Origin: Fibrobacter sp. UWH6
Lineage (GTDB): Bacteria; Fibrobacterota; Fibrobacteria; Fibrobacterales; Fibrobacteraceae
NCBI RefSeq assembly: GCF_900142465.1
Contig: NZ_FRAX01000019.1
Coordinates: forward strand, 1 to 60,770
Length of the DNA stretch: 60,770 nt
Direction of reading: 5' to 3'
The notes under the pieces were generated by a model. It searched no databases. It saw only the letters and a list, made by a program, of their open reading frames with translations, and had not been told where the DNA came from. This document shows, one piece after another, positions 1 to 60,770 of this stretch. Each line of letters starts with the position of its first letter. Within the stretch, counting starts at the first letter, position 1. The translations under genes and the position numbers were made by a program.

Positions 1-158
1 GGGAGCAAGAAACTGCGATGTCAAAACAAGCAAAGAAAACGCTCGCAAACGCACGTGTGGATACACGCACGAATTCCCCGGGCACCGAATGGATACAGTA
101 CGCCCAGGGTACAGCATGGCCTATGCAACCATAGGTCAACGAACGTTTGCTTTATTGT

Positions 159-520
159 AGAACCGTGAAAGTGTCGAAGTTTCAAGCAACAACAAGAGCA
201 AACCCAGCAAGAGCTGTTCTTGTCGCAAAACTTCCACACGATTTAAACGAAAAAAGGCGTGAGGTTGAATGCATCTACTCGCTTGGGGCCTTCGACTGCC
301 TGGTTCAAATAAACGCAAACAACCCACGCCCCAAAAGCGTGCCGTAAACACGGCAGCTAGTGCATAAAGCACCAAAAGGGTCGCATTGCGCACAGGCAGA
401 TATAACAAAATGCATGTAGCAAAACGATGCCATTAGGCAAAGCCCAATAGCAAGCGTGAGCGTCGCCTTATCCAAGAACCATGAAAGTGTCGAAGTTTCA
501 AGCGTGGACAAGAGCAAAAC
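159..520. repeat. Diverged direct repeat pair (about 45 bp)
   Basis: Two copies of a segment, about 159-203 and about 475-520, share the core GAAAGTGTCGAAGTTTCAAG and the flanking words AGAACC and ACAAGAGCAAA, with a few substitutions. The copies are about 315 bp apart in the same orientation. No terminal inverted repeats or transposase accompany them, so they look like an old local duplication in non-coding DNA. Confidence 0.7.
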
Positions 521-593
521 TCTTTATGTACACGGGGAATATAGATAATCCTGCATGTCAGTAGGTGTCACTCAAATTTTTTCAGCGCACCTA

Positions 594-622
594 TTGCCCA
601 TTTTTATAAAATTGGTTATATT
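594..622 (+). promoter_or_regulatory. Candidate sigma-70 promoter for the RhuM-like gene
   Basis: TTGCCC (594-599) and TATATT (617-622) are separated by 17 bp, upstream of a good AAAGGAG ribosome-binding site (678-684) and ATG at 690. The -35 is only partly consensus, so this is a moderate call. Confidence 0.45.
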
Positions 623-689
623 TTGTTCACTAGAACATTTGTGCATTAAATTTGTGTTTTTTTCCAGCCTGTAACACAAAGGAGTAAAT

Positions 690-1631
690 ATGGAAGAGAA
701 AAATATGCAGGCGGCTGGTGAAATCATTTTTTACCAACCCGAGGGCGAATCTAAACTTCAAGTATATCTTGAAGATGAGACAGTTTGGCTGACAATAGAT
801 CAGATGAGCGACCTGTTTTTAAAGTCACGATCAACGATTAATGAACATATTCTAAACGCATTCAAGGAAAAAGAATTAGACAAAAGCGAAGTTATGAGAA
901 AAATCGGAAATTCCGATTTTTCTACCAAGCCCACGAACATTTACAATTTAGATGTAATTATTTCCGTTGGCTATAGGGTTAAATCCGTTCGTGGCACACA
1001 GTTCCGTCGCTGGGCCAATCAGGTTCTAAAAGATCATCTTCTGCGCGGAGCAAGCGTAAACCAACGCTTTATGCTGACTGAAGAGCGAGTTGACAGGCAA
1101 CTGATTAATCACGAAAAACGTTTGGACGAGCTCGACTCAAAAGGCATGGAAACGAGCACTCGCCTAGCCACTCTCGAAAAGCAGGTGGACTTTTTCGTCA
1201 AGGCAAACCTGCCTCCCAGTGAGGGCATTCTGAACGCAAAATCCTGGTGGAGTGGGTACGAATTCGCTTGCCAGCTGGTGCGTTCCGCAAAGGAAGAAAT
1301 CATCGTCATCGATCCTTTTGCAGACGATGTCGCACTCTCACTTGTTGCCAAGAAGTCTGCGGTTGTAAATGCGTTCGTCTATTCCGGGCATGTAAACCGA
1401 CATCTGCGAGAGGAAGAAGAACGACTGAATCGTCAATTCCCAACCGTAAAACTCGAAGGCATGCAGAATGTTCATGACAGGTTCATCATCGTGGACGAGA
1501 CCGTTTATCACATCGGTTCATCCCTCAACGAACTCGGGAAAAAACTGACCGCATTCTCCATATTGAATTTCATTTCAAAGCAGCAATTGTTAGAAATGGT
1601 GTCGCAGGCGTCAGGAAAAAAGAACGGCTAA
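690..1631 (+). CDS. RhuM-family protein with PLD-like C-terminal domain
   Basis: The 313-residue protein has a RhuM-type N-terminus (about residues 8-125): an ETVWLTIDQMSDLF helix-turn-helix-like start and the family motif YNLDVIISVGYRVKSVRGTQFRRWA. A coiled-coil-like stretch (about 135-170) follows. The C-terminal part (about 185-300) carries IIVIDPFADD and HDRFIIVDE, which resemble phospholipase-D-type phosphodiesterase motifs with HxR in place of HxK. RhuM proteins are common cargo of pathogenicity and defence islands; their biochemical role is not established. ATG 690 is 5 nt after AAAGGAG. A shorter RhuM relic lies at 55680-55877. The PLD-like reading is inferred from motif shape, and nuclease activity is only a hypothesis. 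Confidence 0.75.
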   Translation: MEEKNMQAAGEIIFYQPEGESKLQVYLEDETVWLTIDQMSDLFLKSRSTINEHILNAFKEKELDKSEVMRKIGNSDFSTKPTNIYNLDVIISVGYRVKSVRGTQFRRWANQVLKDHLLRGASVNQRFMLTEERVDRQLINHEKRLDELDSKGMETSTRLATLEKQVDFFVKANLPPSEGILNAKSWWSGYEFACQLVRSAKEEIIVIDPFADDVALSLVAKKSAVVNAFVYSGHVNRHLREEEERLNRQFPTVKLEGMQNVHDRFIIVDETVYHIGSSLNELGKKLTAFSILNFISKQQLLEMVSQASGKKNG

Positions 1632-1815
1632 AGTTTTAAAGTGGTCGAATTTGACAACTTTATGAAGATTTATCGCAATGTTACTGATTTCCGTTATATT
1701 AACAAATTCTTGACGCGTTCTAAAATCACGTTAAACCCATTGAATTCGAGGGGTTTAAAATGTGGTTTGAGTGATTGTAACACAAAGGAGAGTCGCTTGC
1801 TTGAAAATATAGATA

Positions 1816-1844
1816 TTGACTTTTGCTACAATAAATTTTATATT
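1816..1844 (+). promoter_or_regulatory. Strong sigma-70 promoter for abiE
   Basis: TTGACT (1816-1821), a 17-bp spacer and TATATT (1839-1844) match the sigma-70 consensus closely. The expected start of transcription, about 1851, coincides with an in-frame GTG, so the transcript may be leaderless. The promoter lies inside the longest open frame, which argues that the true start codon is downstream of it. Confidence 0.65.
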
Positions 1845-1850
1845 ATTGTA

Positions 1851-2465
1851 GTGAAAGTAAAGAAGAGTCATAACGCAATTGTAGAAACTATCGAAAGTAT
1901 CGCCAAGGCTAACGGTGGCGTGGTTTCTACCGCCAACGCTGAAAAACAGGGCGTTTCCAGGGCCGTTCTTTCCCAGATGGCTGCAAATGGTGACTTGGAC
2001 CGCGTCGCAAAGGGATTCTATGTATTGCCCACCGAGCTTCCTGATGAGCTGTTCATTCTCAGTTTGTGTTCTCCAAACATTGTGTTTTCACATGAAACGG
2101 CTCTGTTTTTAAATGGCATTACTGAACGAACGCCGGTGATTCATACCTTCACTCTTCCAAGGGACAAAAGGCTTTCTTCCGCGTTTTCAAAGGAATGCAC
2201 AATTCATTATGCTGAAAGGGAGTCGTGGAACATCGGCAAAACCGAAATCAAAACGCCTATGGGAAATTTGGTTCCCTGCTTTGATGCGGAAAGAACTATT
2301 TGTGATCTTATCAAGTACAAAAAAAAGTTCGATCCAGAAACCTACATTGCATCGTTGAAAATGTACGCAAAGATGCAGACAAAAAATCTTCAACATCTTT
2401 CTGAATATGCCCAAAAACTTGGGATTGTGGAGAAGGTTCGCGATGCGCTGGAGGTATTGCTGTGA
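1851..2465 (+). CDS. abiEi: AbiEi-type antitoxin / transcriptional repressor
   Basis: This is the antitoxin of an AbiE-type (type IV) toxin-antitoxin pair. The N-terminal winged-helix region reads IVETIESIAKANGGVVST, then SRAVLSQMAANGDLDRVAKG and FYVL, typical of AbiEi; the rest forms the family's C-terminal antitoxin domain. In characterised systems AbiEi represses its own promoter and counteracts AbiEii without a stable protein complex. The start is ambiguous. GTG 1851 fits the promoter at 1816-1844 and the usual family N-terminus. TTG 1797 has a perfect AAAGGAG 6 nt upstream and would add 18 residues. The stop overlaps the toxin start (GTGA), implying translational coupling. Confidence 0.85.
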   Translation: MKVKKSHNAIVETIESIAKANGGVVSTANAEKQGVSRAVLSQMAANGDLDRVAKGFYVLPTELPDELFILSLCSPNIVFSHETALFLNGITERTPVIHTFTLPRDKRLSSAFSKECTIHYAERESWNIGKTEIKTPMGNLVPCFDAERTICDLIKYKKKFDPETYIASLKMYAKMQTKNLQHLSEYAQKLGIVEKVRDALEVLL

Positions 2466-3310
2466 AACAAAGAGGCGCAAAGGCGACTAGCTTAAAAGCT
2501 AAAATCAAGAACATTGCAAAAGAGAAAAGAGTTGCTCCACAATTGATTTTGCAAAATTTCATGATGGAGCGCTTTCTCAATCGAATTGCGACTTCTAGTT
2601 ACAAGGACTGCTTCATTATCAAGGGCGGTTCCTTAATTTCGGTTATCCTTGGAATAGAAAATAGAACCACGATGGATATTGATATGACATCCCGAGGTTT
2701 TTCCTTTAACGAAAAAAACGTACAAGGTATTATCCAAGATATTAGTCTGATTGATTTGCAAGATGATTTTTTTTTCGAAATAAAGAAATGCGAACCAATT
2801 CGAGAAGACGATGCTTATGGTGGATTCCGAGTTTTTATTGACGGCTTCTACGAATCAAAAATTTTAGTAGTCCCTTTTGCGATTGACATTACCACCGGAG
2901 ATGTCGTGACTCCCGAACCCCAAAAACGATCCTGGGTTAATCTATGTAATGCACAGGAAAGTTTTGAATTGTGGACTTATACGCTAGAAACAATAGTCGC
3001 AGAGAAAATTGAATCCATTTTAAGTAAAGGCGTTTTGAACACTCGTCCTCGTGATTTTTACGATGTGTATATGCTCAGTAAGCTTAAAAAGTTCAATGGG
3101 AAAAGATTCTCTTTAGCTTTAAAAAAGACTTGCGAACACAGGAAATCCTGGGACCAAGTTAAAAATGCGGTAGAACATTTTGTGGACATTGAAAATAGCG
3201 GTAGTCTCAAACAATTTTGGGAACGCTATGCTAAAAGCAATTCGTATGCTGCAAATATCGGTTATAACGATATTGTTGCAGTAATAAAGAATCTACTGAC
3301 TGCGATATAG
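2462..3310 (+). CDS. abiEii: AbiEii-type nucleotidyltransferase toxin
   Basis: This is a 282-residue toxin of the AbiEii / DUF1814 nucleotidyltransferase family. The signature GGS (in IIKGGSLISVI, about residues 55-65) and the DID metal-binding acidic pair (in TTMDIDMTSRG, about 72-82) are both present, followed by the later conserved region ETIVAEKIESIL and RPRDFYDVYML. Family members transfer nucleotides to tRNA or other targets and cause growth arrest or phage abortive infection. The GTG start overlaps the antitoxin stop by 4 nt. The gene appears intact, and a terminator follows 44 nt after the stop. Confidence 0.87.
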   Translation: MKQRGAKATSLKAKIKNIAKEKRVAPQLILQNFMMERFLNRIATSSYKDCFIIKGGSLISVILGIENRTTMDIDMTSRGFSFNEKNVQGIIQDISLIDLQDDFFFEIKKCEPIREDDAYGGFRVFIDGFYESKILVVPFAIDITTGDVVTPEPQKRSWVNLCNAQESFELWTYTLETIVAEKIESILSKGVLNTRPRDFYDVYMLSKLKKFNGKRFSLALKKTCEHRKSWDQVKNAVEHFVDIENSGSLKQFWERYAKSNSYAANIGYNDIVAVIKNLLTAI

Positions 3311-3353
3311 TCAAACCCTATACCCAACCCTAGAAAAATAGTATTATAACTAT

Positions 3354-3387
3354 CCCTTGCCAGATGGCAGGGGTTTTCTATTTTTAT
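3354..3387 (+). terminator. Intrinsic terminator of the abiE operon
   Basis: CCCTTGCC (3354-3361) pairs with GGCAGGGG (3366-3373) around an AGAT loop, with one G-U pair, and is followed by TTTTCTATTTTTA. Confidence 0.85.
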
Positions 3388-3435
3388 TCCTACAAGATTG
3401 ATAGGGAATTAGAAAATGTTTTCAAGTTCACCTAA

Positions 3436-3703
3436 GCATTCGAAGGGGTTCATTATGTGTAGTGACTGTCGAATGCCGAAAGGCATGCAGAAGGATAGAT
3501 AACTGCTTCGCTCAAATATCAAAAGTCCTTGATGGTTTGGTCAAAGCAAGTAGTTAATCAAGTGGAAAAACTTAAGGACGAAAGACCTGGCGCGGTGCCG
3601 GGCGAAAATCAAAATCAGAAAATCGGGCCGAATGATGTCGGCAAAAAAAGGTTGAACAAACCGGTTTCTGAGTATTGCCAAATCAAAAAAAAGGATTTCA
3701 AAC
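3436..3703 (+). other. Structured leader upstream of the cysK-like gene
   Basis: The region before the cysK-like gene contains a perfect 8-bp inverted repeat GCATTCGA / TCGAATGC (3436-3443, 3469-3476). It also has complementary GTCCTT / AAGGAC segments, a CCTGGC / GCCGGG hairpin (about 3588-3604) and a GCCGA / TCGGC hairpin before a run of A (about 3628-3650). It does not match a riboswitch class I know, and no terminator-antiterminator pair is evident. A 60-codon open frame (3529-3711) overlapping the next start codon has no protein-like features. Confidence 0.4.
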
Positions 3704-4702
3704 ATGTCTAAGATTCATAAGTCTATTGCAGAACTCGTTGGCCACACTCCTCTTGTTGAACTTTCCAATTACGAAGAAAAGTATGGTCTTAAGGCTCACA
3801 TCATTGGTAAGCTGGAATACTTGAACCCCACCGGCTCCGTGAAGGACCGCTTGGCTCTGGCCTTGATCCAGGATGGTGAACGTCGCGGCCTGATTAAGAA
3901 GGGCGACACTCTTATTGACGTGACTAGCGGTAACACGGGCATTGGCCTTGCCGGTATCGGTCACGCTCTTGGTTACGAATTCGAACCTTATCTGGAACCG
4001 GGCACGACTATCGAACGCGTCCAGATTTTTGAAGGCTACGGCTTGAACGTAAAGTCTTTCTACGATATCGAAGAAGTCAAGGATTTCGAAAAGACGGGCC
4101 TGGTGCTTGATGATTTGATTGATGGTATCAAGCGCATCGCCAAGGAAAAGGGGTTCTATTATACTGGTCAGACTGTAAACGAAGCCAACCAGGAATTCCA
4201 TTTCAAGACTACCGGCCCAGAAATTTGGGAAGACACGGATGGCAAGGTGGATTACTTTGTTGCAATGGGCGGTACTGCCGGCACCATCGTGGGCACTGGC
4301 CGCTATCTTCGCGAAAAGAATCCTGGCGTAAAAATTGTGGGTGTGCAGGCTGCAAAGAGCTCCCGCCCGGATAGCCCCGACTTTACTGGCCATATCGTAG
4401 ATGGAACCTTGCCTTTGCATGGTGTGGCTGAACCTCTTGTGCCTACCCTCATCAAGACCAATCGCGATAACGGTTTCCAGTTCGACGAAGTCATCGACAT
4501 CAAGGCGGAAGACGCTTACGCAACTGCACAGGAAACTGCAAAGACCGATGGCCTCTTCCTGGGAACTTCTGCTGCCGCCGCCCTTACCGCTGCAATCCAG
4601 ATTGCAAAGCGCCCTGAAGCTGCCGGCAAGAACATCGTGGTGATTTACCCCGATAACGGTTACAAGTACCTTTCTACGGAACTGTACAAGAAGCAGAAAT
4701 AG
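3704..4702 (+). CDS. PLP-dependent cysteine synthase family enzyme
   Basis: This is a fold-type II PLP enzyme of the cysteine synthase / cystathionine beta-synthase family, 332 residues. The Schiff-base lysine is K47 in NPTGSVKDR, the substrate loop TSGNTG is at 74-79, TTGPEIW follows further on, and GGTAGT forms the phosphate-binding loop. The loop after the substrate site (EPYLEPGTTIERV) departs from the LPETMS type of classical CysK, so the natural substrate may differ from O-acetylserine plus sulfide. It is preceded by AAGGAT and a long structured leader. A LanC-like gene follows after 88 nt in the same direction, suggesting a joint thiol or thioether role. Confidence 0.8.
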   Translation: MSKIHKSIAELVGHTPLVELSNYEEKYGLKAHIIGKLEYLNPTGSVKDRLALALIQDGERRGLIKKGDTLIDVTSGNTGIGLAGIGHALGYEFEPYLEPGTTIERVQIFEGYGLNVKSFYDIEEVKDFEKTGLVLDDLIDGIKRIAKEKGFYYTGQTVNEANQEFHFKTTGPEIWEDTDGKVDYFVAMGGTAGTIVGTGRYLREKNPGVKIVGVQAAKSSRPDSPDFTGHIVDGTLPLHGVAEPLVPTLIKTNRDNGFQFDEVIDIKAEDAYATAQETAKTDGLFLGTSAAAALTAAIQIAKRPEAAGKNIVVIYPDNGYKYLSTELYKKQK

Positions 4703-4755
4703 TGGTTAGTGATTAGTGGCTAGTGGTTGGTTTGATTTTTGTGTACTAACCACTA
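4701..4755. repeat. Heptamer tandem repeat with inverted partner
   Basis: Just after the cysK-like stop, four 7-nt units of the AGTGGTT type run through 4701-4728. TAGTGGTT (4721-4728) then pairs with AACCACTA (4748-4755), forming a hairpin between the cysK-like and LanC-like genes. A second array of the same heptamer, in the opposite orientation, lies at 40863-40892. Confidence 0.7.
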
Positions 4756-4790
4756 AATACTGCTTACTTATTAATGGGAGAATTAATCAA

Positions 4791-6197
4791 ATGAAATTGA
4801 ATTTTGTACAGAATATTGCGTTGAAGACTGCGAAGTCTACTGAAGATTATTTGGAATCCGTTCTCCAGATTGTGAAGTATCTGAAGAATAACGAAGTGGT
4901 AACGCCGCAGGGAAAGTACTGGAAGGTAAGTCCGGAACCGGGTAACGAATACGCTGGTGATCTGATGATTACCCCCAAGGGCCTTTACGCAGGCTCGGCT
5001 GGTATCGGCCAGTTTTTCTTGCAGCTTTTCGAAGTGACGAAAGATGAACAGTATTTGCAGGAAGCGAAAGATGCCGCGGAATACATTCTGAATACCTACG
5101 AAGGTGTAAAGTTCTTCAAGGATGTTTTGGAAGGTGCCGAAGGCGGCATCTGGCCTGTAAAAGGCTGGGGTACCAGCGTCTATGCGTCTCCGGCGGGTCA
5201 GGCCATCTTTTTGGATCAGCTTTACGCACATGTGAAGGATGAACGCTACCGCAAGTTCCTGATTCAGTCTGCCGATGATGCGATCGCTGCAGGTCATGAT
5301 GACGGAAAGATTCTTCACTGGTCCACGGAAGCGGACTTGATGGCTGACGGTTCCTACGCTTTCTTCTTCCTGTATGTTTACCGCAAGACCGGTGACGAAA
5401 AATATCTGGAAGCTGCAAAGCGCGTAGTCGCCTTTACGGACACTCGCATCACTTACGCCAAGGAAGGCGGCATTTACTACAAGAATGTTGACCTCACGTT
5501 GGTTGGCTGGAAGTCCAAGGAATCTGCATTCCCCAACTTCAGTCACGGTGCTGCAGGAACGGCTTTCTTGAATGTTCTTCTTTACGAAGAAACCAAGGAT
5601 CCTGCTTATCTTGAAAAGGCGAACGAAGTTGTGAAATTCCTGGCTGCTATTGCAGAAGGTGACGAAAATGGAGCGTTAATCCCGTACCTCTACAATCCTG
5701 AATTAGGACGTTTCCATGACTTCTATTACCTTTCCACTTGCCATGGCCCTGTGGGAACCTCGATCCTGTTCCGCAAACTTTACGACGTGACCGGCGATAA
5801 GGAAAATCTCCAGTGGGTTGACCTTCTGACTAAGGGGATTCTGAAGGCTGGTGCTCCGCTGAAACATACTCCGGGGTACTGGAACAGTTACTGCCTCTGC
5901 TGCGGTGCCCCGGGCGTTTTGGCTCACTTCGTAAAGACTGCTGAAGTTCTTGGAAAGGATTCCTACATCGAACAGGCGAAGGTTACTGCCGATAAGCTGC
6001 TGGGCGATTCCTATAACGATGACAAGGGCCGTCGCTGGTACGCCGCATGGACCCGTAAGATTCCAGGCTTTGTGGAAACTTACACCGGCCTTTACGATGG
6101 CGCAGCTGGCGTGGGATCTGCACTCCTGTACCTTTACGCCCACGAAAAGAATATCAAGATTAAGACGGAAACGTTGGAATACCTGTTCCTGAAATAA
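4791..6197 (+). CDS. LanC-like protein with Cys-Cys zinc motif
   Basis: This is a stand-alone LanC-like protein of 468 residues. Several GxxG toroid repeats are visible: GLYAGSAGIG, FSHGAAGTA (H252), CHGPVG (C317, H318), CCGAPG (C370, C371) and LYDGAAGVG. In LanC cyclases zinc is held by a Cys in the WCYG-type motif and by the Cys-His of a CHG motif about 46 residues later. Here the second motif is CCG, 53 residues after C317, which predicts three-Cys zinc ligation as in the ProcM-type branch. LanC enzymes add thiols to dehydroamino acids. No lantibiotic precursor or dehydratase is nearby, so the substrate is unknown. ATG 4791 has GGGAGA upstream; an earlier in-frame ATG at 4716 overlaps the repeat and has no site. 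Confidence 0.82.
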   Translation: MKLNFVQNIALKTAKSTEDYLESVLQIVKYLKNNEVVTPQGKYWKVSPEPGNEYAGDLMITPKGLYAGSAGIGQFFLQLFEVTKDEQYLQEAKDAAEYILNTYEGVKFFKDVLEGAEGGIWPVKGWGTSVYASPAGQAIFLDQLYAHVKDERYRKFLIQSADDAIAAGHDDGKILHWSTEADLMADGSYAFFFLYVYRKTGDEKYLEAAKRVVAFTDTRITYAKEGGIYYKNVDLTLVGWKSKESAFPNFSHGAAGTAFLNVLLYEETKDPAYLEKANEVVKFLAAIAEGDENGALIPYLYNPELGRFHDFYYLSTCHGPVGTSILFRKLYDVTGDKENLQWVDLLTKGILKAGAPLKHTPGYWNSYCLCCGAPGVLAHFVKTAEVLGKDSYIEQAKVTADKLLGDSYNDDKGRRWYAAWTRKIPGFVETYTGLYDGAAGVGSALLYLYAHEKNIKIKTETLEYLFLK

Positions 6198-6229
6198 TCT
6201 CTGAAAATTAAAAATCCGTACAACAAAGG

Positions 6230-6271
6230 GAACTCCCGGGTAATGAAATCCGCCTGGGAGTTCTTTTTTTT
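6230..6271. terminator. Intrinsic terminator between convergent genes
   Basis: GAACTCCC (6230-6237) pairs with GGGAGTTC (6256-6263) and extends further inward, followed by eight T on the plus strand. It ends the LanC-like gene and may also stop pdxR transcripts coming from the right. Confidence 0.88.
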
Positions 6272-6283
6272 ACGTTCTTGTTC

Positions 6284-7729
6284 CTACATCCCCATGGCAA
6301 CTTCGTACAAAATATTCAATGCTTTTGCGATTTTGTTTTCGGGGAGGTCGGAGTAGTTGATGATGAACTGGTGCTCGCTGGGGGTGGCCTCTGTGTAGTA
6401 ATCGGAGAGGGCGCCGATGCGAACGCCTTTTTCGTTTGCCTGCTTGCAGAATTCTTCGTCGGAAAGGGCGGTGTCGATTTTCAAGATGAAATGGAGGCCG
6501 GCGTCTTCTTCAGCGATGGTGGAGATGGCGGTCAGTTTGCTTTTGCGGATGGCTTGGAGCAATGTGTCGCGGCGGCCGCGGTAGGCGTTGCGCATGCGGT
6601 TGATGTGCTTTTCAAAGGAGCCGTCGCTGATGTACTTTGCAAGCACCAGCTGTTCCAAGGTAGAAACGGTGCAGGTGTAGAAGGAAAATTCCTCCTTGTA
6701 CTTTTGGGCAAGGCTCTTGGGCAGCACCATGTAGCTGATTCGCGCAGAAGATGTAAGAGTCTTGGAGAATGTGTTGATGTAGATGACCTTATCGGATACG
6801 TCAATGTTTTGCAGCGTGGAGATAGGGCGACCGGTCATGCGGAATTCGCTATCGTAGTCGTCTTCTACGATGTAGCGGTTGCTGGATTTGGCGGCCCAGC
6901 TCAGCAGTTCGTAACGGCGGCTTACAGGCATCACAATACCTGTGGGATAATGATGACTGGGGGAGATGTGAATGACGTCGGTGCAGGTTTCTTCCAACTG
7001 GTCGATGATGACTCCGGAGTCGTCCAGCGGAATGAAATTGCAAGTGACATTCATCTTGCGGTAGATTTTTGAAATCTTGCTGTAGCCGGGATCTTCTACG
7101 CCGTACTTCTTGTTAAATCCCAGAATCTGGACGATGAGACCGTACAGATAGTCTGTTCCTGCGCCAACGATAATCTGCTCCGGATCCACGTTCATATTGC
7201 GGAAACCATTGAGCATGTCGGCGATAGCCTTACGCAATGGGTATACGCCTCCGTAGGGAGCGCGTTCCAGAAGTTCCATCTGATTTTCGCAAAGGACCTG
7301 ACGCGTGATTTTTGCCCAGGTGCTGAAGGGGAACATTTCGGGATTTCCCAAATTGTTGGAGAAGTCCACGAAGTGTTTCTTGGATTGTTTTGCACTGCGG
7401 GATTTTTGAACCAGGGAATCAAATTTCTGAGTGTTGCGAGCTTCGCGGGATTCCTTGAAGTCGTGCTTGATCTCAGTCTGGGCGATTTTCAGTTTGGATA
7501 CGAAATAGCCTTTGCGAGGTTCCGTGTAGATGTAACCTTCGGCCAGCAATTGGTTGTAGGCGGTTTCTACGGTAATGAGGCTGATGCCCATTTGCTTTGC
7601 CAGAGAACGTTTAGACGGTAATTTCTCTTCGGCTTCCAACTTGCCGTTCAGAACATCATTCTTGATACTCTTATAAAGGAAGTGGTAGAGGGTATCGCTG
7701 CCCACGTTTTCGATGTTGTAGCTAAGCAT
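6284..7729 (-). CDS. pdxR: MocR-type PLP-responsive regulator (PdxR)
   Basis: This 481-residue protein has a GntR-type winged helix (about residues 12-75, with LPSKRSLAKQMGISLITVE) fused to a fold-type I aminotransferase-like domain. The PLP lysine is in NTFSKTLTSSARISY near residue 320, and VEDDYDSEF and the GAGTDYLYGL region are also present. MocR proteins of the PdxR group sense PLP and control pdxST. Its divergent placement next to pdxS, with three phased CTGGTC repeats between them, supports that assignment. The start codon at 7729 lies only 6 nt from the operator repeats, so autoregulation is likely. Confidence 0.88.
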   Translation of the reverse strand: MLSYNIENVGSDTLYHFLYKSIKNDVLNGKLEAEEKLPSKRSLAKQMGISLITVETAYNQLLAEGYIYTEPRKGYFVSKLKIAQTEIKHDFKESREARNTQKFDSLVQKSRSAKQSKKHFVDFSNNLGNPEMFPFSTWAKITRQVLCENQMELLERAPYGGVYPLRKAIADMLNGFRNMNVDPEQIIVGAGTDYLYGLIVQILGFNKKYGVEDPGYSKISKIYRKMNVTCNFIPLDDSGVIIDQLEETCTDVIHISPSHHYPTGIVMPVSRRYELLSWAAKSSNRYIVEDDYDSEFRMTGRPISTLQNIDVSDKVIYINTFSKTLTSSARISYMVLPKSLAQKYKEEFSFYTCTVSTLEQLVLAKYISDGSFEKHINRMRNAYRGRRDTLLQAIRKSKLTAISTIAEEDAGLHFILKIDTALSDEEFCKQANEKGVRIGALSDYYTEATPSEHQFIINYSDLPENKIAKALNILYEVAMGM

Positions 7730-7735
7730 TTTTAT

Positions 7736-7763
7736 CTGGTCCTAAACTGGTCTTATTCTGGTC
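7736..7763. promoter_or_regulatory. Probable PdxR operator: three CTGGTC repeats
   Basis: CTGGTC occurs at 7736, 7747 and 7758, exactly 11 bp apart, so all copies face the same side of the helix. Phased direct repeats are typical of MocR operators. They sit in the pdxR 5' region, about 85 nt from the pdxS start. Confidence 0.75.
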
Positions 7764-7846
7764 TTGTTAAAATAATAGAAAATTGAATATTTAAAGAGGT
7801 CAGTTTTTAGGGTATTTTTGTGCTGTTTTTAAAAGTGAGGTAAAAA

Positions 7847-8737
7847 ATGTCTGAACAGAATTACATTGCAGAACGTTACGAATTGAACAAGAATCTTGCT
7901 CAGATGCTGAAGGGTGGTGTGATTATGGACGTAACCACTCCGGAACAGGCAAAGATTGCAGAAGCTGCAGGTGCTTGCGCCGTGATGGCCCTGGAACGTA
8001 TTCCGGCTGATATCCGTGCTGCCGGTGGCGTGAGCCGTATGAGTGACCCGAAGATGATCAAGGGTATCCAGGAAGCTGTTTCTATTCCGGTGATGGCTAA
8101 GTGCCGTATCGGTCATTTTGCCGAAGCTCAGATTCTTGAGGCTATTGAAATTGACTACATCGACGAAAGCGAAGTTCTTTCTCCGGCCGATGATATTTAC
8201 CACATCAACAAGCGCGATTTCAAGGTTCCCTTCGTTTGCGGAGCCAAGGACTTGGGTGAAGCTCTCCGCCGTATCGAAGAAGGTGCTTCCATGATTCGTA
8301 CCAAGGGTGAACCGGGTACGGGTGACGTTGTCCAGGCTGTTCGCCACATGCGCTTGATGCAGCAGGAAATCGCTCGCCTCACTTCTATGCGTGAAGACGA
8401 ACTGTACAACCGCGCCAAGGAACTTCAGGTATCTTACGCTCTGGTAAAGTACGTTCACGATAACGGTAAACTGCCTGTTGTGAACTTCGCCGCTGGTGGC
8501 GTGGCAACTCCCGCAGACGCTGCGCTCATGATGCAGCTGGGTGCCGAAGGCGTGTTCGTAGGTTCTGGTATTTTCAAGTCTGGCAATCCGGTGAAGCGCG
8601 CTCAGGCCATCGTGAAGGCCGTGGCCAACTATAAGGATGCAAAGCTCATTGCTGAACTTTCCGAAGACCTGGGCGAAGCCATGGTGGGCATCAACGAACA
8701 GGAAATCGCACTCCTCATGGCTGAAAGAGGTAAATAA
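7847..8737 (+). CDS. pdxS: Pyridoxal 5'-phosphate synthase lyase subunit PdxS
   Basis: PdxS (296 residues) condenses ribose 5-phosphate, glyceraldehyde 3-phosphate and ammonia into PLP. Family hallmarks are [44 protein letters not shown] (catalytic lysine near residue 85), [12 protein letters not shown] (second lysine) and FVGSGIFKS near the C-terminus. The length is normal. The stop overlaps the pdxT start by 1 nt (TAATG), so synthase and glutaminase are translationally coupled. Regulation by the divergent PdxR is expected. Confidence 0.97.
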
Positions 8738-9390
8738 TGAGCGATACCAAAACTGTACAGAACCCGGCAGCGGCTCGTCCCCTGCGTATCGGTGTGCTGG
8801 CGGTACAAGGTGCGTTTATTGAACACGAACAGATTCTCACAAAGCTTGGCGTAGAGACCTTTGAAATCCGGCAGAAGTCAGACCTGGAAGCTCCCGCAGG
8901 ATCAAACCGACCTTCGAATCGTCCTTTCGACGGTCTGATTCTCCCCGGTGGCGAAAGCACCGTGCAGGGCAAGCTGTTGCGGGATTTGGATATGTTCGAA
9001 CCGCTGTTGAGATTGATTCAGGATGGGCTTCCTGTTTTTGGAACCTGCGCCGGTCTCATTCTCTTGGCGGAACGTTTGAGCAATGACGGCAATGTGTATT
9101 TCGGTACCTTGCCTGTGACTGTTCGGCGTAATGCCTACGGCCGTCAGCTGGGAAGTTTCTTCGCGGAGCGAGCCTTCCGTGGAATTACGGATGAAGCTAC
9201 GGTTCCCATGACTTTCATTCGTGCGCCCTTGATCGAAAAAGTTGGGGATGGTGTGGAAATCCTTGCCGAGGTAAAAGGCGAAATCGTTGCTGCCCGCTAC
9301 AAGAACCAGCTTGGAATTTCTTTCCATCCGGAGCTGAACGAGGACACTCGTATTCACCAGTACTTCGTGGATATGTGCCTTGGGGAATAA
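8737..9390 (+). CDS. pdxT: PLP synthase glutaminase subunit PdxT
   Basis: PdxT (217 residues) is the class I glutaminase that feeds ammonia to PdxS. It shows the GGEST oxyanion region, the nucleophile in FGTCAGLILL, and the His-Glu of SFHPEL near the C-terminus. It is somewhat longer than the roughly 190 residues usual for the family, because of a short N-terminal extension and an insert around residues 50-65 (GSNRPSNRPF). It forms an operon with pdxS. Confidence 0.95.
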   Translation: MSDTKTVQNPAAARPLRIGVLAVQGAFIEHEQILTKLGVETFEIRQKSDLEAPAGSNRPSNRPFDGLILPGGESTVQGKLLRDLDMFEPLLRLIQDGLPVFGTCAGLILLAERLSNDGNVYFGTLPVTVRRNAYGRQLGSFFAERAFRGITDEATVPMTFIRAPLIEKVGDGVEILAEVKGEIVAARYKNQLGISFHPELNEDTRIHQYFVDMCLGE

Positions 9391-9427
9391 CCTATATTTC
9401 GTCGTGGAATTGTAAGGGAATTTCGCT

Positions 9428-10798
9428 GTGAAGCTTCTTCTAATATATTTCTTCGTCCTTGGATTTATCTGCATTCGCGATTTATTCAAGGTGAAGAATT
9501 TTGATGATTATGTGGTGGCGGGTCGACGTCAGACCGCCCCTTTTGTGTTTACGAGCTTGATGGCCACGGTCCTTGGGGCTAGCGCCACAATCGGTATTGC
9601 TGCCCGTGCGGAATCCATCGGCTTTGCGGCGTCCTGGTGGCTTGGTGTAGGTGCCGTCGGCTTCTGGTTTCAGGCTGCTTTTTTAAGCAAGCCAATTCAC
9701 GATCTTGATGTGCGTACCCTTCCGGAACTTGCGGAAAAAACAGTAGATAGGACTGGCCGAAAATTGGTAGGCCTGATTATTGCTGTTTCCTGGGTTGGAA
9801 TTATTGCGGCTCAGTTTGCTGCGGTAGCTGGATTTATTGGACTGGTGTTAGGTCATGATGCAGGTGCTTTGTCGGTGGTTGTAACGGCGGCCATCGTTAT
9901 TGTGTACACCTTGCTGGGCGGGCAACTTTCTGTTGTGCGTACTGATGCCTTGCAGTTTGGGATTTTGACGCTGGGTTTTGCTGCTTCCGCGATTTATTTG
10001 CTTGGTGGATTTGCGGATGTTTCTGCTGCGACCGCTTTAAATGCGACCGCTTCTGGAATTTCAAATTTCGATTTTTCGTTATTGAATGAAAAGTTTGGTG
10101 CTGCTGATCTTGCCATGATGCTTTTTACTGTGGGCGGGGCCTACTTCTTGGGACCTGACGTAATTTCAAGAAACTTGGTGGCGAAAGATGCGGGGGCGGC
10201 CCGAAAGGCTGTGGTGGCGGGAAGTTTCGCCATTCTGATTTTTAGCGTGATTATTGTATTGCTGGGAATGTGGGCGGCACAGTATGCTCCTGATGTGGCG
10301 GGCTCAAAGACCAATGCCTTGTTCCGTTTGGCTTCTGGCGTTTTGCCTTTGCCCTTGGCTGCGCTTTTGTCGGTGGGGCTTCTTTCGGCGTTGTTGTCTT
10401 CTGCAGATACTTGCCTTATAAATTCTGCGGCTATTTTCGGAAGCGACATTTTGAATACCCGCCGCATCGCCGTGGTGAGAATTCTTGTGGTGGTCATTGG
10501 TTTGGTTGCCATGGTTTTGGCTTTAGGTGGAAAGGATATTATCGGCCTTTTGACCATGGCTTATTCTGTCTACACGCCGGGAATTGTGGCTCCCTTGGCG
10601 GTGGCTGTCATATCCCATAAGAAGTTTGAAATCCGTAAGCCTCTGTGGTACACTGGAGTTTGCCTTGGCGGTTTGTTTGGGCTGATCCCTGCCATACTTT
10701 CTTCGGCTGTGAATTTTGTGACGCCTGCATATTTGCCTCATATTGGAATTTTTGTGTCGCTTTTGTTCGCCTTGGCTGGTTTGAAACGTCGAAAATAA
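9428..10798 (+). CDS. Sodium:solute symporter family transporter
   Basis: This 456-residue inner-membrane protein of the SSS family has about 12-13 predicted hydrophobic segments, the early motif FDDYVVAGRR and the conserved TVLGASATIGIAARA region. GPDVISRNLVAKDA and a Ser/Asp-rich LLSSADTCLINSAA segment match the sodium-binding core of LeuT-fold symporters. Substrate specificity cannot be read from sequence; the neighbouring PLP and cysteine-type genes hint at an amino acid or vitamer. The GTG start follows a weak AAGGGAA. A TATATT element at 9393-9398 could be its own -10. Confidence 0.85.
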   Translation: MKLLLIYFFVLGFICIRDLFKVKNFDDYVVAGRRQTAPFVFTSLMATVLGASATIGIAARAESIGFAASWWLGVGAVGFWFQAAFLSKPIHDLDVRTLPELAEKTVDRTGRKLVGLIIAVSWVGIIAAQFAAVAGFIGLVLGHDAGALSVVVTAAIVIVYTLLGGQLSVVRTDALQFGILTLGFAASAIYLLGGFADVSAATALNATASGISNFDFSLLNEKFGAADLAMMLFTVGGAYFLGPDVISRNLVAKDAGAARKAVVAGSFAILIFSVIIVLLGMWAAQYAPDVAGSKTNALFRLASGVLPLPLAALLSVGLLSALLSSADTCLINSAAIFGSDILNTRRIAVVRILVVVIGLVAMVLALGGKDIIGLLTMAYSVYTPGIVAPLAVAVISHKKFEIRKPLWYTGVCLGGLFGLIPAILSSAVNFVTPAYLPHIGIFVSLLFALAGLKRRK

Positions 10799-10891
10799 GT
10801 GTGTTTTTAAAATATTCCTATTGAAACTATAGGGAAATTAAATCTATTTAACTATATTTATTGTAGTTTGAATTTGTTATCTGGAGAAATC

Positions 10892-11836
10892 ATGACCCTT
10901 CAACAACTTCGCTACGCCATTGGGATCGCAAAAGTTGGCTCCTTCAACAAGGCCGCTGAAGCCCTGTTTATTTCCCAGCCTTCTTTGACTGCGGCTATCC
11001 ACGACCTGGAAGATGAAATTGGCATCATGATTTTTAATCGCTCCAGTCGCGGTGTGACCCTCACTCCCGAGGGTGAAGAATTCATTGCCCACGCCAACGA
11101 GCTTTACCACCATTACGAAACCATCCAGGAACGTTACAGCAAGGAAGAACAGAAGAAGAAAAAGTTTGCTGTTTCTACCCAGCATTATTCCTTTGCCGTG
11201 AAGTCTTTTGTGGAAATGGTGAAAAAGTTCAACATTGATGATTACGAATTTGCCCTTCGCGAAACCAAGACCAAGGATGTCATCGATGACGTTACCGGCC
11301 TGCGCAGCGAAATCGGTATTTTGTACCTTAGCGATTTTAATCGCAAGTACATCAACTATCTGTTGAAGGAACACGACCTGGAATTCCATAAGCTTATTGA
11401 TTGCCATGCCTTTGCCTACATGTGGAAAAATCATCCGCTGGCAAATAAGAAGTCGGTGAACCTGGATGATCTTTCCCTATACCCCTGCCTTTCTTTTGAG
11501 CAGAGCGAAAGCGGTAACTATTATTTCGCTGAAGAAATTTTAAGTACAAATGAATATCATAAGACCATCAAGGCCAATGACCGTGCCACCATGCTGAACT
11601 TGATGGTGGGCCTGAATGGTTACACTCTCTGCTCCGGCATTATCAGCGAAGAAATCAACGGATCCGATTATGTAGCTGTTCCCTTTAAGGATGCCAAGGG
11701 CGAAGATGACCGTACCATGGAAATCGGCTACATTACCAAGAAGAACTTTATGCTCAGCACCATTTGCCGAATCTATATTCGCGAATTGGAAGAGTATCTG
11801 CAGACATATACTTCTGGGAAGGCTGTTCAGGAATAA
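10892..11836 (+). CDS. LysR-type transcriptional regulator
   Basis: This LysR-family regulator is 314 residues from ATG 10892, which has TGGAGA just upstream; the longer TTG frame from 10868 is less likely. The N-terminal winged helix is classical: MTLQQLRYAIGIAKVGSFNKAAEALFISQPSLTAAIHDLE, here read as two adjoining pieces. A substrate-binding-protein-like effector domain follows from about residue 90. A TATATT box at 10852-10857 is the probable -10. Its target is unknown; the symporter upstream and tcdA downstream are read in the same direction. Confidence 0.88.
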   Translation: MTLQQLRYAIGIAKVGSFNKAAEALFISQPSLTAAIHDLEDEIGIMIFNRSSRGVTLTPEGEEFIAHANELYHHYETIQERYSKEEQKKKKFAVSTQHYSFAVKSFVEMVKKFNIDDYEFALRETKTKDVIDDVTGLRSEIGILYLSDFNRKYINYLLKEHDLEFHKLIDCHAFAYMWKNHPLANKKSVNLDDLSLYPCLSFEQSESGNYYFAEEILSTNEYHKTIKANDRATMLNLMVGLNGYTLCSGIISEEINGSDYVAVPFKDAKGEDDRTMEIGYITKKNFMLSTICRIYIRELEEYLQTYTSGKAVQE

Positions 11837-11861
11837 CGGACGTATTTTTTAAATTTACGTC

Positions 11862-12617
11862 ATGCCTCTGAATACCGATATTTTCAATCGCACTATTCGC
11901 CTTGTGGGCGATGAAACCATGAATGTCATTGCGCAAAAGCGTGTGATTATTTTTGGTGTTGGCGGCGTGGGAAGTTGGTGCGCCGAAAGCTTGGTGCGTT
12001 CAGGTATTCATCACTTGACCATGGTGGACTCCGATAACGTGAGCGTTACCAATGTGAATCGCCAACTTATGGCAACCACGAAGACGGTTGGCCAGGTAAA
12101 GGTTGAAGTTTTAAAACAGCGTCTGCTTGAAATTAATCCAGATGCTCAAATTGAGACTCGTGCGGAACTGTATAGCGAAGAAACGGCCGCCTCTTTTCAT
12201 CTTGAAGATTATGATGTCATTATCGATGCCATCGACAGTCTCGAAAACAAGATGCACTTGATGCTTGCGGCTTCTAAAACAAAGGCCAAGGTCTACGCTT
12301 CCATGGGGGCTGCCCTCAAGATGGATCCTACAAAAATCCATGTGGCGGAATTCTGGGATGTAAAGGGGTGCCCGTTGGCCCGCGCCCTTCGCGACAAGTT
12401 CAAGAAAAAACAATTGCGCCCGTCTAAAAAAATCAAGTGCGTGTACAGCGAGGAACTGCTGAAAAATTTAGGTGGCATTCCCGAAAATGATGGCGCTCCT
12501 GCAGAGTTTCACAAGGTGGCCTATAACGGGACCATGGCCCACGCCGTGGCTATTTTCGGTTTTACCATTGCCGGCTTGGTGATGCAGGATATTTGCGGGA
12601 GGCAGCGGAATGGCTAA
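11862..12617 (+). CDS. tcdA: tRNA threonylcarbamoyladenosine dehydratase
   Basis: This E1-like (ThiF/MoeB) enzyme of 251 residues cyclises t6A37 in tRNAs to ct6A in an ATP-dependent reaction. Visible features are the Rossmann motif IFGVGGVGSWCAESLVRSG (residues about 28-46), the acidic DSDNVSVTNVNRQL segment and DAIDSLENK, all typical of TcdA/CsdL. No ribosome-binding site precedes ATG 11862, while TAAATT ends 6 nt upstream; a GACGTA / TACGTC dyad surrounds this element. The 3' end overlaps ttcA by 8 nt. Confidence 0.88.
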   Translation: MPLNTDIFNRTIRLVGDETMNVIAQKRVIIFGVGGVGSWCAESLVRSGIHHLTMVDSDNVSVTNVNRQLMATTKTVGQVKVEVLKQRLLEINPDAQIETRAELYSEETAASFHLEDYDVIIDAIDSLENKMHLMLAASKTKAKVYASMGAALKMDPTKIHVAEFWDVKGCPLARALRDKFKKKQLRPSKKIKCVYSEELLKNLGGIPENDGAPAEFHKVAYNGTMAHAVAIFGFTIAGLVMQDICGRQRNG

Positions 12618-13473
12618 GCGTGAACTTACGTATGTGCAGAAAGTGGAACGGAGCATTTCGACCACTTATCGTGAACGTCTGTGGACGCCCTTCATTAATG
12701 CCATTAAAACCTACAAGCTGATTGAGGAAGGGGACCGCATTGCAGTCTGCATTTCTGGCGGCAAGGATTCCATGCTGCTGGCGAAACTGATGCAGATGCT
12801 GCAGCGTCATAGCGATTGCAATTTTGAAATTCAGTTTTTGGTGATGGATCCCGGATACAATGCCGAAAACCGCGCCCAGATTGTGAAGAATGCCGCTCTT
12901 CTGGAAATCCCCATCCAGATTTTTGATACCAATATTTTTGATGTGACCTACAAGACCGAAAAGTCGCCTTGCTATTTGTGCGCCAAGATGCGCCGTGGTC
13001 ATTTGTATCGCATGGCTATGGATGCGGGCTGCAACAAGATTGCCTTGGGCCATCATTTTTCGGATGTTATCGAAACTACGGTTTTGGGCATGTTTTATGG
13101 CTCGCAATTGCAGGGTATGATGCCGAAACTTCGTAGTCAGAATTTTGAGGGCATGGAACTCATTCGCCCCATGTACTGTATTCACGAGCAGGATATTATT
13201 GCCTGGCGTAACTATAACGAACTTGAATTTATCCAGTGTGCCTGCCGCCTTACTTTAAACACGGTGGTGAACGACGATGGTTCCAGCAACAGCAAGCGCA
13301 AGGAAATCAAGGAACTGCTGAAGAATCTGAAGAAGATCAACCCCAATATCGAAAAGAGCATCTTCAACAGCATCCATGCGGTTTGCATTGAAACATTCCC
13401 GGGCTATAAAGCCAACGGGGAGCAGCATTCCTTCCTGGAATGGTTTGATGAAAATAGAAACATATTAGACTAG
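12610..13473 (+). CDS. ttcA: TtcA-family tRNA thiolation enzyme
   Basis: This PP-loop ATPase of 287 residues is related to TtcA, which makes 2-thiocytidine at position 32 of tRNA using an iron-sulfur cluster. The PP-loop SGGKDSMLLAKL (about residues 50-61), the CYLC pair (about 118-121) and a later CACRLTL cysteine match the three cluster-binding cysteines of the family. It overlaps tcdA by 8 nt, so two tRNA anticodon-loop modification enzymes appear co-translated. A different PP-loop substrate cannot be excluded. Confidence 0.82.
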   Translation: MAKRELTYVQKVERSISTTYRERLWTPFINAIKTYKLIEEGDRIAVCISGGKDSMLLAKLMQMLQRHSDCNFEIQFLVMDPGYNAENRAQIVKNAALLEIPIQIFDTNIFDVTYKTEKSPCYLCAKMRRGHLYRMAMDAGCNKIALGHHFSDVIETTVLGMFYGSQLQGMMPKLRSQNFEGMELIRPMYCIHEQDIIAWRNYNELEFIQCACRLTLNTVVNDDGSSNSKRKEIKELLKNLKKINPNIEKSIFNSIHAVCIETFPGYKANGEQHSFLEWFDENRNILD

Positions 13474-13489
13474 TACAGCTGACTTTTAA

Positions 13490-14191
13490 TTAAAAGGGGG
13501 TGGTGCCTAGGTCGGTATCGCCTTCTTTTATTTTTGCAAGAATGGGAAGTCCAGTCAGTTCCTGCATCATGAAGATGTTGTCGTCTTCCATTTGCATGTT
13601 GCCGCTGATACCGTAACGGTTTACGATGATGCCTCGGATTTGAAGACCGCGGGCTCTTGCGTATTCCACTGTCAGAACGCAGGAATTGATACTGCCTAGG
13701 GCTGCCGTGGTGACAATCAGCAGAGGAAGATTCAGTTCCTTCATGATGTCGGTCAGGAACAGCTTTTGAGGCTCGCTGGATTTGCCGCTAGTTGCGTCTG
13801 CGTTGGGGGTATCGTAACGGATGGGACAGATGATGCCACCGCTTCCCTCGGCGAAAATGAAATCATGTCGGTGGGAGGCTTTGTCAAAGTCGGCACGGAC
13901 TTGCGGGAGTTCTACGGGATTACCTTCCATGCGGGTGGCGAGATGCGGGGAAACGGGTTCCTTGTAGACGTAGCTGACCAATTCTTCCTGAGTGTCGGGG
14001 AGGTTGGCGATTCGTTTTACGTAGTCGGCGTCGCCGGCGATCCATTTGCCGTCGCGTAGTTCAGCTCCGCTGAGGGCTGCCTTATAGTAGCCTGCATCAA
14101 TTCCTGAGTTACGCCATTTTTTTACGAGAAGGGCGGTTACAAAAGTTTTGCCGACGTCGGTTCCTGTTGCTGTTACGAAATAACCATTCAT
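13490..14191 (-). CDS. bioD: Dethiobiotin synthetase BioD
   Basis: This 233-residue protein carries the BioD P-loop TATGTDVGKTFVTALL (residues about 6-21) and the catalytic lysine in YYKAALSG. EGSGGIICPI and the C-terminal GLPILAKI are also family features. BioD closes the ureido ring of dethiobiotin using CO2 and ATP. It is the second gene of a bioF-bioD pair, separated by 36 nt with no promoter obvious. Confidence 0.93.
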   Translation of the reverse strand: MNGYFVTATGTDVGKTFVTALLVKKWRNSGIDAGYYKAALSGAELRDGKWIAGDADYVKRIANLPDTQEELVSYVYKEPVSPHLATRMEGNPVELPQVRADFDKASHRHDFIFAEGSGGIICPIRYDTPNADATSGKSSEPQKLFLTDIMKELNLPLLIVTTAALGSINSCVLTVEYARARGLQIRGIIVNRYGISGNMQMEDDNIFMMQELTGLPILAKIKEGDTDLGTTPF

Positions 14192-14227
14192 AGTTAGTAA
14201 GAAGTAGACGGTAGAAAGTTGGTAGTT

Positions 14228-15529
14228 TTAGTGGGGGCGGGTTAGGACTGCAGCGATTGCCGTTGCTGCGTCTTGTAATTCTTCTTTCGTGTGAGTGGCC
14301 ATGAGGCTGGCGCGCAAACGAGCCTGGCCCTTGGCTACGGTGGGGTAGCGGATGGCGGGAATCAAGATTCCCTTTTCCAGAAGTTCTGCGGAGGCGCGGA
14401 GGGCTGCGGCTTCGTCACCAATGATAATGGGGATGATGGCGGATTGCGGGGCGATTGCAGATTGGTTGCTGTCGGGAATCGCTCCGGCCTTCTGAAGAGC
14501 GTCCCAGAAAATTTTCACATTTTCTTGAAGTTGCAAAACGCGTTCCGGATGGTTTTCGATGAACTTCAGATTGTTTGCGGCGGCTTGTGCCATGGCTGGG
14601 GACATGGCAGTGGTGAAAATAAAACTGCGAGCCTTGTTGCGTAAAAAGTCTATGAGTTTCTGCTTGCCCACAACGAAACCGCCTTCGCATCCAATGGCTT
14701 TGCTCAAGGTGCCTACGGTAACATCGGCGTGCTCGCAGGGGATGCCCATGTCGTTAAAATGTTCTGCAAGGCCGCGGCCTGTTTTTCCGATAACACCTGT
14801 GGCATGGGCTTCGTCGATCATCAGGAGGCAATTGTTTTCTTTTGCGATTTTTTGCAATTTCGGAAGATTTGCTAAATCGCCATCCATGCTGAAAACAGCG
14901 TCGGTTACGATGAGGAGGCGGGTTGCTACTTTTTCGTAGGGCTGTGCTGCGCGGGCTTCGCTAATGACTCGTTGTAGGTCTGCCATGTCATTGTGCTTAT
15001 AGACAATACATTTGGCTTTTGAAAGTCGGATGCCATCGATGATGCTGGCGTGATTCAGTTCGTCACTAAAGACGATACATTCGCTGATTATTTTTGACGG
15101 GATGCCGTTTTCGTCTTGACGTTCATAAACCTGTTTGCTGCATAGTGCCGAGATTACTCCGACATTTGCCATGTAGCCGGTGCCAAACGTAATGGCTGCT
15201 TCTTCGCCCTTAAAGTCGGCCAGGGCGCTTTCCAGTTCTTCGTGGGGAGTCTTGTTTCCTGTGGTAAGGCGTGCGCCGCCGCTACCTGTGCCCCATTTCA
15301 AAACGGCGTCGGCTGCGGCCTTCTTAAGAGAAGGCTCGTTGCATAAATCCAGATAGGAATTGGAGGCGAGAAGAAGAGTGCTCTTTACTGTATCGGACGC
15401 GTTTTGCGCGCCTGCAGCAATTTGAACGTGACTGGCTTCGGGACTTTCTAAAAGTCGCATGGTTCGGTAGGTGTGAGCCTCTTGCATACCCTGCAAAACA
15501 TCATCTGTAAAATCGTTAAGAATTGACAT
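14228..15529 (-). CDS. bioF: 8-amino-7-oxononanoate synthase BioF
   Basis: This alpha-oxoamine synthase has 433 residues, somewhat longer than typical BioF (about 385) because of an N-terminal segment. The PLP lysine sits in GTLSKAIGCEGGFVVG, with DEAHATGVIGKTGRG, GSGGARLTTGN and FTTAMSPA as family motifs. It condenses pimeloyl-ACP or -CoA with L-alanine, the first committed step of biotin ring assembly. The bioD neighbour supports BioF over glycine C-acetyltransferase. It is divergent from a TetR regulator. Confidence 0.9.
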   Translation of the reverse strand: MSILNDFTDDVLQGMQEAHTYRTMRLLESPEASHVQIAAGAQNASDTVKSTLLLASNSYLDLCNEPSLKKAAADAVLKWGTGSGGARLTTGNKTPHEELESALADFKGEEAAITFGTGYMANVGVISALCSKQVYERQDENGIPSKIISECIVFSDELNHASIIDGIRLSKAKCIVYKHNDMADLQRVISEARAAQPYEKVATRLLIVTDAVFSMDGDLANLPKLQKIAKENNCLLMIDEAHATGVIGKTGRGLAEHFNDMGIPCEHADVTVGTLSKAIGCEGGFVVGKQKLIDFLRNKARSFIFTTAMSPAMAQAAANNLKFIENHPERVLQLQENVKIFWDALQKAGAIPDSNQSAIAPQSAIIPIIIGDEAAALRASAELLEKGILIPAIRYPTVAKGQARLRASLMATHTKEELQDAATAIAAVLTRPH

Positions 15530-15599
15530 GTTTTACCTTAAGCCAACGTTTTTGTTTGATGAATTTAGAAAACTCTCGGCGTGGTATTTTGAAGTTTTG

Positions 15600-15629
15600 T
15601 TGACAAAGGACGGACGAAGAGATTATAAT
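15600..15629 (+). promoter_or_regulatory. Consensus sigma-70 promoter for the TetR gene
   Basis: TTGACA (15600-15605) and TATAAT (15624-15629) are both perfect hexamers with an 18-bp spacer. The ATG at 15637 begins only 8 nt after the -10, so the mRNA would have essentially no leader. Confidence 0.85.
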
Positions 15630-15636
15630 TATACAG

Positions 15637-16227
15637 ATGCAAAAAATGAAAGAAAATTCACGGGTTCTAAAGACGAAGAAAGTCCTGAAAGGAGCGGTTG
15701 TCGACTTGCTTAAGGAAGGTGATGCTTCCTTGATCAACGTCTGCTCTATTTGTGAGAGGGCAAAAGTTAACCGCACGACTTTTTATAATCACTATCAGGA
15801 TAAAGATTCTCTGCTTGAAGAAATGGTGCTTGACACGGTTGACGCCTCCTGTGATTTTATGAAGGCCTTTTTAGAAAAGAACAATCCTGGCCTCGCCATG
15901 ACGCGCATGCTTCAATACTATCGCGACAATGACGGATTTTTCTTAACCTTGATGAAGACGGATTATGGCGGTACTTTTGTAAAGCTGATGATTGAAACTA
16001 TCTGGAAGCAGAACTGTCACTGGTATAAGGAAAAAGGGGCTGCCTTGAATGACTACGTTTATTATCGCATTGTGTTCAAGGTGTCGGGAATTATTTACAT
16101 GATTATTCACTGGCTTGAAGAAGGTGCGAAAATATCTCTTCCCACGATGTCCAGTTATATAATTAGTTTCATTGCCGGAAAACCAACAAAGCAATACCCA
16201 AGTGTTGATTTAAAGAAAAAAAGTTGA
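15637..16227 (+). CDS. TetR/AcrR-family regulator
   Basis: This 196-residue protein has a TetR-type N-terminal helix-turn-helix (about residues 10-60: VLKGAVVDLLKEG, INVCSICERAKVNRTTFYNHYQDKDSLL). An all-helical C-terminal ligand domain follows, resembling the TetR_C_7/33 type. It lies between divergent bioF and downstream fabF, so control of biotin or fatty-acid synthesis is a reasonable but unproven guess. The consensus promoter abuts its ATG, with no ribosome-binding site visible. Confidence 0.85.
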   Translation: MQKMKENSRVLKTKKVLKGAVVDLLKEGDASLINVCSICERAKVNRTTFYNHYQDKDSLLEEMVLDTVDASCDFMKAFLEKNNPGLAMTRMLQYYRDNDGFFLTLMKTDYGGTFVKLMIETIWKQNCHWYKEKGAALNDYVYYRIVFKVSGIIYMIIHWLEEGAKISLPTMSSYIISFIAGKPTKQYPSVDLKKKS

Positions 16228-16274
16228 AATCAACAAGGTGTTGAAAATGGTAAATCTGTAGTATCTTTCTTTAA

Positions 16275-17528
16275 ATGGAAAAAAGAAGAGTTGTTATTAC
16301 AGGTATGGGTGCCGTTTCACCTCTCGGTCACAATGTAGGCGAATTGTGGAATGCCATTAAGAATTGTAAATGTGGTGTTGAAAGGATAACTCTTTTTGAT
16401 CCGACTTCTAACCCGGTGCAGATTGCGGCCGAGGTGAAAAATTTTAATCCTGCTGACCATGGAATTTCTCCGAAGAAGGCTTCTCGCATGGGACGCTTTA
16501 CTCAGTTCCTTCTGGCGGCTTCCCATGAGGCTGTGAGGGATGCGAATCTTTGCCGTGAAATTCTTGAAGATGAAAAGACGGGTGTCATTGCGGGAAGTGC
16601 GATTGGCGGCATGGATGTAATTGACCAGTCCTTCAATCTGTATGTGGAATCCGGAAAAAGAAAAATTTCTCCGTTTGATGTGGCGAGACTTATTCCCAAT
16701 GAATGTGTCGCCAACGTTTCTATGGAGCTGGGGATTACAGGTTGCGCCTGGGTGGTTTCGTCTGCCTGTGCTTCGGGGACGGACGCGGTGGGAACCGCTC
16801 TCAAGGCAATCCGCTATGGCGATCTGGATGTCTGTCTTGCCGGTGGTGCAGAAAGCTGCGTTACGGATTATGCTATTAAGGGCTTTGCCAGTATGCGGGC
16901 CCTGACGACCCGTTTTAACGATTGTCCGCAAAAGGCTTCCCGCCCCTTTGATAAGGCTCGCTCTGGATTTGTAATGGGGGAAGGTGGTGCAGTTCTGGTT
17001 CTAGAAGAACTTGAACATGCCAAGGCCCGCGGGGCAAAAATTTATGCGGAGTTGGCCGGCTATGGTGCAAGCGCCGATGCCTATCATATTACTTCACCAA
17101 GGCCCAATGGTGATATGTGCGCCAGGGCTGTACGCCATGCCTTGCGTGATGCGGGTGTTCTCGCCGAGGATGTCGATTACTACAATGCTCACGGAACTTC
17201 TACCGTGATGAATGACTCGACGGAATCTCAAATGCTGCTGAATGTTTTTGGTAATCATGCTAAAATGAAAATGAAAATTTCCAGCACCAAGGGGATGACG
17301 GGCCATTGCATTGGTGCCGCTGGCGCTTTGGAAGCGGTGATTTCGACCATGGCCATTCATGATTCCTTCTATCCTGCGAATATCAATTGCGATAACCAGG
17401 ATGAGGCCTGCGATATCAACCTGGTGGATGGTAAGGGTTTTGCTGGGAATATCGATTGTGCGGTTTCTGCTTCGCTTGGCTTTGGCGGACACAACGGCGC
17501 CTTGGTTCTGAAAAAATTCAAGGGCTAG
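16275..17528 (+). CDS. fabF: 3-oxoacyl-ACP synthase II (FabF-type)
   Basis: This condensing enzyme of fatty-acid elongation has 417 residues. The catalytic triad is visible: Cys in VSSACASGTDAV (about residue 165), His in YYNAHGTSTVMND (about 305) and His in GMTGHCIGAAGA (about 342), plus the glycine-rich end SLGFGGHNGALVL. The length matches FabF rather than FabH. No ribosome-binding site precedes the ATG; a TATCTT or GTAGTAT box lies only a few nt upstream. Confidence 0.93.
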   Translation: MEKRRVVITGMGAVSPLGHNVGELWNAIKNCKCGVERITLFDPTSNPVQIAAEVKNFNPADHGISPKKASRMGRFTQFLLAASHEAVRDANLCREILEDEKTGVIAGSAIGGMDVIDQSFNLYVESGKRKISPFDVARLIPNECVANVSMELGITGCAWVVSSACASGTDAVGTALKAIRYGDLDVCLAGGAESCVTDYAIKGFASMRALTTRFNDCPQKASRPFDKARSGFVMGEGGAVLVLEELEHAKARGAKIYAELAGYGASADAYHITSPRPNGDMCARAVRHALRDAGVLAEDVDYYNAHGTSTVMNDSTESQMLLNVFGNHAKMKMKISSTKGMTGHCIGAAGALEAVISTMAIHDSFYPANINCDNQDEACDINLVDGKGFAGNIDCAVSASLGFGGHNGALVLKKFKG

Positions 17529-17568
17529 CGATTTTCTAAATTGATAGTCCTTTTTGAGGGCTGTTGAT

Positions 17569-18927
17569 TTGGTTGAATTAATTATTCTTGCTGTTTTCTG
17601 CGTAGCGTTGTTTGCGTCCCTTTTGACGGGCGCTCCTTTGCTGTACGCGCTGGCCTTTGGGCTGGTACTTTTTGCGGGCTACGGTGTGCGTTGTTGCGGC
17701 CTTCGCGAAACTTTGAAAATGTGCTGGAATGGCGTGAAGACGGCCCGCGGCATTCTGCTGTTGTTTGTTCTGCTGGGACTCTTGACTTCTATGTGGCGTG
17801 CTGCGGGAACGATCCCTACGGTGGTCAGTTTTGCGGTGGAATTGATTCGTCCTGAAATTTTTGTGCTGCTGACTTTCGTGTTGAATTCCGCCATGTCCCT
17901 CTTGACGGGGACGGCTCTCGGAACTGCGGCCACCATGGGCGTGATTTGTGCGACTATCGGACGATCCATGGGGATGGATGGCGTTTCGGATTCGGCGTGG
18001 ATCGGCGGCGCTGTTTTGGCAGGCGTCTATTTCGGTAATAGAATTTCTCCCATTTCATCCATGGCGCTTTTGACTGCGGGAATTACGAAGACGGATATTT
18101 ACCAGAACATCCGTGATATGGTAAGGACCACTTGGTTGCCGTTCTTGATGAGCTGTGTGGTTTATTTTGCGGCTGGGATGAATGTTGATGTTACAGCCGG
18201 TGTTGCGGGTGCTTCGGGTGTTGTAGGGACTTCCGGGGTCCCGAATGTTGCTGAACTTTTTGCCAAGGATTTTTCGCTGTCATTGTGGAGCCTTATGCCG
18301 GCTGCGGTGATTGTCGTGCTTTCTGTAGCCCGTGTACGTACTAGTCTTGTGCTGCTGTGGAGTTCTGCTTCGGCTTTTGTTTTAGCGCTTGTAATTGAAA
18401 ATCAGACTTTTATTGATTTGCTTAAATCAATCATTTTTGGTTATAAAACAACTGTTCCCGAAATTGCCAAGATGGTAAATGGGGGAGGTCTTCTCTCCAT
18501 GGTAAATGTTTTCTTGATTGTTGTAATCGCAGGTTGTTGTGGCGGCATATTTAAAGGTACGTCGTTGCTTCAACCTGTCAAATCAAGAATCGAAAAAATG
18601 TCCCAAAATACCAATCCCTTTGTGGCTACTTTGGCTTGTGCGTCTCTGGTGTCCTGCGTAGTCTGCAATCAGACCCTCACCATCATTTTGACAAACCAGA
18701 TGACAGAAAATCTAGGTGCCAAAAATCAGGCGCTGAACCTTTATGATACGGCTGTTACTGTGATTGCGTTGGTGCCTTGGTCTGTAGCCACGGTCATCGT
18801 GTTGAATGCGGTACAGGCACCCAATAGCGCTGTTCTTTGCGCTTGCTTTTTATATCTGGTGCCGGTTTGTAGAGTGATGATTGGGCTGTGTGGGAAAAAA
18901 GGCGGTGTAAACGGAGATTTTTTCTAA
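17569..18927 (+). CDS. NhaC-family Na+/H+ antiporter-like protein
   Basis: This is an inner-membrane protein of about 452 residues with at least 10 hydrophobic segments. Motifs such as NSAMSLLTGTALGTAATMGV and GGAVLAGVYFGNRISPISS are typical of NhaC sodium/proton antiporters, and VPWSVATVIVLNAVQAPN near the C-terminus fits the family repeat. TTG 17569 follows GAGGG by 8 nt and is preferred over the upstream TTG at 17554. It lies 40 nt after fabF and could be cotranscribed. Confidence 0.85.
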   Translation: MVELIILAVFCVALFASLLTGAPLLYALAFGLVLFAGYGVRCCGLRETLKMCWNGVKTARGILLLFVLLGLLTSMWRAAGTIPTVVSFAVELIRPEIFVLLTFVLNSAMSLLTGTALGTAATMGVICATIGRSMGMDGVSDSAWIGGAVLAGVYFGNRISPISSMALLTAGITKTDIYQNIRDMVRTTWLPFLMSCVVYFAAGMNVDVTAGVAGASGVVGTSGVPNVAELFAKDFSLSLWSLMPAAVIVVLSVARVRTSLVLLWSSASAFVLALVIENQTFIDLLKSIIFGYKTTVPEIAKMVNGGGLLSMVNVFLIVVIAGCCGGIFKGTSLLQPVKSRIEKMSQNTNPFVATLACASLVSCVVCNQTLTIILTNQMTENLGAKNQALNLYDTAVTVIALVPWSVATVIVLNAVQAPNSAVLCACFLYLVPVCRVMIGLCGKKGGVNGDFF

Positions 18928-19057
18928 TTTCCACTGCCTTTTTGTTATTTTGTTTGTGTTTTTAGCCCTTGATGGGAACGGAAAATGTGTTTTAGGAGGC
19001 TTTGGGCCTTTGAAAAACCTTTTTTTATCCGCTTGATTTAGTGTAACGTAATGAAAA

Positions 19058-19101
19058 GGCGGTGGAAAAGGCTTGTTTTTGCCTGTTTCCACCGCCTTTT
19101 T
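19058..19101. terminator. Bidirectional terminator between convergent genes
   Basis: GGCGGTGGAAA (19058-19068) pairs perfectly with TTTCCACCGCC (19086-19096), with inner AGGC / GCCT, then five T. On the opposite strand the stem is followed by TTTTCAT, so it can serve both the antiporter and the beta-helix gene. Confidence 0.92.
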
Positions 19102-19115
19102 GACGCTACTCGATT

Positions 19116-20762
19116 TTATTTCGCGATTAGGTATTGTGAATTTCTCTTTAGAGTTTCTGCGATGGATCTTCCGTGCAGTTGCTCTGCTTGAAATTTACCC
19201 TGGTAGCGGCCTTGCAGGTCGAAGACCGTGACGTTCCCCCATATACGCGGAGACTTGGCGATGCTCTTTGCAATGGGCTTTATGCTGCTAGTGGAACTGA
19301 GACCGTATTCATAAGCACCCAAATCTGGAGCTTTACCTGTAAATTCCAATCCCACATCTTCGCCCTTGTCAATAGCGCGGCTGCCTTTTTTCAACCTCAA
19401 GAAGCCCACGTAGGGAATGCTTCCGTCAGCATTTCTAGGTCCTAAAATTCCAGGAATCTTGGAAAGGTCTTCGCCTGTTACAGTCATGCTGGGGTCGTCG
19501 AGACTTTCGAAATCAGATTCGTCTAAATCCAGTTTTAAGTTCCAGGTATTATTTTCGCCTGCGGCACAATCTTCGTCATGCCCCTTGTCGCTGTCATCGA
19601 TTTTTACCCAGCATACACCAACTTGGGAATTCAAATTTGGGAAAGCAATGTTGTTTTTCAGTACATGAGCGTTATCGCCCGTCAATACGGCAACATCGGC
19701 GAGACGGTGACCTTCTGCATCGAATGTGGTAGATGCCATGTTGAAAGCACGTTGTTCATTTTTGAATGACGTGTTGTTGATCCACTGAGTTCCTGCGCCT
19801 GTGTAGTTTGCGTAAAAACCGAAGGTTTCGTTTTTCCAGGCAACGCTATTTCGAATGATATGGTGTCCGCCGCCAAATGTGCTTTCGCCCATCTTGAATC
19901 CGGAACCGTTTCCGTTTTTCGGCATCTTTGTACCATAGTCACTGTAACCGCTTCCCATGGCGTAGCTGTTTTCTACAACAACAGGAAATTCCTGATTGAT
20001 AAAGTCGTAGGCGTCGTCGCTGTTCCACCAGGAACGGCAACCGAAAAATTTTGTGGTGTCGCCGTCATACTGATAATGTACGCCAAAGCCGTCGGCATTT
20101 TCACCATCGCCCTGACGACCTGTTGGGTCGTAATTGTCATGGGCATCACAATTCAAGAATAGATGGCCACCGCCGTTGAGCCCTCTTCCGCCTTCGTTCA
20201 CGAAGAATCCCGGACCCGCATTGTGATGGCTTTCCATCTGTTCCAAAATCACATGTTTGCATCGGGTAACGTAAACGCCCGAATTGGAATTATGCTTCAT
20301 GGGAACGTTGCGAACTTCGATTCCCTTCAGGTGCAAGTAGCTGGCGTAAATCAAAATGCCTGCAGTGTATTCCAGATCCGTAGATGAAGTGGTTTTGTCA
20401 AGAGCCTGGCCAATGGGAAGGTTGGTGCCGTCGAAAATAGGACGTTCTCCAGGGTAAGCGAAATAGTGAATGCGCTTGTCGTCGCTTTCACCGCTGGTGG
20501 TTAACAAAACTCCTGCAGACATTCTGGCGCGTTCGCAATAGGATGTGTCTCGCATTTCGTAGACGCCGCCGCGAATCCATACGGTATCGCCGGGAGTTAC
20601 CACGGAGTTAGCCTGTTTCAGTGTGGCGAAAGGCTTTTCCTTCGTTCCCTTGCTTTTGTCATTACCGTCAACGGCTACATAATAGGTTGCACCAAATGCC
20701 TGGACTGCGGTCAAGGCTGACGCTAGTACGAATGCGAATCTTTTGTCCGTAAATACCTCCAT
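19116..20762 (-). CDS. Secreted parallel beta-helix pectate-lyase-like protein
   Basis: This 548-residue secreted protein begins with a signal peptide (about residues 7-25, ending AFGA). ATYYVAVDGNDKSKGTKEKPFATLKQA and GDTVWIRGGVYE form the classical start of polysaccharide-lyase family 9 type beta-helix proteins, given here as two pieces. Repeated Asn/Asp-rich rungs and CRSWWNSDDAYDF match the PL9 core. The last about 60 residues (FDLQGRYQGKFQ onwards) look like a Fibrobacter C-terminal sorting or anchoring domain. Pectate or polygalacturonate is the likely substrate class, but activity is inferred. Confidence 0.8.
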   Translation of the reverse strand: MEVFTDKRFAFVLASALTAVQAFGATYYVAVDGNDKSKGTKEKPFATLKQANSVVTPGDTVWIRGGVYEMRDTSYCERARMSAGVLLTTSGESDDKRIHYFAYPGERPIFDGTNLPIGQALDKTTSSTDLEYTAGILIYASYLHLKGIEVRNVPMKHNSNSGVYVTRCKHVILEQMESHHNAGPGFFVNEGGRGLNGGGHLFLNCDAHDNYDPTGRQGDGENADGFGVHYQYDGDTTKFFGCRSWWNSDDAYDFINQEFPVVVENSYAMGSGYSDYGTKMPKNGNGSGFKMGESTFGGGHHIIRNSVAWKNETFGFYANYTGAGTQWINNTSFKNEQRAFNMASTTFDAEGHRLADVAVLTGDNAHVLKNNIAFPNLNSQVGVCWVKIDDSDKGHDEDCAAGENNTWNLKLDLDESDFESLDDPSMTVTGEDLSKIPGILGPRNADGSIPYVGFLRLKKGSRAIDKGEDVGLEFTGKAPDLGAYEYGLSSTSSIKPIAKSIAKSPRIWGNVTVFDLQGRYQGKFQAEQLHGRSIAETLKRNSQYLIAK

Positions 20763-20773
20763 TCTTTATTTGT

Positions 20774-20802
20774 ATTATAAAAAAATAGGAGGGTGTTGTC
20801 GG
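20774..20802 (-). promoter_or_regulatory. Promoter of the beta-helix gene
   Basis: On the minus strand CCGACA and a perfect TATAAT are 17 bp apart. The expected transcript start (about 20767) is only about 5 nt from the ATG at 20762, another short-leader case; GGAGGT occurs just inside the coding region. Confidence 0.6.
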
Positions 20803-20817
20803 AGGATTAAAGTCAAA

Positions 20818-21680
20818 CTAGTTGGATTCGTCCTTGAGACAGCGGACGGATTCTCCAGACGTCTTTAAATGACCCCTATTCATGATTGGGACGTAGTAAG
20901 CAAACTCATCAACGTGGTAACCATAAAAGGCTTGGTAGTTGAAATGTGTTGTGCCAAAATCCATCGTAGTAATGAAGATTGCGTTGTGTGGGTCGTTTCT
21001 AAACAGACCGTTGTTTTTTGAACTATTGGAATTTGATAATGTTTTGAAGCGAATTCCTGCAGGCAGTTTTGTATCCGGGTGAATTTTATTTTCCCAAAGA
21101 GAGTCTGATTTCATCTGGACGTCATAGGGAACTTGTGGATTCCGCCGCCGCACCAACTGGAGTCAACTCTAAAATTCAGATTCTGGGCCATCCAGGTTTG
21201 TTCTCCGATGGTGACCATCTTATAAACTTGCCTATCGCGGGGATCGGTGAAATAGTCGTAAAGTTTGCCGTTTTCGCAAAGCTGAACTTCCTTGTCGTAG
21301 ACGATGCCTGCGCACACGTCCTTGATTTCTCCCTCGTCGCAGATCTGAGTGTTGGCGTCATAGGATCTGCCGTTGCAAATAGCAGGATAAAGAACCTGAG
21401 AAGAATCACCGCAGGTAAGGGTGACTGAACCATCTCCGTTGTCTTTGGAAGTGCAGTCAATGATGGTGTCGTTGACAGTGACTGTGTCCTTGACTGTGAC
21501 CGTGTCGCTCGAAGAAATGGTGTCGCGGATGTTTACTGTATCGCGGACATAGACCGTGTCGATTCTGGTGAATTCTTTTTGTTCAGAATCGGTGGCAGAA
21601 TTGACGCTGGTGGAATCGTCGCAGGACGCAAAAAGTAGAGCAGCGGTAACTGCAGCTATATAGAATTCCAAACACCTCAT
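20818..21680 (-). pseudogene. FISUMP-domain lipoprotein, frameshifted
   Basis: The N-terminal frame (21680 to 21111) encodes a lipoprotein signal ending LLFASC, then a low-complexity spacer built from DTV units (IDTVYVRDTVNIRDT and similar). A cysteine-rich segment follows, and then the start of the FISUMP domain: DRQVYKMVTIGEQTWMAQNLN. That frame stops soon after. The C-terminal part of the same domain, ending GESVRCLKD, continues in another frame (21156 to 20818). The two frames overlap by 46 nt, so one indel near 21150 separates them, or the sequence has an error there. The reconstructed domain also seems to lack part of its middle. ATG 21680 is chosen because it directly precedes the signal peptide. 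Confidence 0.75.
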
Positions 21681-22046
21681 GTAGGCAAAGATTGAAAAAA
21701 GAAAAGCTGTTAAAGGGGTGTCCTGATGCTGGCTGTGACTTCTGGAATTTGCTTTAGTTGGTACTATGGAATTGTATTTTGCTAATTTAGATATTATGAA
21801 AAAAAATTGGGGATATTTCGTCTGTGTTGGATGTTTTGTTCGGCTGAAAAGACCAAGGAAATTCAACAAAGACGCATGGACAATGACCGCGCCTCGAAAA
21901 GTGGTTATTTGGGTGTGGCCCTTGTTTCTCCTTTTGTTGTCAAAGAAAAGGAACTGATGGGGTGCTGAAATCTGGATGAACTACGCAAATTTTGTGGGCT
22001 TCAAATTTGAGGTCCGTTTTGGAACTTATATCTTGTAGGACTCTCT

Positions 22047-22883
22047 ATGGACATTTCTCATTACCTGCCTGTGATTTATGGAATCGGGGTTCCCTTCTTG
22101 GGGACGGTTCTTGGTGCGGCCTGCGTGTTCTTTATGAAGGGAAATTTGCGCCCCAAGGTGCAGCGTGGCATGATGGCATTTGCTGCGGGCGTGATGGTGG
22201 CGGCTTCTGTGTGGAGCTTGTTGCTACCTTCCATTGAGTCGTCGGGTGATTACGGCAAACTTGCTTTTGTTCCGCCGGTGGCTGGATTTTGGGCGGGCAT
22301 TCTTCTGCTTTTCTTGATTGACAAGATTACTCCCCATTTGCATTTGGGTAGCGATTCGCCGGAAGGCCCGCGGGTGAAAATGAAACGCACGACAATGCTT
22401 GCGTTGGCGGTGACGATCCATAACATTCCCGAAGGAATGGCTATTGGTGTGGTGTTTGCGGGTTGGCTTGCTGGTATCAGCGGGGCAGTTGGTGCTGGCG
22501 ATGTGGCAAGTGCGGGTGCTGCGGGAGGAATTTCCTTGGCGTCGGCGGTGGCGGTTTCTGTGGGTATGGCCTTGCAGAACTTTCCGGAAGGCGCGATCAT
22601 TTCGCTGCCTTTGCGTGCGGAGGGCGAGACTCGCCTGAAGTCATTTGGACTTGGCTTTATTTCTGCGGTGGCGGAAGCAGGTGCTGCGGTGATTACCATT
22701 CTTCTGGCTGGTTTTGTTTTGCCGGCGATGCCCTATTTGCTGAGCTTGGCTGCTGGCGCCATGATCTATGTGGTGGTGGAAGAACTTTTACCCGAGGCTA
22801 ACGAAGGCGTTCACTTTGACGGTGTGACCTTGCTTTTTGCCTTAGGATTCTCCCTGATGATGGTTCTGGACACAGCGCTTTAA
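22047..22883 (+). CDS. ZIP-family metal transporter
   Basis: This 278-residue integral membrane protein has about 8 transmembrane segments. The metal-site motifs are HNIPEGMAIGVVFAG (TM4) and NFPEGAIISLPLRAEG (TM5), where the first His and both Glu are retained and the second motif has Asn in place of His. EELLPEANEG follows. This pattern suits ZupT/GufA-type zinc or broad divalent-metal import. A TATATC / TTGTAG element (22027-22038) ends 8 nt before the ATG, giving a very short leader. Confidence 0.9.
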   Translation: MDISHYLPVIYGIGVPFLGTVLGAACVFFMKGNLRPKVQRGMMAFAAGVMVAASVWSLLLPSIESSGDYGKLAFVPPVAGFWAGILLLFLIDKITPHLHLGSDSPEGPRVKMKRTTMLALAVTIHNIPEGMAIGVVFAGWLAGISGAVGAGDVASAGAAGGISLASAVAVSVGMALQNFPEGAIISLPLRAEGETRLKSFGLGFISAVAEAGAAVITILLAGFVLPAMPYLLSLAAGAMIYVVVEELLPEANEGVHFDGVTLLFALGFSLMMVLDTAL

Positions 22884-22898
22884 ATTAAGTTTGAACCT

Positions 22899-23513
22899 AT
22901 GTCCAAGTTTTCTGAATATATCGGTAGTCAGTTTGGGAATCCCCGCGGTGTCGTGGGGGCGATTTGTTGCGTCATCATGAATGTCATTAACAGGGCCATG
23001 TACAAGAATACGGTGGCTCTTGTGGATGTGAAATCCGACGACAAAATTCTGGACATCGGTTTCGGTAACGGTTGCTTGCTGCAGCGACTCTATGGAAAGT
23101 TCAAGTGCGACTTGTACGGCATTGATATTTCCGAAGACATGGTGAATGCCGCCATGGAGCGAAACAAGGTGGCTGCCGATGATGGAAAACTTCACTTGCA
23201 AATCGGTGATTGCTGCGACTTGCCTTTTGACGAAGGAATATTTGCGGCGGTTACATCTATCAATACCATCTATTTTTGGAATGATACGGCAAAGGGCCTT
23301 TCTGAAATTCGCCACGTGCTGAAACCGGGGGGCATTTTTTACAATGTGGTTTACACCAAGGAATGGCTGGACAAACTTTCCTACACAAAAAAAGGGTTCA
23401 AGAAATTTGAACCTGAAGATTTGATTTCGCTGGGGAGCAATGCTAACTTTGAAAAGGTGACCGTAAAGGAAATCGTCAAAGGCAAAAGTTTCGTGGTGAT
23501 GTTCAAAAAATAA
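22899..23513 (+). CDS. Class I SAM-dependent methyltransferase
   Basis: This is a 204-residue methyltransferase with the SAM-binding motif ILDIGFGNGCLLQRL (about residues 49-63), an acidic GIDISEDMV second strand and LPFDEGIFAAVTSINTIYFW as motif IV. The C-terminal part is short. The family covers small-molecule and quinone methylation, and the substrate cannot be deduced. It starts 15 nt after the ZIP gene with TAAATT upstream and no ribosome-binding site, and ends at a strong terminator. Confidence 0.85.
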   Translation: MSKFSEYIGSQFGNPRGVVGAICCVIMNVINRAMYKNTVALVDVKSDDKILDIGFGNGCLLQRLYGKFKCDLYGIDISEDMVNAAMERNKVAADDGKLHLQIGDCCDLPFDEGIFAAVTSINTIYFWNDTAKGLSEIRHVLKPGGIFYNVVYTKEWLDKLSYTKKGFKKFEPEDLISLGSNANFEKVTVKEIVKGKSFVVMFKK

Positions 23514-23549
23514 AAAACGGCAGGGACATGCGTTACCAAATCCCTGCCG
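23505..23549. terminator. Terminator shared by convergent genes
   Basis: CGGCAGGGA (23518-23526) pairs with TCCCTGCCG (23541-23549). On the minus strand the stem is followed by a long T tract (complement of 23505-23517), making a strong end for the alpha-E operon. The second small stem GGGC-CTTC-GCCC (23551-23562) followed by ATTTT may serve the plus strand. Confidence 0.88.
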
Positions 23550-23577
23550 CGGGCCTTCGCCCATTTTGCTGTGTGGA

Positions 23578-24507
23578 TCAGCAGAAAAAATCCTTCCAGA
23601 TCTGAGTGCCTAATTCGCTAAGTCTGATTTGAGTCCGTTCGATTTCTTCGTGAAGACCCTTCCGGATAATTTCCTCGATGGTGGTGAAGGCCACATCGGA
23701 GCGGAGCTTTCCTAAAAGGCGAATGGATTCTGCGTTGCTCTTTACGGGGAAGGCGATGTTCTTCAGACAGATTTCAGCCTGTTCCAGACAATAGCGCAGG
23801 GAACGTGGGAAGTCTTCTGTCAAAAGCAGGAATTCCGTTACGTTGTATGGCGTTACATTGGAATTACGACGGTGGAACATTTCGTATGCACCGACACTTT
23901 TTAGAACGGCATTCCACTGCACCGTATCCATGGCCATGCCCACCATGCTCACATCCGGAAGGAGGATGTAGTATTTTACATCCAGAATTCGGGAAGTCTG
24001 GTCGGCTCGTTCCAACATGGTTCCCAGGCGGGCGAAATTCCAGGCGACATCGTGGCTCATGGTGCCCTGAATGATACCTACCGTCAGCTGGCTGAATTCC
24101 TTCACGCTGCTGTAAAAGGCATGGGGGGAAGCCAATGCCTGCTGGGACATTTCAGGATCGTTCAGTTTCAGGTAGAACTGATTGATGGCAATCCATAGTT
24201 CCGAAGAAATTCTTTCGCGGACGCAGCGGGCATTTTCGCGGGCGGCAGCCACGCAGGAAATAATGCTGCTGGGATTTTCCTTGTCGAAGGTAAGGAACGT
24301 CAGGGCGTTTTCAATGGAAACGTGGGCGTACTTCTTGAAAAAATCGTCAGCGTTTCCTGCGGTCTGGATTACAGGTTCCCAGGGGCGTTCTTCGCCGGGC
24401 AAGTCCAGCTGAAGCTGGAGATTGACATCGATACTTCGGGCCACATTTTCGGCACGTTCAATATAGCGGGCAAGCCAATAAATGGAATTTGCAACTCTAC
24501 TAAGCAT
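23578..24507 (-). CDS. Alpha-E domain protein
   Basis: This is an all-helical alpha-E (DUF403) protein of 309 residues. The family start MLSRVANSIYWLARYIERAENVAR is clear (two overlapping pieces of one helix), with FLTFDKENPSSIISCVAAARENAR and FARLGTMLERADQTSRILDVKY as further hallmarks. Start ATG 24507 is set by this N-terminus; the longer upstream frame is composed of intergenic hairpins. Alpha-E proteins almost always accompany circularly permuted ATP-grasp proteins and a transglutaminase, and are thought to take part in making or modifying an unknown peptide. This is the last gene of the operon. Confidence 0.92.
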   Translation of the reverse strand: MLSRVANSIYWLARYIERAENVARSIDVNLQLQLDLPGEERPWEPVIQTAGNADDFFKKYAHVSIENALTFLTFDKENPSSIISCVAAARENARCVRERISSELWIAINQFYLKLNDPEMSQQALASPHAFYSSVKEFSQLTVGIIQGTMSHDVAWNFARLGTMLERADQTSRILDVKYYILLPDVSMVGMAMDTVQWNAVLKSVGAYEMFHRRNSNVTPYNVTEFLLLTEDFPRSLRYCLEQAEICLKNIAFPVKSNAESIRLLGKLRSDVAFTTIEEIIRKGLHEEIERTQIRLSELGTQIWKDFFC

Positions 24508-24533
24508 AAATTTTCCTAAAAGGTTTGAGGTTT

Positions 24534-24672
24534 GAGGTCGCTCAGCTTTGTTTCGCTTTTGGGTCGCACCATTCTGGTGCTTTGGGGTTAGAGAATCGCG
24601 GCTACGCCGCCTTTGTCTAGCTCTAGGGGCGTAAGCCCCGACCTCATAGCTGAAAGCCTTACGCAGTAAGGC
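24534..24672. repeat. Multi-hairpin intergenic element
   Basis: An outer stem GAGGTCG / CGACCTC (24534-24540, 24639-24645) encloses three hairpins: GCACC-ATTCT-GGTGC (24566-24580), GCGGC-TAC-GCCGC (24598-24610) and GGGGC-GTAA-GCCCC (24626-24639, sharing its last base with the outer stem). A fourth hairpin GCCTTAC-GCA-GTAAGGC (24656-24672) lies beside them, ending 5 nt short of the ATP-grasp stop. The fold is cloverleaf-like and sits between two operon genes. It could be a REP-type mobile repeat or an mRNA stability/processing element. Confidence 0.65.
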
Positions 24673-24676
24673 GCGC

Positions 24677-26167
24677 TCACTGCTGTTGTTGTTGTTCCAT
24701 CCATTGTCTGGCTTGTCCCAACTCTGGGGCCTTTTCGTTTTCGGCGATGACCCAGGTGTCCTTGCAGCCGCCACCTTGTGAGCTGTTCACCACGATGGAA
24801 CCTTTGCGGAGTGCCACGCGGGTAAGGCCACCGGGGAGAATGTAGGTGTCCTTGCCTTGCACGATGTAGGGGCGCAAATCCACATGGCGACCTTCAAAAC
24901 CGCCGTCCACAATGCAGGGGACGCGACTGAGTGAAATCATGGGCTGTGCGATATAGTTACGGGGATTGGCCTTAATCTTTTCCTTGAAAGCTTCGCACTC
25001 TTCCTTAGTGGACTTAGGGCCTACAAGCATGCCGTAACCGCCGGATTCGCTGGCGGCCTTCACCACCATGTTTTCGATATGGTCGATGACGTGCTGCATA
25101 TGCTTGGGGTTTTCGCAGACGAAAGTAGGTACGTTGGGGATAATGGCTTCTTCTCCCAGGTAGTACTTGATAATCTGCGGTACATAAGTATATATAGCCT
25201 TGTCATCGGCAACACCGCAACCCGGCGCATTGGCCAGTGCCACGTTACCCGCCTTGTAGGCTTCCATCAAACCGGGAACACCCAGGCAGGAATCGGGGCG
25301 GAAAACTTGCGGGTCCAGGAATTCATCATCAACACGACGATAAATTACATGAACTTGTTTTAGGCCGCGAGTGGTGCGTGCAAACACTTTTTTGTCCTGT
25401 ACCACCAAGTCATCGCCGGTCACCAAGTCCACACCCATTTGCTGTGCCAGGAAGGAATGTTCGTAGTAGGCGGAATTGTAGATGCCGGGGGTCAGCACCA
25501 CAACCTTCGGGGTTTCAACGCCTTCGGCCAGGTATTCCAGGGCATGGCGGAGACGCGTGCAGTATTCGTCTACCGGGCGGATGGAACAGTGAGTGAAAAC
25601 CTGGGGGAAGGTGCGCTTCAGAATCTGGCGGTTCTGCAGCACGTAGGACACGCCGCTGGGGCAGCGCATGTTATCTTCCAGAACATAGAAGGTGCCGTCG
25701 GTATCGCGAACCAGGTCGGTACCGGTAATGTGGGCCCAGATTCCCTTGGGCGGCACGAAGCCTTCCATCTGGGGGCGGTAAGCGGTGCATGTGTTGATGA
25801 GGCTTTCGGGGACAACCTTGTCGCGCAAAATCTTGCGGTCGTTGTAGATGTCTGTCAAAAAGCAGTTCAACGCTTCGGTACGCTGCTTAAGACCTGCTTC
25901 CAGATGTTTCCAGTCGGCGGCACTGACGATACGGGGGATGACATCGAAGGGGATGATCTTGTCCTTACCATCCTTGTTGCCATACACGGCGAAAGTGATG
26001 CCGTTGTCGTAGAAGGCTGATTCTGCAACTTTCTGACGACGCTGCAGTTCTCCTTTGGGGAGTTCGTTGATGCGGCTGATCAACGGTTCTGCCGCCGGAC
26101 GGGGAGTTCCATCGGGAAGGCAGAGCTCATCGTAAAAGCCCTCGGTATTGTAGTTTCCAAATTTCAT
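24677..26167 (-). CDS. Circularly permuted ATP-grasp protein
   Basis: This is a 496-residue protein of the circularly permuted ATP-grasp type 2 family (DUF404/DUF407). Diagnostic stretches are YDELCLPDGTPRP near the N-terminus, LEAGLKQRTEALNCFLTDIY, FYVLEDNMRCPSGVSYVLQN and VVKAASESGGYGMLVGP, and the end QGGGCKDTWV. Members are predicted amide-bond ligases that consume ATP and act on an unknown carboxylate and amine. It lies downstream of the transglutaminase gene and upstream of alpha-E, in the canonical cluster. The protein ends in a poly-Gln tail. Confidence 0.93.
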   Translation of the reverse strand: MKFGNYNTEGFYDELCLPDGTPRPAAEPLISRINELPKGELQRRQKVAESAFYDNGITFAVYGNKDGKDKIIPFDVIPRIVSAADWKHLEAGLKQRTEALNCFLTDIYNDRKILRDKVVPESLINTCTAYRPQMEGFVPPKGIWAHITGTDLVRDTDGTFYVLEDNMRCPSGVSYVLQNRQILKRTFPQVFTHCSIRPVDEYCTRLRHALEYLAEGVETPKVVVLTPGIYNSAYYEHSFLAQQMGVDLVTGDDLVVQDKKVFARTTRGLKQVHVIYRRVDDEFLDPQVFRPDSCLGVPGLMEAYKAGNVALANAPGCGVADDKAIYTYVPQIIKYYLGEEAIIPNVPTFVCENPKHMQHVIDHIENMVVKAASESGGYGMLVGPKSTKEECEAFKEKIKANPRNYIAQPMISLSRVPCIVDGGFEGRHVDLRPYIVQGKDTYILPGGLTRVALRKGSIVVNSSQGGGCKDTWVIAENEKAPELGQARQWMEQQQQQ

Positions 26168-26224
26168 GTTCTGTTTTCCTTGTGTGTTTTTTAGGTACGA
26201 GGCTTCTGGTTCCAGGTACGAGGT

Positions 26225-27100
26225 TTATTTCTCATCTACGTTTACGGCTACTTTCAATGTGTGATCGCCGCCGCCCGTAATGACGCCCTTTAGGGGGCTT
26301 ACGTCACCGAAGTCTCTTCCCCAGGCGAGGATGATGTGTTCCTCGCCGCCCAGCACATTGTTGGTGGGATCCAGTTCCACCCAACCGTGGCCGGGAATGT
26401 AGGTGCTTGCCCAGGCATGTGTGGCGTCGGCACCTACAAGTTTTGGCTGACCCTCGGGCGGGTGGGTTCGCAGGTAACCGCTTACATAGCGGCACGGCAA
26501 ATGCAGTGACCTTAGGCAACCAATCATCAAGTGGGCGAAATCCTGACAGACGCCTTTGCGCCCGCGAAGAATTTCTTGGGGTTGTGCGCCGATTCTTGTG
26601 GCACCGGGAGTGTACTTGCAATCCGTATAGATGCGGGTCATCAGTTCCTTGGCGGCGTCAAAAATTGGGCGGCCCGGTTCAAAACTTTCCAGCGCGTAGT
26701 TCTTGACAGATTCGTCGAAGTTGGCGAAGGGCGAAGTGTAGGCGTACATGGCCGCGTCCAGAATTTCATCGTTGTTTGGACGTTCCAGAATTTTTGCCAC
26801 TTCTTCCCAGGGCATGGTTTCTCCGGCTTTGGGCGGTTCCTCTTCACGGACTTCTACAACGCCTGTGGTGTTGAATCTGAAATGAGTGTGTTCTTCTTCA
26901 ACGCTAAAGGCGAGAACGCGGTTTCCGAAAATGTCCAACCTTTCCTGGCGTGCCGTAGGATTGGGTTCCACTTCGATATTGTGGCTAATCCAATTCTGCC
27001 GGCTGACCATGCGGGGGAGCATATGGGCCAGGTGATTGCTGTAGAGAACGGGCAGATGGTAATCGTAAACTGTTTCGTGATCGATCTGATATACAGGCAT
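26225..27100 (-). CDS. Transglutaminase-like cysteine protease
   Basis: This 291-residue protein has a transglutaminase N-terminal beta region (YQIDHETVYDYHLPVLYSNH) and a core domain. The Cys-His-Asp triad is visible in GRKGVCQDFAHLMIGCLR (C about 184), DATHAWASTYIPG (H about 228) and WVELDPTNN (D about 243). In bacteria such domains usually cleave, or sometimes transfer, amide bonds rather than crosslinking. Only 1 nt separates its ATG from the stop of the upstream fused ATP-grasp gene, so they are in one operon. No signal peptide is seen, so it is probably cytoplasmic. Confidence 0.92.
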   Translation of the reverse strand: MPVYQIDHETVYDYHLPVLYSNHLAHMLPRMVSRQNWISHNIEVEPNPTARQERLDIFGNRVLAFSVEEEHTHFRFNTTGVVEVREEEPPKAGETMPWEEVAKILERPNNDEILDAAMYAYTSPFANFDESVKNYALESFEPGRPIFDAAKELMTRIYTDCKYTPGATRIGAQPQEILRGRKGVCQDFAHLMIGCLRSLHLPCRYVSGYLRTHPPEGQPKLVGADATHAWASTYIPGHGWVELDPTNNVLGGEEHIILAWGRDFGDVSPLKGVITGGGDHTLKVAVNVDEK

Positions 27101-27101
27101 C

Positions 27102-29597
27102 TTAAACCTCCGACACTTCTGTGGTTGTGGCGTGAATAACTCCTGCGCGAGGAGCGTGGTTCAAGTAGAGCCTGCTTATGATTTCTGCGATATGTTCTAC
27201 ATTCTTTATTTGTTCGTCAACTAGTCTTGTTAAGTTCTCCCTTTGATATCCGATAGTTCCTGCTAACGATTCGATGTTCGCCAGACGAAGATCCGTAAGG
27301 ACTCGCATCAATTCAAGATCCAGAGGCGAGAAGGCGGCTTCTCCCTGGAGGTTTCCTGGCAGGTGTTCCGTTTCTTCACGCAGGCGTGCAATCTGATAGG
27401 CGACGCTTCGCGGATTTGATTCGTCAGACAACAGCAAGTCCAATACCGGCACCACTTGCAAACGGCCGCCGTAGCGACGGTGGTAAGTCATGAGACCGTC
27501 ACCAATTTCAAGTACGGCCTGCAACAGACGCAGGTTTGCAATTTCTTCGGCGGGGGCCGTAGACAGCAGACTTTTAATCAGCTGTAAGGTGCGAATGGCG
27601 CATTCTATCTGTCGACCGATTTCTAGGAATCGCCATTCGTGGCCGCGCGTCATGGAGTCCGCTGCGAGCCCGGCCACGGCAGCACTGTCTGATAAGACTG
27701 CCTTTAGGTAAGGCAACAGTGATGCTGCACCTGCCCCCGCCGGCATTTCTGCAACACCGAATCCGTTCAGGTAAAGCCATAGATCTTCAGAAATTCTGTC
27801 TCGCAACTGAACAGCCAGATCGCGAATTTCTGTCAGTACACATTGCATCCCGTTACGGTTATCCTTTCTCAGGATGAAGTAGCGCAATGCGTTTTCCGGA
27901 TCCTGCGCCATTCTCGCCAGGGATTCATCGGAAAGGCCTGCTTTCAGGATCCAGGGAAGTTCCGGCATTTCTGTCCAGGATTCATCAGACAGTCGCACTG
28001 CAATTCCTCTTGCAATACGAGCCATCATGTTGGAAGCGGACAGGTCCCGGCCGAGGCGATACAAATTCTCAGCAGCGCGGCTGGGCAAATCACCGCCTGC
28101 TCGAGAAGGTGTAATGGCCTGGTCGGCCGGGGCCAGGAGAGAGAAGTGGGCAACAGGTCTTTCGGAAAGCACCCAGATGTCCTTTTCTCCAACATCGCGT
28201 TCAAGGATGTGGGCCTTTGAAATGCTTGCTGCGGCGCTGTTTGCCAAGTTCTTGTCGATGAACTGGAAGATCCCCAGTCCGCCGGGCATTACGGAAGTTT
28301 CCTTTGCTGTGTTTACGGCAAAGAACCTCATCAGCGAAACGGCCGGTTCAATGCTTGCGGAACTGCTGACATCGCCTGGACGGTGTGCTAGAACTGTTGC
28401 CAAGTCTACGGACTTTTCGGCGACCCATTGTTCCGGCGAATTTTCGATAGCCTGCAACAGCGCAAGCTGCGCCGTTGTGGTCATGGAAGCGTATGCCTTG
28501 GGCTCCGGCTCCTTGAAATTTCCAGCGTCCCTAAAGGCTTTCTTGAAAATCCACTTTTCGGGTTCTGCAAGAACACGATCTATATCGTTAGCGTTTCCAA
28601 GCCAGACGGTTTCCACATCCTTCAGGAGCAATTCTTCTCCGAGAAGTTCCTTGCAAATCTCCGGGAGGAAGGGCTTGAACATAGGCGTTTCTAAAACACC
28701 TGTTCCAAGGAAGTTTCCGATGGCCACGTTCCCTGCGCGTACGGTGCTGATCAGGCCCACTGCCCCTTCGCCACTATCAATGCGAAGTTCCAGCGGATCG
28801 CACATGCCATCTTCGACACGACGGAAAATGGTACCGATTTTTTTCAGCCCCATCAAGGTCTTCATGTAGACTTGCAAATTTCGTACGGCCAAGTCGTCGT
28901 TTTCGACCAGGGGGATTCCCAAGTAGCGGGCCAGCATGGCATCTTCGGCACGACGGGGATTGTCCGGCCCCGAGGCCAGAAGCACAACCTTTCCGCTGTC
29001 GCCTCGAGGATCTTGGGCGTTAATATCCTCGTGCATGGCGTCTAAACCATCCAGCAACTTCTTGAAGAAACCTGCCAGACGTTCCGTACGCATGCTGCGG
29101 AATAATTCCGGGAATGCGCGGCTGACGCCAATGCGGTTTTCCAGGGCGCGGCCTAAACCTTCGGGCACTTGCAAATGGTCTGCGATGGCGACGAAGGAGC
29201 CGTCTTCGAGGCGGGCCACATCTGTTGAGGATAGATTCACGAAGATGCCGCCGGCGGGTTTTACCTTCCAGGCCACTTGCATAAAGTCCGGATTGGCGAA
29301 CAACAATGCGGCTGGCAACTTGCCCTTTTTCCACAAAGTCTGATCGCCGTAAATGTCATGGGCCAAGGCGTTAAAAAGCCTGGCTCTCTGAGCAACGCCT
29401 GCTTCCAGGATGCTCCATTCCTCAGACGAAATCACCAAGGGGATGGGGTCGGTACCCTTGTGGCTGCCGCTGGAACTGGACGAAAGATCGTTCTCGTCCA
29501 GAACGTTATGCAAGCGCCTACAACGGTGCTCGAACTCCTCCTTCGACAATGCCGAAAGGGATTTGATAAATGAGTTTTCTGATTCCACACAGTTCAT
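27102..29597 (-). CDS. Fused ATP-grasp and alpha-E protein
   Basis: This is an 831-residue fusion. The N-terminal half is a circularly permuted ATP-grasp module (SALSKEEFEHRCRRL, LEAGVAQRARLFNALAHDIYG, VAIADHLQVPEGLGRALENR, KDIWVLSERPVAHFSLL). The C-terminal half is an alpha-E module (AAENLYRLGRDL, DESLARMAQDPENALRYF, FLEIGRQIECAIRTLQLI). With the separate ATP-grasp and alpha-E proteins downstream, the operon holds two copies of each domain. It is the first gene of the operon and lies just behind a sigma-54 promoter whose predicted transcript start (about 29598) touches the ATG at 29597. Confidence 0.92.
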   Translation of the reverse strand: MNCVESENSFIKSLSALSKEEFEHRCRRLHNVLDENDLSSSSSGSHKGTDPIPLVISSEEWSILEAGVAQRARLFNALAHDIYGDQTLWKKGKLPAALLFANPDFMQVAWKVKPAGGIFVNLSSTDVARLEDGSFVAIADHLQVPEGLGRALENRIGVSRAFPELFRSMRTERLAGFFKKLLDGLDAMHEDINAQDPRGDSGKVVLLASGPDNPRRAEDAMLARYLGIPLVENDDLAVRNLQVYMKTLMGLKKIGTIFRRVEDGMCDPLELRIDSGEGAVGLISTVRAGNVAIGNFLGTGVLETPMFKPFLPEICKELLGEELLLKDVETVWLGNANDIDRVLAEPEKWIFKKAFRDAGNFKEPEPKAYASMTTTAQLALLQAIENSPEQWVAEKSVDLATVLAHRPGDVSSSASIEPAVSLMRFFAVNTAKETSVMPGGLGIFQFIDKNLANSAAASISKAHILERDVGEKDIWVLSERPVAHFSLLAPADQAITPSRAGGDLPSRAAENLYRLGRDLSASNMMARIARGIAVRLSDESWTEMPELPWILKAGLSDESLARMAQDPENALRYFILRKDNRNGMQCVLTEIRDLAVQLRDRISEDLWLYLNGFGVAEMPAGAGAASLLPYLKAVLSDSAAVAGLAADSMTRGHEWRFLEIGRQIECAIRTLQLIKSLLSTAPAEEIANLRLLQAVLEIGDGLMTYHRRYGGRLQVVPVLDLLLSDESNPRSVAYQIARLREETEHLPGNLQGEAAFSPLDLELMRVLTDLRLANIESLAGTIGYQRENLTRLVDEQIKNVEHIAEIISRLYLNHAPRAGVIHATTTEVSEV

Positions 29598-29608
29598 GCA
29601 CTAACAAG

Positions 29609-29624
29609 TGCAAAAGCCGTGCCA
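29609..29624 (-). promoter_or_regulatory. Sigma-54 (-24/-12) promoter of the ATP-grasp operon
   Basis: The minus strand reads TGGCACGGCTTTTGCA, matching the RpoN consensus TGGCACG-N4-TTGCA, with exactly 10 nt between the invariant GG and GC. The identical 16-mer occurs upstream of urtA. It predicts activator- and ATP-dependent transcription of the operon from about 29598. Confidence 0.9.
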
Positions 29625-29749
29625 AAGTCTGTGATGTTTCGATGAAATCGAAAAAAAGCCTAGCCTAAACGCCCCAAGCTTGCTGAACAAATTGCTTTTA
29701 AGACATTTTCCGACAAATTTTTCGTTTTTGACGAGCTGGTAATTTTATC

Positions 29750-29804
29750 GTAAGAATTATGTAGATACAATTCTTGATTGTTTTACATTTCTTGTTTGTA
29801 AAGG
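29750..29804 (-). promoter_or_regulatory. Putative enhancer block A for the sigma-54 promoter
   Basis: This 55-bp block matches 40616-40670 at 43 of 55 positions. It contains GTAGATACA, a TTGA core and TTACA-N9-TGTAA. It lies about 125 bp upstream of the sigma-54 promoter at 29609-29624, within the usual enhancer range. No other feature explains the conservation between two non-coding regions 11 kb apart. Confidence 0.75.
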
Positions 29805-29823
29805 CGTGAAAGAAAGATCTGTT

Positions 29824-30579
29824 TTAACCTTGTATGTTTTGGAAAAAATCCCAGATAGTTTCGCCACGCATGGCTAACGCGCGGATGATTAACCCTTTTT
29901 CCGCAAAAGATGTTCCAATGACGCCGTCAAAGCTTTTGCCCATTTCTCGAACTTTTTCTTTGAGTTGGATAAGCATTTCTTTTTCGGGACTGTACGCAAA
30001 AAACATTCCGTTATGGGTGTAATTGCCCCAAAAGCCGATTTTCGTGTAATCGAATTTTTTAGGATCAATTAGGGTGTGGTCGGCAAAGGCTAAGTGTTCG
30101 CCTACATAAAAGCGGCTCTTGCTCTGGAATTTTTCCATGGCGAAAAATTCGCCCATGCCTGTACGGCCACAAGTGAAAATGTCGGTGTAATAAAATGTTG
30201 CGGAAGGATGAATCTGGACTCTGGCGTTACTTTGATAATTGCTGCCGGCAAAAGGGATTGCCGGATAGGGCATGTAACTGACGCGGGCGTCGGCCCCGAC
30301 GTTGATGTCGATATCCTTGGATGCAATTTTTCCATCGGTATTGAAAACCTTCTCGTAGCTTTGAGAAAGGAAAGTGACGTCGCAACCTTCTTTGAAATCT
30401 AGCTGCAACGAAAAATGGTCTCCGCCGAGAAGTCCGGCAGAGGCCGCCATCATCATGATGTCGGAATGTTTTCCGTTGTGGAACGGGTGCATAACCTTGT
30501 AAGGGGACGTGTAGAATGCGTCCTCGATCTCGGTCATGCCGTTCCGCAGACAAGTCTTTATGCGGAGTGTGCTCTGCAT
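29824..30579 (-). CDS. ureD: Urease accessory protein UreD
   Basis: This is a UreD/UreH-family scaffold for nickel delivery to urease, about 251 residues. The family pattern TEIEDAFYTSPYKVMHPF, AGLLGGDHFSLQLDFKEG, LSQSYEKVFNT and the GRTGMGEFFAME region is present. ATG 30579 is preferred over an upstream TTG (30615), since the conserved region starts right after it; it overlaps the preceding membrane-protein gene by 22 nt. UreD is the last gene of the urea operon rather than adjacent to the structural genes. Confidence 0.88.
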   Translation of the reverse strand: MQSTLRIKTCLRNGMTEIEDAFYTSPYKVMHPFHNGKHSDIMMMAASAGLLGGDHFSLQLDFKEGCDVTFLSQSYEKVFNTDGKIASKDIDINVGADARVSYMPYPAIPFAGSNYQSNARVQIHPSATFYYTDIFTCGRTGMGEFFAMEKFQSKSRFYVGEHLAFADHTLIDPKKFDYTKIGFWGNYTHNGMFFAYSPEKEMLIQLKEKVREMGKSFDGVIGTSFAEKGLIIRALAMRGETIWDFFQNIQG

Positions 30580-30869
30580 AGGTCTCTTGCGGACCAGAGG
30601 AGACGTGCTAACCAAATAACGAGTGCAAGTGCCACTACAGAAACACCCAGGAAGGCGTCGTTCAGCATATCAGCTGCTGCAGGGGTAAAGTATTCTGCAC
30701 CAAGTTCTGCGTATTCAGCGATAGCGTCTACCAGCCACATGAGGGATGCGCCCCAGAACATGTAGCAAAGGGTTGAATACTTCATGGTGTCCTTGCCGTG
30801 TTTTTTCATCTGGTTGAACCAGAGAAGGCTTGCAATGATAGCTGCGAAAACGGTAATGAGTAAAGTCAT
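30558..30869 (-). CDS. Small membrane protein in the urease operon
   Basis: I do not recognise this 103-residue protein. It has about three hydrophobic segments (residues about 2-18, 33-50, 68-92) and a conserved-looking MFWGASLMWLVDAIAEYAELG core. AAGGGGG precedes the ATG, and the gene is packed between another small membrane-protein gene (1-nt gap) and ureD (22-nt overlap), so it is almost certainly translated. Its place among nickel-insertion genes suggests transport of nickel, urea or ammonia, or an assembly role. That is inference from position only. Confidence 0.75.
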   Translation of the reverse strand: MTLLITVFAAIIASLLWFNQMKKHGKDTMKYSTLCYMFWGASLMWLVDAIAEYAELGAEYFTPAAADMLNDAFLGVSVVALALVIWLARLLWSARDLCRAHSA

Positions 30870-30870
30870 T

Positions 30871-31236
30871 TTAAGCCCCCTTGGAATGGTTGACTGTTGC
30901 GTGGCTGCTTGATGGTTTCCGAACCTTTAGGAATATCAAGGAGGCCGCCCACGCCAATGTGACCATGCAAGCCATCCCAACGCCCACAGTGGACATTTCA
31001 TGAATCATGACTTGCGAGGATTCGGGATTCTGTGCTGCAGTCAAGAAAGGGTAGAAAGGTTGAATTTCTCCGTGCCAGAAGTGCTCAAAAGCAAGCAGAG
31101 CGGAACCGCCCCACAGCAATTTTGATAAACGGCGGGGAGCCTGCAACGGGGCTTTATCGGGGAATTTTTTTTCAACCACCAAAGTGACTGCTGTGGTGAT
31201 TAACGCCTCTGCGGCAGGAACAATAAAACATGCCAT
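30871..31236 (-). CDS. Second small membrane protein in the urease operon
   Basis: This is a 121-residue membrane protein of unknown function with about three hydrophobic segments. Possible metal-binding residues lie in LLAFEHFWHGEIQPFYPF (two His and a Glu) and MIHEMSTVGVG. A strong AAAGGAG precedes ATG 31236, 38 nt after ureG. It pairs with the 103-residue protein downstream, and the two may form one complex. The His/Glu placement would suit a metal or proton path, but no known nickel permease signature (such as HX4DH) is present. Confidence 0.75.
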   Translation of the reverse strand: MACFIVPAAEALITTAVTLVVEKKFPDKAPLQAPRRLSKLLWGGSALLAFEHFWHGEIQPFYPFLTAAQNPESSQVMIHEMSTVGVGMACMVTLAWAASLIFLKVRKPSSSHATVNHSKGA

Positions 31237-31274
31237 AAGTGACTCCTTTAAAAAATGGTAAATGTTTCGACGGG

Positions 31275-31883
31275 CTAAATACCTTCAAAAAGTACGGCTT
31301 TCTTGATCCATGCGATGACGTCATCTACACCATCCATGCTCATGAGATTTGTGAATAAGTACTTGCGACCTTCTCGCATCCGTTCGGAATCTCGGGCCAT
31401 GACTTCCAGGCTTGCGCCTACGAGAGGTGCCAAGTCGGTCTTATTGATGACCAGCAGGTCGGAACGCATAACGCCGGGGCCACCCTTACGGGGAATCTTT
31501 TCGCCTTGGGCGACGTCGATAACATAAATGCTTGCGTCGGCCAGGTCGGGGCTGAAGGTGGCCGACAGGTTGTCTCCGCCACTTTCAATAAAAATAATCT
31601 GGACGTCTGGAAACTTGCGGACCATTTCGTCTACGGCTTCCAGGTTCATGGAACAGTCTTCACGAATGGCGGTATGGGGGCATCCTCCAGTTTCTACGCC
31701 GACAATTCTTTCGGGAGGCAGGGCTGAATTCTTGATCAAAAATTCGGCATCTTCCTTGGTGTAAATATCGTTGGTTACTACGCAGATGCTGTATTCCTTA
31801 CTCATCTTGCGGGTAAGTCTTTCAATCAATGCGGTTTTTCCGGATCCAACGGGACCGCCTACGCCAATTTTTACATAACTCAT
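31275..31883 (-). CDS. ureG: Urease accessory GTPase UreG
   Basis: This is a SIMIBI-class GTPase of 202 residues that powers nickel transfer to urease. The P-loop [17 protein letters not shown] (residues about 7-23), the nickel-binding [13 protein letters not shown] and the guanine-specificity NKTDLAP are all present. The length is standard. It is followed, unusually, by two unknown membrane-protein genes before ureD. Confidence 0.97.
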
Positions 31884-31893
31884 ATTTTGCTCA

Positions 31894-32586
31894 TTAACTC
31901 ATATAAAGTCGGGAATAAAGTTCTTCGTGTTTCATTCCTGCAATATCCATGCCAGTTCCGCCTACGCCCAAGTCATCCATGTCCAGCGTGCAGGCTCGCT
32001 GAACGGCTTGGATGATTTTCTTTTGGGAATTGCTTAAAATCCTTTGGCCGACCATCTGACTTAGAGGGATCATCTTGACGCCGTTTGTGACAATGGCGTT
32101 TAGCAAGCTGTAGGTGTAAATGCTTGCGGCTTCTTCCTTGTTTAAACCGATGTCGTTTGCGAAGAGACCGATTGCAATGGCGTGGTTTCCGATGCAAGAG
32201 CCATTTTTTAAAACTTCATCTCGATAAAAGTCCAGAGATGGAAAGCAGTTGTTTTTTGCACCTTCAAATTCGCCATAGATTTTTAAAAATCTGCTGCAGA
32301 GTTTTTTGGAACCTGTGCGAACTTCTTCTGGAGCCTTTAGGGCCATGGAAAGGCTGTCTAGATTTTTAATGAAACTTATGTCATCGGCGTGGTCGAAGCT
32401 GAGAATCATGACCCCTAAATCATTGTAGGGGAGTACATTCAAAAAGCTAGAAACGTATTCTTGAAGGGTTTCTCCGTTTGTGATGGTCTTGTTAGCAATC
32501 AAAGTTTCAAGACCATTGGAGAGTGTGAACGCTCCAATGGGAAAGAGGCTATCGCAAACTTGAATCATCCGGAGAGTGGCTAGCAT
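31894..32586 (-). CDS. ureF: Urease accessory protein UreF
   Basis: This 230-residue all-helical protein has the UreF opening [19 protein letters not shown] and [11 protein letters not shown]. UreF binds UreD-urease and regulates UreG GTPase activity. It lies 8 nt after ureE. The sequence is divergent in the middle, but its order in the operon leaves little doubt. Confidence 0.92.
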
Positions 32587-32594
32587 ATTCAGTT

Positions 32595-33104
32595 CTAATG
32601 ATGGTGCTCGTGATGATGGCCATGCTCATGATGGTCATGGTCGTGGCTATGGGAGTGACCGTTACTTGCACCGTGTGCCTTGCAGACGATGTAGTCAGAA
32701 AAAACATCTTCTACAATCTGAGGGAGAAATCCCAAACGGACTAGGTATTCGAAGGTGGGCTCGTCATAAGGAATGGTGACATCCTTTTCTGTAATTTGCA
32801 GGGAAAGATGCCTGTTACCCAATTCAAATCCAAGGCGTCCCATTTCTTCCATAGTCTTGACGGGAATGCGAACCAGTTTTGTCTTGTTGATCTTTACAGC
32901 GTAAATTTTATCGGGACTGACGGCGAGAACATCGCCATCAGAAAGGGATTCCTCAATCTGAATTCCCAATTCGGTTCCGTCATCGGCAACTTTAAAAATA
33001 CGATGCTTGTCCAGTTCAAACCATTCGAATGGAACGAACACAACTGTTTTTGAAGGAACTTCGTTTCCGTGATGGATGTTTCCGAGAATTTTATCGGCAA
33101 TCAT
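32595..33104 (-). CDS. ureE: Urease nickel metallochaperone UreE
   Basis: This is a 169-residue UreE with the usual N-terminal peptide-binding domain and the C-terminal metal domain (IPYDEPTFEYLVRLGF, VSDYIVCKAHG variants). It ends in a strongly His-rich tail with 13 histidines in the last 21 residues. Such a tail stores nickel, as in the Klebsiella-type UreE. A good AAGGAGTC precedes the ATG. Confidence 0.95.
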   Translation of the reverse strand: MIADKILGNIHHGNEVPSKTVVFVPFEWFELDKHRIFKVADDGTELGIQIEESLSDGDVLAVSPDKIYAVKINKTKLVRIPVKTMEEMGRLGFELGNRHLSLQITEKDVTIPYDEPTFEYLVRLGFLPQIVEDVFSDYIVCKAHGASNGHSHSHDHDHHEHGHHHEHHH

Positions 33105-33128
33105 TTTTTGACTCCTTGCAGATTGCTT

Positions 33129-34841
33129 TTAGAAAAGGAAGTACCTTCTTGCAAGAGAAAGCTCTGTGGCGGCTTCGCAGGTGATTCTTTCGCCATCCAC
33201 CTTTACAGTGTAGGTTTCAGGATCTACTTCCAGCTTTGCGATGCGGTCGTTGTGAACCATGTCCTTCTTGCCGATGTTTCGACAGTTGCTTACGGGGAGG
33301 ACCATTCTTTCGAGGCCCAGTTCTTCCTTGATGCCATTTGCAAAAGCGTATTCCGAAACGAAGGTGATGCAGGTTTTTGCTAAAGCCTTGCCGTGGGCAC
33401 CGAACATATCGGTATACACAACTGGCTCTGGGGTGGGAATGCTGGCATTGGCATCGCCCATTTTGGATGCGCAAATAAAACCATTCTTCAGGATCATTTC
33501 GGGCTTGGCTCCGAACATGTCGGGGCGCCAAAGGACAAGGTCTGCGATTTTGCCAACCTCTACGGAACCAACGTACTTTGAAATGCCGTGGGTAATGGCC
33601 GGGTTGATGGTATACTTGGCAATGTAACGCTTGATGCGATTGTTGTCGTTGCGTTCGCAGTCGGTGTCGAGAGTACCGCGTTGTTTTTTCATTTTGTCTG
33701 CGGTTTGCCAAGTACGGGTGATCACTTCACCTACGCGGCCCATGGCCTGAGAATCAGAACTCATCATGGAGAAAATTCCCATGTCGTGAAGAATGTCTTC
33801 GGCGGCGATGGTTTCCGGACGAATTCTTGAATCCGCAAAAGCCACATCTTCTTTATTGTTCTTGTCCAGATGGTGGCAAACCATCAACATGTCCAGATGC
33901 TCGTCAATGGTATTTCTCGTGAAGGGCATTGTCGGATTTGTTGAAGATGGCAAGACGTTTTCGAAGGCGGCTGCGCGAATGATGTCGGGAGCGTGTCCAC
34001 CGCCAGCACCTTCCGTATGGTAGGTGTGGATGGTGCGTCCCTTAAAGGCTGAGATGGTATCTTCTACGAAGCCGCCTTCGTTTAATGTATCCGTGTGGAT
34101 GGAAACCTGGACGTCGAATTCATCCGCGACGCCTAGGCAAGTGTCAATAGCCTTGGGAGTGGAACCCCAGTCTTCGTGAAGCTTCAGGCCTGCAGCTCCT
34201 GCACGCACCTGTTCTCTCAAGGTTTCTGCACAGGATCCATTTCCCTTGCCGAGGAAGGCTAAGTTGACGGGTAAATCTTCTGCTGCTTCCAGCATCTTGT
34301 GAATGTTGAATGCGCCGGGCGTACAAGTGGTAGCGTTGGTTCCGTCAGCAGGGCCTGTGCCGCCACCAATCATGGTGGTGACGCCGCTATAAAGAGCTGT
34401 ACGAACTTGTGTGGGAGAGATAAAGTGAATGTGGGTGTCGATACCGCCGGCAGTCAAGATCAGGCCTTCGCCAGCAATGGCTTCGGTGGAACTGCCGATG
34501 ATCATGCCTGGGGTAACGCCATCCATCATGTGGGGGTTGCCGGCTTTTCCGATGCCAGCAATTTTTCCGTCCTTAATGCCTATGTCGGCCTTGAAAATAC
34601 CAGTGGCGTCAATGACAAGCGCGCTTGTAATGACAGTGTCTAGGCATTCGTCATCCTTAAAGGGAACTGCCTGGCCCATGCCATCTCGCAATGATTTTCC
34701 GCCACCGAATTTGGCTTCGTCACCGTAAACGCAATAATCCTTTTCTACTTCTACAATAAGGGAGGTATCTGCAAGACGGATGCGGTCGCCTACGGTGGGA
34801 CCGTACATTTGAGCGTAATCTTTTCTGGAAATCTTGTACAT
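33129..34841 (-). CDS. ureC: Urease alpha subunit UreC
   Basis: This is the catalytic subunit, 570 residues. The nickel site is complete: [10 protein letters not shown] (two His), GLKLHEDWG (carbamylated Lys and His), [24 protein letters not shown] and SSDSQAMGR (Asp). The flap MVCHHLD supplies the general-acid His. It hydrolyses urea to ammonia and carbamate. The start is ATG 34841 ([16 protein letters not shown]), one nt after the ureAB stop; an in-frame extension further upstream overlaps ureAB and is rejected. Confidence 0.98.
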
Positions 34842-34842
34842 G

Positions 34843-35523
34843 TTAAGCTCCCGTAAAACCAGAGGTTGATGCTCTGCCAAATGCAGCCGTTTTTACGAAT
34901 TCATCATCCATAGGGCCTTCTACTAGACCGTTCAATCCATGACCTTCGCGGCTACCACCGATTTCAACCAGGTTTACGGTCTTTGTTTCGCCGGGTTCAA
35001 AACGTACTGCGGTTCCCGCGGGTACATCAAGACGCATGCCATAGGCTGCCATGCGATTGAAATCCAGTTTTTTGTTGACTTCAAAGAAGTGAAAATGGGA
35101 ACCTACTTGAACTGGGCGGTCTGCCGTATTGGTAACATCTAGAGTAAGTGTTCTCTTGCCCGCATTCAGTTCGATGAAACCTTCCTCCACGAGAACTTCG
35201 CCAGGAATCAATTTCCCGGTAGCAGGAATTGGATCGTGTACGGTAACTAGCTTTGTTCCGTCAGGGAATGTGGCTTCCAGCTGAACTTCATGAATCATTT
35301 CTGCGACGCCGTCCATCACCTGTTCGGCTGTCAGCATCTTTCGACCCTCGGACATCAATTCTGCAACGGTCTTGCCATCTCGAGCCAATTCCAATAACTT
35401 GCTGGAAATGTAGGCGATGGCTTCCGGATAATTCAGTTTCAGTCCGCGTTGCAGTCTTTCGCTTGCAACAATGCCTGCATAGTGCAGCATCAACTTTTCA
35501 GTTTCTCTAGGAGTTAAATGCAT
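34843..35523 (-). CDS. ureAB: Fused urease gamma/beta subunit
   Basis: This 226-residue protein joins UreA and UreB. Residues 1-100 are the gamma subunit ([49 protein letters not shown]). From about 105 the beta subunit follows ([44 protein letters not shown]). A fused gamma-beta subunit is known from Helicobacter and some actinobacteria. The urtE stop lies 2 nt upstream. Confidence 0.96.
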
Positions 35524-35525
35524 AA

Positions 35526-36239
35526 TTAATCCGTCATCAATTTTTGGACTTCAGCCTTGTCACAAAGGGATGTTTCCCTGTGGAAAATGATGTTTCCCTT
35601 TTCCATGATGTTGATGTAGTGGCTGTTTTCCATAACGAAATCCAGATACTGTTCCACCAGCAATACGGTAATGCCCTTCCATTCGTTAATCTTACGGATG
35701 GCGCGACCAATGTCGTTAATGATGGATGGCTGGATACCTTCGGTAGGTTCGTCAAGAATCAAAATCTTTGGGTCCTGTACCAGGGCGCGTGCGATGGCAA
35801 GTTGCTGCTGCTGACCGCCGGAAAGGTCGCCACCGCGGCGTTTGGCGAATTTGGGCAGGATAGGAAACAGGTCGTAGAGATATTCGGGAATCTTGTTCTT
35901 ACCCACCTTTTCTCCACGGCCAAGAATGGGCTGTATGCCCAATTCCAGATTTTCCTGGACGGTCATCTGCGGGAAAATGTCTCGACCTTGCGGGACGTAG
36001 CCAATACCGCAGCGAACGCGCTCGTAGGCGGGAAGTTTTGCGATTTCCTTTCCGTCAAAAACGAGAGATGTTTCGGGGCCTGTCTTTACTAGTCCCATAA
36101 TGCTCTTTAGTGTGGTGCTTTTTCCAACGCCGTTTCGACCGATGAGGCTTACTATTTTTCCCTTGGGGATGTCCAGGCTCAAACCTTCAATGACGCGGCT
36201 TTCGCCATAATAGGAATCCATGTTTTTCAAATAAAGCAT
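35526..36239 (-). CDS. urtE: Urea ABC transporter ATP-binding protein UrtE
   Basis: This ABC ATPase has 237 residues, with Walker [12 protein letters not shown], signature [15 protein letters not shown], Walker [16 protein letters not shown] and the switch His in [10 protein letters not shown] replaced by Gln-Tyr context typical of LivF/Urt[27 protein letters not shown], in part, is also a UrtE hallmark. It works with UrtD on the cytoplasmic face of the high-affinity urea importer. Confidence 0.95.
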
Positions 36240-36241
36240 AA

Positions 36242-37072
36242 TTATTCTCCACCACGACCCAGGTAAACTTTCTGCACGGTAGGATCGGCAAGAACTTCCG
36301 TTACGCTGCCCTCCATCAGAATTTTTCCTTCATGAAGGACTGTCACCTTGTCGGCAACCTGCTTCACGAAATCCATGTCGTGTTCAATAACGATGACGGT
36401 ACAATCCTTCTTGATTTCCTTCAGGATTTCTCCGGTTTTAAATGTTTCTGGCTTGCCCATGCCGGCGGCGGGTTCATCTAGCATAATGACTTCCGGCTTT
36501 TGCACCAGCTGCATTGCGATTTCGAGCCATTGCTTTTCGCCGTGAGCCAAGGCCCCTGCGCGCCATTGACGTTTGTCGGCCAGGCCCACTTTTTGCAGGG
36601 TGGCTTCGATGTTTTCCAGCTCTTCCTTTTTTGGTTTACGCAGAATGGTGTCCATAATTCTCTTCCCTTTTTTCAGGGAGAGAATCATGTTTTCTTCCAC
36701 AGTCAGGTTTACAAACACCGAGGGAACCTGGAATTTTCTGCCGATTCCAAGCCAGACGATCTTGTATTCCTTCATTCCCGTCAAGGTTACAGGATCCTTG
36801 TACATAGGATGGTAAACCACATTGCCTTGGGTGGGTTTTGTTTTGGCGCAAATAATGTCAAGTAATGTTGTTTTCCCTGCTCCATTGGGGCCAATGAAGA
36901 AATGAATTGTATTTCTCTTGACTTTTGTGTTTACATCGGTTAGAGCATAAAACCCATCAAAGCAAACAGAAACATGGTTGATATCCAATACAGATTCTGA
37001 AAGCTGTGTGATTTTGATAGGTGCGGGGTTCTTGGCAAGAAGTTCTTCTTTTGATACGATTTCGGTTTGCAT
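36242..37072 (-). CDS. urtD: Urea ABC transporter ATP-binding protein UrtD
   Basis: This 276-residue LivG-type ATPase has Walker A IGPNGAGKTTLLDII, the family signature region ALAHGEKQWLEIAMQL (which replaces the canonical LSGGQ in UrtD), Walker B VIMLDEPAAGMG and VIVIEHDMDFV. The N-terminal about 25 residues are an extension. It is packed between urtE (2-nt gap) and urtC (9-nt gap). Confidence 0.95.
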   Translation of the reverse strand: MQTEIVSKEELLAKNPAPIKITQLSESVLDINHVSVCFDGFYALTDVNTKVKRNTIHFFIGPNGAGKTTLLDIICAKTKPTQGNVVYHPMYKDPVTLTGMKEYKIVWLGIGRKFQVPSVFVNLTVEENMILSLKKGKRIMDTILRKPKKEELENIEATLQKVGLADKRQWRAGALAHGEKQWLEIAMQLVQKPEVIMLDEPAAGMGKPETFKTGEILKEIKKDCTVIVIEHDMDFVKQVADKVTVLHEGKILMEGSVTEVLADPTVQKVYLGRGGE

Positions 37073-37081
37073 AAAAACTCC

Positions 37082-38155
37082 TTAGACCTTTTTGAACAGA
37101 GAAGGAACCTTGTCGCGAACTAAGCCTACGATGCCGCCCTTGAAGAACAGGATGGTAACGCAGAAAAGAACGCCGATGATGTACTGCCAAATTTCTACAG
37201 TGCTTCCGGAACTCAAATTGTATTCGCAGATGTTAATGAAGAAGGCTCCGATGACTGCGCCGATAATGGTTCCGCGTCCACCGATGGCCACCCAGATCAC
37301 CATGCCGATGGAGTAGGTGATGGTCATTTGGGAAGGTGTGATGCAACCGTTGAAATTGACAAAGATTGCGCCTGCAATGCCTGCGAAAATAGCGGAGAGA
37401 ACGTAGATGAAAGTCTTGTAGCGACTTACAGGATATCCAGAGAAGTAAGTCCTGTTTTCGCCATCGCGAATGGCAATCAGAACCTTACCGAACTTACGTT
37501 CTACAAGGAATTTGGAAAGTGCGTAAACAGCAATCAAGGCGATGAGGGACACATAGAATAGAAGGAGCATGTTTCCCTGATTGGCGCTGCCCTTGATGCT
37601 TCCAAAGATAGACTTGATCTCTGTAATGCCTACGTTTCCGTTGGTATAGGGAGACATGGCGATGAACAGGGAGCATGCTGCCCAAGTAAGAGCCTGAGAA
37701 ATAATGGAGAAGTACACTCCCTTTACACGGTTCTTGAAAATGAAGTACCCTACAATCCAGGCGACTACGGCGGGGGCGATAATCACCAGTAGCAGACTTC
37801 CCGGAGAAAGTGTAAACGGAACCCAAATCAGAGGCATCTCGGTAAGGCCACCGATGTGCATGAAATCGGTCAAATGACCGCCTGTGGCCTGCATTTTCAG
37901 GTACATGGCCATGGCATATCCACCCAGGGCGAAATACAATCCGTGTCCGAGACTCAAGATTCCTGTATAGCCCCAGATCAAGTCGATGCCGATGGCGACA
38001 ATAGCAAAGCTAATGCACTTGCCCAGGAACAAAATAGTGGAACCGCCGCTAACGACGCCCATCATCAAAAGGACGGGCATCATGGCGAGAATAAAAACGA
38101 TAATTCCAAAAGTGATGTTGGATCCGTGTCTTTCGAAAAGTCTTAATGCTTTCAT
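37082..38155 (-). CDS. urtC: Urea ABC transporter permease UrtC
   Basis: This 357-residue LivM-type permease has about 10 hydrophobic segments. The segments GYTGILSLGHGLYFALGGYAMA and FAGIAGAIFVNFNG, in part, are typical of the branched-chain/urea permease family, and GGRGTIIGAVIGAF is the conserved EAA-like region near the C-terminus. It partners UrtB in the inner membrane. Confidence 0.95.
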   Translation of the reverse strand: MKALRLFERHGSNITFGIIVFILAMMPVLLMMGVVSGGSTILFLGKCISFAIVAIGIDLIWGYTGILSLGHGLYFALGGYAMAMYLKMQATGGHLTDFMHIGGLTEMPLIWVPFTLSPGSLLLVIIAPAVVAWIVGYFIFKNRVKGVYFSIISQALTWAACSLFIAMSPYTNGNVGITEIKSIFGSIKGSANQGNMLLLFYVSLIALIAVYALSKFLVERKFGKVLIAIRDGENRTYFSGYPVSRYKTFIYVLSAIFAGIAGAIFVNFNGCITPSQMTITYSIGMVIWVAIGGRGTIIGAVIGAFFINICEYNLSSGSTVEIWQYIIGVLFCVTILFFKGGIVGLVRDKVPSLFKKV

Positions 38156-38186
38156 ATTTGTACCAGTAATCCTTATTCGTTAAACC

Positions 38187-39089
38187 TTAATCCAAATTTC
38201 TGCTCTTGATAACGAACAGTCCCTGAGGTCTCTTTTGCAGGAATACAATCACAATCAGCAATACCACTGCCTTGGCGATGGTGGAGGAGGTGTAGTTTTC
38301 GGTAAAGATGGAGCTGATGCCGATGATGCCGGAGCCGATGACTGTTCCAATCAGGTTTCCGACGCCTCCAAGTACGACTGCCATGAAGGAGTTGACGATA
38401 TAGCTTTGCCCGACAGTAGAGTCAATGGAACCGAGAAGTGCTACGGAGCATCCTGCGATACCTGCAAATCCAGAGCCCATTGCGAAAGTCAAGTTGTCCA
38501 CCTTGCGGGAGTTGATGCCCATGCACTGTGCCATGGGACGGTTCTGCATGACGGCTCGCATCTGGCGACCGAAATTGGACTTGTACATCACAAGCCAAAC
38601 GGCACCCATGCAAAGAGCTACCAGCAAGATGATGAAAATTCTGTTATAGGAGAAAGTGCATTCTCCGAGAGTGATGCCGCCACTTAAAAAGGAAGGAGCC
38701 GTAACGTTTACACCCTGGGATCCAAAAATGGAGCGTGCACCTTGCTGTAAAATCAAGCTGATGCCCCATGTTGCTAAAAGGCTGTCGATTTCACGACCGT
38801 ACAGTCTTGAAATCACGAATTTTTCAAGAAGGCTTCCTAGCCCGAATGCGACGCCAAATGCGGCGATGATGGCTACGAAGTAATAGAGTCCGCCAATAGA
38901 TTCTGGCAGGAACTTGGCGAAAAGCTGCTGGACCACAAAAGTCATGTAAGCGCCGATCATGACGAATTCACCATGGGCCATATTGATTACGCGCATGACG
39001 CCAAAGGTAATGGCTAGGCCAAGCGAAGTCAGCAAAATAATGGAGCTGAGGCTCAAGCCGTTAAAAAGGATGTTGATGGTCTGTTCCAA
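38187..39089 (-). CDS. urtB: Urea ABC transporter permease UrtB
   Basis: This 300-residue LivH-type permease has about 8 hydrophobic segments, the opening GLAITFGVMRVINMAHGEF, the MQNRPMAQCMGINSRKVD loop and VVLGGVGNLIGTVIGS near the C-terminus. The UrtB fit is supported by the urt gene order. Some UrtB proteins carry a long N-terminal periplasmic extension, which is absent here. Confidence 0.94.
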   Translation of the reverse strand: MEQTINILFNGLSLSSIILLTSLGLAITFGVMRVINMAHGEFVMIGAYMTFVVQQLFAKFLPESIGGLYYFVAIIAAFGVAFGLGSLLEKFVISRLYGREIDSLLATWGISLILQQGARSIFGSQGVNVTAPSFLSGGITLGECTFSYNRIFIILLVALCMGAVWLVMYKSNFGRQMRAVMQNRPMAQCMGINSRKVDNLTFAMGSGFAGIAGCSVALLGSIDSTVGQSYIVNSFMAVVLGGVGNLIGTVIGSGIIGISSIFTENYTSSTIAKAVVLLIVIVFLQKRPQGLFVIKSRNLD

Positions 39090-39129
39090 GGTGTCCTCGG
39101 TCCGTTTGCGTTTGTTTTTTGATTGTTAA

Positions 39130-39170
39130 AAGAAGTGTTGAAATAAAAGGTGGCGGGCCCAGAGACCCGC
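39130..39170 (-). terminator. Attenuating hairpin between urtA and urtB
   Basis: On the minus strand GCGGGTC and GGCCCGC (39153-39170) form a 7-bp stem with one G-U pair and a TCTG loop, followed by ACCTTTTATTT. A partial terminator after the binding-protein gene would explain how urtA can be made in excess over the permease and urease genes. Confidence 0.6.
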
Positions 39171-39226
39171 TTCCCTTTATAGAATGCAAGCGAAAAGCCT
39201 GCGGTCTTTATGAGGATGGGTATATT

Positions 39227-40462
39227 TTAGTTCAGCGGCTGGAGGCCTGCCTTCACTGCCCAATCGTAGGTAGTCAGGTAGGGATCCGGTGCAACAGGAG
39301 CTGCGGTGGCGTAAACTTCCTTGATGAGACCATCTTCGGAAACTTCACCCACGCGGACAGGCTTTGCAAGGTGCTGGCTCTTGCCGTCGATAGCCACAAC
39401 GCCTTCCGGAGCCTTGTAAGAAATGGAACCGGACTTGATTGCTGCAAGAACTGCATCCACTTCAAAGCTCTTTGCTGCCTTCACAGCTTCTGCCCACAGA
39501 TAAACTGCGTCATAAGCAGCTTCTGCCGGGTCGGAGGTTACGCGGTTTGCACCGAACTTTTCCTTGTAAGCAGCAACGAATGCAGTGTTTTCAGGAGTGG
39601 AGGTGGTCTGGTAGTAGTTCCAGGAAACCAGATGACCCTTCAAGATGGCGGGGCCGATGGTAGCTACTTCTTCTTCAGCAATGGAGAAGGACATGGTCAT
39701 GTATTCCTTGCTGGAGTAGTTCTTTTCGGACATCTGCTTGAAGAAGGAAACGTTGCCGGTGCCGTTCAAGGTGTTCACGATAACATCGGGCTTTGCGGCT
39801 TCGATCTTTGCGATGATTGCTGCGAAGTCTGTCTGATCCATGTCTGCGTATTCTTCGCCGACTACAGAAATGCCTGCAGCCTTAGCCTGTGCGTTGATGA
39901 TCATGTTGGCGGTGCGGGGGAACACATAGTCGGAACCCAGCAGGAACAACTTCTTGTAGCCCTTGGAAATCAAGTATTCAATAGCCGGAACGATCTGCTG
40001 GTTAGGAGCGGCACCGGTGTAGACAATGTTCGGAGACATTTCCATACCTTCGTACTGTACTGGATACCAGAGCAGGGACTTGTATTCTTCAAAGATGGGC
40101 TTTACAGCCTTGCGAGAAGATGAGGTCCAGCATCCAAATACGGTTGCCACCTTTTCAATGTCAATCAGCTTTTCTGCCTTGGTTGCAAAAGTGGAAGGTT
40201 CAGATGCGCCATCTTCTTCTACAAAAACAATCTGCTTTCCGAGAACGCCACCGGCCTTGTTAATTTGTTCGATAGCCAGGACTTCTGCGTCGCGGACGGA
40301 CTTTTCGCTGATGGCCATAGGGCCGGTCAGAGAGTGAAGCAAGCCCACCTTTACGGTTGCGGATTCTGCAGCCTTTTCTTCGTTGCAACCCATGAGGCCA
40401 AATGCGCCCAGGACTACAGCGCTAGCTGCAATAGTGGATAGGAACTTGCGTGCGATATTCAT
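39227..40462 (-). CDS. urtA: Urea ABC transporter substrate-binding lipoprotein UrtA
   Basis: This 411-residue protein begins with a lipoprotein signal ending in LMGC (about residues 23-26). Its start VGLLHSLTGPMAISEKSVRDAE and LWYPVQYEGMEMSPNIVYTGAAPNQQ, in part, are diagnostic of UrtA within the LivJ-type group. It delivers urea to the UrtBC permease. AAGGAG lies before ATG 40462, and the sigma-54 promoter at 40495-40510 predicts a leader of about 20 nt. It is the first gene of a single transcription unit reaching ureD. Confidence 0.95.
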   Translation of the reverse strand: MNIARKFLSTIAASAVVLGAFGLMGCNEEKAAESATVKVGLLHSLTGPMAISEKSVRDAEVLAIEQINKAGGVLGKQIVFVEEDGASEPSTFATKAEKLIDIEKVATVFGCWTSSSRKAVKPIFEEYKSLLWYPVQYEGMEMSPNIVYTGAAPNQQIVPAIEYLISKGYKKLFLLGSDYVFPRTANMIINAQAKAAGISVVGEEYADMDQTDFAAIIAKIEAAKPDVIVNTLNGTGNVSFFKQMSEKNYSSKEYMTMSFSIAEEEVATIGPAILKGHLVSWNYYQTTSTPENTAFVAAYKEKFGANRVTSDPAEAAYDAVYLWAEAVKAAKSFEVDAVLAAIKSGSISYKAPEGVVAIDGKSQHLAKPVRVGEVSEDGLIKEVYATAAPVAPDPYLTTYDWAVKAGLQPLN

Positions 40463-40494
40463 AGGGGTCTCCTTGTTGGTTTCGCCCTATCAAG

Positions 40495-40510
40495 TGCAAA
40501 AGCCGTGCCA
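40495..40510 (-). promoter_or_regulatory. Sigma-54 promoter of the urea operon
   Basis: The minus strand reads TGGCACGGCTTTTGCA, an exact RpoN -24/-12 element with 10 nt between GG and GC, identical to the one at 29609-29624. The urtA ribosome-binding site and ATG follow at the expected distance. Confidence 0.93.
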
Positions 40511-40615
40511 AAGTTTTAATTACAGGACAGGTTTGCCATTCTAACCCAGTGAATTAAAGAATTTTAAAACATTGCGAAGGAAAGAATCTAGAGTGCAGTT
40601 TTAGATAATTTTCGT

Positions 40616-40670
40616 GTAACAATTTCGTAGATACATTTTTTGAATGTATTACAGAAATTGTTTGTAAAAG
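40616..40670. promoter_or_regulatory. Putative shared enhancer block B
   Basis: This block matches 29750-29804 at 43 of 55 positions. Its dyads are GTAGATACA next to TGAATGTATTACA, and TTACA-N9-TGTAA. It is centred about 141 bp from the urtA sigma-54 promoter and about 147 bp from the acetolactate synthase sigma-54 promoter, ideal for an activator serving both. A further loose dyad TTACA-N16-TGTAA lies at about 40715-40740. Confidence 0.78.
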
Positions 40671-40782
40671 TTGCTGGGCAAGTATGGTTTCTTCGTTTAA
40701 GAAGTCCTAGAATTTACATTTTTATTTCATTTCTTGTAAAAGACGGCCGGTTCGAATAAATTTGACGTTTTTTTATCCGCTA

Positions 40783-40798
40783 TGGCACGCTTTTTGCA
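40783..40798 (+). promoter_or_regulatory. Sigma-54 promoter of the acetolactate synthase gene
   Basis: TGGCACGCTTTTTGCA matches the RpoN consensus, with 10 nt between GG and GC. The predicted transcript start is near 40810, giving an 85-90-nt leader to the ATG at 40898. Confidence 0.9.
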
Positions 40799-40862
40799 AA
40801 TGTCCCAACAGAAAACTATGGAGGTGGTTTGGAATCGCAACAGAAGTACATCTTCTGCGTCC

Positions 40863-40892
40863 CTAACCACTAATCACTAACCACTAACCACT
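40863..40892. repeat. Heptamer tandem repeat in the acetolactate synthase leader
   Basis: Four units of the heptamer AACCACT/AATCACT (reverse complement AGTGGTT) fill the 5' leader immediately before the start codon, where a ribosome-binding site would be expected. The same array in the opposite orientation follows the cysK-like gene at 4701-4730. Confidence 0.75.
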
Positions 40893-40897
40893 CCCTT

Positions 40898-42538
40898 ATG
40901 AATACCGCAGAAGTTTTGATCAAGTCCTTGGAAAGTGAGGGCGTCAAGTATATTTTTGGAATTCCCGGTGAAGAAACCTTGGAATTGATGGAGGCCATCA
41001 AGAATTCTTCCATTCGTTTTATTACGGTTCGTCACGAACAGGGTGCGGCCTTTATGGCGGATGTTTATGGTCGCCTTACGGGGAAGGCTGGCGTTTGTCT
41101 TTCGACTCTGGGACCGGGGGCTACCAACTTGGTGACCGGTGTGGCCGATGCCAATTCCGATGGTGCTCCGCTCATTGCCATTACGGGTCAGGTGGGTACG
41201 GAACGTATGCATTTGACTAGCCACCAGTATTTGGATTTGGTGAACATGTTTACGCCTATTACCAAGCGCAGTAAACAGGTGGTTCGTCCGGATACGGTGA
41301 ATGAAATTGTCCGCATTGCTTTTAAGTACGCCGAGATGGAAAAGCCGGGTGCCTGCCACATTGACTTGCCTTGCAATATTGCTGCTATGGAAGTGGCGGG
41401 AGAAGTGGCTCAGACTCCGCTGAAACACCATCGTGAAAATATCGAGTACGCCAGCGACACTGCAATCAAGGCGGCCGCTGCTGCCATTGCAAGCGCCAAG
41501 CGTCCCGTAATTTTGGCGGGGCATTCTGCAGTGCGAAATAACGCATCTGATGCATTGACGGCTTTTGCTTCGGCTGCGAAGATTCCGGTGGTGAGCACCA
41601 TGATGGCTAAGGGTGTTATCCCTTGCGACAATACATATTCCATGTGGTGTATCGGTATTCCTCAGAAGGATTACCAGAACTATATTCTGGAACAGTCTGA
41701 CTTGGTAATCGCCATCGGTTACGATGTTGTGGAATATGCTCCCGCCAAGTGGAACACTAAGGGCGATAAGCGAATTATCCATATTGATGAAACGCCCAAC
41801 CACATCAATAAATTCTATCAGCCCGAAGTAGAAGTTATTGGAAATATTTCTGCTTCTCTGGAAGCGCTTCGCTGTCTTTGCCCCAGCACCAAGGATCCGG
41901 AATGGGCTCTGTACATCCGCGAGAAGATGGCTGCAGACCATGCCCGCTATGACTTGGATAAGAGCTTCCCGCCCAAGCCCCAGAAGGTGCTTCACGATAT
42001 CCGCCTGGTCATGGGCGAAGACGACATTCTCCTTTCGGACGTGGGTGCGCACAAGATGTGGATCGCCCGACAGTACCACTGCTACCATCCTAACACCTGC
42101 ATTATTTCCAACGGCTTTGCCACTATGGGAATTGCGGTGCCGGGAGCCATTGCGGCAAAGCTCCTGAATCCCGAAAAGAAGGTGCTTGCGGTTACAGGTG
42201 ACGGCGGCTTCATGATGAACAGCCAGGAACTGGAAACGGCTTACCGCGAACATATTCCGTTTGTGACCCTTGTGTTTACTGATGGCAATTATGGTTTGAT
42301 CAAGTGGAAGCAGGAAGAACGTTATGGCGACAGCTACGCCATCAGCTTTACCAATCCGGATTTCGTGAAGTATGCAGAATCCATGCACCTGAAGGGCTAT
42401 CGCATTGAACGGACGGAGGATCTTATCCCCACCCTTCGTGAAGCCTTTGAACAGGACGTGCCCAGCATTATCGAATGCCCGGTGGATTATGCCGCCAACA
42501 TGGAACTGACGGAACATCTAAAAAATTTAAAAGTGTAA
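40898..42538 (+). CDS. alsS: Acetolactate synthase large subunit (AlsS-like)
   Basis: This is a thiamine-diphosphate enzyme of 546 residues. It shows the catalytic Glu in ITVRHEQGAAFMADVYGR, STLGPGATNLVTGVADA, the QVGTERMHLTSHQ loop and the cofactor motif VTGDGGFMMNSQELETA. It converts two pyruvate to acetolactate. The single-subunit context (no ilvN follows) and overall pattern suggest the catabolic AlsS type rather than the biosynthetic IlvB. It is divergent from urtA and controlled by its own sigma-54 promoter, which is unusual. No clear ribosome-binding site precedes the ATG. Confidence 0.85.
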   Translation: MNTAEVLIKSLESEGVKYIFGIPGEETLELMEAIKNSSIRFITVRHEQGAAFMADVYGRLTGKAGVCLSTLGPGATNLVTGVADANSDGAPLIAITGQVGTERMHLTSHQYLDLVNMFTPITKRSKQVVRPDTVNEIVRIAFKYAEMEKPGACHIDLPCNIAAMEVAGEVAQTPLKHHRENIEYASDTAIKAAAAAIASAKRPVILAGHSAVRNNASDALTAFASAAKIPVVSTMMAKGVIPCDNTYSMWCIGIPQKDYQNYILEQSDLVIAIGYDVVEYAPAKWNTKGDKRIIHIDETPNHINKFYQPEVEVIGNISASLEALRCLCPSTKDPEWALYIREKMAADHARYDLDKSFPPKPQKVLHDIRLVMGEDDILLSDVGAHKMWIARQYHCYHPNTCIISNGFATMGIAVPGAIAAKLLNPEKKVLAVTGDGGFMMNSQELETAYREHIPFVTLVFTDGNYGLIKWKQEERYGDSYAISFTNPDFVKYAESMHLKGYRIERTEDLIPTLREAFEQDVPSIIECPVDYAANMELTEHLKNLKV

Positions 42539-42556
42539 GCTACAACGAGGAATATC

Positions 42557-42727
42557 ATGGGTTACATCAATTCTCTCTTTACCGCACAAACGGAAACTTC
42601 CGGCGTGGCAGTTTCTGAATCCTCTAACCTGCTTTCTATTCACAGCATTTCGGGTCACCCTGCTGTGTACCGCCATCTGAAAAATGGCTGTAAGGCAGAA
42701 AGTAAGCGGCAGAAGCAGGCTGAATAA
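42557..42727 (+). CDS. Small 56-residue protein after acetolactate synthase
   Basis: ATG 42557 opens a 56-codon frame (start MGYINSLFTAQTETSGVAVS, end KRQKQAE) preceded by an ACGAGGA ribosome-binding site, 18 nt after the acetolactate synthase stop. A terminator follows 30 nt after its stop, so transcription reaches exactly past this frame. The sequence is soluble-looking, with a basic C-terminus and no known domain. It is probably a real small protein in the sigma-54 unit; function unknown. Confidence 0.6.
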   Translation: MGYINSLFTAQTETSGVAVSESSNLLSIHSISGHPAVYRHLKNGCKAESKRQKQAE

Positions 42728-42757
42728 AACTTCATAACCACACTCCAATGACAAAAA

Positions 42758-42788
42758 GACCCGCGTTTTTTTTCTCGCGGGCCTTTTC
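42758..42788. terminator. Bidirectional terminator
   Basis: CCCGCG (42760-42765) pairs with CGCGGG (42776-42781), followed by CCTTTTCTTT on the plus strand. On the minus strand the stem is followed by TCTTTTTG. It separates the acetolactate synthase unit from the convergent protease-like gene. Confidence 0.85.
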
Positions 42789-42789
42789 T

Positions 42790-45132
42790 TTACTGAATCA
42801 TGTTGATGGATTGAATTTCGCGGTAGGAGCCTGTGGACACTTTCACGATGTAGGTTCCTTGCGGTAAACCCGATTTAACGAGGTCAACTTTTTCTCGGTA
42901 TTGTCCGGCAGGTTTAACTCCAGAAATATTTTGATATAGAAGTTTGCCATAGGCAGAGTAAAGGCTAATCTTCACGTTGTCTTGTCTGTTGATGGTGTAA
43001 TGAATCTCAAGAACTCCGTGATGATTCTTTAATGATGTGTACTTTGCGGGACCTTGATTCTTGAAGGCGATGGAGGTCGTTCCTTCTGAAGGCTCTCCGG
43101 GTTCGGAATCGTTTGCGATTTTTATGGTAAATCTATAGATGACGATCTTGTTTCCGGTTTTAAAACCTTGGGCAAACTTGTAGGTTTCCCCTGCAGAAAC
43201 TCTATTGGGGTAATGCCCAATGGCGATTTTCCCGTCAGTTAAATTCCATTCGGCAAAGACGTATGCGTTTTCGCCCCATTCAGTGACAAGTCCGTTTTTG
43301 TCAAACCAGTGTCCCGGAGCCTTTGCGGTCGAAGTGGTGTTGAATGTGTTTCCATCGATGGCGAAGAATGTGGCGCTTGCAAGTTCATTTGCAGAAATTC
43401 CCAATGTGGTTGCCAGCTTCTGAGAATCAAATTCAACGCTTGTAGTTCCGTAATCTTCGCTAATCTGGACCGTTGCTGAAATTTCGAATTCAACAGTGTC
43501 TGCTGCGATGATGTTGGAGGAACTGCTAGAGGAACTGCCTGACACTGCTTCGCTTGAACTGCTAAAGGTGTTTTCACCGATTTCAGGCCACTCGTAGTCC
43601 AGTACGAAATTGTTGTAGTATTTCGTGTTGGCGTCACCTGCGCCACTCAAGCCTTCTTCAAGTTTAATCTTGTAATTGTAATGGTTGGTGCGGATGTTTT
43701 CATTGCCCGTGTATTGGTAATCCGTGTTGACAACAACTGCGAAAACCATTTGCGTGCCGTTGGTAGAAGAGGGGGGCTTATCCAAGCGGAGTGTCACTGC
43801 ACCTTCGCCAGTAATGGGTTCGCTATAGACGGGGGTTCCATCGGTGGCGCGGTAGCAAAGCAGATAATTCATGTTGGTGTTGTTGGATTTGTCGCCAACA
43901 TTGTAGAAGGATACGGTCACTTGCTTTGCGCCGGAGGAAACCTTCAGAGGAATGACGTTGGAGCCGGACCAGCCCGGAGTTGTTGCCTCGTCGGGAACGA
44001 GATATTCTCCGCTTGCTGTCATGGTCTGGTAGGGAGTCATTTTCCAGGTGTTTCTGTACTGACCGTTATCCCAGTAATACTGCTCTTCGTAACTGGTTCC
44101 GCCAAAGTTGTTGTTCAGCAGGTTCTTGATTTCGTTGGACCATTTCTTCATATCCAGCAAGGCCATCCTTGCGCGGAATTCAGTAATGAGCCTGCGAGTG
44201 GCATCGGGACCAAGGCCTTTTTCCAATGCGTAGGTTTCAAGTAGGTAGGTGGTTTTGCCGTAAGCATTTCCGTAAATCCAGCGGACAGAACCTGTGCCAA
44301 GCCAAGTTCCCATAAAGGTTGGGAAAATGTTACTGTACTGGGAACCGCCCAGAAGGTAACGCTGATTCTTGCCGGTAACGCCCTGTGCGCCGGGACCTCC
44401 GAAGGTGCCGTCTACAAGCCAGCCGGAGTAGCATTCAATGGGCATGAAGGGCGCAATGACGGTTGCCGCATTCAAAAATCCCATACCGCTGTAAACGCCT
44501 TCGCGATGGGAGAACATGTCCTGCTGAATCCAGGTATTGCCTGCTTCCTGGAACCAGTGGGCCTGTTTTGCGCCAGGGTAGCCGTTGGTCATGGAGTGAA
44601 TGCCTTCATGAATCATGGCGTCCATCTGGGAAACGCGATCGCGATAGGGGCAGCTTGTGTTGAAACTGTAAAGAGGGTAGAAGGAGGCGGCTACTGCCGT
44701 ATAGCCCGCCACGTATGTTTGCCAGCCGCCGGTGGTGTCTTCCTTTGTGCCGCCAGCGCATGTGCCGGAACCGTAATAGTAAATAGCGCTGTATTTGCCT
44801 TCCTGTGCTTGAGCGTCGGGTGCCCATCCCAAGGTGTCGTAAAGATAGGTGAAATCCGTATCGTATTTCTTCAGGATGCTATCGATGGTCACGTCGGTGA
44901 TTCTGGAATCACGATCTTTGCCCCAGTAGATTGCCCACCATTTACCAGCTTTTTTCCCGGTAACACCAGAGCAATTGTTGTTGAACTCAGTAGGCGGTGC
45001 AATTTCGCCAAGGTTGGATTTTGTGTCGTAATCCAAATCCGAACGATATGTCGGCCATGTGTATGCGTCGCCATTTGCGGCGAAAGAGGCGGTGCTTGCC
45101 ACAAGCATTGCACCCAGTACTATTTTTTTCAT
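42790..45132 (-). CDS. Secreted metalloprotease-like protein (DUF6055/DUF4859-like)
   Basis: This 780-residue secreted protein starts at ATG 45132 with a signal peptide (MKKIVLGAMLVASTASFAA). A zincin-like site HEGIH at residues 175-179 is followed 17 residues later by E196 in HWFQEAGN, resembling the gluzincin arrangement. The middle has beta-sandwich-like sequence. A serine-rich linker is followed by a DUF4859-like domain (VEFEISATVQISEDYG onward), and the C-terminus (YSAYGKLLYQN to the end) is a type A sorting signal for type IX secretion. The DUF6055 assignment is from memory of the family pattern. Proteolysis is inferred, not certain. Confidence 0.75.
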   Translation of the reverse strand: MKKIVLGAMLVASTASFAANGDAYTWPTYRSDLDYDTKSNLGEIAPPTEFNNNCSGVTGKKAGKWWAIYWGKDRDSRITDVTIDSILKKYDTDFTYLYDTLGWAPDAQAQEGKYSAIYYYGSGTCAGGTKEDTTGGWQTYVAGYTAVAASFYPLYSFNTSCPYRDRVSQMDAMIHEGIHSMTNGYPGAKQAHWFQEAGNTWIQQDMFSHREGVYSGMGFLNAATVIAPFMPIECYSGWLVDGTFGGPGAQGVTGKNQRYLLGGSQYSNIFPTFMGTWLGTGSVRWIYGNAYGKTTYLLETYALEKGLGPDATRRLITEFRARMALLDMKKWSNEIKNLLNNNFGGTSYEEQYYWDNGQYRNTWKMTPYQTMTASGEYLVPDEATTPGWSGSNVIPLKVSSGAKQVTVSFYNVGDKSNNTNMNYLLCYRATDGTPVYSEPITGEGAVTLRLDKPPSSTNGTQMVFAVVVNTDYQYTGNENIRTNHYNYKIKLEEGLSGAGDANTKYYNNFVLDYEWPEIGENTFSSSSEAVSGSSSSSSSNIIAADTVEFEISATVQISEDYGTTSVEFDSQKLATTLGISANELASATFFAIDGNTFNTTSTAKAPGHWFDKNGLVTEWGENAYVFAEWNLTDGKIAIGHYPNRVSAGETYKFAQGFKTGNKIVIYRFTIKIANDSEPGEPSEGTTSIAFKNQGPAKYTSLKNHHGVLEIHYTINRQDNVKISLYSAYGKLLYQNISGVKPAGQYREKVDLVKSGLPQGTYIVKVSTGSYREIQSINMIQ

Positions 45133-45221
45133 AATCCAAATCCCATACTTAGGGAACCGCAAAAGCGGCTCACTCCCATATTAAAGATATTATGCCTGCA
45201 TTATTTATGCAATAATTTGGA

Positions 45222-46430
45222 TTATTCCAGTGTGTTAAAGTGTGTTTGAAATGTGTTAAGAATCCATTCCTTGCTGCGAGCCACACTTTCTATACGCACT
45301 TCATCGATGAGACCGTTCCAGGTTTCTGTACTGATTTCGTTACCACCAACACGGAATGGAACAGCCTGATTTAGGGTATTGGGAACGAATGTATTGGTTT
45401 TGCCAACTTGTTCCCCGTTAACGAACATGGAAACCTGATGATCCTTGGAAACCAGCGTCAGGAATGTCCATTTACCCACAGGTACAATGGAAGAATCTCC
45501 AAAGGAGATTTCTTCAGGGCTTACAGGGGCGCTTTTCATGACGGAGAATTTGCCTTCAGTATTTTCAAAGTGCCATTGGAATTTTGACGTGCTGTCGCTC
45601 CAGTAACTGCGCTGCGCTACAAGAATCTGGTGGTTGCCATTGGGTCCATCCCACTTTGTCCAGAGGGAAATGGTGAAGTCACCGTCGGTAGGGTCCAGGG
45701 AGTCAATTTCAATAAACTGTCCCGGCTCCAGCTGGATGGCCTTTCCAGAAATTCCATCCACATAATTGACACTTGTTGCCAAGGTGGAATCGTTATCGAA
45801 AACGGTTTCGGCCCCTTCCATAGGGAGGTACTTTTCTGTCAATGGAGGGAGGGCAATTGTGTCAGATGTTCCTGCGGTAGACACGGGGAATACTGCCACG
45901 GGGGCTTTATTCTCCACATATTGCAAGAGGATTTCTCCTACAGGCGCGTTGTTGATGGAGAACGTTCCATCTTCGGAAATTTCAGCCTTGATGGAGGTTC
46001 CCTTGATTCGGACGAATCCATCATTTGCGCCGTCGATGCGACCTGTCAGCATTTTTCTTTCAGAAATCTGCAGATCGTTATTTTCAAGACCTGCGGCATT
46101 TATCAAGGCGCAAAGAGCGTTATATTCTGCATAGAGAATAACGGTGTCTGCGTCGGTATTTCGGTCAAAAATCAGCTCGTAATTTCCAGTACTGTCAGAA
46201 GTTGTTTCTACAGAGTCTTCAACGGAAATGGAATTGTCGATATAGGCCACCACTCTGGCAGAAGCAACTCCCTTGCCGTTTGCGTCCAGGATCTTTCCCG
46301 TATAGGCCATGGAATGGTCAATGTCAGTTATACCGCCGGCCACATCGTTCTTTTTATCGGAGCAGGCACAAACGAGAATGGAGGCGGATAGGGAAATCGC
46401 AATTCCGAATGTTGAGTAGAATTTTCTCAT
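45222..46430 (-). CDS. LamG-domain lipoprotein
   Basis: This 402-residue lipoprotein has a signal ending LVCAC (about residues 19-23). A carboxypeptidase-regulatory-like beta domain follows (AYTGKILDANGKGVASARVVAY), then a second such repeat. The C-terminal part (about residues 200-400) is a concanavalin/LamG jelly roll: FTISLWTKWDGPNG, GKWTFLTLVSKDHQVSMFVNG and GLIDEVRIES. LamG domains bind carbohydrate or protein. The start overlaps the stop of the TIGR02147 gene by 4 nt (ATGA), so the two form an operon. Confidence 0.87.
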   Translation of the reverse strand: MRKFYSTFGIAISLSASILVCACSDKKNDVAGGITDIDHSMAYTGKILDANGKGVASARVVAYIDNSISVEDSVETTSDSTGNYELIFDRNTDADTVILYAEYNALCALINAAGLENNDLQISERKMLTGRIDGANDGFVRIKGTSIKAEISEDGTFSINNAPVGEILLQYVENKAPVAVFPVSTAGTSDTIALPPLTEKYLPMEGAETVFDNDSTLATSVNYVDGISGKAIQLEPGQFIEIDSLDPTDGDFTISLWTKWDGPNGNHQILVAQRSYWSDSTSKFQWHFENTEGKFSVMKSAPVSPEEISFGDSSIVPVGKWTFLTLVSKDHQVSMFVNGEQVGKTNTFVPNTLNQAVPFRVGGNEISTETWNGLIDEVRIESVARSKEWILNTFQTHFNTLE

Positions 46431-47272
46431 TTTTCCCCCGAAATCTTTGTGCTCATGGGGAATGTCATGAACATCATCTCGTAAACCCGTTCAACGTTCT
46501 CGTCATTGGCAATCTTGGCCATGATTTTTTTTCGGGCGTCCCTCATGACTTCAACCACATAGTTGAAGGAACTTTCGCTCATGGCAAGCGTTGTAAATGC
46601 GGCGTATTGCTCATCTCGGGGAATGCATTCCACCGCACGCAAGGCATGCTGGATATAATCCCGACGGATTTGCTTCAGCGCAATGGGCGATACATCGGAT
46701 GCGTCTACCATCAGGGAGGTTTCCTCGTAATGGTCGCCAATTTTCTGGATGAGTCCAAGCTCGGTCAGGTTCTTTACGGCGTCGCGGGCTTCGCTGGCTG
46801 TTATAGGCGGCACCACCATTTTGGCTAATGCTTTGTAATCGCCCTCCCATTCGGAACTTACGGCAAGTTCGCGAATAATGGGGTTGTACCATTTGGAAAA
46901 ATAGGACTGTTCCCGATTTGTCAGGTGCTTAAATTCTGCCTGTCGCCTGATTTGAACGATTTGATCCCAGGCGGCGTCCCTCTTGTTGATTTGTTCCGCC
47001 TGATTAAATTCCACAAGGGTCAGAAAGTAAGCTTCACGAAGGGCGGTGAGGCCAATGGCAGCTGCAATCTTTTCTGCAGATTTTTGGGTCAGCTTGAATC
47101 TGCCGCGAATGACATTCAAGCAATAGGAAGATGTCTTGAAACCCGCTTTTGCTGCAAAGAAACGATGAGAAAATGCCGCACTTAAAATCTTCTGTTCTTC
47201 GAAGTAATCCTGAAGAAATTTGCGGTAATCATCGTATTCAAGAAGATGCTCAACTACTTTACTTGCTGCCAT
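46427..47272 (-). CDS. TIGR02147-family regulator
   Basis: This is a 281-residue protein of the TIGR02147 (DUF4423) family, expanded in Fibrobacter. The opening VVEHLLEYDDYRKFLQDYFEEQ is diagnostic, followed by a helix-turn-helix-like FAAKAGFKTSSYCLNVIRGRF segment (read in two pieces) and the late AKMVVPPITASEARDAVKNL region. Such genes typically sit immediately upstream of a secreted or lipoprotein gene, as here, and are thought to be transcription regulators. ATG 47272 is preferred to an upstream ATG at 47290. Confidence 0.88.
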   Translation of the reverse strand: MAASKVVEHLLEYDDYRKFLQDYFEEQKILSAAFSHRFFAAKAGFKTSSYCLNVIRGRFKLTQKSAEKIAAAIGLTALREAYFLTLVEFNQAEQINKRDAAWDQIVQIRRQAEFKHLTNREQSYFSKWYNPIIRELAVSSEWEGDYKALAKMVVPPITASEARDAVKNLTELGLIQKIGDHYEETSLMVDASDVSPIALKQIRRDYIQHALRAVECIPRDEQYAAFTTLAMSESSFNYVVEVMRDARKKIMAKIANDENVERVYEMMFMTFPMSTKISGEK

Positions 47273-47377
47273 AATCCAATCCCATAACAAATGGTAAAAT
47301 ACCTTATTTGCGTTGATTTAGAAAAAATTTTTGTTATGAGAGTGGAATTCTGTAGAGAAAACCTCATCGTCTGGAAT

Positions 47378-47587
47378 TTAGCTCCAAAACTTTTCGATTT
47401 CTTCGCTGGAGCCTAAAGGTGCACCAATATCTTAATTCTCAATATAGACGTAAGATTGCGGCGCAAATTTTATGTTGTAGTCCTGCAATGTTTTCGCCTT
47501 CTTGAATCGCTTAACGCTTCCGACCTGAATAGCAAAGTCAAAAATCTTATTTGCGAATTCGGGCTTAATCAACAACAAAACGTCCAT
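47378..47587 (-). pseudogene. ASCH-domain protein remnant
   Basis: A minus-strand frame from ATG 47587 reads MDVLLLIKPEFANKIFDFAI and ends KFAPQSYVYIEN before a TAA (47432-47434). It then continues in frame with DIGAPLGSSEEIEKFWS to a second stop at 47378. The opening and the APQS-YVYI ending resemble small ASCH-domain proteins, but the central part is missing, so this is an internally deleted relic with an additional nonsense codon. A separate plus-strand frame ending at 47714 (QLSIQKLNELVEENKKIGEI) may be another 3' remnant in the same 490-bp gap. Confidence 0.5.
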
Positions 47588-47784
47588 CAGTCTTTGTACC
47601 CTTTACCAAACCATCAAAGGCGAAAATAGTGATGGAACACATTTAAACCTTCAATTGAGTATTCAAAAACTTAATGAACTTGTTGAAGAAAATAAAAAAA
47701 TTGGCGAAATTTGATAAAATTTATTGAATCTCGCAATTGTAAGACTTGTTTTAGTACAAATGTTTGTTAATCTTTTTGCAAAAA

Positions 47785-48567
47785 ATGGCCGTAGAGGGGC
47801 TGGTTCACGAAGGCGACCCTAACGCAGGCAGCTACCGCGACGTTTCCATTTCCATTGCGGGTTCGAGTCATGAGCCTCCCGATGCCGACGATGTTCCGAC
47901 GCTGATGCGCGAACTTGTAAAGTTCATCAATAGGGATTGCGAACAGCAATATGATCTGCTGAAGGTTTCTGTGGTCCATCATCAGTTTGTCTGGATTCAT
48001 CCGTTCCGCAATGGCAACGGAAGAACGGCAAGGCTCTTGACCTACGCCATGATTGTGCGACTTTTTGATGTTCGACAGTCTAGGCTGTTTAACCCTACGG
48101 CGGTGTTCTGCTCCAATCACAACAAGTACTACGAAATGTTGAAGGTGGCAGACTCCAAGAACAACGAGGCGCAGGTACAGTGGTGCCAGTTTGTGCTGCA
48201 GGGGCTGCTAGACGAATTGCAAAAAACCGAAAAACTGACAGACGTAAACTACGTTAGGCAAAATATTCTGGAGCCTGTTCTTCGGGATGCATCGCGCAAG
48301 GGAATCATCGACAAGGATACGCTTTTAGCGCTGCAAGTTGCCCTCGAAAAACCAATCTTCCAGGCTTCAGACTTAGCTGGCGTGTGGGCAAATACTTTTG
48401 CGAGGTCCAGAAACATCCGCGCCATGCTGGATGCAGGCCTTATTGCCCCCGTATCCGAGGGTGCCCGAAAATACTACCTGAAATTCGCAGGAAGCCCGCT
48501 GATGGTGAGCCTGATCTATACGCTGTATCAGCAGGGGTTCCTGCCGGAATCCATGATGAAGAATTAG
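47785..48567 (+). pseudogene. Fic-domain protein lacking its N-terminus
   Basis: This encodes 260 residues carrying the Fic AMPylation motif HPFRNGNGRTAR (residues about 72-83) and SISIAGSSHEPPDADDVP in front of it. Full-length relatives are about 370 residues; the part missing would include the N-terminal inhibitory alpha-helix and the target-docking flap. The upstream DNA is non-coding or relic sequence, and no ribosome-binding site precedes ATG 47785 or TTG 47764. The C-terminal winged-helix-like region is retained. It is most likely a 5'-deleted gene, although translation of a de-repressed Fic core cannot be excluded. Confidence 0.6.
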
Positions 48568-48668
48568 ATAAAAGAGGGGGAAATGTAACCATGCGGAAGC
48601 CTGAAGAAAGTTTGCTCTGTAGTTTGTAAAATTTTCGCAAGCACCTTGCCAACTTTCTAAAAATCACC

Positions 48669-48719
48669 TACATTACTGCCCGACGCGCTTCTCTATCGAA
48701 TGGAGAAGTGCGTCTTTTT
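48669..48719 (+). terminator. Promoter-proximal terminator before the DUF1016 gene
   Basis: GACGCGCTTCTC (48682-48693) pairs over 12 bp with GAGAAGTGCGTC (48703-48714), one G-U pair, followed by TTTTTG. A TACATT element (48669-48674) lies directly upstream, so the hairpin would be the first part of a transcript leading into the nuclease gene. It may instead terminate transcripts from the Fic relic. Confidence 0.75.
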
Positions 48720-48795
48720 GTTATATGGCTTTGCGGATTCTGCTTGCCGTATTCAAAGACGCCTCTGGTAACAAGAAATGAACGAAGGAGGCTGT

Positions 48796-49824
48796 ATGGC
48801 TAAAAAAGAAATAGAATCACTCAACAAAAATTTTGTAACTGATATTCGCGGAATTATTGAACAGTCCCGCCGGAATGCGGTGCGCAGTGTTGATTTTTGC
48901 CGTGTACAGATGTACTGGAATATCGGGCGGCGTATTCAGGTAGAAGAGCAGAAAGGTAAAAAACGGGCTGATTACGGCTCGTTTCTCTTGAAAAATCTTT
49001 CCAAGGAACTGGAACCGGAGTACGGAAGCGGTTTTTCTTATCGACAATTGGCGTTCTGCCGTAAATTTTACACGCTTTACCCAATTGTGAACGCAGTGCG
49101 TTCACAATTGAATTGGACTCAATATAGGGACTTGATTGCTATTGATGATCCCGACAAGCGTGAATATTACGAATTGGAAACAGTGAATAACGCATGGACT
49201 AGTCGCGAACTTGAACGTCAAATTCATTCCCAGCTTTATGAGCGCCTTCTTATGAGCTCCGACAAGGAAAAGGTTCTGGCGGTAGCCCGCAAGCAAAGGA
49301 TTCCCGAGACTCCCCAGGAGGTCATTAAGGACCCGATGGTCTTGGAATTCTTGGGCTTGGAACGTAATCCCGAATATTACGAACGCGATCTTGAAACCGC
49401 GATTATCAATCATTTGCAGCGCTTTTTGCTGGAGCTTGGCAACGGCTTTGCCTTTATCGCAAGGCAAAGAAGGATCCTTCTTGAAGACGACGAGTTCTTT
49501 GTAGATCTGGTTCTTTATAATCGTTTGTTGCGCTGCTTTGTGGTTGTTGAAATCAAGACCGAAAAAGTGACGCACCAGGATTTGGGACAGTTGCAGATGT
49601 ACGTGAATTATTTTGACCGTGTGGAAAAATTGCCCGACGAACGCAAGACTATCGGCATTCTTCTTTGTGCCGAAAAGAACGATACCGTCGTAAAGATGAC
49701 GCTCCCCGAAGACAACGAGACAATCCTTGCCAGCGAATTCAAACTTTACATGCCGAGTAAGGAGCGGTTGATTGCGGAGGTAAAGCAGGTTCGTGAAGAA
49801 TTCGAACGGAAACAGGAACTGTGA
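48796..49824 (+). CDS. YhcG/DUF1016-type PDDEXK nuclease family protein
   Basis: This is a 342-residue protein from ATG 48796, which follows AAGGAGG by 6 nt. The N-terminal DUF1016 domain (IRGIIEQSRRNAVRSVDFCRVQMYWNIGRRI, seen as a helix pair, and YGSGFSYRQLAFCRKFYTLYP) is followed by a PDDEXK-like nuclease core. FVDLVLYNRLLRCFVVVEIKTEK supplies the D and ExK residues. These proteins often sit beside type I restriction genes and are linked to phage or plasmid defence; the exact role is unresolved. It appears intact, unlike many neighbours. Confidence 0.9.
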   Translation: MAKKEIESLNKNFVTDIRGIIEQSRRNAVRSVDFCRVQMYWNIGRRIQVEEQKGKKRADYGSFLLKNLSKELEPEYGSGFSYRQLAFCRKFYTLYPIVNAVRSQLNWTQYRDLIAIDDPDKREYYELETVNNAWTSRELERQIHSQLYERLLMSSDKEKVLAVARKQRIPETPQEVIKDPMVLEFLGLERNPEYYERDLETAIINHLQRFLLELGNGFAFIARQRRILLEDDEFFVDLVLYNRLLRCFVVVEIKTEKVTHQDLGQLQMYVNYFDRVEKLPDERKTIGILLCAEKNDTVVKMTLPEDNETILASEFKLYMPSKERLIAEVKQVREEFERKQEL

Positions 49825-49897
49825 ACAGAGAAATAATTTGCAAAAAAATGGCCTAGTACGCTTAAAAATCTCGCTTCGTTTTTTCAAAAAATACCTA

Positions 49898-50146
49898 TAT
49901 TCCTCTATACATAGCTCCTTCTGCGACCAAGGGCCCTTGAGCCTGCGGTGCGTGGGTTGAGCGCCCGTTTTATTGAGTTATTTGCTCTAGTCTCCTTTCT
50001 GAAATCGCCAAATTTCCATTGTAACGAGAATAGAGTGAACTGCTCACGTCCCAATTGGGGCGTGGGTCGTTTGCTGTTATTGGTTACAAAGGCTTTGGCG
50101 AGCCCCAGAAAGCAGTAATAGCTTCAGCGACTCCACGCCTTTTTTT
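49898..50146 (+). ncRNA. Structured leader or small RNA before the restriction operon
   Basis: The 379-bp gap before the restriction operon holds a TATATT -10-like box (49896-49901) and then about 240 nt of structured sequence. CACGTCCC (50045-50052) pairs with GGGGCGTG (50057-50064) around AATT. Alternatively GGCGTGGGTCG (50059-50069) pairs with CGAC-T-CCACGCC (50128-50139). A long inner stem GCTGTTATTG / CAGTAATAGC (50073-50082, 50113-50122) continues that second fold, and seven T follow. The two folds exclude each other, which is attenuator logic. It matches no RNA family I recognise; a free-standing small RNA is also possible. Confidence 0.55.
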
Positions 50147-50203
50147 GTTAGCTGAATTCTTTGACTTCTTCAAATCTCCGTAAACGGGGTGATGCGGAGT
50201 CAA

Positions 50204-51145
50204 ATGAAGAAGCTTATTGATATAAATAACTATCCCGTTTCTGTCGTGCTAAAGTCCCTTGTCAAAGATAAGACAACGGGAAGAAATATCGTATTCGCTT
50301 CAACAATCACTACAAAGAGTGGAATTGTATATGGCAAGGCTGAACAAATTACCGAAGCCATGTTGCGGAATTTAGGACCAAATCTGATTCAGCCCAGAGT
50401 TGCAAAGTCACAAGAAGCACAGGCGGAACGAACTCGCGGAAAAGCGGAAGTGTTCACTCCGTCCTGGATTTGCAACAAGATGAACAACCATTGTGATGCA
50501 GAGTGGTTTGGTCGTGAGAATGTGTTCAATGTAGAAGATGACCAATCTTGGAAGCCTACAACGACAAAAGTGAAATTTGCAAATGAAGGCGATTGGCAAA
50601 AATATGTGGATTCAAAGCGCATTGAAATTACTTGCGGCGAAGCACCTTACATAGTTTCCAGATACGACTCCACAACTGCGGAGATTATTCCCATTAAAAA
50701 GCGTATAGGAATTCTCGATCGCAAATTGCGAGTCGTCAACGAAAATACGGACAATGAAGAAGATTGGCTCAAATGGACTTATAGGGCATTCCAAAGCGTT
50801 TATGGATACGAATATCAAGGCGACAACTTGCTTATAGCACGCATTAACCTACTGGTGACCTTTGTGGACTATATGAAAAATCGATGGAATCGCGAACCGA
50901 CGGATGCTGAGCTTAGAAAAGTAGCCAATATCATCGTCTGGAATTTTTGGCAGATGGATGGCATCACAGGAACAGTACCGTATGGGAACCATACAAAAGA
51001 AAATGAACAGACCGGCATGTTTGATTTTGCTGTCGGAGAAAACGCAAAAAAATCCGAAGAAATAGAATGCCGAATTTTTGATTGGACAAGGCAGAAATCT
51101 TTGACCTATAGAAGCATAAAGGGAGGTCGTAAAAATGAAGTTTGA
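50204..51145 (+). CDS. Restriction system methyltransferase, N-terminal-half protein
   Basis: This is a 313-residue protein related to subunits annotated as restriction endonuclease subunit M in Firmicutes and Bacteroidota. KAEVFTPSWICNKMN resembles the N-terminal motif X region of N6-adenine methyltransferases. EITCGEAPYIVSRYD looks like motif I, and YGYEYQGDNLLIARINLL like motifs II-III. The NPPY motif IV is absent but opens the next protein, so the two polypeptides may together form one methyltransferase. ATG 50204 follows GGAGT; it overlaps the next gene by 11 nt. Confidence 0.78.
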   Translation: MKKLIDINNYPVSVVLKSLVKDKTTGRNIVFASTITTKSGIVYGKAEQITEAMLRNLGPNLIQPRVAKSQEAQAERTRGKAEVFTPSWICNKMNNHCDAEWFGRENVFNVEDDQSWKPTTTKVKFANEGDWQKYVDSKRIEITCGEAPYIVSRYDSTTAEIIPIKKRIGILDRKLRVVNENTDNEEDWLKWTYRAFQSVYGYEYQGDNLLIARINLLVTFVDYMKNRWNREPTDAELRKVANIIVWNFWQMDGITGTVPYGNHTKENEQTGMFDFAVGENAKKSEEIECRIFDWTRQKSLTYRSIKGGRKNEV

Positions 51146-52163
51146 TTTTGCAATTGGAAATCCTCCGTATCAGGAAAGCGGCGTTGGTGCAAATCCAAAT
51201 GATCCTTCTGTATATCATCATTTTTACGAGTCCGCATTCTCTGTTGCGGAAAAGGTAGAGCTGATAACGCCCGCTCGGTTTCTATTTAATGCGGGGGATA
51301 CTCCTGTAGAATGGAATAAAAAGATGCTTGAAGATGAACATCTAAAAGTTAAGATGTATGAACCTAAATCGAGTAACGTATTTTCTGGCACGAGCATTAC
51401 GGGAGGGGTGACTATTGTTTACAGGGATGAAAAAGAAATATATGGTTCAATAAATTTTTTCTCTCCTTTTGATGATGTAAATACTATTGTTCAAAAGGTT
51501 GAAAAGAAGTCAAAACAGAGTTTTGCCGATATCATCTACAATAGGGGTTTGTATCGTTACTCTGATTTAGCTTATGATAAAATCCCTAATTTGACAAAGC
51601 TTACGGCGGATCCTAGAATTGCTCCAAAGTCATTTGAAAACTTACCAGATTACTTTACTGAAACAAAACCCAATGATAATTTGCAATATGTCAAAATTTA
51701 TGGACGAGACAAAGTTGTTCGTTGGTTTCGTAAAGACTATGTGAAAAAGGTAGAAAATCTTGACAAATATAAAGTGTTTATTTCAAAAGCAGATGGAGCT
51801 GCGGGACAATTAGGAAACCCCATCCCCGCAAGAATATGCGGAAAACCTTTTGTGGTCTCGCCAGAAGTTGCGTCCACAGAAACCTATATTGCTATTGGAT
51901 CTTTTGAGAGTGAAGCCGAGGCAAAGGCTGTAGAAAAGTATATTAAAACGAAATTTTTACGTACTATGTTGGGAGCCTTAAAGGTTACTCAAAATTATGC
52001 AAAACCAACATGGGAAAAAATCCCTCTCCAAGATTTCTCTTCTAATTCCGATATTGACTGGTCAAAATCTATTGCAGACATCGATCAGCAACTTTACGAC
52101 AAGTACGAATTATCTCCTGAAGAAAGAACCTTTATTGAAACCCATGTAAAGGAGATGGAATAA
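51135..52163 (+). CDS. Eco57I-type methyltransferase, NPPY-half protein
   Basis: This 342-residue protein starts almost directly with motif IV: MKFDFAIGNPPYQESG (N9-Y12). VELITPARFLFNAGDTP and the ITGGVTIVYRD region continue the catalytic domain, and a target-recognition-like region and YIKTKFLRTMLGALKVTQNYAKP follow, as in Eco57I-type enzymes. It lacks motifs I-III, which sit in the preceding protein. GGGAGG precedes ATG 51135. It ends with DWSKSIADIDQQLYDKY, shared by relatives of this split restriction system. Confidence 0.85.
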   Translation: MKFDFAIGNPPYQESGVGANPNDPSVYHHFYESAFSVAEKVELITPARFLFNAGDTPVEWNKKMLEDEHLKVKMYEPKSSNVFSGTSITGGVTIVYRDEKEIYGSINFFSPFDDVNTIVQKVEKKSKQSFADIIYNRGLYRYSDLAYDKIPNLTKLTADPRIAPKSFENLPDYFTETKPNDNLQYVKIYGRDKVVRWFRKDYVKKVENLDKYKVFISKADGAAGQLGNPIPARICGKPFVVSPEVASTETYIAIGSFESEAEAKAVEKYIKTKFLRTMLGALKVTQNYAKPTWEKIPLQDFSSNSDIDWSKSIADIDQQLYDKYELSPEERTFIETHVKEME

Positions 52164-52164
52164 T

Positions 52165-55100
52165 ATGGCTATGCAAAATCCGAACATTAAGACAACAAAA
52201 CCTGTTGTTCCGATGATTTACGCCTATACCACTCCGGGTATTTCCTATCATGATGGCTATATCAAGATTGGCTATACAGAACAAACAGTTGAAGAGCGTG
52301 TCTATCAGCAAACACATACTGCAGGAGTCAAAGCCCAGGTGGAGTGGCAAGGTAACGCCATTTTTGACGATGGTTCTGGAGTGATTTTTAATGACAAACT
52401 GTTCCACGCCTACTTGCGCAAAAAAGATGTCAAACAACCCATGGACTTGGGGAATGAATACTTTAGCAAAGATGATCGAAACGAATGGTTTTTCATTTCA
52501 CCCAATGATTCCCGCTCAATGTTCTACGAATTTCGTTCAAGTCGAGGTATCGTAGATTTAACGGAAGATATTGTTCCCTACAATCTTCGTGCAGAGCAGG
52601 AGTCTGCTGTTTCTATGGCCTTGGCTTACAGGAATGCTCATAACAAGGCGGAATTCCTTTGGAATGCGAAGCCGCGATTCGGCAAGACTCTCGCTGTATA
52701 TGATTTGATGAAGCGTATGGGCGCGATGAATGTCCTTATCGTAACGAATAGACCTGCAATTGCAAATAGCTGGTATGCAGATTATGCAAAGTTTATTGGA
52801 CGCCAATCCGGTTATTTCTTTGTAAGTGATGTGGACGGAATCAAGAATAAAAACCTGGTGATTCCTTACAAGGAATACGCTCTTGATAAAAAATCCCGTG
52901 TACTTAAGAATAAAAAGGCGATGGGGCTTATTTATTTTGCCTCTTTGCAAGATTTGAAAGGCTCAATCTACTTCGGTGGTAAATTCAACAAACTAGAAGA
53001 ACTCAAGAAGACTTCCTGGGACTTACTTGTAATAGATGAAGCTCACGAAGGCGTTGACACATACAAAACTGATGTGGCATTTGATCAAATAAAACGTGAT
53101 TTTACACTTCATCTTTCTGGTACTCCCTTTAAAGCTCTAGCAAATAACAAGTTTGCCGATGATGCAATCTTCAACTATACTTATGCTGATGAGCAGAAAA
53201 GTAAACATGGCTGGGATGATGCTTCTGAAACGGAAAATCCCTATGCAACGCTTCCGACCTTAAATCTTTACACTTACCAAATGTCCGAAATTGTTCGTGA
53301 TGAACTTTCTCAGGGAATAGAGATAAATGGTGAAACGGAAGAATACGCCTTTGATCTTAATGAATTTTTCAAGGTTGAAAATGGAAAATTCGTTCATAAT
53401 TCGTCGGTTGATAAGTTTTTAGACGCTCTTACCAAGCAAACCAAATTTCCGTTTTCTACAGAAGAATTGCGCAATGAACTTAAGCATACTTTCTGGCTTT
53501 TGGATAGAGTGGAAAGCGCAAAACTCATGGCTAAAAAACTTCATGAACATCCTGTATTCAAGGATTATGAAATTGTCCTTGCAGCTGGTGATGGACGTGT
53601 TGACGATGCCGAAGAAAATAAGAAATCTTTCGATAAGGTCAAGAAGGCGATTGCTGAACATGAAAAGACTATCACTTTGTCTGTTGGTCAGTTGACTACT
53701 GGCATTACCATTCCTGAGTGGACAGCAGTGCTAATGCTTAGTAATGTGAAATCTCCGTCTCTTTACATGCAGGCCGCGTTTAGAGCTCAAAATCCTTGTC
53801 TTTTCCATGTAGGCTCCGAATACAAGCGTAAAGAAAATGCCTATGTATTTGACTTCGATCCTGCACGAACTCTGATTATTTTCGAAGAATTTGCAAACGA
53901 TCTTTCTCCGAACACTTCTTCGGGAAAGGGCGATATTGAATCAAGAAAGAATAATGTTCGGGAACTGCTGAATTTCTTCCCGGTTATTGGAGAAGATGAA
54001 AATGGAGAACTGATTGAACTGGATGCAGAAAAAGTTCTTACCATTCCTCGTAAGATTAAGTCTGTTGAAGTTGTTCGTCGTGGATTCATGAGCAATTTCT
54101 TGTTCCAAAACATCGGCAATATTTTTTCCGCACCAAAGGAAGTTGTTGATTTAATCAATCAGTTTGAAGCGGTTGAAGAACCAAAGTCAAAAACACCCGT
54201 TGTATTGTCTAATGAGGTCAAGAAGGATTTGTCCTTAGATGAAAATGGTGAAGTCAACTTGACTGATGATTATGTTATTGGAGTAGCCTCTGATATTTTT
54301 GGACCCAAACTTTACGATGTTAAAGAGCGAGTTGATGAGGCGATTACAGAAGTTAAGGAATCTGAAAAAACTGATTCGTTAAATGATAAACTGAAGGAAT
54401 TGGTTAAAAATACTGTTGTGCAAAATGTGGTTCAAACGGCCAAGGGAAGCTATGGCGATACGGATATGCCGAAATCAGTCGCTCGACAGGTGGAAAATAC
54501 TCTTAATTCAAAAGTAGATACCATTATTGACAAAACTGTTGGACAATTTAAAATAGAATCAAATGTTATTGAGCAAGAACGCGTTGTTGCTATGCAACAG
54601 CGTAACGTGACGGGAAAAACAACGGCTGAAATTGAAACTGAATTCAAGAAAAAGCAGGAAGATGCTTTTGCCAAGTTCAAAAACGAAATGGATTCAGCAA
54701 TCAATGAATTTACTCAGGATTCCATTAAAGAAACAGTCAAGACCGTGGAAACCAAAATCAAGGAGCGCGAACGAGACTCTATTCAAGATGGTGTTAGAGA
54801 CCATTTAAGAGGATTCTCCCGTACGATTCCTTCGTTCCTTATGGCCTATGGTGATGAAACTGTCACTTTGGCGACTTTTGATCAAAATATTCCTGATAAT
54901 GTCTTTACTGAGGTTACTAGCATTACTTTGGACCAGTTCCGCTTCTTGAGAGATGGGGGAGCGTATATAGACTCTAAAACTGGAGAAAAAAAAGAATTTA
55001 AGGGACAGCTCTTTGACTCCGTGGTCTTTAATGATTCTGTGAAGGAATTTCTTGCTTTAAAGAAAAAACTTGCAGACTACTTTGACGAAAAGAGTGTTGA

Positions 55101-55533
55101 AGATATTTTCGATTATATTCCGCCTCAGAAGACCAATCAAATTTTCACACCCAAAGATGTTGTTAAAAGAATGGTTGATATGCTGGAGGAGGAAAATCCA
55201 GGTTGCTTTGACGATCAGAACAAAACTTTTGTCGATCTCTACATGAAATCTGGACTTTACATTACTGAAATTGTCAAAAGGCTGTACCAGAGTCAGAAAA
55301 TGAAGATGCTGTTCCCAGATGACAAGGAACGTCTAAGGCATATATTTGAAAAGCAAGTCTATGGTTTAGCTCCCACAGAAATCATCTATAAAATCGCAAC
55401 TAGCTTCATTTTGGGTTTTGCAGATAATACAGATGATTTGAAGCATAATTTCAGACAGCTTGATGCGTTACCTTTTGCAAAGGAAGGAACCTTGCAAAAA
55501 AAATTGGATGAAGTGTTTTCTAGAGTGAACTAA
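52165..55533 (+). CDS. SF2 helicase with GIY-YIG-like and methylase-like ends
   Basis: This 1122-residue protein has at least three parts. Residues about 10-110 resemble a T5orf172/GIY-YIG fold (MIYAYTTPG, YIKIGYTEQTVEERV). An SF2 helicase core follows, with Walker A AKPRFGKT (about 168-175), DEAH at 291-294 and SVGQLTTGITIPEW. A long coiled-coil-rich middle (about 680-880) separates this from a C-terminal methylase-like segment: NQIFTPKDVVKRMVDML, then FVDLYMKSGLYITEIVKRL in the place of motif I. It should be the translocase and possibly the nuclease of the restriction system. It starts 1 nt after the previous stop. Confidence 0.85.
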   Translation: MAMQNPNIKTTKPVVPMIYAYTTPGISYHDGYIKIGYTEQTVEERVYQQTHTAGVKAQVEWQGNAIFDDGSGVIFNDKLFHAYLRKKDVKQPMDLGNEYFSKDDRNEWFFISPNDSRSMFYEFRSSRGIVDLTEDIVPYNLRAEQESAVSMALAYRNAHNKAEFLWNAKPRFGKTLAVYDLMKRMGAMNVLIVTNRPAIANSWYADYAKFIGRQSGYFFVSDVDGIKNKNLVIPYKEYALDKKSRVLKNKKAMGLIYFASLQDLKGSIYFGGKFNKLEELKKTSWDLLVIDEAHEGVDTYKTDVAFDQIKRDFTLHLSGTPFKALANNKFADDAIFNYTYADEQKSKHGWDDASETENPYATLPTLNLYTYQMSEIVRDELSQGIEINGETEEYAFDLNEFFKVENGKFVHNSSVDKFLDALTKQTKFPFSTEELRNELKHTFWLLDRVESAKLMAKKLHEHPVFKDYEIVLAAGDGRVDDAEENKKSFDKVKKAIAEHEKTITLSVGQLTTGITIPEWTAVLMLSNVKSPSLYMQAAFRAQNPCLFHVGSEYKRKENAYVFDFDPARTLIIFEEFANDLSPNTSSGKGDIESRKNNVRELLNFFPVIGEDENGELIELDAEKVLTIPRKIKSVEVVRRGFMSNFLFQNIGNIFSAPKEVVDLINQFEAVEEPKSKTPVVLSNEVKKDLSLDENGEVNLTDDYVIGVASDIFGPKLYDVKERVDEAITEVKESEKTDSLNDKLKELVKNTVVQNVVQTAKGSYGDTDMPKSVARQVENTLNSKVDTIIDKTVGQFKIESNVIEQERVVAMQQRNVTGKTTAEIETEFKKKQEDAFAKFKNEMDSAINEFTQDSIKETVKTVETKIKERERDSIQDGVRDHLRGFSRTIPSFLMAYGDETVTLATFDQNIPDNVFTEVTSITLDQFRFLRDGGAYIDSKTGEKKEFKGQLFDSVVFNDSVKEFLALKKKLADYFDEKSVEDIFDYIPPQKTNQIFTPKDVVKRMVDMLEEENPGCFDDQNKTFVDLYMKSGLYITEIVKRLYQSQKMKMLFPDDKERLRHIFEKQVYGLAPTEIIYKIATSFILGFADNTDDLKHNFRQLDALPFAKEGTLQKKLDEVFSRVN

Positions 55534-55595
55534 TGGTTTAACTGCACAAGTCTTTGAAAAACTGAAAATCAAGAAACCATTGGCGGGTTAAACCA
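55534..55595. repeat. Inverted repeat after the restriction operon
   Basis: TGGTTTAAC (55534-55542) and GTTAAACCA (55587-55595) are perfect complements 44 nt apart, right at the helicase stop. No T tract follows, so this may be a recombination scar rather than a terminator. Short coding remnants without starts lie around it up to 55679. Confidence 0.5.
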
Positions 55596-55679
55596 CGTGG
55601 TGGCTAAGCTTCCTTTTATTGACAAGGAACTGGTGGAAGGAATTTTTTGCAAAGAAAAAAATTGCGCGTTCCGCCTTGA

Positions 55680-55877
55680 ATGAGTAACGCAGTTTCTGCC
55701 AATAATGGTGAAAAGAATGAAACCGTTTGGTTGACTCAAGCTCAAATGGCAGACTTGTTCGTGACTGATAGAACATCCATATTGCGTCATATTCGAAATA
55801 TTTACCAAACCGAGGAACTTGACGAGCCTTCAACCTGTGCAAAAATTGCACAAGTTCGCATCGAAGGAACACAATAA
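55680..55877 (+). pseudogene. RhuM-family gene fragment
   Basis: The 65-codon frame matches only the N-terminus of RhuM proteins: ETVWLTQAQMADLFVTDRTS, then ILRHIRNIYQTEELD, CAKIAQVRIEGTQ. The central YNLDAIISVGYR-type motif and everything beyond are missing. It compares directly with the complete relative at 690-1631. It has no ribosome-binding site and is bounded by other gene fragments. Confidence 0.75.
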
Positions 55878-55898
55878 ACTTATTTTCGCTGTACTCTT

Positions 55899-56630
55899 CT
55901 ATCTCACCTGCACTTGCATGCTTCTATTGACCCGGGAGCCATTACTGGAAAGGCCACGGATATTCAACAGGTAGGAGCCTCTGCTATAGTCATTCAGGTT
56001 CACAATGGCGGAGCCGTTTACGGAAACGATGGACTTGGAAGTCATTAGGTGTTTGCCGCTCAAATCCGTCACGCTGATAGAAACATTGCGGGGCAATCCG
56101 TAAAGATGGACGATGTTGTTCTGGACGGCGACATGGAATGCTTTTTGTTTCAATGCGGCAACGGATGTGACATCGCCATCCTCATCGGGTTCTTCTCCTA
56201 CCACGGTAATGATTCCACTCTTGACATAGGCTTCTCCTACGCCACCAATAGAAGTGACTAAGAATGCGTACTCACCAGGCTCGTCATTTACTGTGCCGCT
56301 AATCGAAACTTTCTTGTTTATGTTGTCTGTGTCAACAAGTAATCCTTCGGGAAGTCCAGTCACTTCAACGGTTTTCGCATTTTCCCAGGTGTAGCAAAAG
56401 TCGACAATGGCGGCACCTTTTTCTACAGTTTGCTTGGAACTTCCTGCGCCACACTTAGCAATGGTGGCTACGCCGGGTTCCGGATCCTGTGCGGATACTG
56501 CAGCCAATTTCTGGGTAACGCCGATCTTGCGGGAATAGGTATCGCCGGCATTGTCCTTCAGGGTAAAGGTAATGTAGCCAACGCCAGCAAAAGTGTCGGA
56601 CAGTTTCACTGTCATCTTGGAGCCGCTTAC
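55899..56630 (-). pseudogene. 3' part of a secreted Ig-like/sorting-domain protein
   Basis: The minus-strand frame has no plausible start. It begins abruptly near 56630, against an hsdM fragment on the other strand. It encodes Ig-like repeats (VGYITFTLKDNAGDTYSRKIGV, seen as one strand pair, and VSISGTVNDEPGEYAFLV) and ends in a type A sorting signal: LPRNVSISVTDLSGKHLM to RSMQVQVR. It is the tail of a large secreted or surface protein whose 5' portion has been lost by rearrangement. Confidence 0.7.
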
Positions 56631-57025
56631 TGTTCTTTGACAAGACCGGCGCAAAGTCTGACAACGACAAGATTACCCTTGTAGATGCAAGTAAGCTTGG
56701 CCAGGAATACAAGGATGCCAACGGCCTTAAGAAAGTCCGCCTGGAAGATGACGAAATCGAAAAGATTGTTAATACCTTCCGCAACGCCGAGGCCGTCGAA
56801 GACTTTAGCGTGGTAGTCAGTTACAGCGAAGTCAAGGAAAAGGGCTACAGCCTAAGCGCAGGCCAGTATTTCGACATCAAGATTGACTACGTGGATATTT
56901 CCGAAGAGGAATTCAACGCCCAGATGGCAGCCGACGCCACCGAACTCCAGAAAATGTTCGAAGAAAGCCACAAGCTGGAAGAGGAAATCAACAAGCAACT
57001 GGTCAGCCTGAAATTCGGGGGGTAG
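56631..57025 (+). pseudogene. hsdM: hsdM 3' fragment (type I methyltransferase)
   Basis: The plus-strand frame from about 56631 reads FFDKTGAKSDNDKITLVDAS and then RLEDDEIEKIVNTFRN and KEKGYSLSAGQYFDIK, which is the C-terminal part of HsdM. The first about 70-75% of the gene, including the SAM site and NPPF motif, is missing; upstream is an opposite-strand secreted-protein fragment. An intact hsdS lies 1.6 kb downstream, so a formerly complete type I locus has been broken here. Confidence 0.82.
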
Positions 57026-57047
57026 TAAAATGGAAACGAGGGAGGCC

Positions 57048-57076
57048 TTGACATTTGGTTTGTGTAATTGTATATT
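57048..57076 (+). promoter_or_regulatory. Consensus sigma-70 promoter for abi_2
   Basis: TTGACA (57048-57053), 17 bp and TATATT (57071-57076) form a near-perfect promoter. The first transcribed bases include the hairpin GTGCAAG-AAAAC-CTTGCAC (57079-57097), and TTCTTTTTTTATTTA (57126-57140) precedes the ribosome-binding site. Confidence 0.85.
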
Positions 57077-57151
57077 ATGTGCAAGAAAACCTTGCACGCC
57101 TCTTCACAATGCGCACCCAGCGAGGTTCTTTTTTTATTTAGGGGGAATTTG

Positions 57152-58063
57152 ATGTCTCTTAGAATCTATAGTAAACCTCCCCAGACTTTGGATCAGCAGG
57201 CCCAATTACTGATTAGCCGAGGGCTTAAAGATGTTTCTAAGGATGAACTCGTAGAAGTCCTTTCAAGGATTAGCTATTACCGTTTACGAGGATATACTTA
57301 TCCGTATCAGGATAACACCTCGTCTAATTCGGAATTTCTTCCCACGGCAAGTTGGTCCAGCATTAAGAATGATTACCTGTTTGACTCCGCTCTTCGAAAT
57401 CTCATCGTAGAAGCGCTCGGCTTTATTGAAATCGCTGTGCGCTGTCAGATGGAATACCAACTCTCCATTGCTCATGGTCCACGTTGGTACGAAGATGTAT
57501 CGCTGTGTCATAATCAGAAAATTTTTAATGATAACCTGGTAGAACTCCGAAAACATTGGAGCCGTTCTCGTGAGGTTTTCAAAACGCATTACGAAAGCGA
57601 GTATGACTCCTCAATTGCTCCTCCGGCGTGGATGATCTTTGAAACGACAACATTTGGTACACTTTCCAAGACATTCTCTAACCTGAAATCTAATCTCAAT
57701 GCCAAAACAGAAGTTGCGAAGTATTTCGGTTTCAATAAGGCCTCAACGAAAGTTCTAGTAAGCTGGTTCCAGCATTTAAACCTGGTTAGGAACATTTGCG
57801 CCCATTACTCTAGGCTTTTTACAAGAAGCTTTATCGTGCGCCCCATGATTCCCACAAACAAGCCTGCCAAATGGGTGGATTCGATTCCAAGTCAGGATAG
57901 AATCTATTTCTCCATTTGCATTATTACAACATTGCTGGATGTGTGTGCCCCGAATTATGATTTTAGAGGAAAGCTAAAGCAAGTGATGAAGATGGTCCGC
58001 CCGGAACAACTGCCGTCGCTTGGATTCCCTGAAAATTGGGAAGAACAAGATTTATTTGCGTAA
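57152..58063 (+). CDS. Abi_2 (AbiD/AbiF-type) abortive-infection protein
   Basis: This is a 303-residue protein of the Abi_2 family. Family features are the opening PPQTLDQQAQLLISRGL, ISYYRLRGYTYPYQ, LRNLIVEALGFIEIAVR and RNICAHYSRLF (residues 213-223). The last contains RxxxxH (R213, H218), the ribonuclease motif of HEPN proteins to which Abi_2 belongs. Such proteins trigger growth arrest after phage infection; AbiF-type members are regulated by a nearby structured RNA. The start is ATG 57152 after GGGGGA. It has its own promoter and hairpin-bearing leader. Confidence 0.88.
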   Translation: MSLRIYSKPPQTLDQQAQLLISRGLKDVSKDELVEVLSRISYYRLRGYTYPYQDNTSSNSEFLPTASWSSIKNDYLFDSALRNLIVEALGFIEIAVRCQMEYQLSIAHGPRWYEDVSLCHNQKIFNDNLVELRKHWSRSREVFKTHYESEYDSSIAPPAWMIFETTTFGTLSKTFSNLKSNLNAKTEVAKYFGFNKASTKVLVSWFQHLNLVRNICAHYSRLFTRSFIVRPMIPTNKPAKWVDSIPSQDRIYFSICIITTLLDVCAPNYDFRGKLKQVMKMVRPEQLPSLGFPENWEEQDLFA

Positions 58064-58077
58064 AAGAAAATCGGAGC

Positions 58078-58191
58078 CCTGCTTAGAGTCAATTTTTATA
58101 AGGCCAAGAAAGTTGATAGTTTAAGTGATAGAATAAACGATAGTATAAATGATAGTTTAAAAGGCGATAAAACGGCGATAAAATGGCGATA
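58078..58191 (+). pseudogene. Remnant with tandem 12-nt repeats
   Basis: After the abi_2 stop, a frame without start reads SDRINDSINDSLKGDK and ends at a TAA near 58190. The DNA is four 12-nt units of the GATAGTNTAAAN type (58115-58162) followed by GGCGATAAAAYG units. Repeats of the NDxINDx and GDK type are common in the linker of AlbA_2/Fic-associated ATP-binding proteins, so this is probably a 3' scrap of such a gene. Confidence 0.45.
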
Positions 58192-58235
58192 AATTTTGAA
58201 AACGGCGATAAAGCGACAAAATGGTGCGAGGCAGA

Positions 58236-58608
58236 GTCATTCTGAGCGAAGCGAAGAATCTAGGATATGAAAATGGAAATTGCAAGTTAAGTAGTAGGTC
58301 TTATTTCTCTTATTTTAGCTATTTATTCTATTAGGGTGTCCAAGCTCAATGCCAAAAAGCAACAAGAGTTTGAAGAACAGATGGAACAAAAGCGAAAGCA
58401 AGAGAAAATTCTTGAAGAACGCCAAGAACAACTGGATTGGAAAGAGGCTGAACGAAGGGCTCGTAATAATCCATTTCCGTTTACTGAGGGAAGTTTCGAA
58501 AAACGAGTAGAAAACGCCTATAAAGAAGTTCGTTCGGAAAGAATTTTGGGAAGAAAGTGATTTGCTCCCTGTCATTCTGAACGGAACGAAGTGTAGTGAA
58601 GAATCTAG
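58236..58608. repeat. Dispersed repeat, two copies
   Basis: GTCATTCTGA followed by a CGAA-rich middle and GAATCTAG occurs at 58236-58263 and, with an 8-10-nt longer middle, at 58571-58608. The same orientation is kept. They bracket the small membrane pseudogene, and the second copy forms the spurious 5' extension of hsdS. This kind of sequence is a widespread intergenic repeat in several phyla, by my recollection. Confidence 0.75.
58273..58560 (+). pseudogene. Small membrane/coiled-coil protein with nonsense codon
   Basis: ATG 58273 with AGGA upstream reads MEIAS, then TAA (58288-58290), then continues in frame with VVGLISLILAIYSI, an obvious transmembrane helix. A charged helix (AKKQQEFEEQMEQKRKQEKI) and a C-terminal EVRSERILGRK follow, with the stop at 58560. 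Read through, it would be a 95-residue single-pass membrane protein. Translation could also restart at GTG 58336, giving the soluble part only. I do not recognise a family. Confidence 0.55.
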
Positions 58609-58621
58609 AAGTGGTAATGTA

Positions 58622-59857
58622 ATGAAAGCAATTGATTATTGTCAAAAAGTTTTTGATGGAACTCATGACTCACCCAAACCGGTGGAGAACGGACGACTTC
58701 TTATAACTTCAAAGCATATCGCGAATCGCTGTTTAGAAACTTCTTCAGCCTATCTCATTTCTGAAGAAGATTTTGAGAATGTGAATAAACGCAGTCAGGT
58801 GCATCAATGGGATGTTCTTTTTTCCATGATTGGAACTGTTGGCAATGTTTATATTGAAACATCCAATTACATTGATTATGCAATCAAAAATATGGGTGTC
58901 TTTTCATGTCGAAACAAAGAAAAAGCTTACTGGCTTTATTACTATCTACAGTCCCCATTAGTTCTTTCTAAGATTGACGCTTTAATGGCTGGAGCTGTGC
59001 AGAAATTTGTTCCGTTGGGATTTTTACGTGATTTAGATATTCCGGAGTATACTGAAAAATCAAAACATATTGTTAGTGTCCTTTCTGCACTTGACGACAA
59101 AATCGCCCTGAACAAAAAGATGAACCAGAAACTCGAAGCCATGGCAAAACGCCTATACGACTACTGGTTCGTACAATTCGACTTCCCCGACGGAAACGGC
59201 CGCCCCTACAAAACCTCCGGCGGCCCCATGGTCTACAACCCCATCCTCAAACGCGAAATCCCCACCGGCTGGGAAGTGAAAAACTTAGGCGAAATTGTGG
59301 ATGTGTTAAAAGATGGAACGCATAATCCACCTCAACGAGTTGAACAAGGTATTCCCCTTTTAACCGGAACAATGTTCGGAAATAATTTTCTTGATTATTC
59401 AAAAGCGACGTATATTAGTGAACAAAATTATCAATCCATTCATGCTCGTTATCAACCTAAAGAAAATGACGTGATAATTACCAAAATCGGAACTTTAGGT
59501 AATGTTAACCTATTGAGAGATTGTGATATTCCAATTGCAATTCACTGCAATAGTGCTCTTTTGCGTTTTCAGAAGAATTTTGGATCATTTTTCCCATTTA
59601 TGTTTTGCAAATCAGACTTGTTTCAATTAAGATTGAAATCTGTAAAGGGCCAGTCAATTCAAGAATTTGCAAGCTTGGATAAGATATCTTCCGTACTTTG
59701 CGAAGTTCCTTCTCAAAATGTGTTGAAGCAATTCAATGATATTATTGAACCTCTGCTCAAACTATTGATAGACCTTTCAAAGGAAATCTCCCGCCTCACC
59801 TCCCTCCGCGACAAACTCCTCCCGCTCCTAATGAACGGCCAAGTAGTGGTAGAATAA
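58622..59857 (+). CDS. hsdS: Type I restriction specificity subunit HsdS
   Basis: This 411-residue HsdS has two target-recognition domains, each starting with a DGTH motif (VFDGTHDSPK near residue 11 and VLKDGTHNPPQR near 232). Each is followed by a conserved helical spacer (SALDDKIALNKKMNQKLEAM near 160; SKEISRLTSLRDKLLPLLMN at the C-terminus). ATG 58622 is chosen because upstream codons derive from the dispersed repeat. No complete hsdM or hsdR lies in the window, so it is an orphan here unless they lie beyond the right edge. Codons around 59130-59270 are notably more GC-rich than the flanking recognition domains, as is usual for conserved HsdS regions. Confidence 0.9.
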   Translation: MKAIDYCQKVFDGTHDSPKPVENGRLLITSKHIANRCLETSSAYLISEEDFENVNKRSQVHQWDVLFSMIGTVGNVYIETSNYIDYAIKNMGVFSCRNKEKAYWLYYYLQSPLVLSKIDALMAGAVQKFVPLGFLRDLDIPEYTEKSKHIVSVLSALDDKIALNKKMNQKLEAMAKRLYDYWFVQFDFPDGNGRPYKTSGGPMVYNPILKREIPTGWEVKNLGEIVDVLKDGTHNPPQRVEQGIPLLTGTMFGNNFLDYSKATYISEQNYQSIHARYQPKENDVIITKIGTLGNVNLLRDCDIPIAIHCNSALLRFQKNFGSFFPFMFCKSDLFQLRLKSVKGQSIQEFASLDKISSVLCEVPSQNVLKQFNDIIEPLLKLLIDLSKEISRLTSLRDKLLPLLMNGQVVVE

Positions 59858-59907
59858 AATGGATAATGCTAATTCTCGAAAATGTCTATTTAATAAGGTG
59901 CTGAAAA

Positions 59908-60562
59908 ATGAAAATTTATGATTTTTTTGTTTTCTTCTTTTTTGTTTTGATTCCTGTGATTTTGATGTATTCAATACCGGTCCTCATTTTCATCAAATCT
60001 TCTCATTTTGACAGAAATGATTCAAAGGGAAATTTTCTGATAATTTTGGGCTCTACCATAAGTATTCTGTTTATCTTTTTTTCGATATGGGCACCACAAT
60101 ATTTTACGAGCAACGTTTCTCAAAAATACGGAGCTTTCGTAAATGAAGCTGCTTTTGCAACAATGATAAATGGATTGATGAGTCCATTTATCGCAATATC
60201 AGCAGCGATAGCAACATTTTTGGCTTTTTTTGTTCAGTATCAAGCAAATAAGAAAATGCTTGTGAATAATGAAATTCAGCAAGAAGAACGTCAGTTTTAC
60301 GAAATGCTGCACATCCATAGGGATAATGTTGAAAAGTTGGAGTGGGTTGTTTGCGAAAATCCAATTGCATATAAGTGGTATGTGAACAAAAATGTATTTC
60401 CTCTCATAAGTGATGAAGACGATGAGTGCTTGTTCACTAAGGTATTTGACAATCGTACGAAAAATGGACAAAAAGCTATTCGTCTATTCTTTAGCGAGTT
60501 TTTACTTATTTTGAAGATGGTAAGTGATTTTTATGGTAAGAGAAATAATATAACAGAAAAAA
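59908..60562 (+). pseudogene. Putative AbiC-type abortive-infection gene, interrupted
   Basis: The protein starts with two hydrophobic segments (about residues 5-30 and 42-65) and a third (about 92-112, in MSPFIAISAAIATFLAFFVQ). EEERQFYEMLHIHRDNVE-type sequence follows (here EERQFYEMLHIHRDNVEKLE), which matches putative phage abortive-infection (PutAbiC) proteins. Native sequence ends about residue 218 at 60562, where an ISL3-type end begins; the frame then reads through the insertion-element hairpin to a stop at 60621. The missing C-terminus makes it probably non-functional. Confidence 0.75.
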
Positions 60563-60582
60563 GGCTCTTCATCAACATGTGT

Positions 60583-60605
60583 GGGTGGCTTCGCCACCCT
60601 TTTTT
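60583..60605 (+). terminator. Terminator hairpin inside the insertion-element end
   Basis: GGGTGGC (60583-60589) pairs perfectly with GCCACCC (60593-60599) around TTC, followed by six T. It would block read-through from the host gene into the transposase. Confidence 0.85.
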
Positions 60606-60684
60606 GTTGACATTCGCCTAAATTAAACAAAAAATGGGCTATTTTCTAAAATTTAATCGCCAAAAAAAACAGAAGAAAAAGCCC

Positions 60685-60770
60685 ATGTCAAAATTATACA
60701 AATCCATCTTCAATGTCAACGGCTGTACTGTCGTCAAGCAGGAACAAACCGATACCACGGTCACCATCAC
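60685..60770 (+). CDS. ISL3-family transposase, N-terminal part
   Basis: The frame begins MSKLYKSIFNVNGCTVVKQE and runs off the right edge at residue 28. Its start is 122 nt inside the GGCTCTTC terminus. The VNGCTVVKQEQTDTTVTI segment resembles the start of ISL3 transposases, which precedes a cysteine-rich zinc-binding region. Only the terminus and this fragment support the call. Confidence 0.6.
   Translation, partial: MSKLYKSIFNVNGCTVVKQEQTDTTVTI

Follow-up and report, generated by a model that had tools for sequence, protein, structure and literature searches.

Stand-alone LanC-like proteins are, to our knowledge, widespread in bacteria, and their substrate is mostly not known. In Fibrobacter sp. 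UWH6, such a protein is encoded directly downstream of a cysteine synthase relative, which raises the question of what chemistry, if any, the two proteins share and on which substrates. We addressed this question for the whole stretch of 60,770 nucleotides (hereafter, the window) and for the related loci in other genomes, denoted by G numbers, G000 being the strain's own genome. Literature searches turned up no account of a CysK–LanC pair.

Gene Content of the Window

The first gene of the pair, CysK1, encodes a PLP fold-II enzyme of the CysK family (Pfam PALP, E 1.2e-59). The second, LanC1, listed as an open reading frame at 4716–6197, matches LANC_like (PF05147) with an E-value of 3e-27 and 95.6 bits, above the gathering threshold of 23.2. 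The pair read by the first-pass annotation is thus real, with one correction: the true start of LanC1 is most likely the ATG at 4791, because the orthologs open with MKL at this point and the ATG has a GGGAG ribosome-binding site ahead of it. No Rfam riboswitch was found upstream of the pair. The coordinates are collected in Table 1.

Table 1. Features of the CysK1–LanC1 locus and nitrogenase-like CysK2 loci of other genomes
Feature	Coordinates	Strand	Remark
CysK1 (332 aa)	3704..4702	+	non-canonical cysteine-synthase-family PLP enzyme (predicted)
CysK1–LanC1 spacer (88 bases)	4703..4790	+	no terminator-like site
LanC1 (468 aa, ATG 4791)	4791..6197	+	stand-alone LanC-like protein
PdxS/PdxT	7847–9390		behind divergent PdxR
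SSF-family sodium/solute symporter	9428..10798	+	context only; 78–81% identity to the symporter of the CysK2/PatB/ABC cluster in other Fibrobacter
LysR regulator	10868..11836	+	context; 87–90% identity to the LysR after PatB in CysK2/ABC clusters
Nitrogenase-like genes, two CysK2, NMT1/SsuA-type ABC, PatB, LysR	G104:C1 (L069 3369-19899)		
Same set	G130:C18 (L071)		
Same set	G060:C5 (L072)		
Same set	G064:C7 (L070)		

On the 5' side of CysK1 lies a RhuM/AbiE toxin-antitoxin block (690-3310), with a RhuM-like protein and an AbiEi/AbiEii-type pair; the AbiEii protein is 98.6% identical to one in G070, where it is likewise next to CysK1–LanC1. On the 3' side, LanC1 is followed by a divergent PdxR, PdxS, PdxT, the sodium symporter, LysR and a ThiF-family protein. 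The PLP synthesis genes noted in the first-pass annotation do follow the pair, but a link to PLP supply finds no support, because pdxR/pdxST adjoin the pair in this genome only.

Several features elsewhere in the window are recorded here for completeness. A urease region (31275-40462) includes a UreG-like gene (31275-31883), the alpha subunit (33129-34880) and a branched-chain-type ABC permease with a binding protein, probably for urea uptake; a match to 5_ureB_sRNA (34397-34691) is antisense to the alpha subunit gene, and the conserved coding sequence alone may explain it. A restriction/defence-like island (48778-59857) combines a type I specificity subunit with a DUF1016/YhcG nuclease and a ResIII helicase of 1122 aa. 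An Abi_2 (AbiF-like) protein is encoded at 57068-58063, and since an Rfam abiF RNA match (57090-57126) falls within the first bases of this frame, the gene may in fact begin at a later position.

CysK1, a Non-canonical Relative of Cysteine Synthase

CysK1 matches the CysK, CysM and CBS models strongly, yet stays under every curated cut-off: 238 bits against 351 for cysK (TIGR01139), 176 against 350 for SbnA, 199 against 510 for CBS and 187 against 600 for cysteate synthase. It shares the fold-II PLP core and about 40% identity with the O-acetylserine sulfhydrylases CysK/CysM, with the Lys and the Asn loop kept; in the alignment, the PLP lysine of SVKDR, the substrate loop TSGNTG, the Gln in GQTVNEAN and the Ser in GTSAAA, near the pyridine nitrogen, are all retained. 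Unlike these enzymes, CysK1 has GVAEPL in place of the GIGAGF loop, which the canonical Fibrobacter copies retain as GIGA[GN]F, GTAGT in place of GTGGT and a new SR…DG segment, the insertion SRPDSPDFTGHIVDGT, which it has in common with CysK2. In a FastTree phylogeny of 24 sequences, CysK1 is the sister of CysK2 (support 0.998) and both are separated from canonical CysK (0.995). Judging from these sequence features, CysK1 falls outside the ordinary cysteine synthases.

LanC1 and LanC2

The structural model of LanC1, built from a three-sequence alignment with modest confidence (pLDDT 61, pTM 0.73), matches LanCL, NisC and CuvL end to end (Z 22–26 over 334–352 residues), with lower scores for the GH47 and GH76 toroids (Z 15–18). 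The predicted fold is the alpha/alpha toroid of the LanC-like family.

In LanCL1, zinc is bound via Cys276, Cys322 and His323, His219 is the acid and His277 stabilizes the enolate (PMC9934072). The corresponding roles in LanC1 were assigned from the way the seven inner-helix G..G motifs follow one another and from the end-to-end structural ranges. This motif mapping gives Cys317, Cys370 and Cys371 as putative zinc ligands, His252 as the acid and His318 as the enolate-stabilizing residue, and by these putative site residues LanC1 looks catalytically complete. HMMER alone placed the CCGAPG of LanC1 on the Cys276 motif of LanCL1, a shifted register that the internal repeats permit; the end-to-end ranges of the model favour the Cys317/Cys370/Cys371 register, short of residue-level proof. 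Cys317, Cys370, Cys371 and His252 are invariant across all Fibrobacter LanC copies, including a second protein, LanC2, which is about 42% identical to LanC1 and retains its site residues except for the replacement of His318 by Gly.

LanC1 resembles the LanC/LanCL proteins (NisC, LanCL1/2, the cyclase domain of CuvL) in its predicted toroid, Cys…Cys-X zinc motif and His in HG..G, and LanCL1 specifically in the His that adjoins the first zinc Cys. Unlike all of these, it stands alone, with no peptide precursor or dehydratase next to it, has CCG for CHG and is associated with SDRs and with PLP enzymes of C–S chemistry. The CCG motif and the putative three-Cys zinc set are shared with ProcM-type LanM enzymes, in which the three zinc-binding sites are tied to substrate promiscuity (PMC10783134, PMC12328550); LanC1 differs from the latter in having neither a dehydratase domain nor Nif11-type precursors. 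Against the lanthipeptide synthetase models it stays under the cut-offs (LanM, 102 of 304 bits; LanKC, 83 of 575; LanL, 66 of 650), i.e., only the LanC domain is present.

The surroundings of the LanC copies showed neither a lanthipeptide dehydratase nor a precursor. Genome-wide, PF04738 and PF13575 (LanB/LanM dehydratase domains) gave no match, but the control genomes gave none either, so this result falls short of establishing absence. The small open reading frames in the operon gaps are mutually dissimilar, share no Cys/Ser/Thr richness and include none that is conserved across the operons. The first-pass annotation had proposed thiol chemistry outside a lantibiotic setting, and the putative zinc and acid residues kept by motif mapping, together with this context, support that proposal.

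Conservation of the Pair and Its Operon Partners

CysK1 is present in 7 of 167 Fibrobacterota genomes (84–100% identity), and LanC1 is located directly downstream in all seven. The stop and start codons overlap (TAATG) in G060 and G104, and dN/dS for CysK1–LanC1 is 0.03–0.07 in the pairs with unsaturated synonymous change. The pairing is not due to chance, given its presence in every genome with CysK1 and the low dN/dS. The flanks vary: G000 and G070 have AbiE genes there, G060 and G104 have pheA/bioB-like genes, and G142 has CGS/PatB. The adjacency is therefore not a peculiarity of a single strain, a prospect that the first-pass annotation had left for a neighbourhood survey to settle. Two further genomes, G090 and G091, have LanC1 at a contig start, as does G093 for a fragment of the gene; in G091 (99% complete), where LanC1 is at the contig edge, CysK1 was not found, an exception to the pairing.

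Within the sample searched, no family other than Fibrobacteraceae has the pair, and a single scan of the full genome-contig collection with short peptides of one sequence gave matches in Fibrobacter only. A plasmid search yielded LanC homologs in Mesobacillus and Streptomyces, with no sulfur-enzyme neighbours, and a distant LanC is encoded at a contig edge in G172, from another phylum. The Mesobacillus foraminis plasmid protein (L092, 9959-11287) is a distant stand-alone LanC in which CCG is present and the catalytic His is replaced by Tyr (NFFYG).

Further genes recur with the pair or with LanC2. SDR1 is present in exactly six genomes of the Fibrobacterota sample, each of which also has CysK1–LanC1 (hypergeometric probability about 1e-10, ignoring phylogeny), and lies upstream of CysK1 in G060, G104, G067 and G142. 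In G142, a single strand carries CGS–PatB–SDR1–CysK1–LanC1; the operon of G067 reads SDR1–CysK1–LanC1–SDR2–LanC2. In the strain's own genome, no SDR, CGS or PatB gene adjoins the pair, which is on contig 19; these are located on contig 9 in the order CGS–PatB–LanC2–SDR2–SDR1 (5618-11430, L042), with PatB and LanC2 overlapping by TAATG. PatB is above its family cut-off (429 vs 340 bits), whereas the CGS-type protein, a PLP enzyme of Cys/Met metabolism, stays under every equivalog cut-off shown. An Asp after beta-2 marks NAD-using SDRs, and by this residue, which both carry, SDR1 and SDR2 are predicted to be of the NAD type. Together, the conserved partners (SDR1, SDR2, CGS-type, PatB and LanC2) point to a longer organosulfur pathway.

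Related Sulfur-gene Clusters

Judging from gene content, the pair sits in a sulfur-gene neighbourhood, because the window's LysR and symporter match those of the CysK2 clusters and an MnmA-like gene follows LanC1 in G093 and G091; in G093, a LysR comes next, which the window LysR also resembles. The relatives on the CysK1 side, namely CysK2 (in many Fibrobacter), CysK3 (G067) and proteins of Treponema saccharophilum and Pantoea, adjoin NMT1/SsuA-type genes for sulfonate-type ABC transporters; in the CysK2 loci, the SsuA-type ABC genes are accompanied by PatB and by the LysR that is also present in the window. The Treponema and Pantoea clusters thus combine a related non-canonical CysK with NMT1/SsuA-type uptake genes, but differ from the Fibrobacter operons in having no LanC and no SDR. 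The order in Treponema is ABC–CysK-like–CGS–PatB, with CGS and PatB 66% and 52% identical to those of Fibrobacter. This locus, on plasmid pTS2 (L101, 2721-12134), also includes genes for DUF4418, an FtsX-type permease and an Rrf2 regulator, and its make-up is similar to that of the CysK2 clusters in Fibrobacter.

Four genomes have nitrogenase-like genes near the ABC–CysK2–PatB–LysR set of their CysK2 loci (Table 1). Three of these loci (L069, L071 and L072) encode a NifH-like protein and two component-1 proteins, and L070 contains two component-1-like frames; the NifH-like protein exceeds the nifH cut-off, whereas the component-1 protein examined is far under all Nif cut-offs. Methylthio-alkane reductases are nitrogenase-like enzymes that cleave C–S bonds, and the genes of the CysK2 loci are possible candidates for this (Mar) type.

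A Possible Small-molecule Role for LanC

We propose that CysK1, LanC1, SDR1, SDR2, the CGS-type protein, the PatB-type C–S lyase and LanC2 form an accessory organosulfur pathway in which LanC catalyzes a reversible thia-Michael reaction on small-molecule substrates, a scheme to which we give an even chance. The proposal builds on gene content, conserved linkage, co-occurrence, the retained catalytic motifs and the LanC-like fold; from these we infer zinc, substrates, direction and reaction order. LanC1 and LanC2 would hold a small-molecule thiol(ate) on the three-Cys zinc site and act on a small carbonyl compound rather than a peptide. In the most likely direction, SDR1 would oxidize an alcohol to a carbonyl, activating the beta-thioether, and LanC would release the thiol by retro-Michael elimination, with no need for oxygen. 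The released thiol or sulfide would be captured by CysK1 on an O-activated serine, and CGS and PatB would hand the sulfur on to homocysteine. LanC reactions are known to run in reverse, with a requirement for the acid His (PMC9934072). By analogy with the nitrogenase-like genes of the CysK2 loci, the step that breaks the C–S bond could fall to SDR and LanC. Fibrobacter is an anaerobe, and a route that dispenses with monooxygenases would therefore make sense. Several points speak against the pathway: CGS and PatB may simply serve methionine synthesis, the pair in the window lacks adjacent SDR, CGS and PatB genes, its known range in the sample is confined to Fibrobacteraceae, G091 has LanC1 with no CysK1 found, and the confidence of the LanC1 model is modest. 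The narrower idea that LanC is an oxygen-independent C–S lyase/ligase, with an NAD-dependent SDR activating a hydroxy-thioether, the three-Cys zinc LanC releasing or adding the thiol and the non-canonical CysK trapping it, is put forward as a tentative possibility.

Forward addition accommodates the same set of parts, which counts against the proposed release direction. LanC might join an unsaturated acceptor to cysteine or homocysteine, and PatB would then cut the S-conjugate so that the acceptor keeps a new thiol; CysK1 would supply cysteine, the purpose being sulfur installation in a specialized metabolite or enone/enal detoxification. LanCL1 quenches dehydroamino acids with glutathione (PMC9934072), LanC2 is translationally coupled to PatB, and conjugate-then-lyase routes are known (PMC4493562, PMC11794154): in the lincosamide and ergothioneine pathways (LmbF, EgtE), a thioether is formed and a PLP lyase then cuts the C–S bond, although the thioether-forming enzymes there are not LanC proteins. 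However, the operons lack an acceptor-forming enzyme (dehydratase, NRPS or PKS), the uptake systems of the sister clusters suggest import rather than biosynthesis, and simple cysteine supply by CysK1 is less likely because its loop differs from that of ordinary cysteine synthases. Overall, we consider forward addition somewhat doubtful, yet the leading alternative. Modification of an unlinked ribosomal peptide, or of damaged proteins by dehydroalanine repair, with the proximity of CysK reflecting shared sulfur regulation, would fit the fold and motifs, which are those of peptide cyclases, and the action of eukaryotic LanCL proteins on proteins. It appears unlikely in view of the low LanM, LanKC and LanL scores, the lack of a conserved small frame and of dehydratase-domain matches (the controls being unmatched too) and of SDR1 and CysK1, which track LanC too tightly.

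In the version of the first-pass annotation, CysK would generate a dehydroalanine-type or aminoacrylate intermediate for LanC to attack. Coupling of the two genes and their matched chemistry speak for this version, but aminoacrylate remains bound in fold-II PLP enzymes or hydrolyzes. Such capture finds no support and is very unlikely, because the LanC2 operon on contig 9 has no CysK and the SDRs would be left with no role. The least probable reading is that a spare cysteine synthase and an unrelated LanC-like protein are ordinary neighbours carried on one accessory island: the patchy distribution and variable flanks agree with it, whereas the stop/start overlap, the conserved operon partners, purifying selection and co-occurrence do not.

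Implications

Because the operon supplies a concrete chemical context (SDR, CysK-like, CGS, PatB and LanC2), the question of the LanC substrate becomes testable. The conserved association suggests that the LanC family also forms or breaks C–S bonds in ordinary small-molecule sulfur metabolism; if this is true, the family would reach outside peptide and protein chemistry. Should LanC cleave or form small-molecule thioethers, an anaerobic organosulfur route would be added in the herbivore gut.
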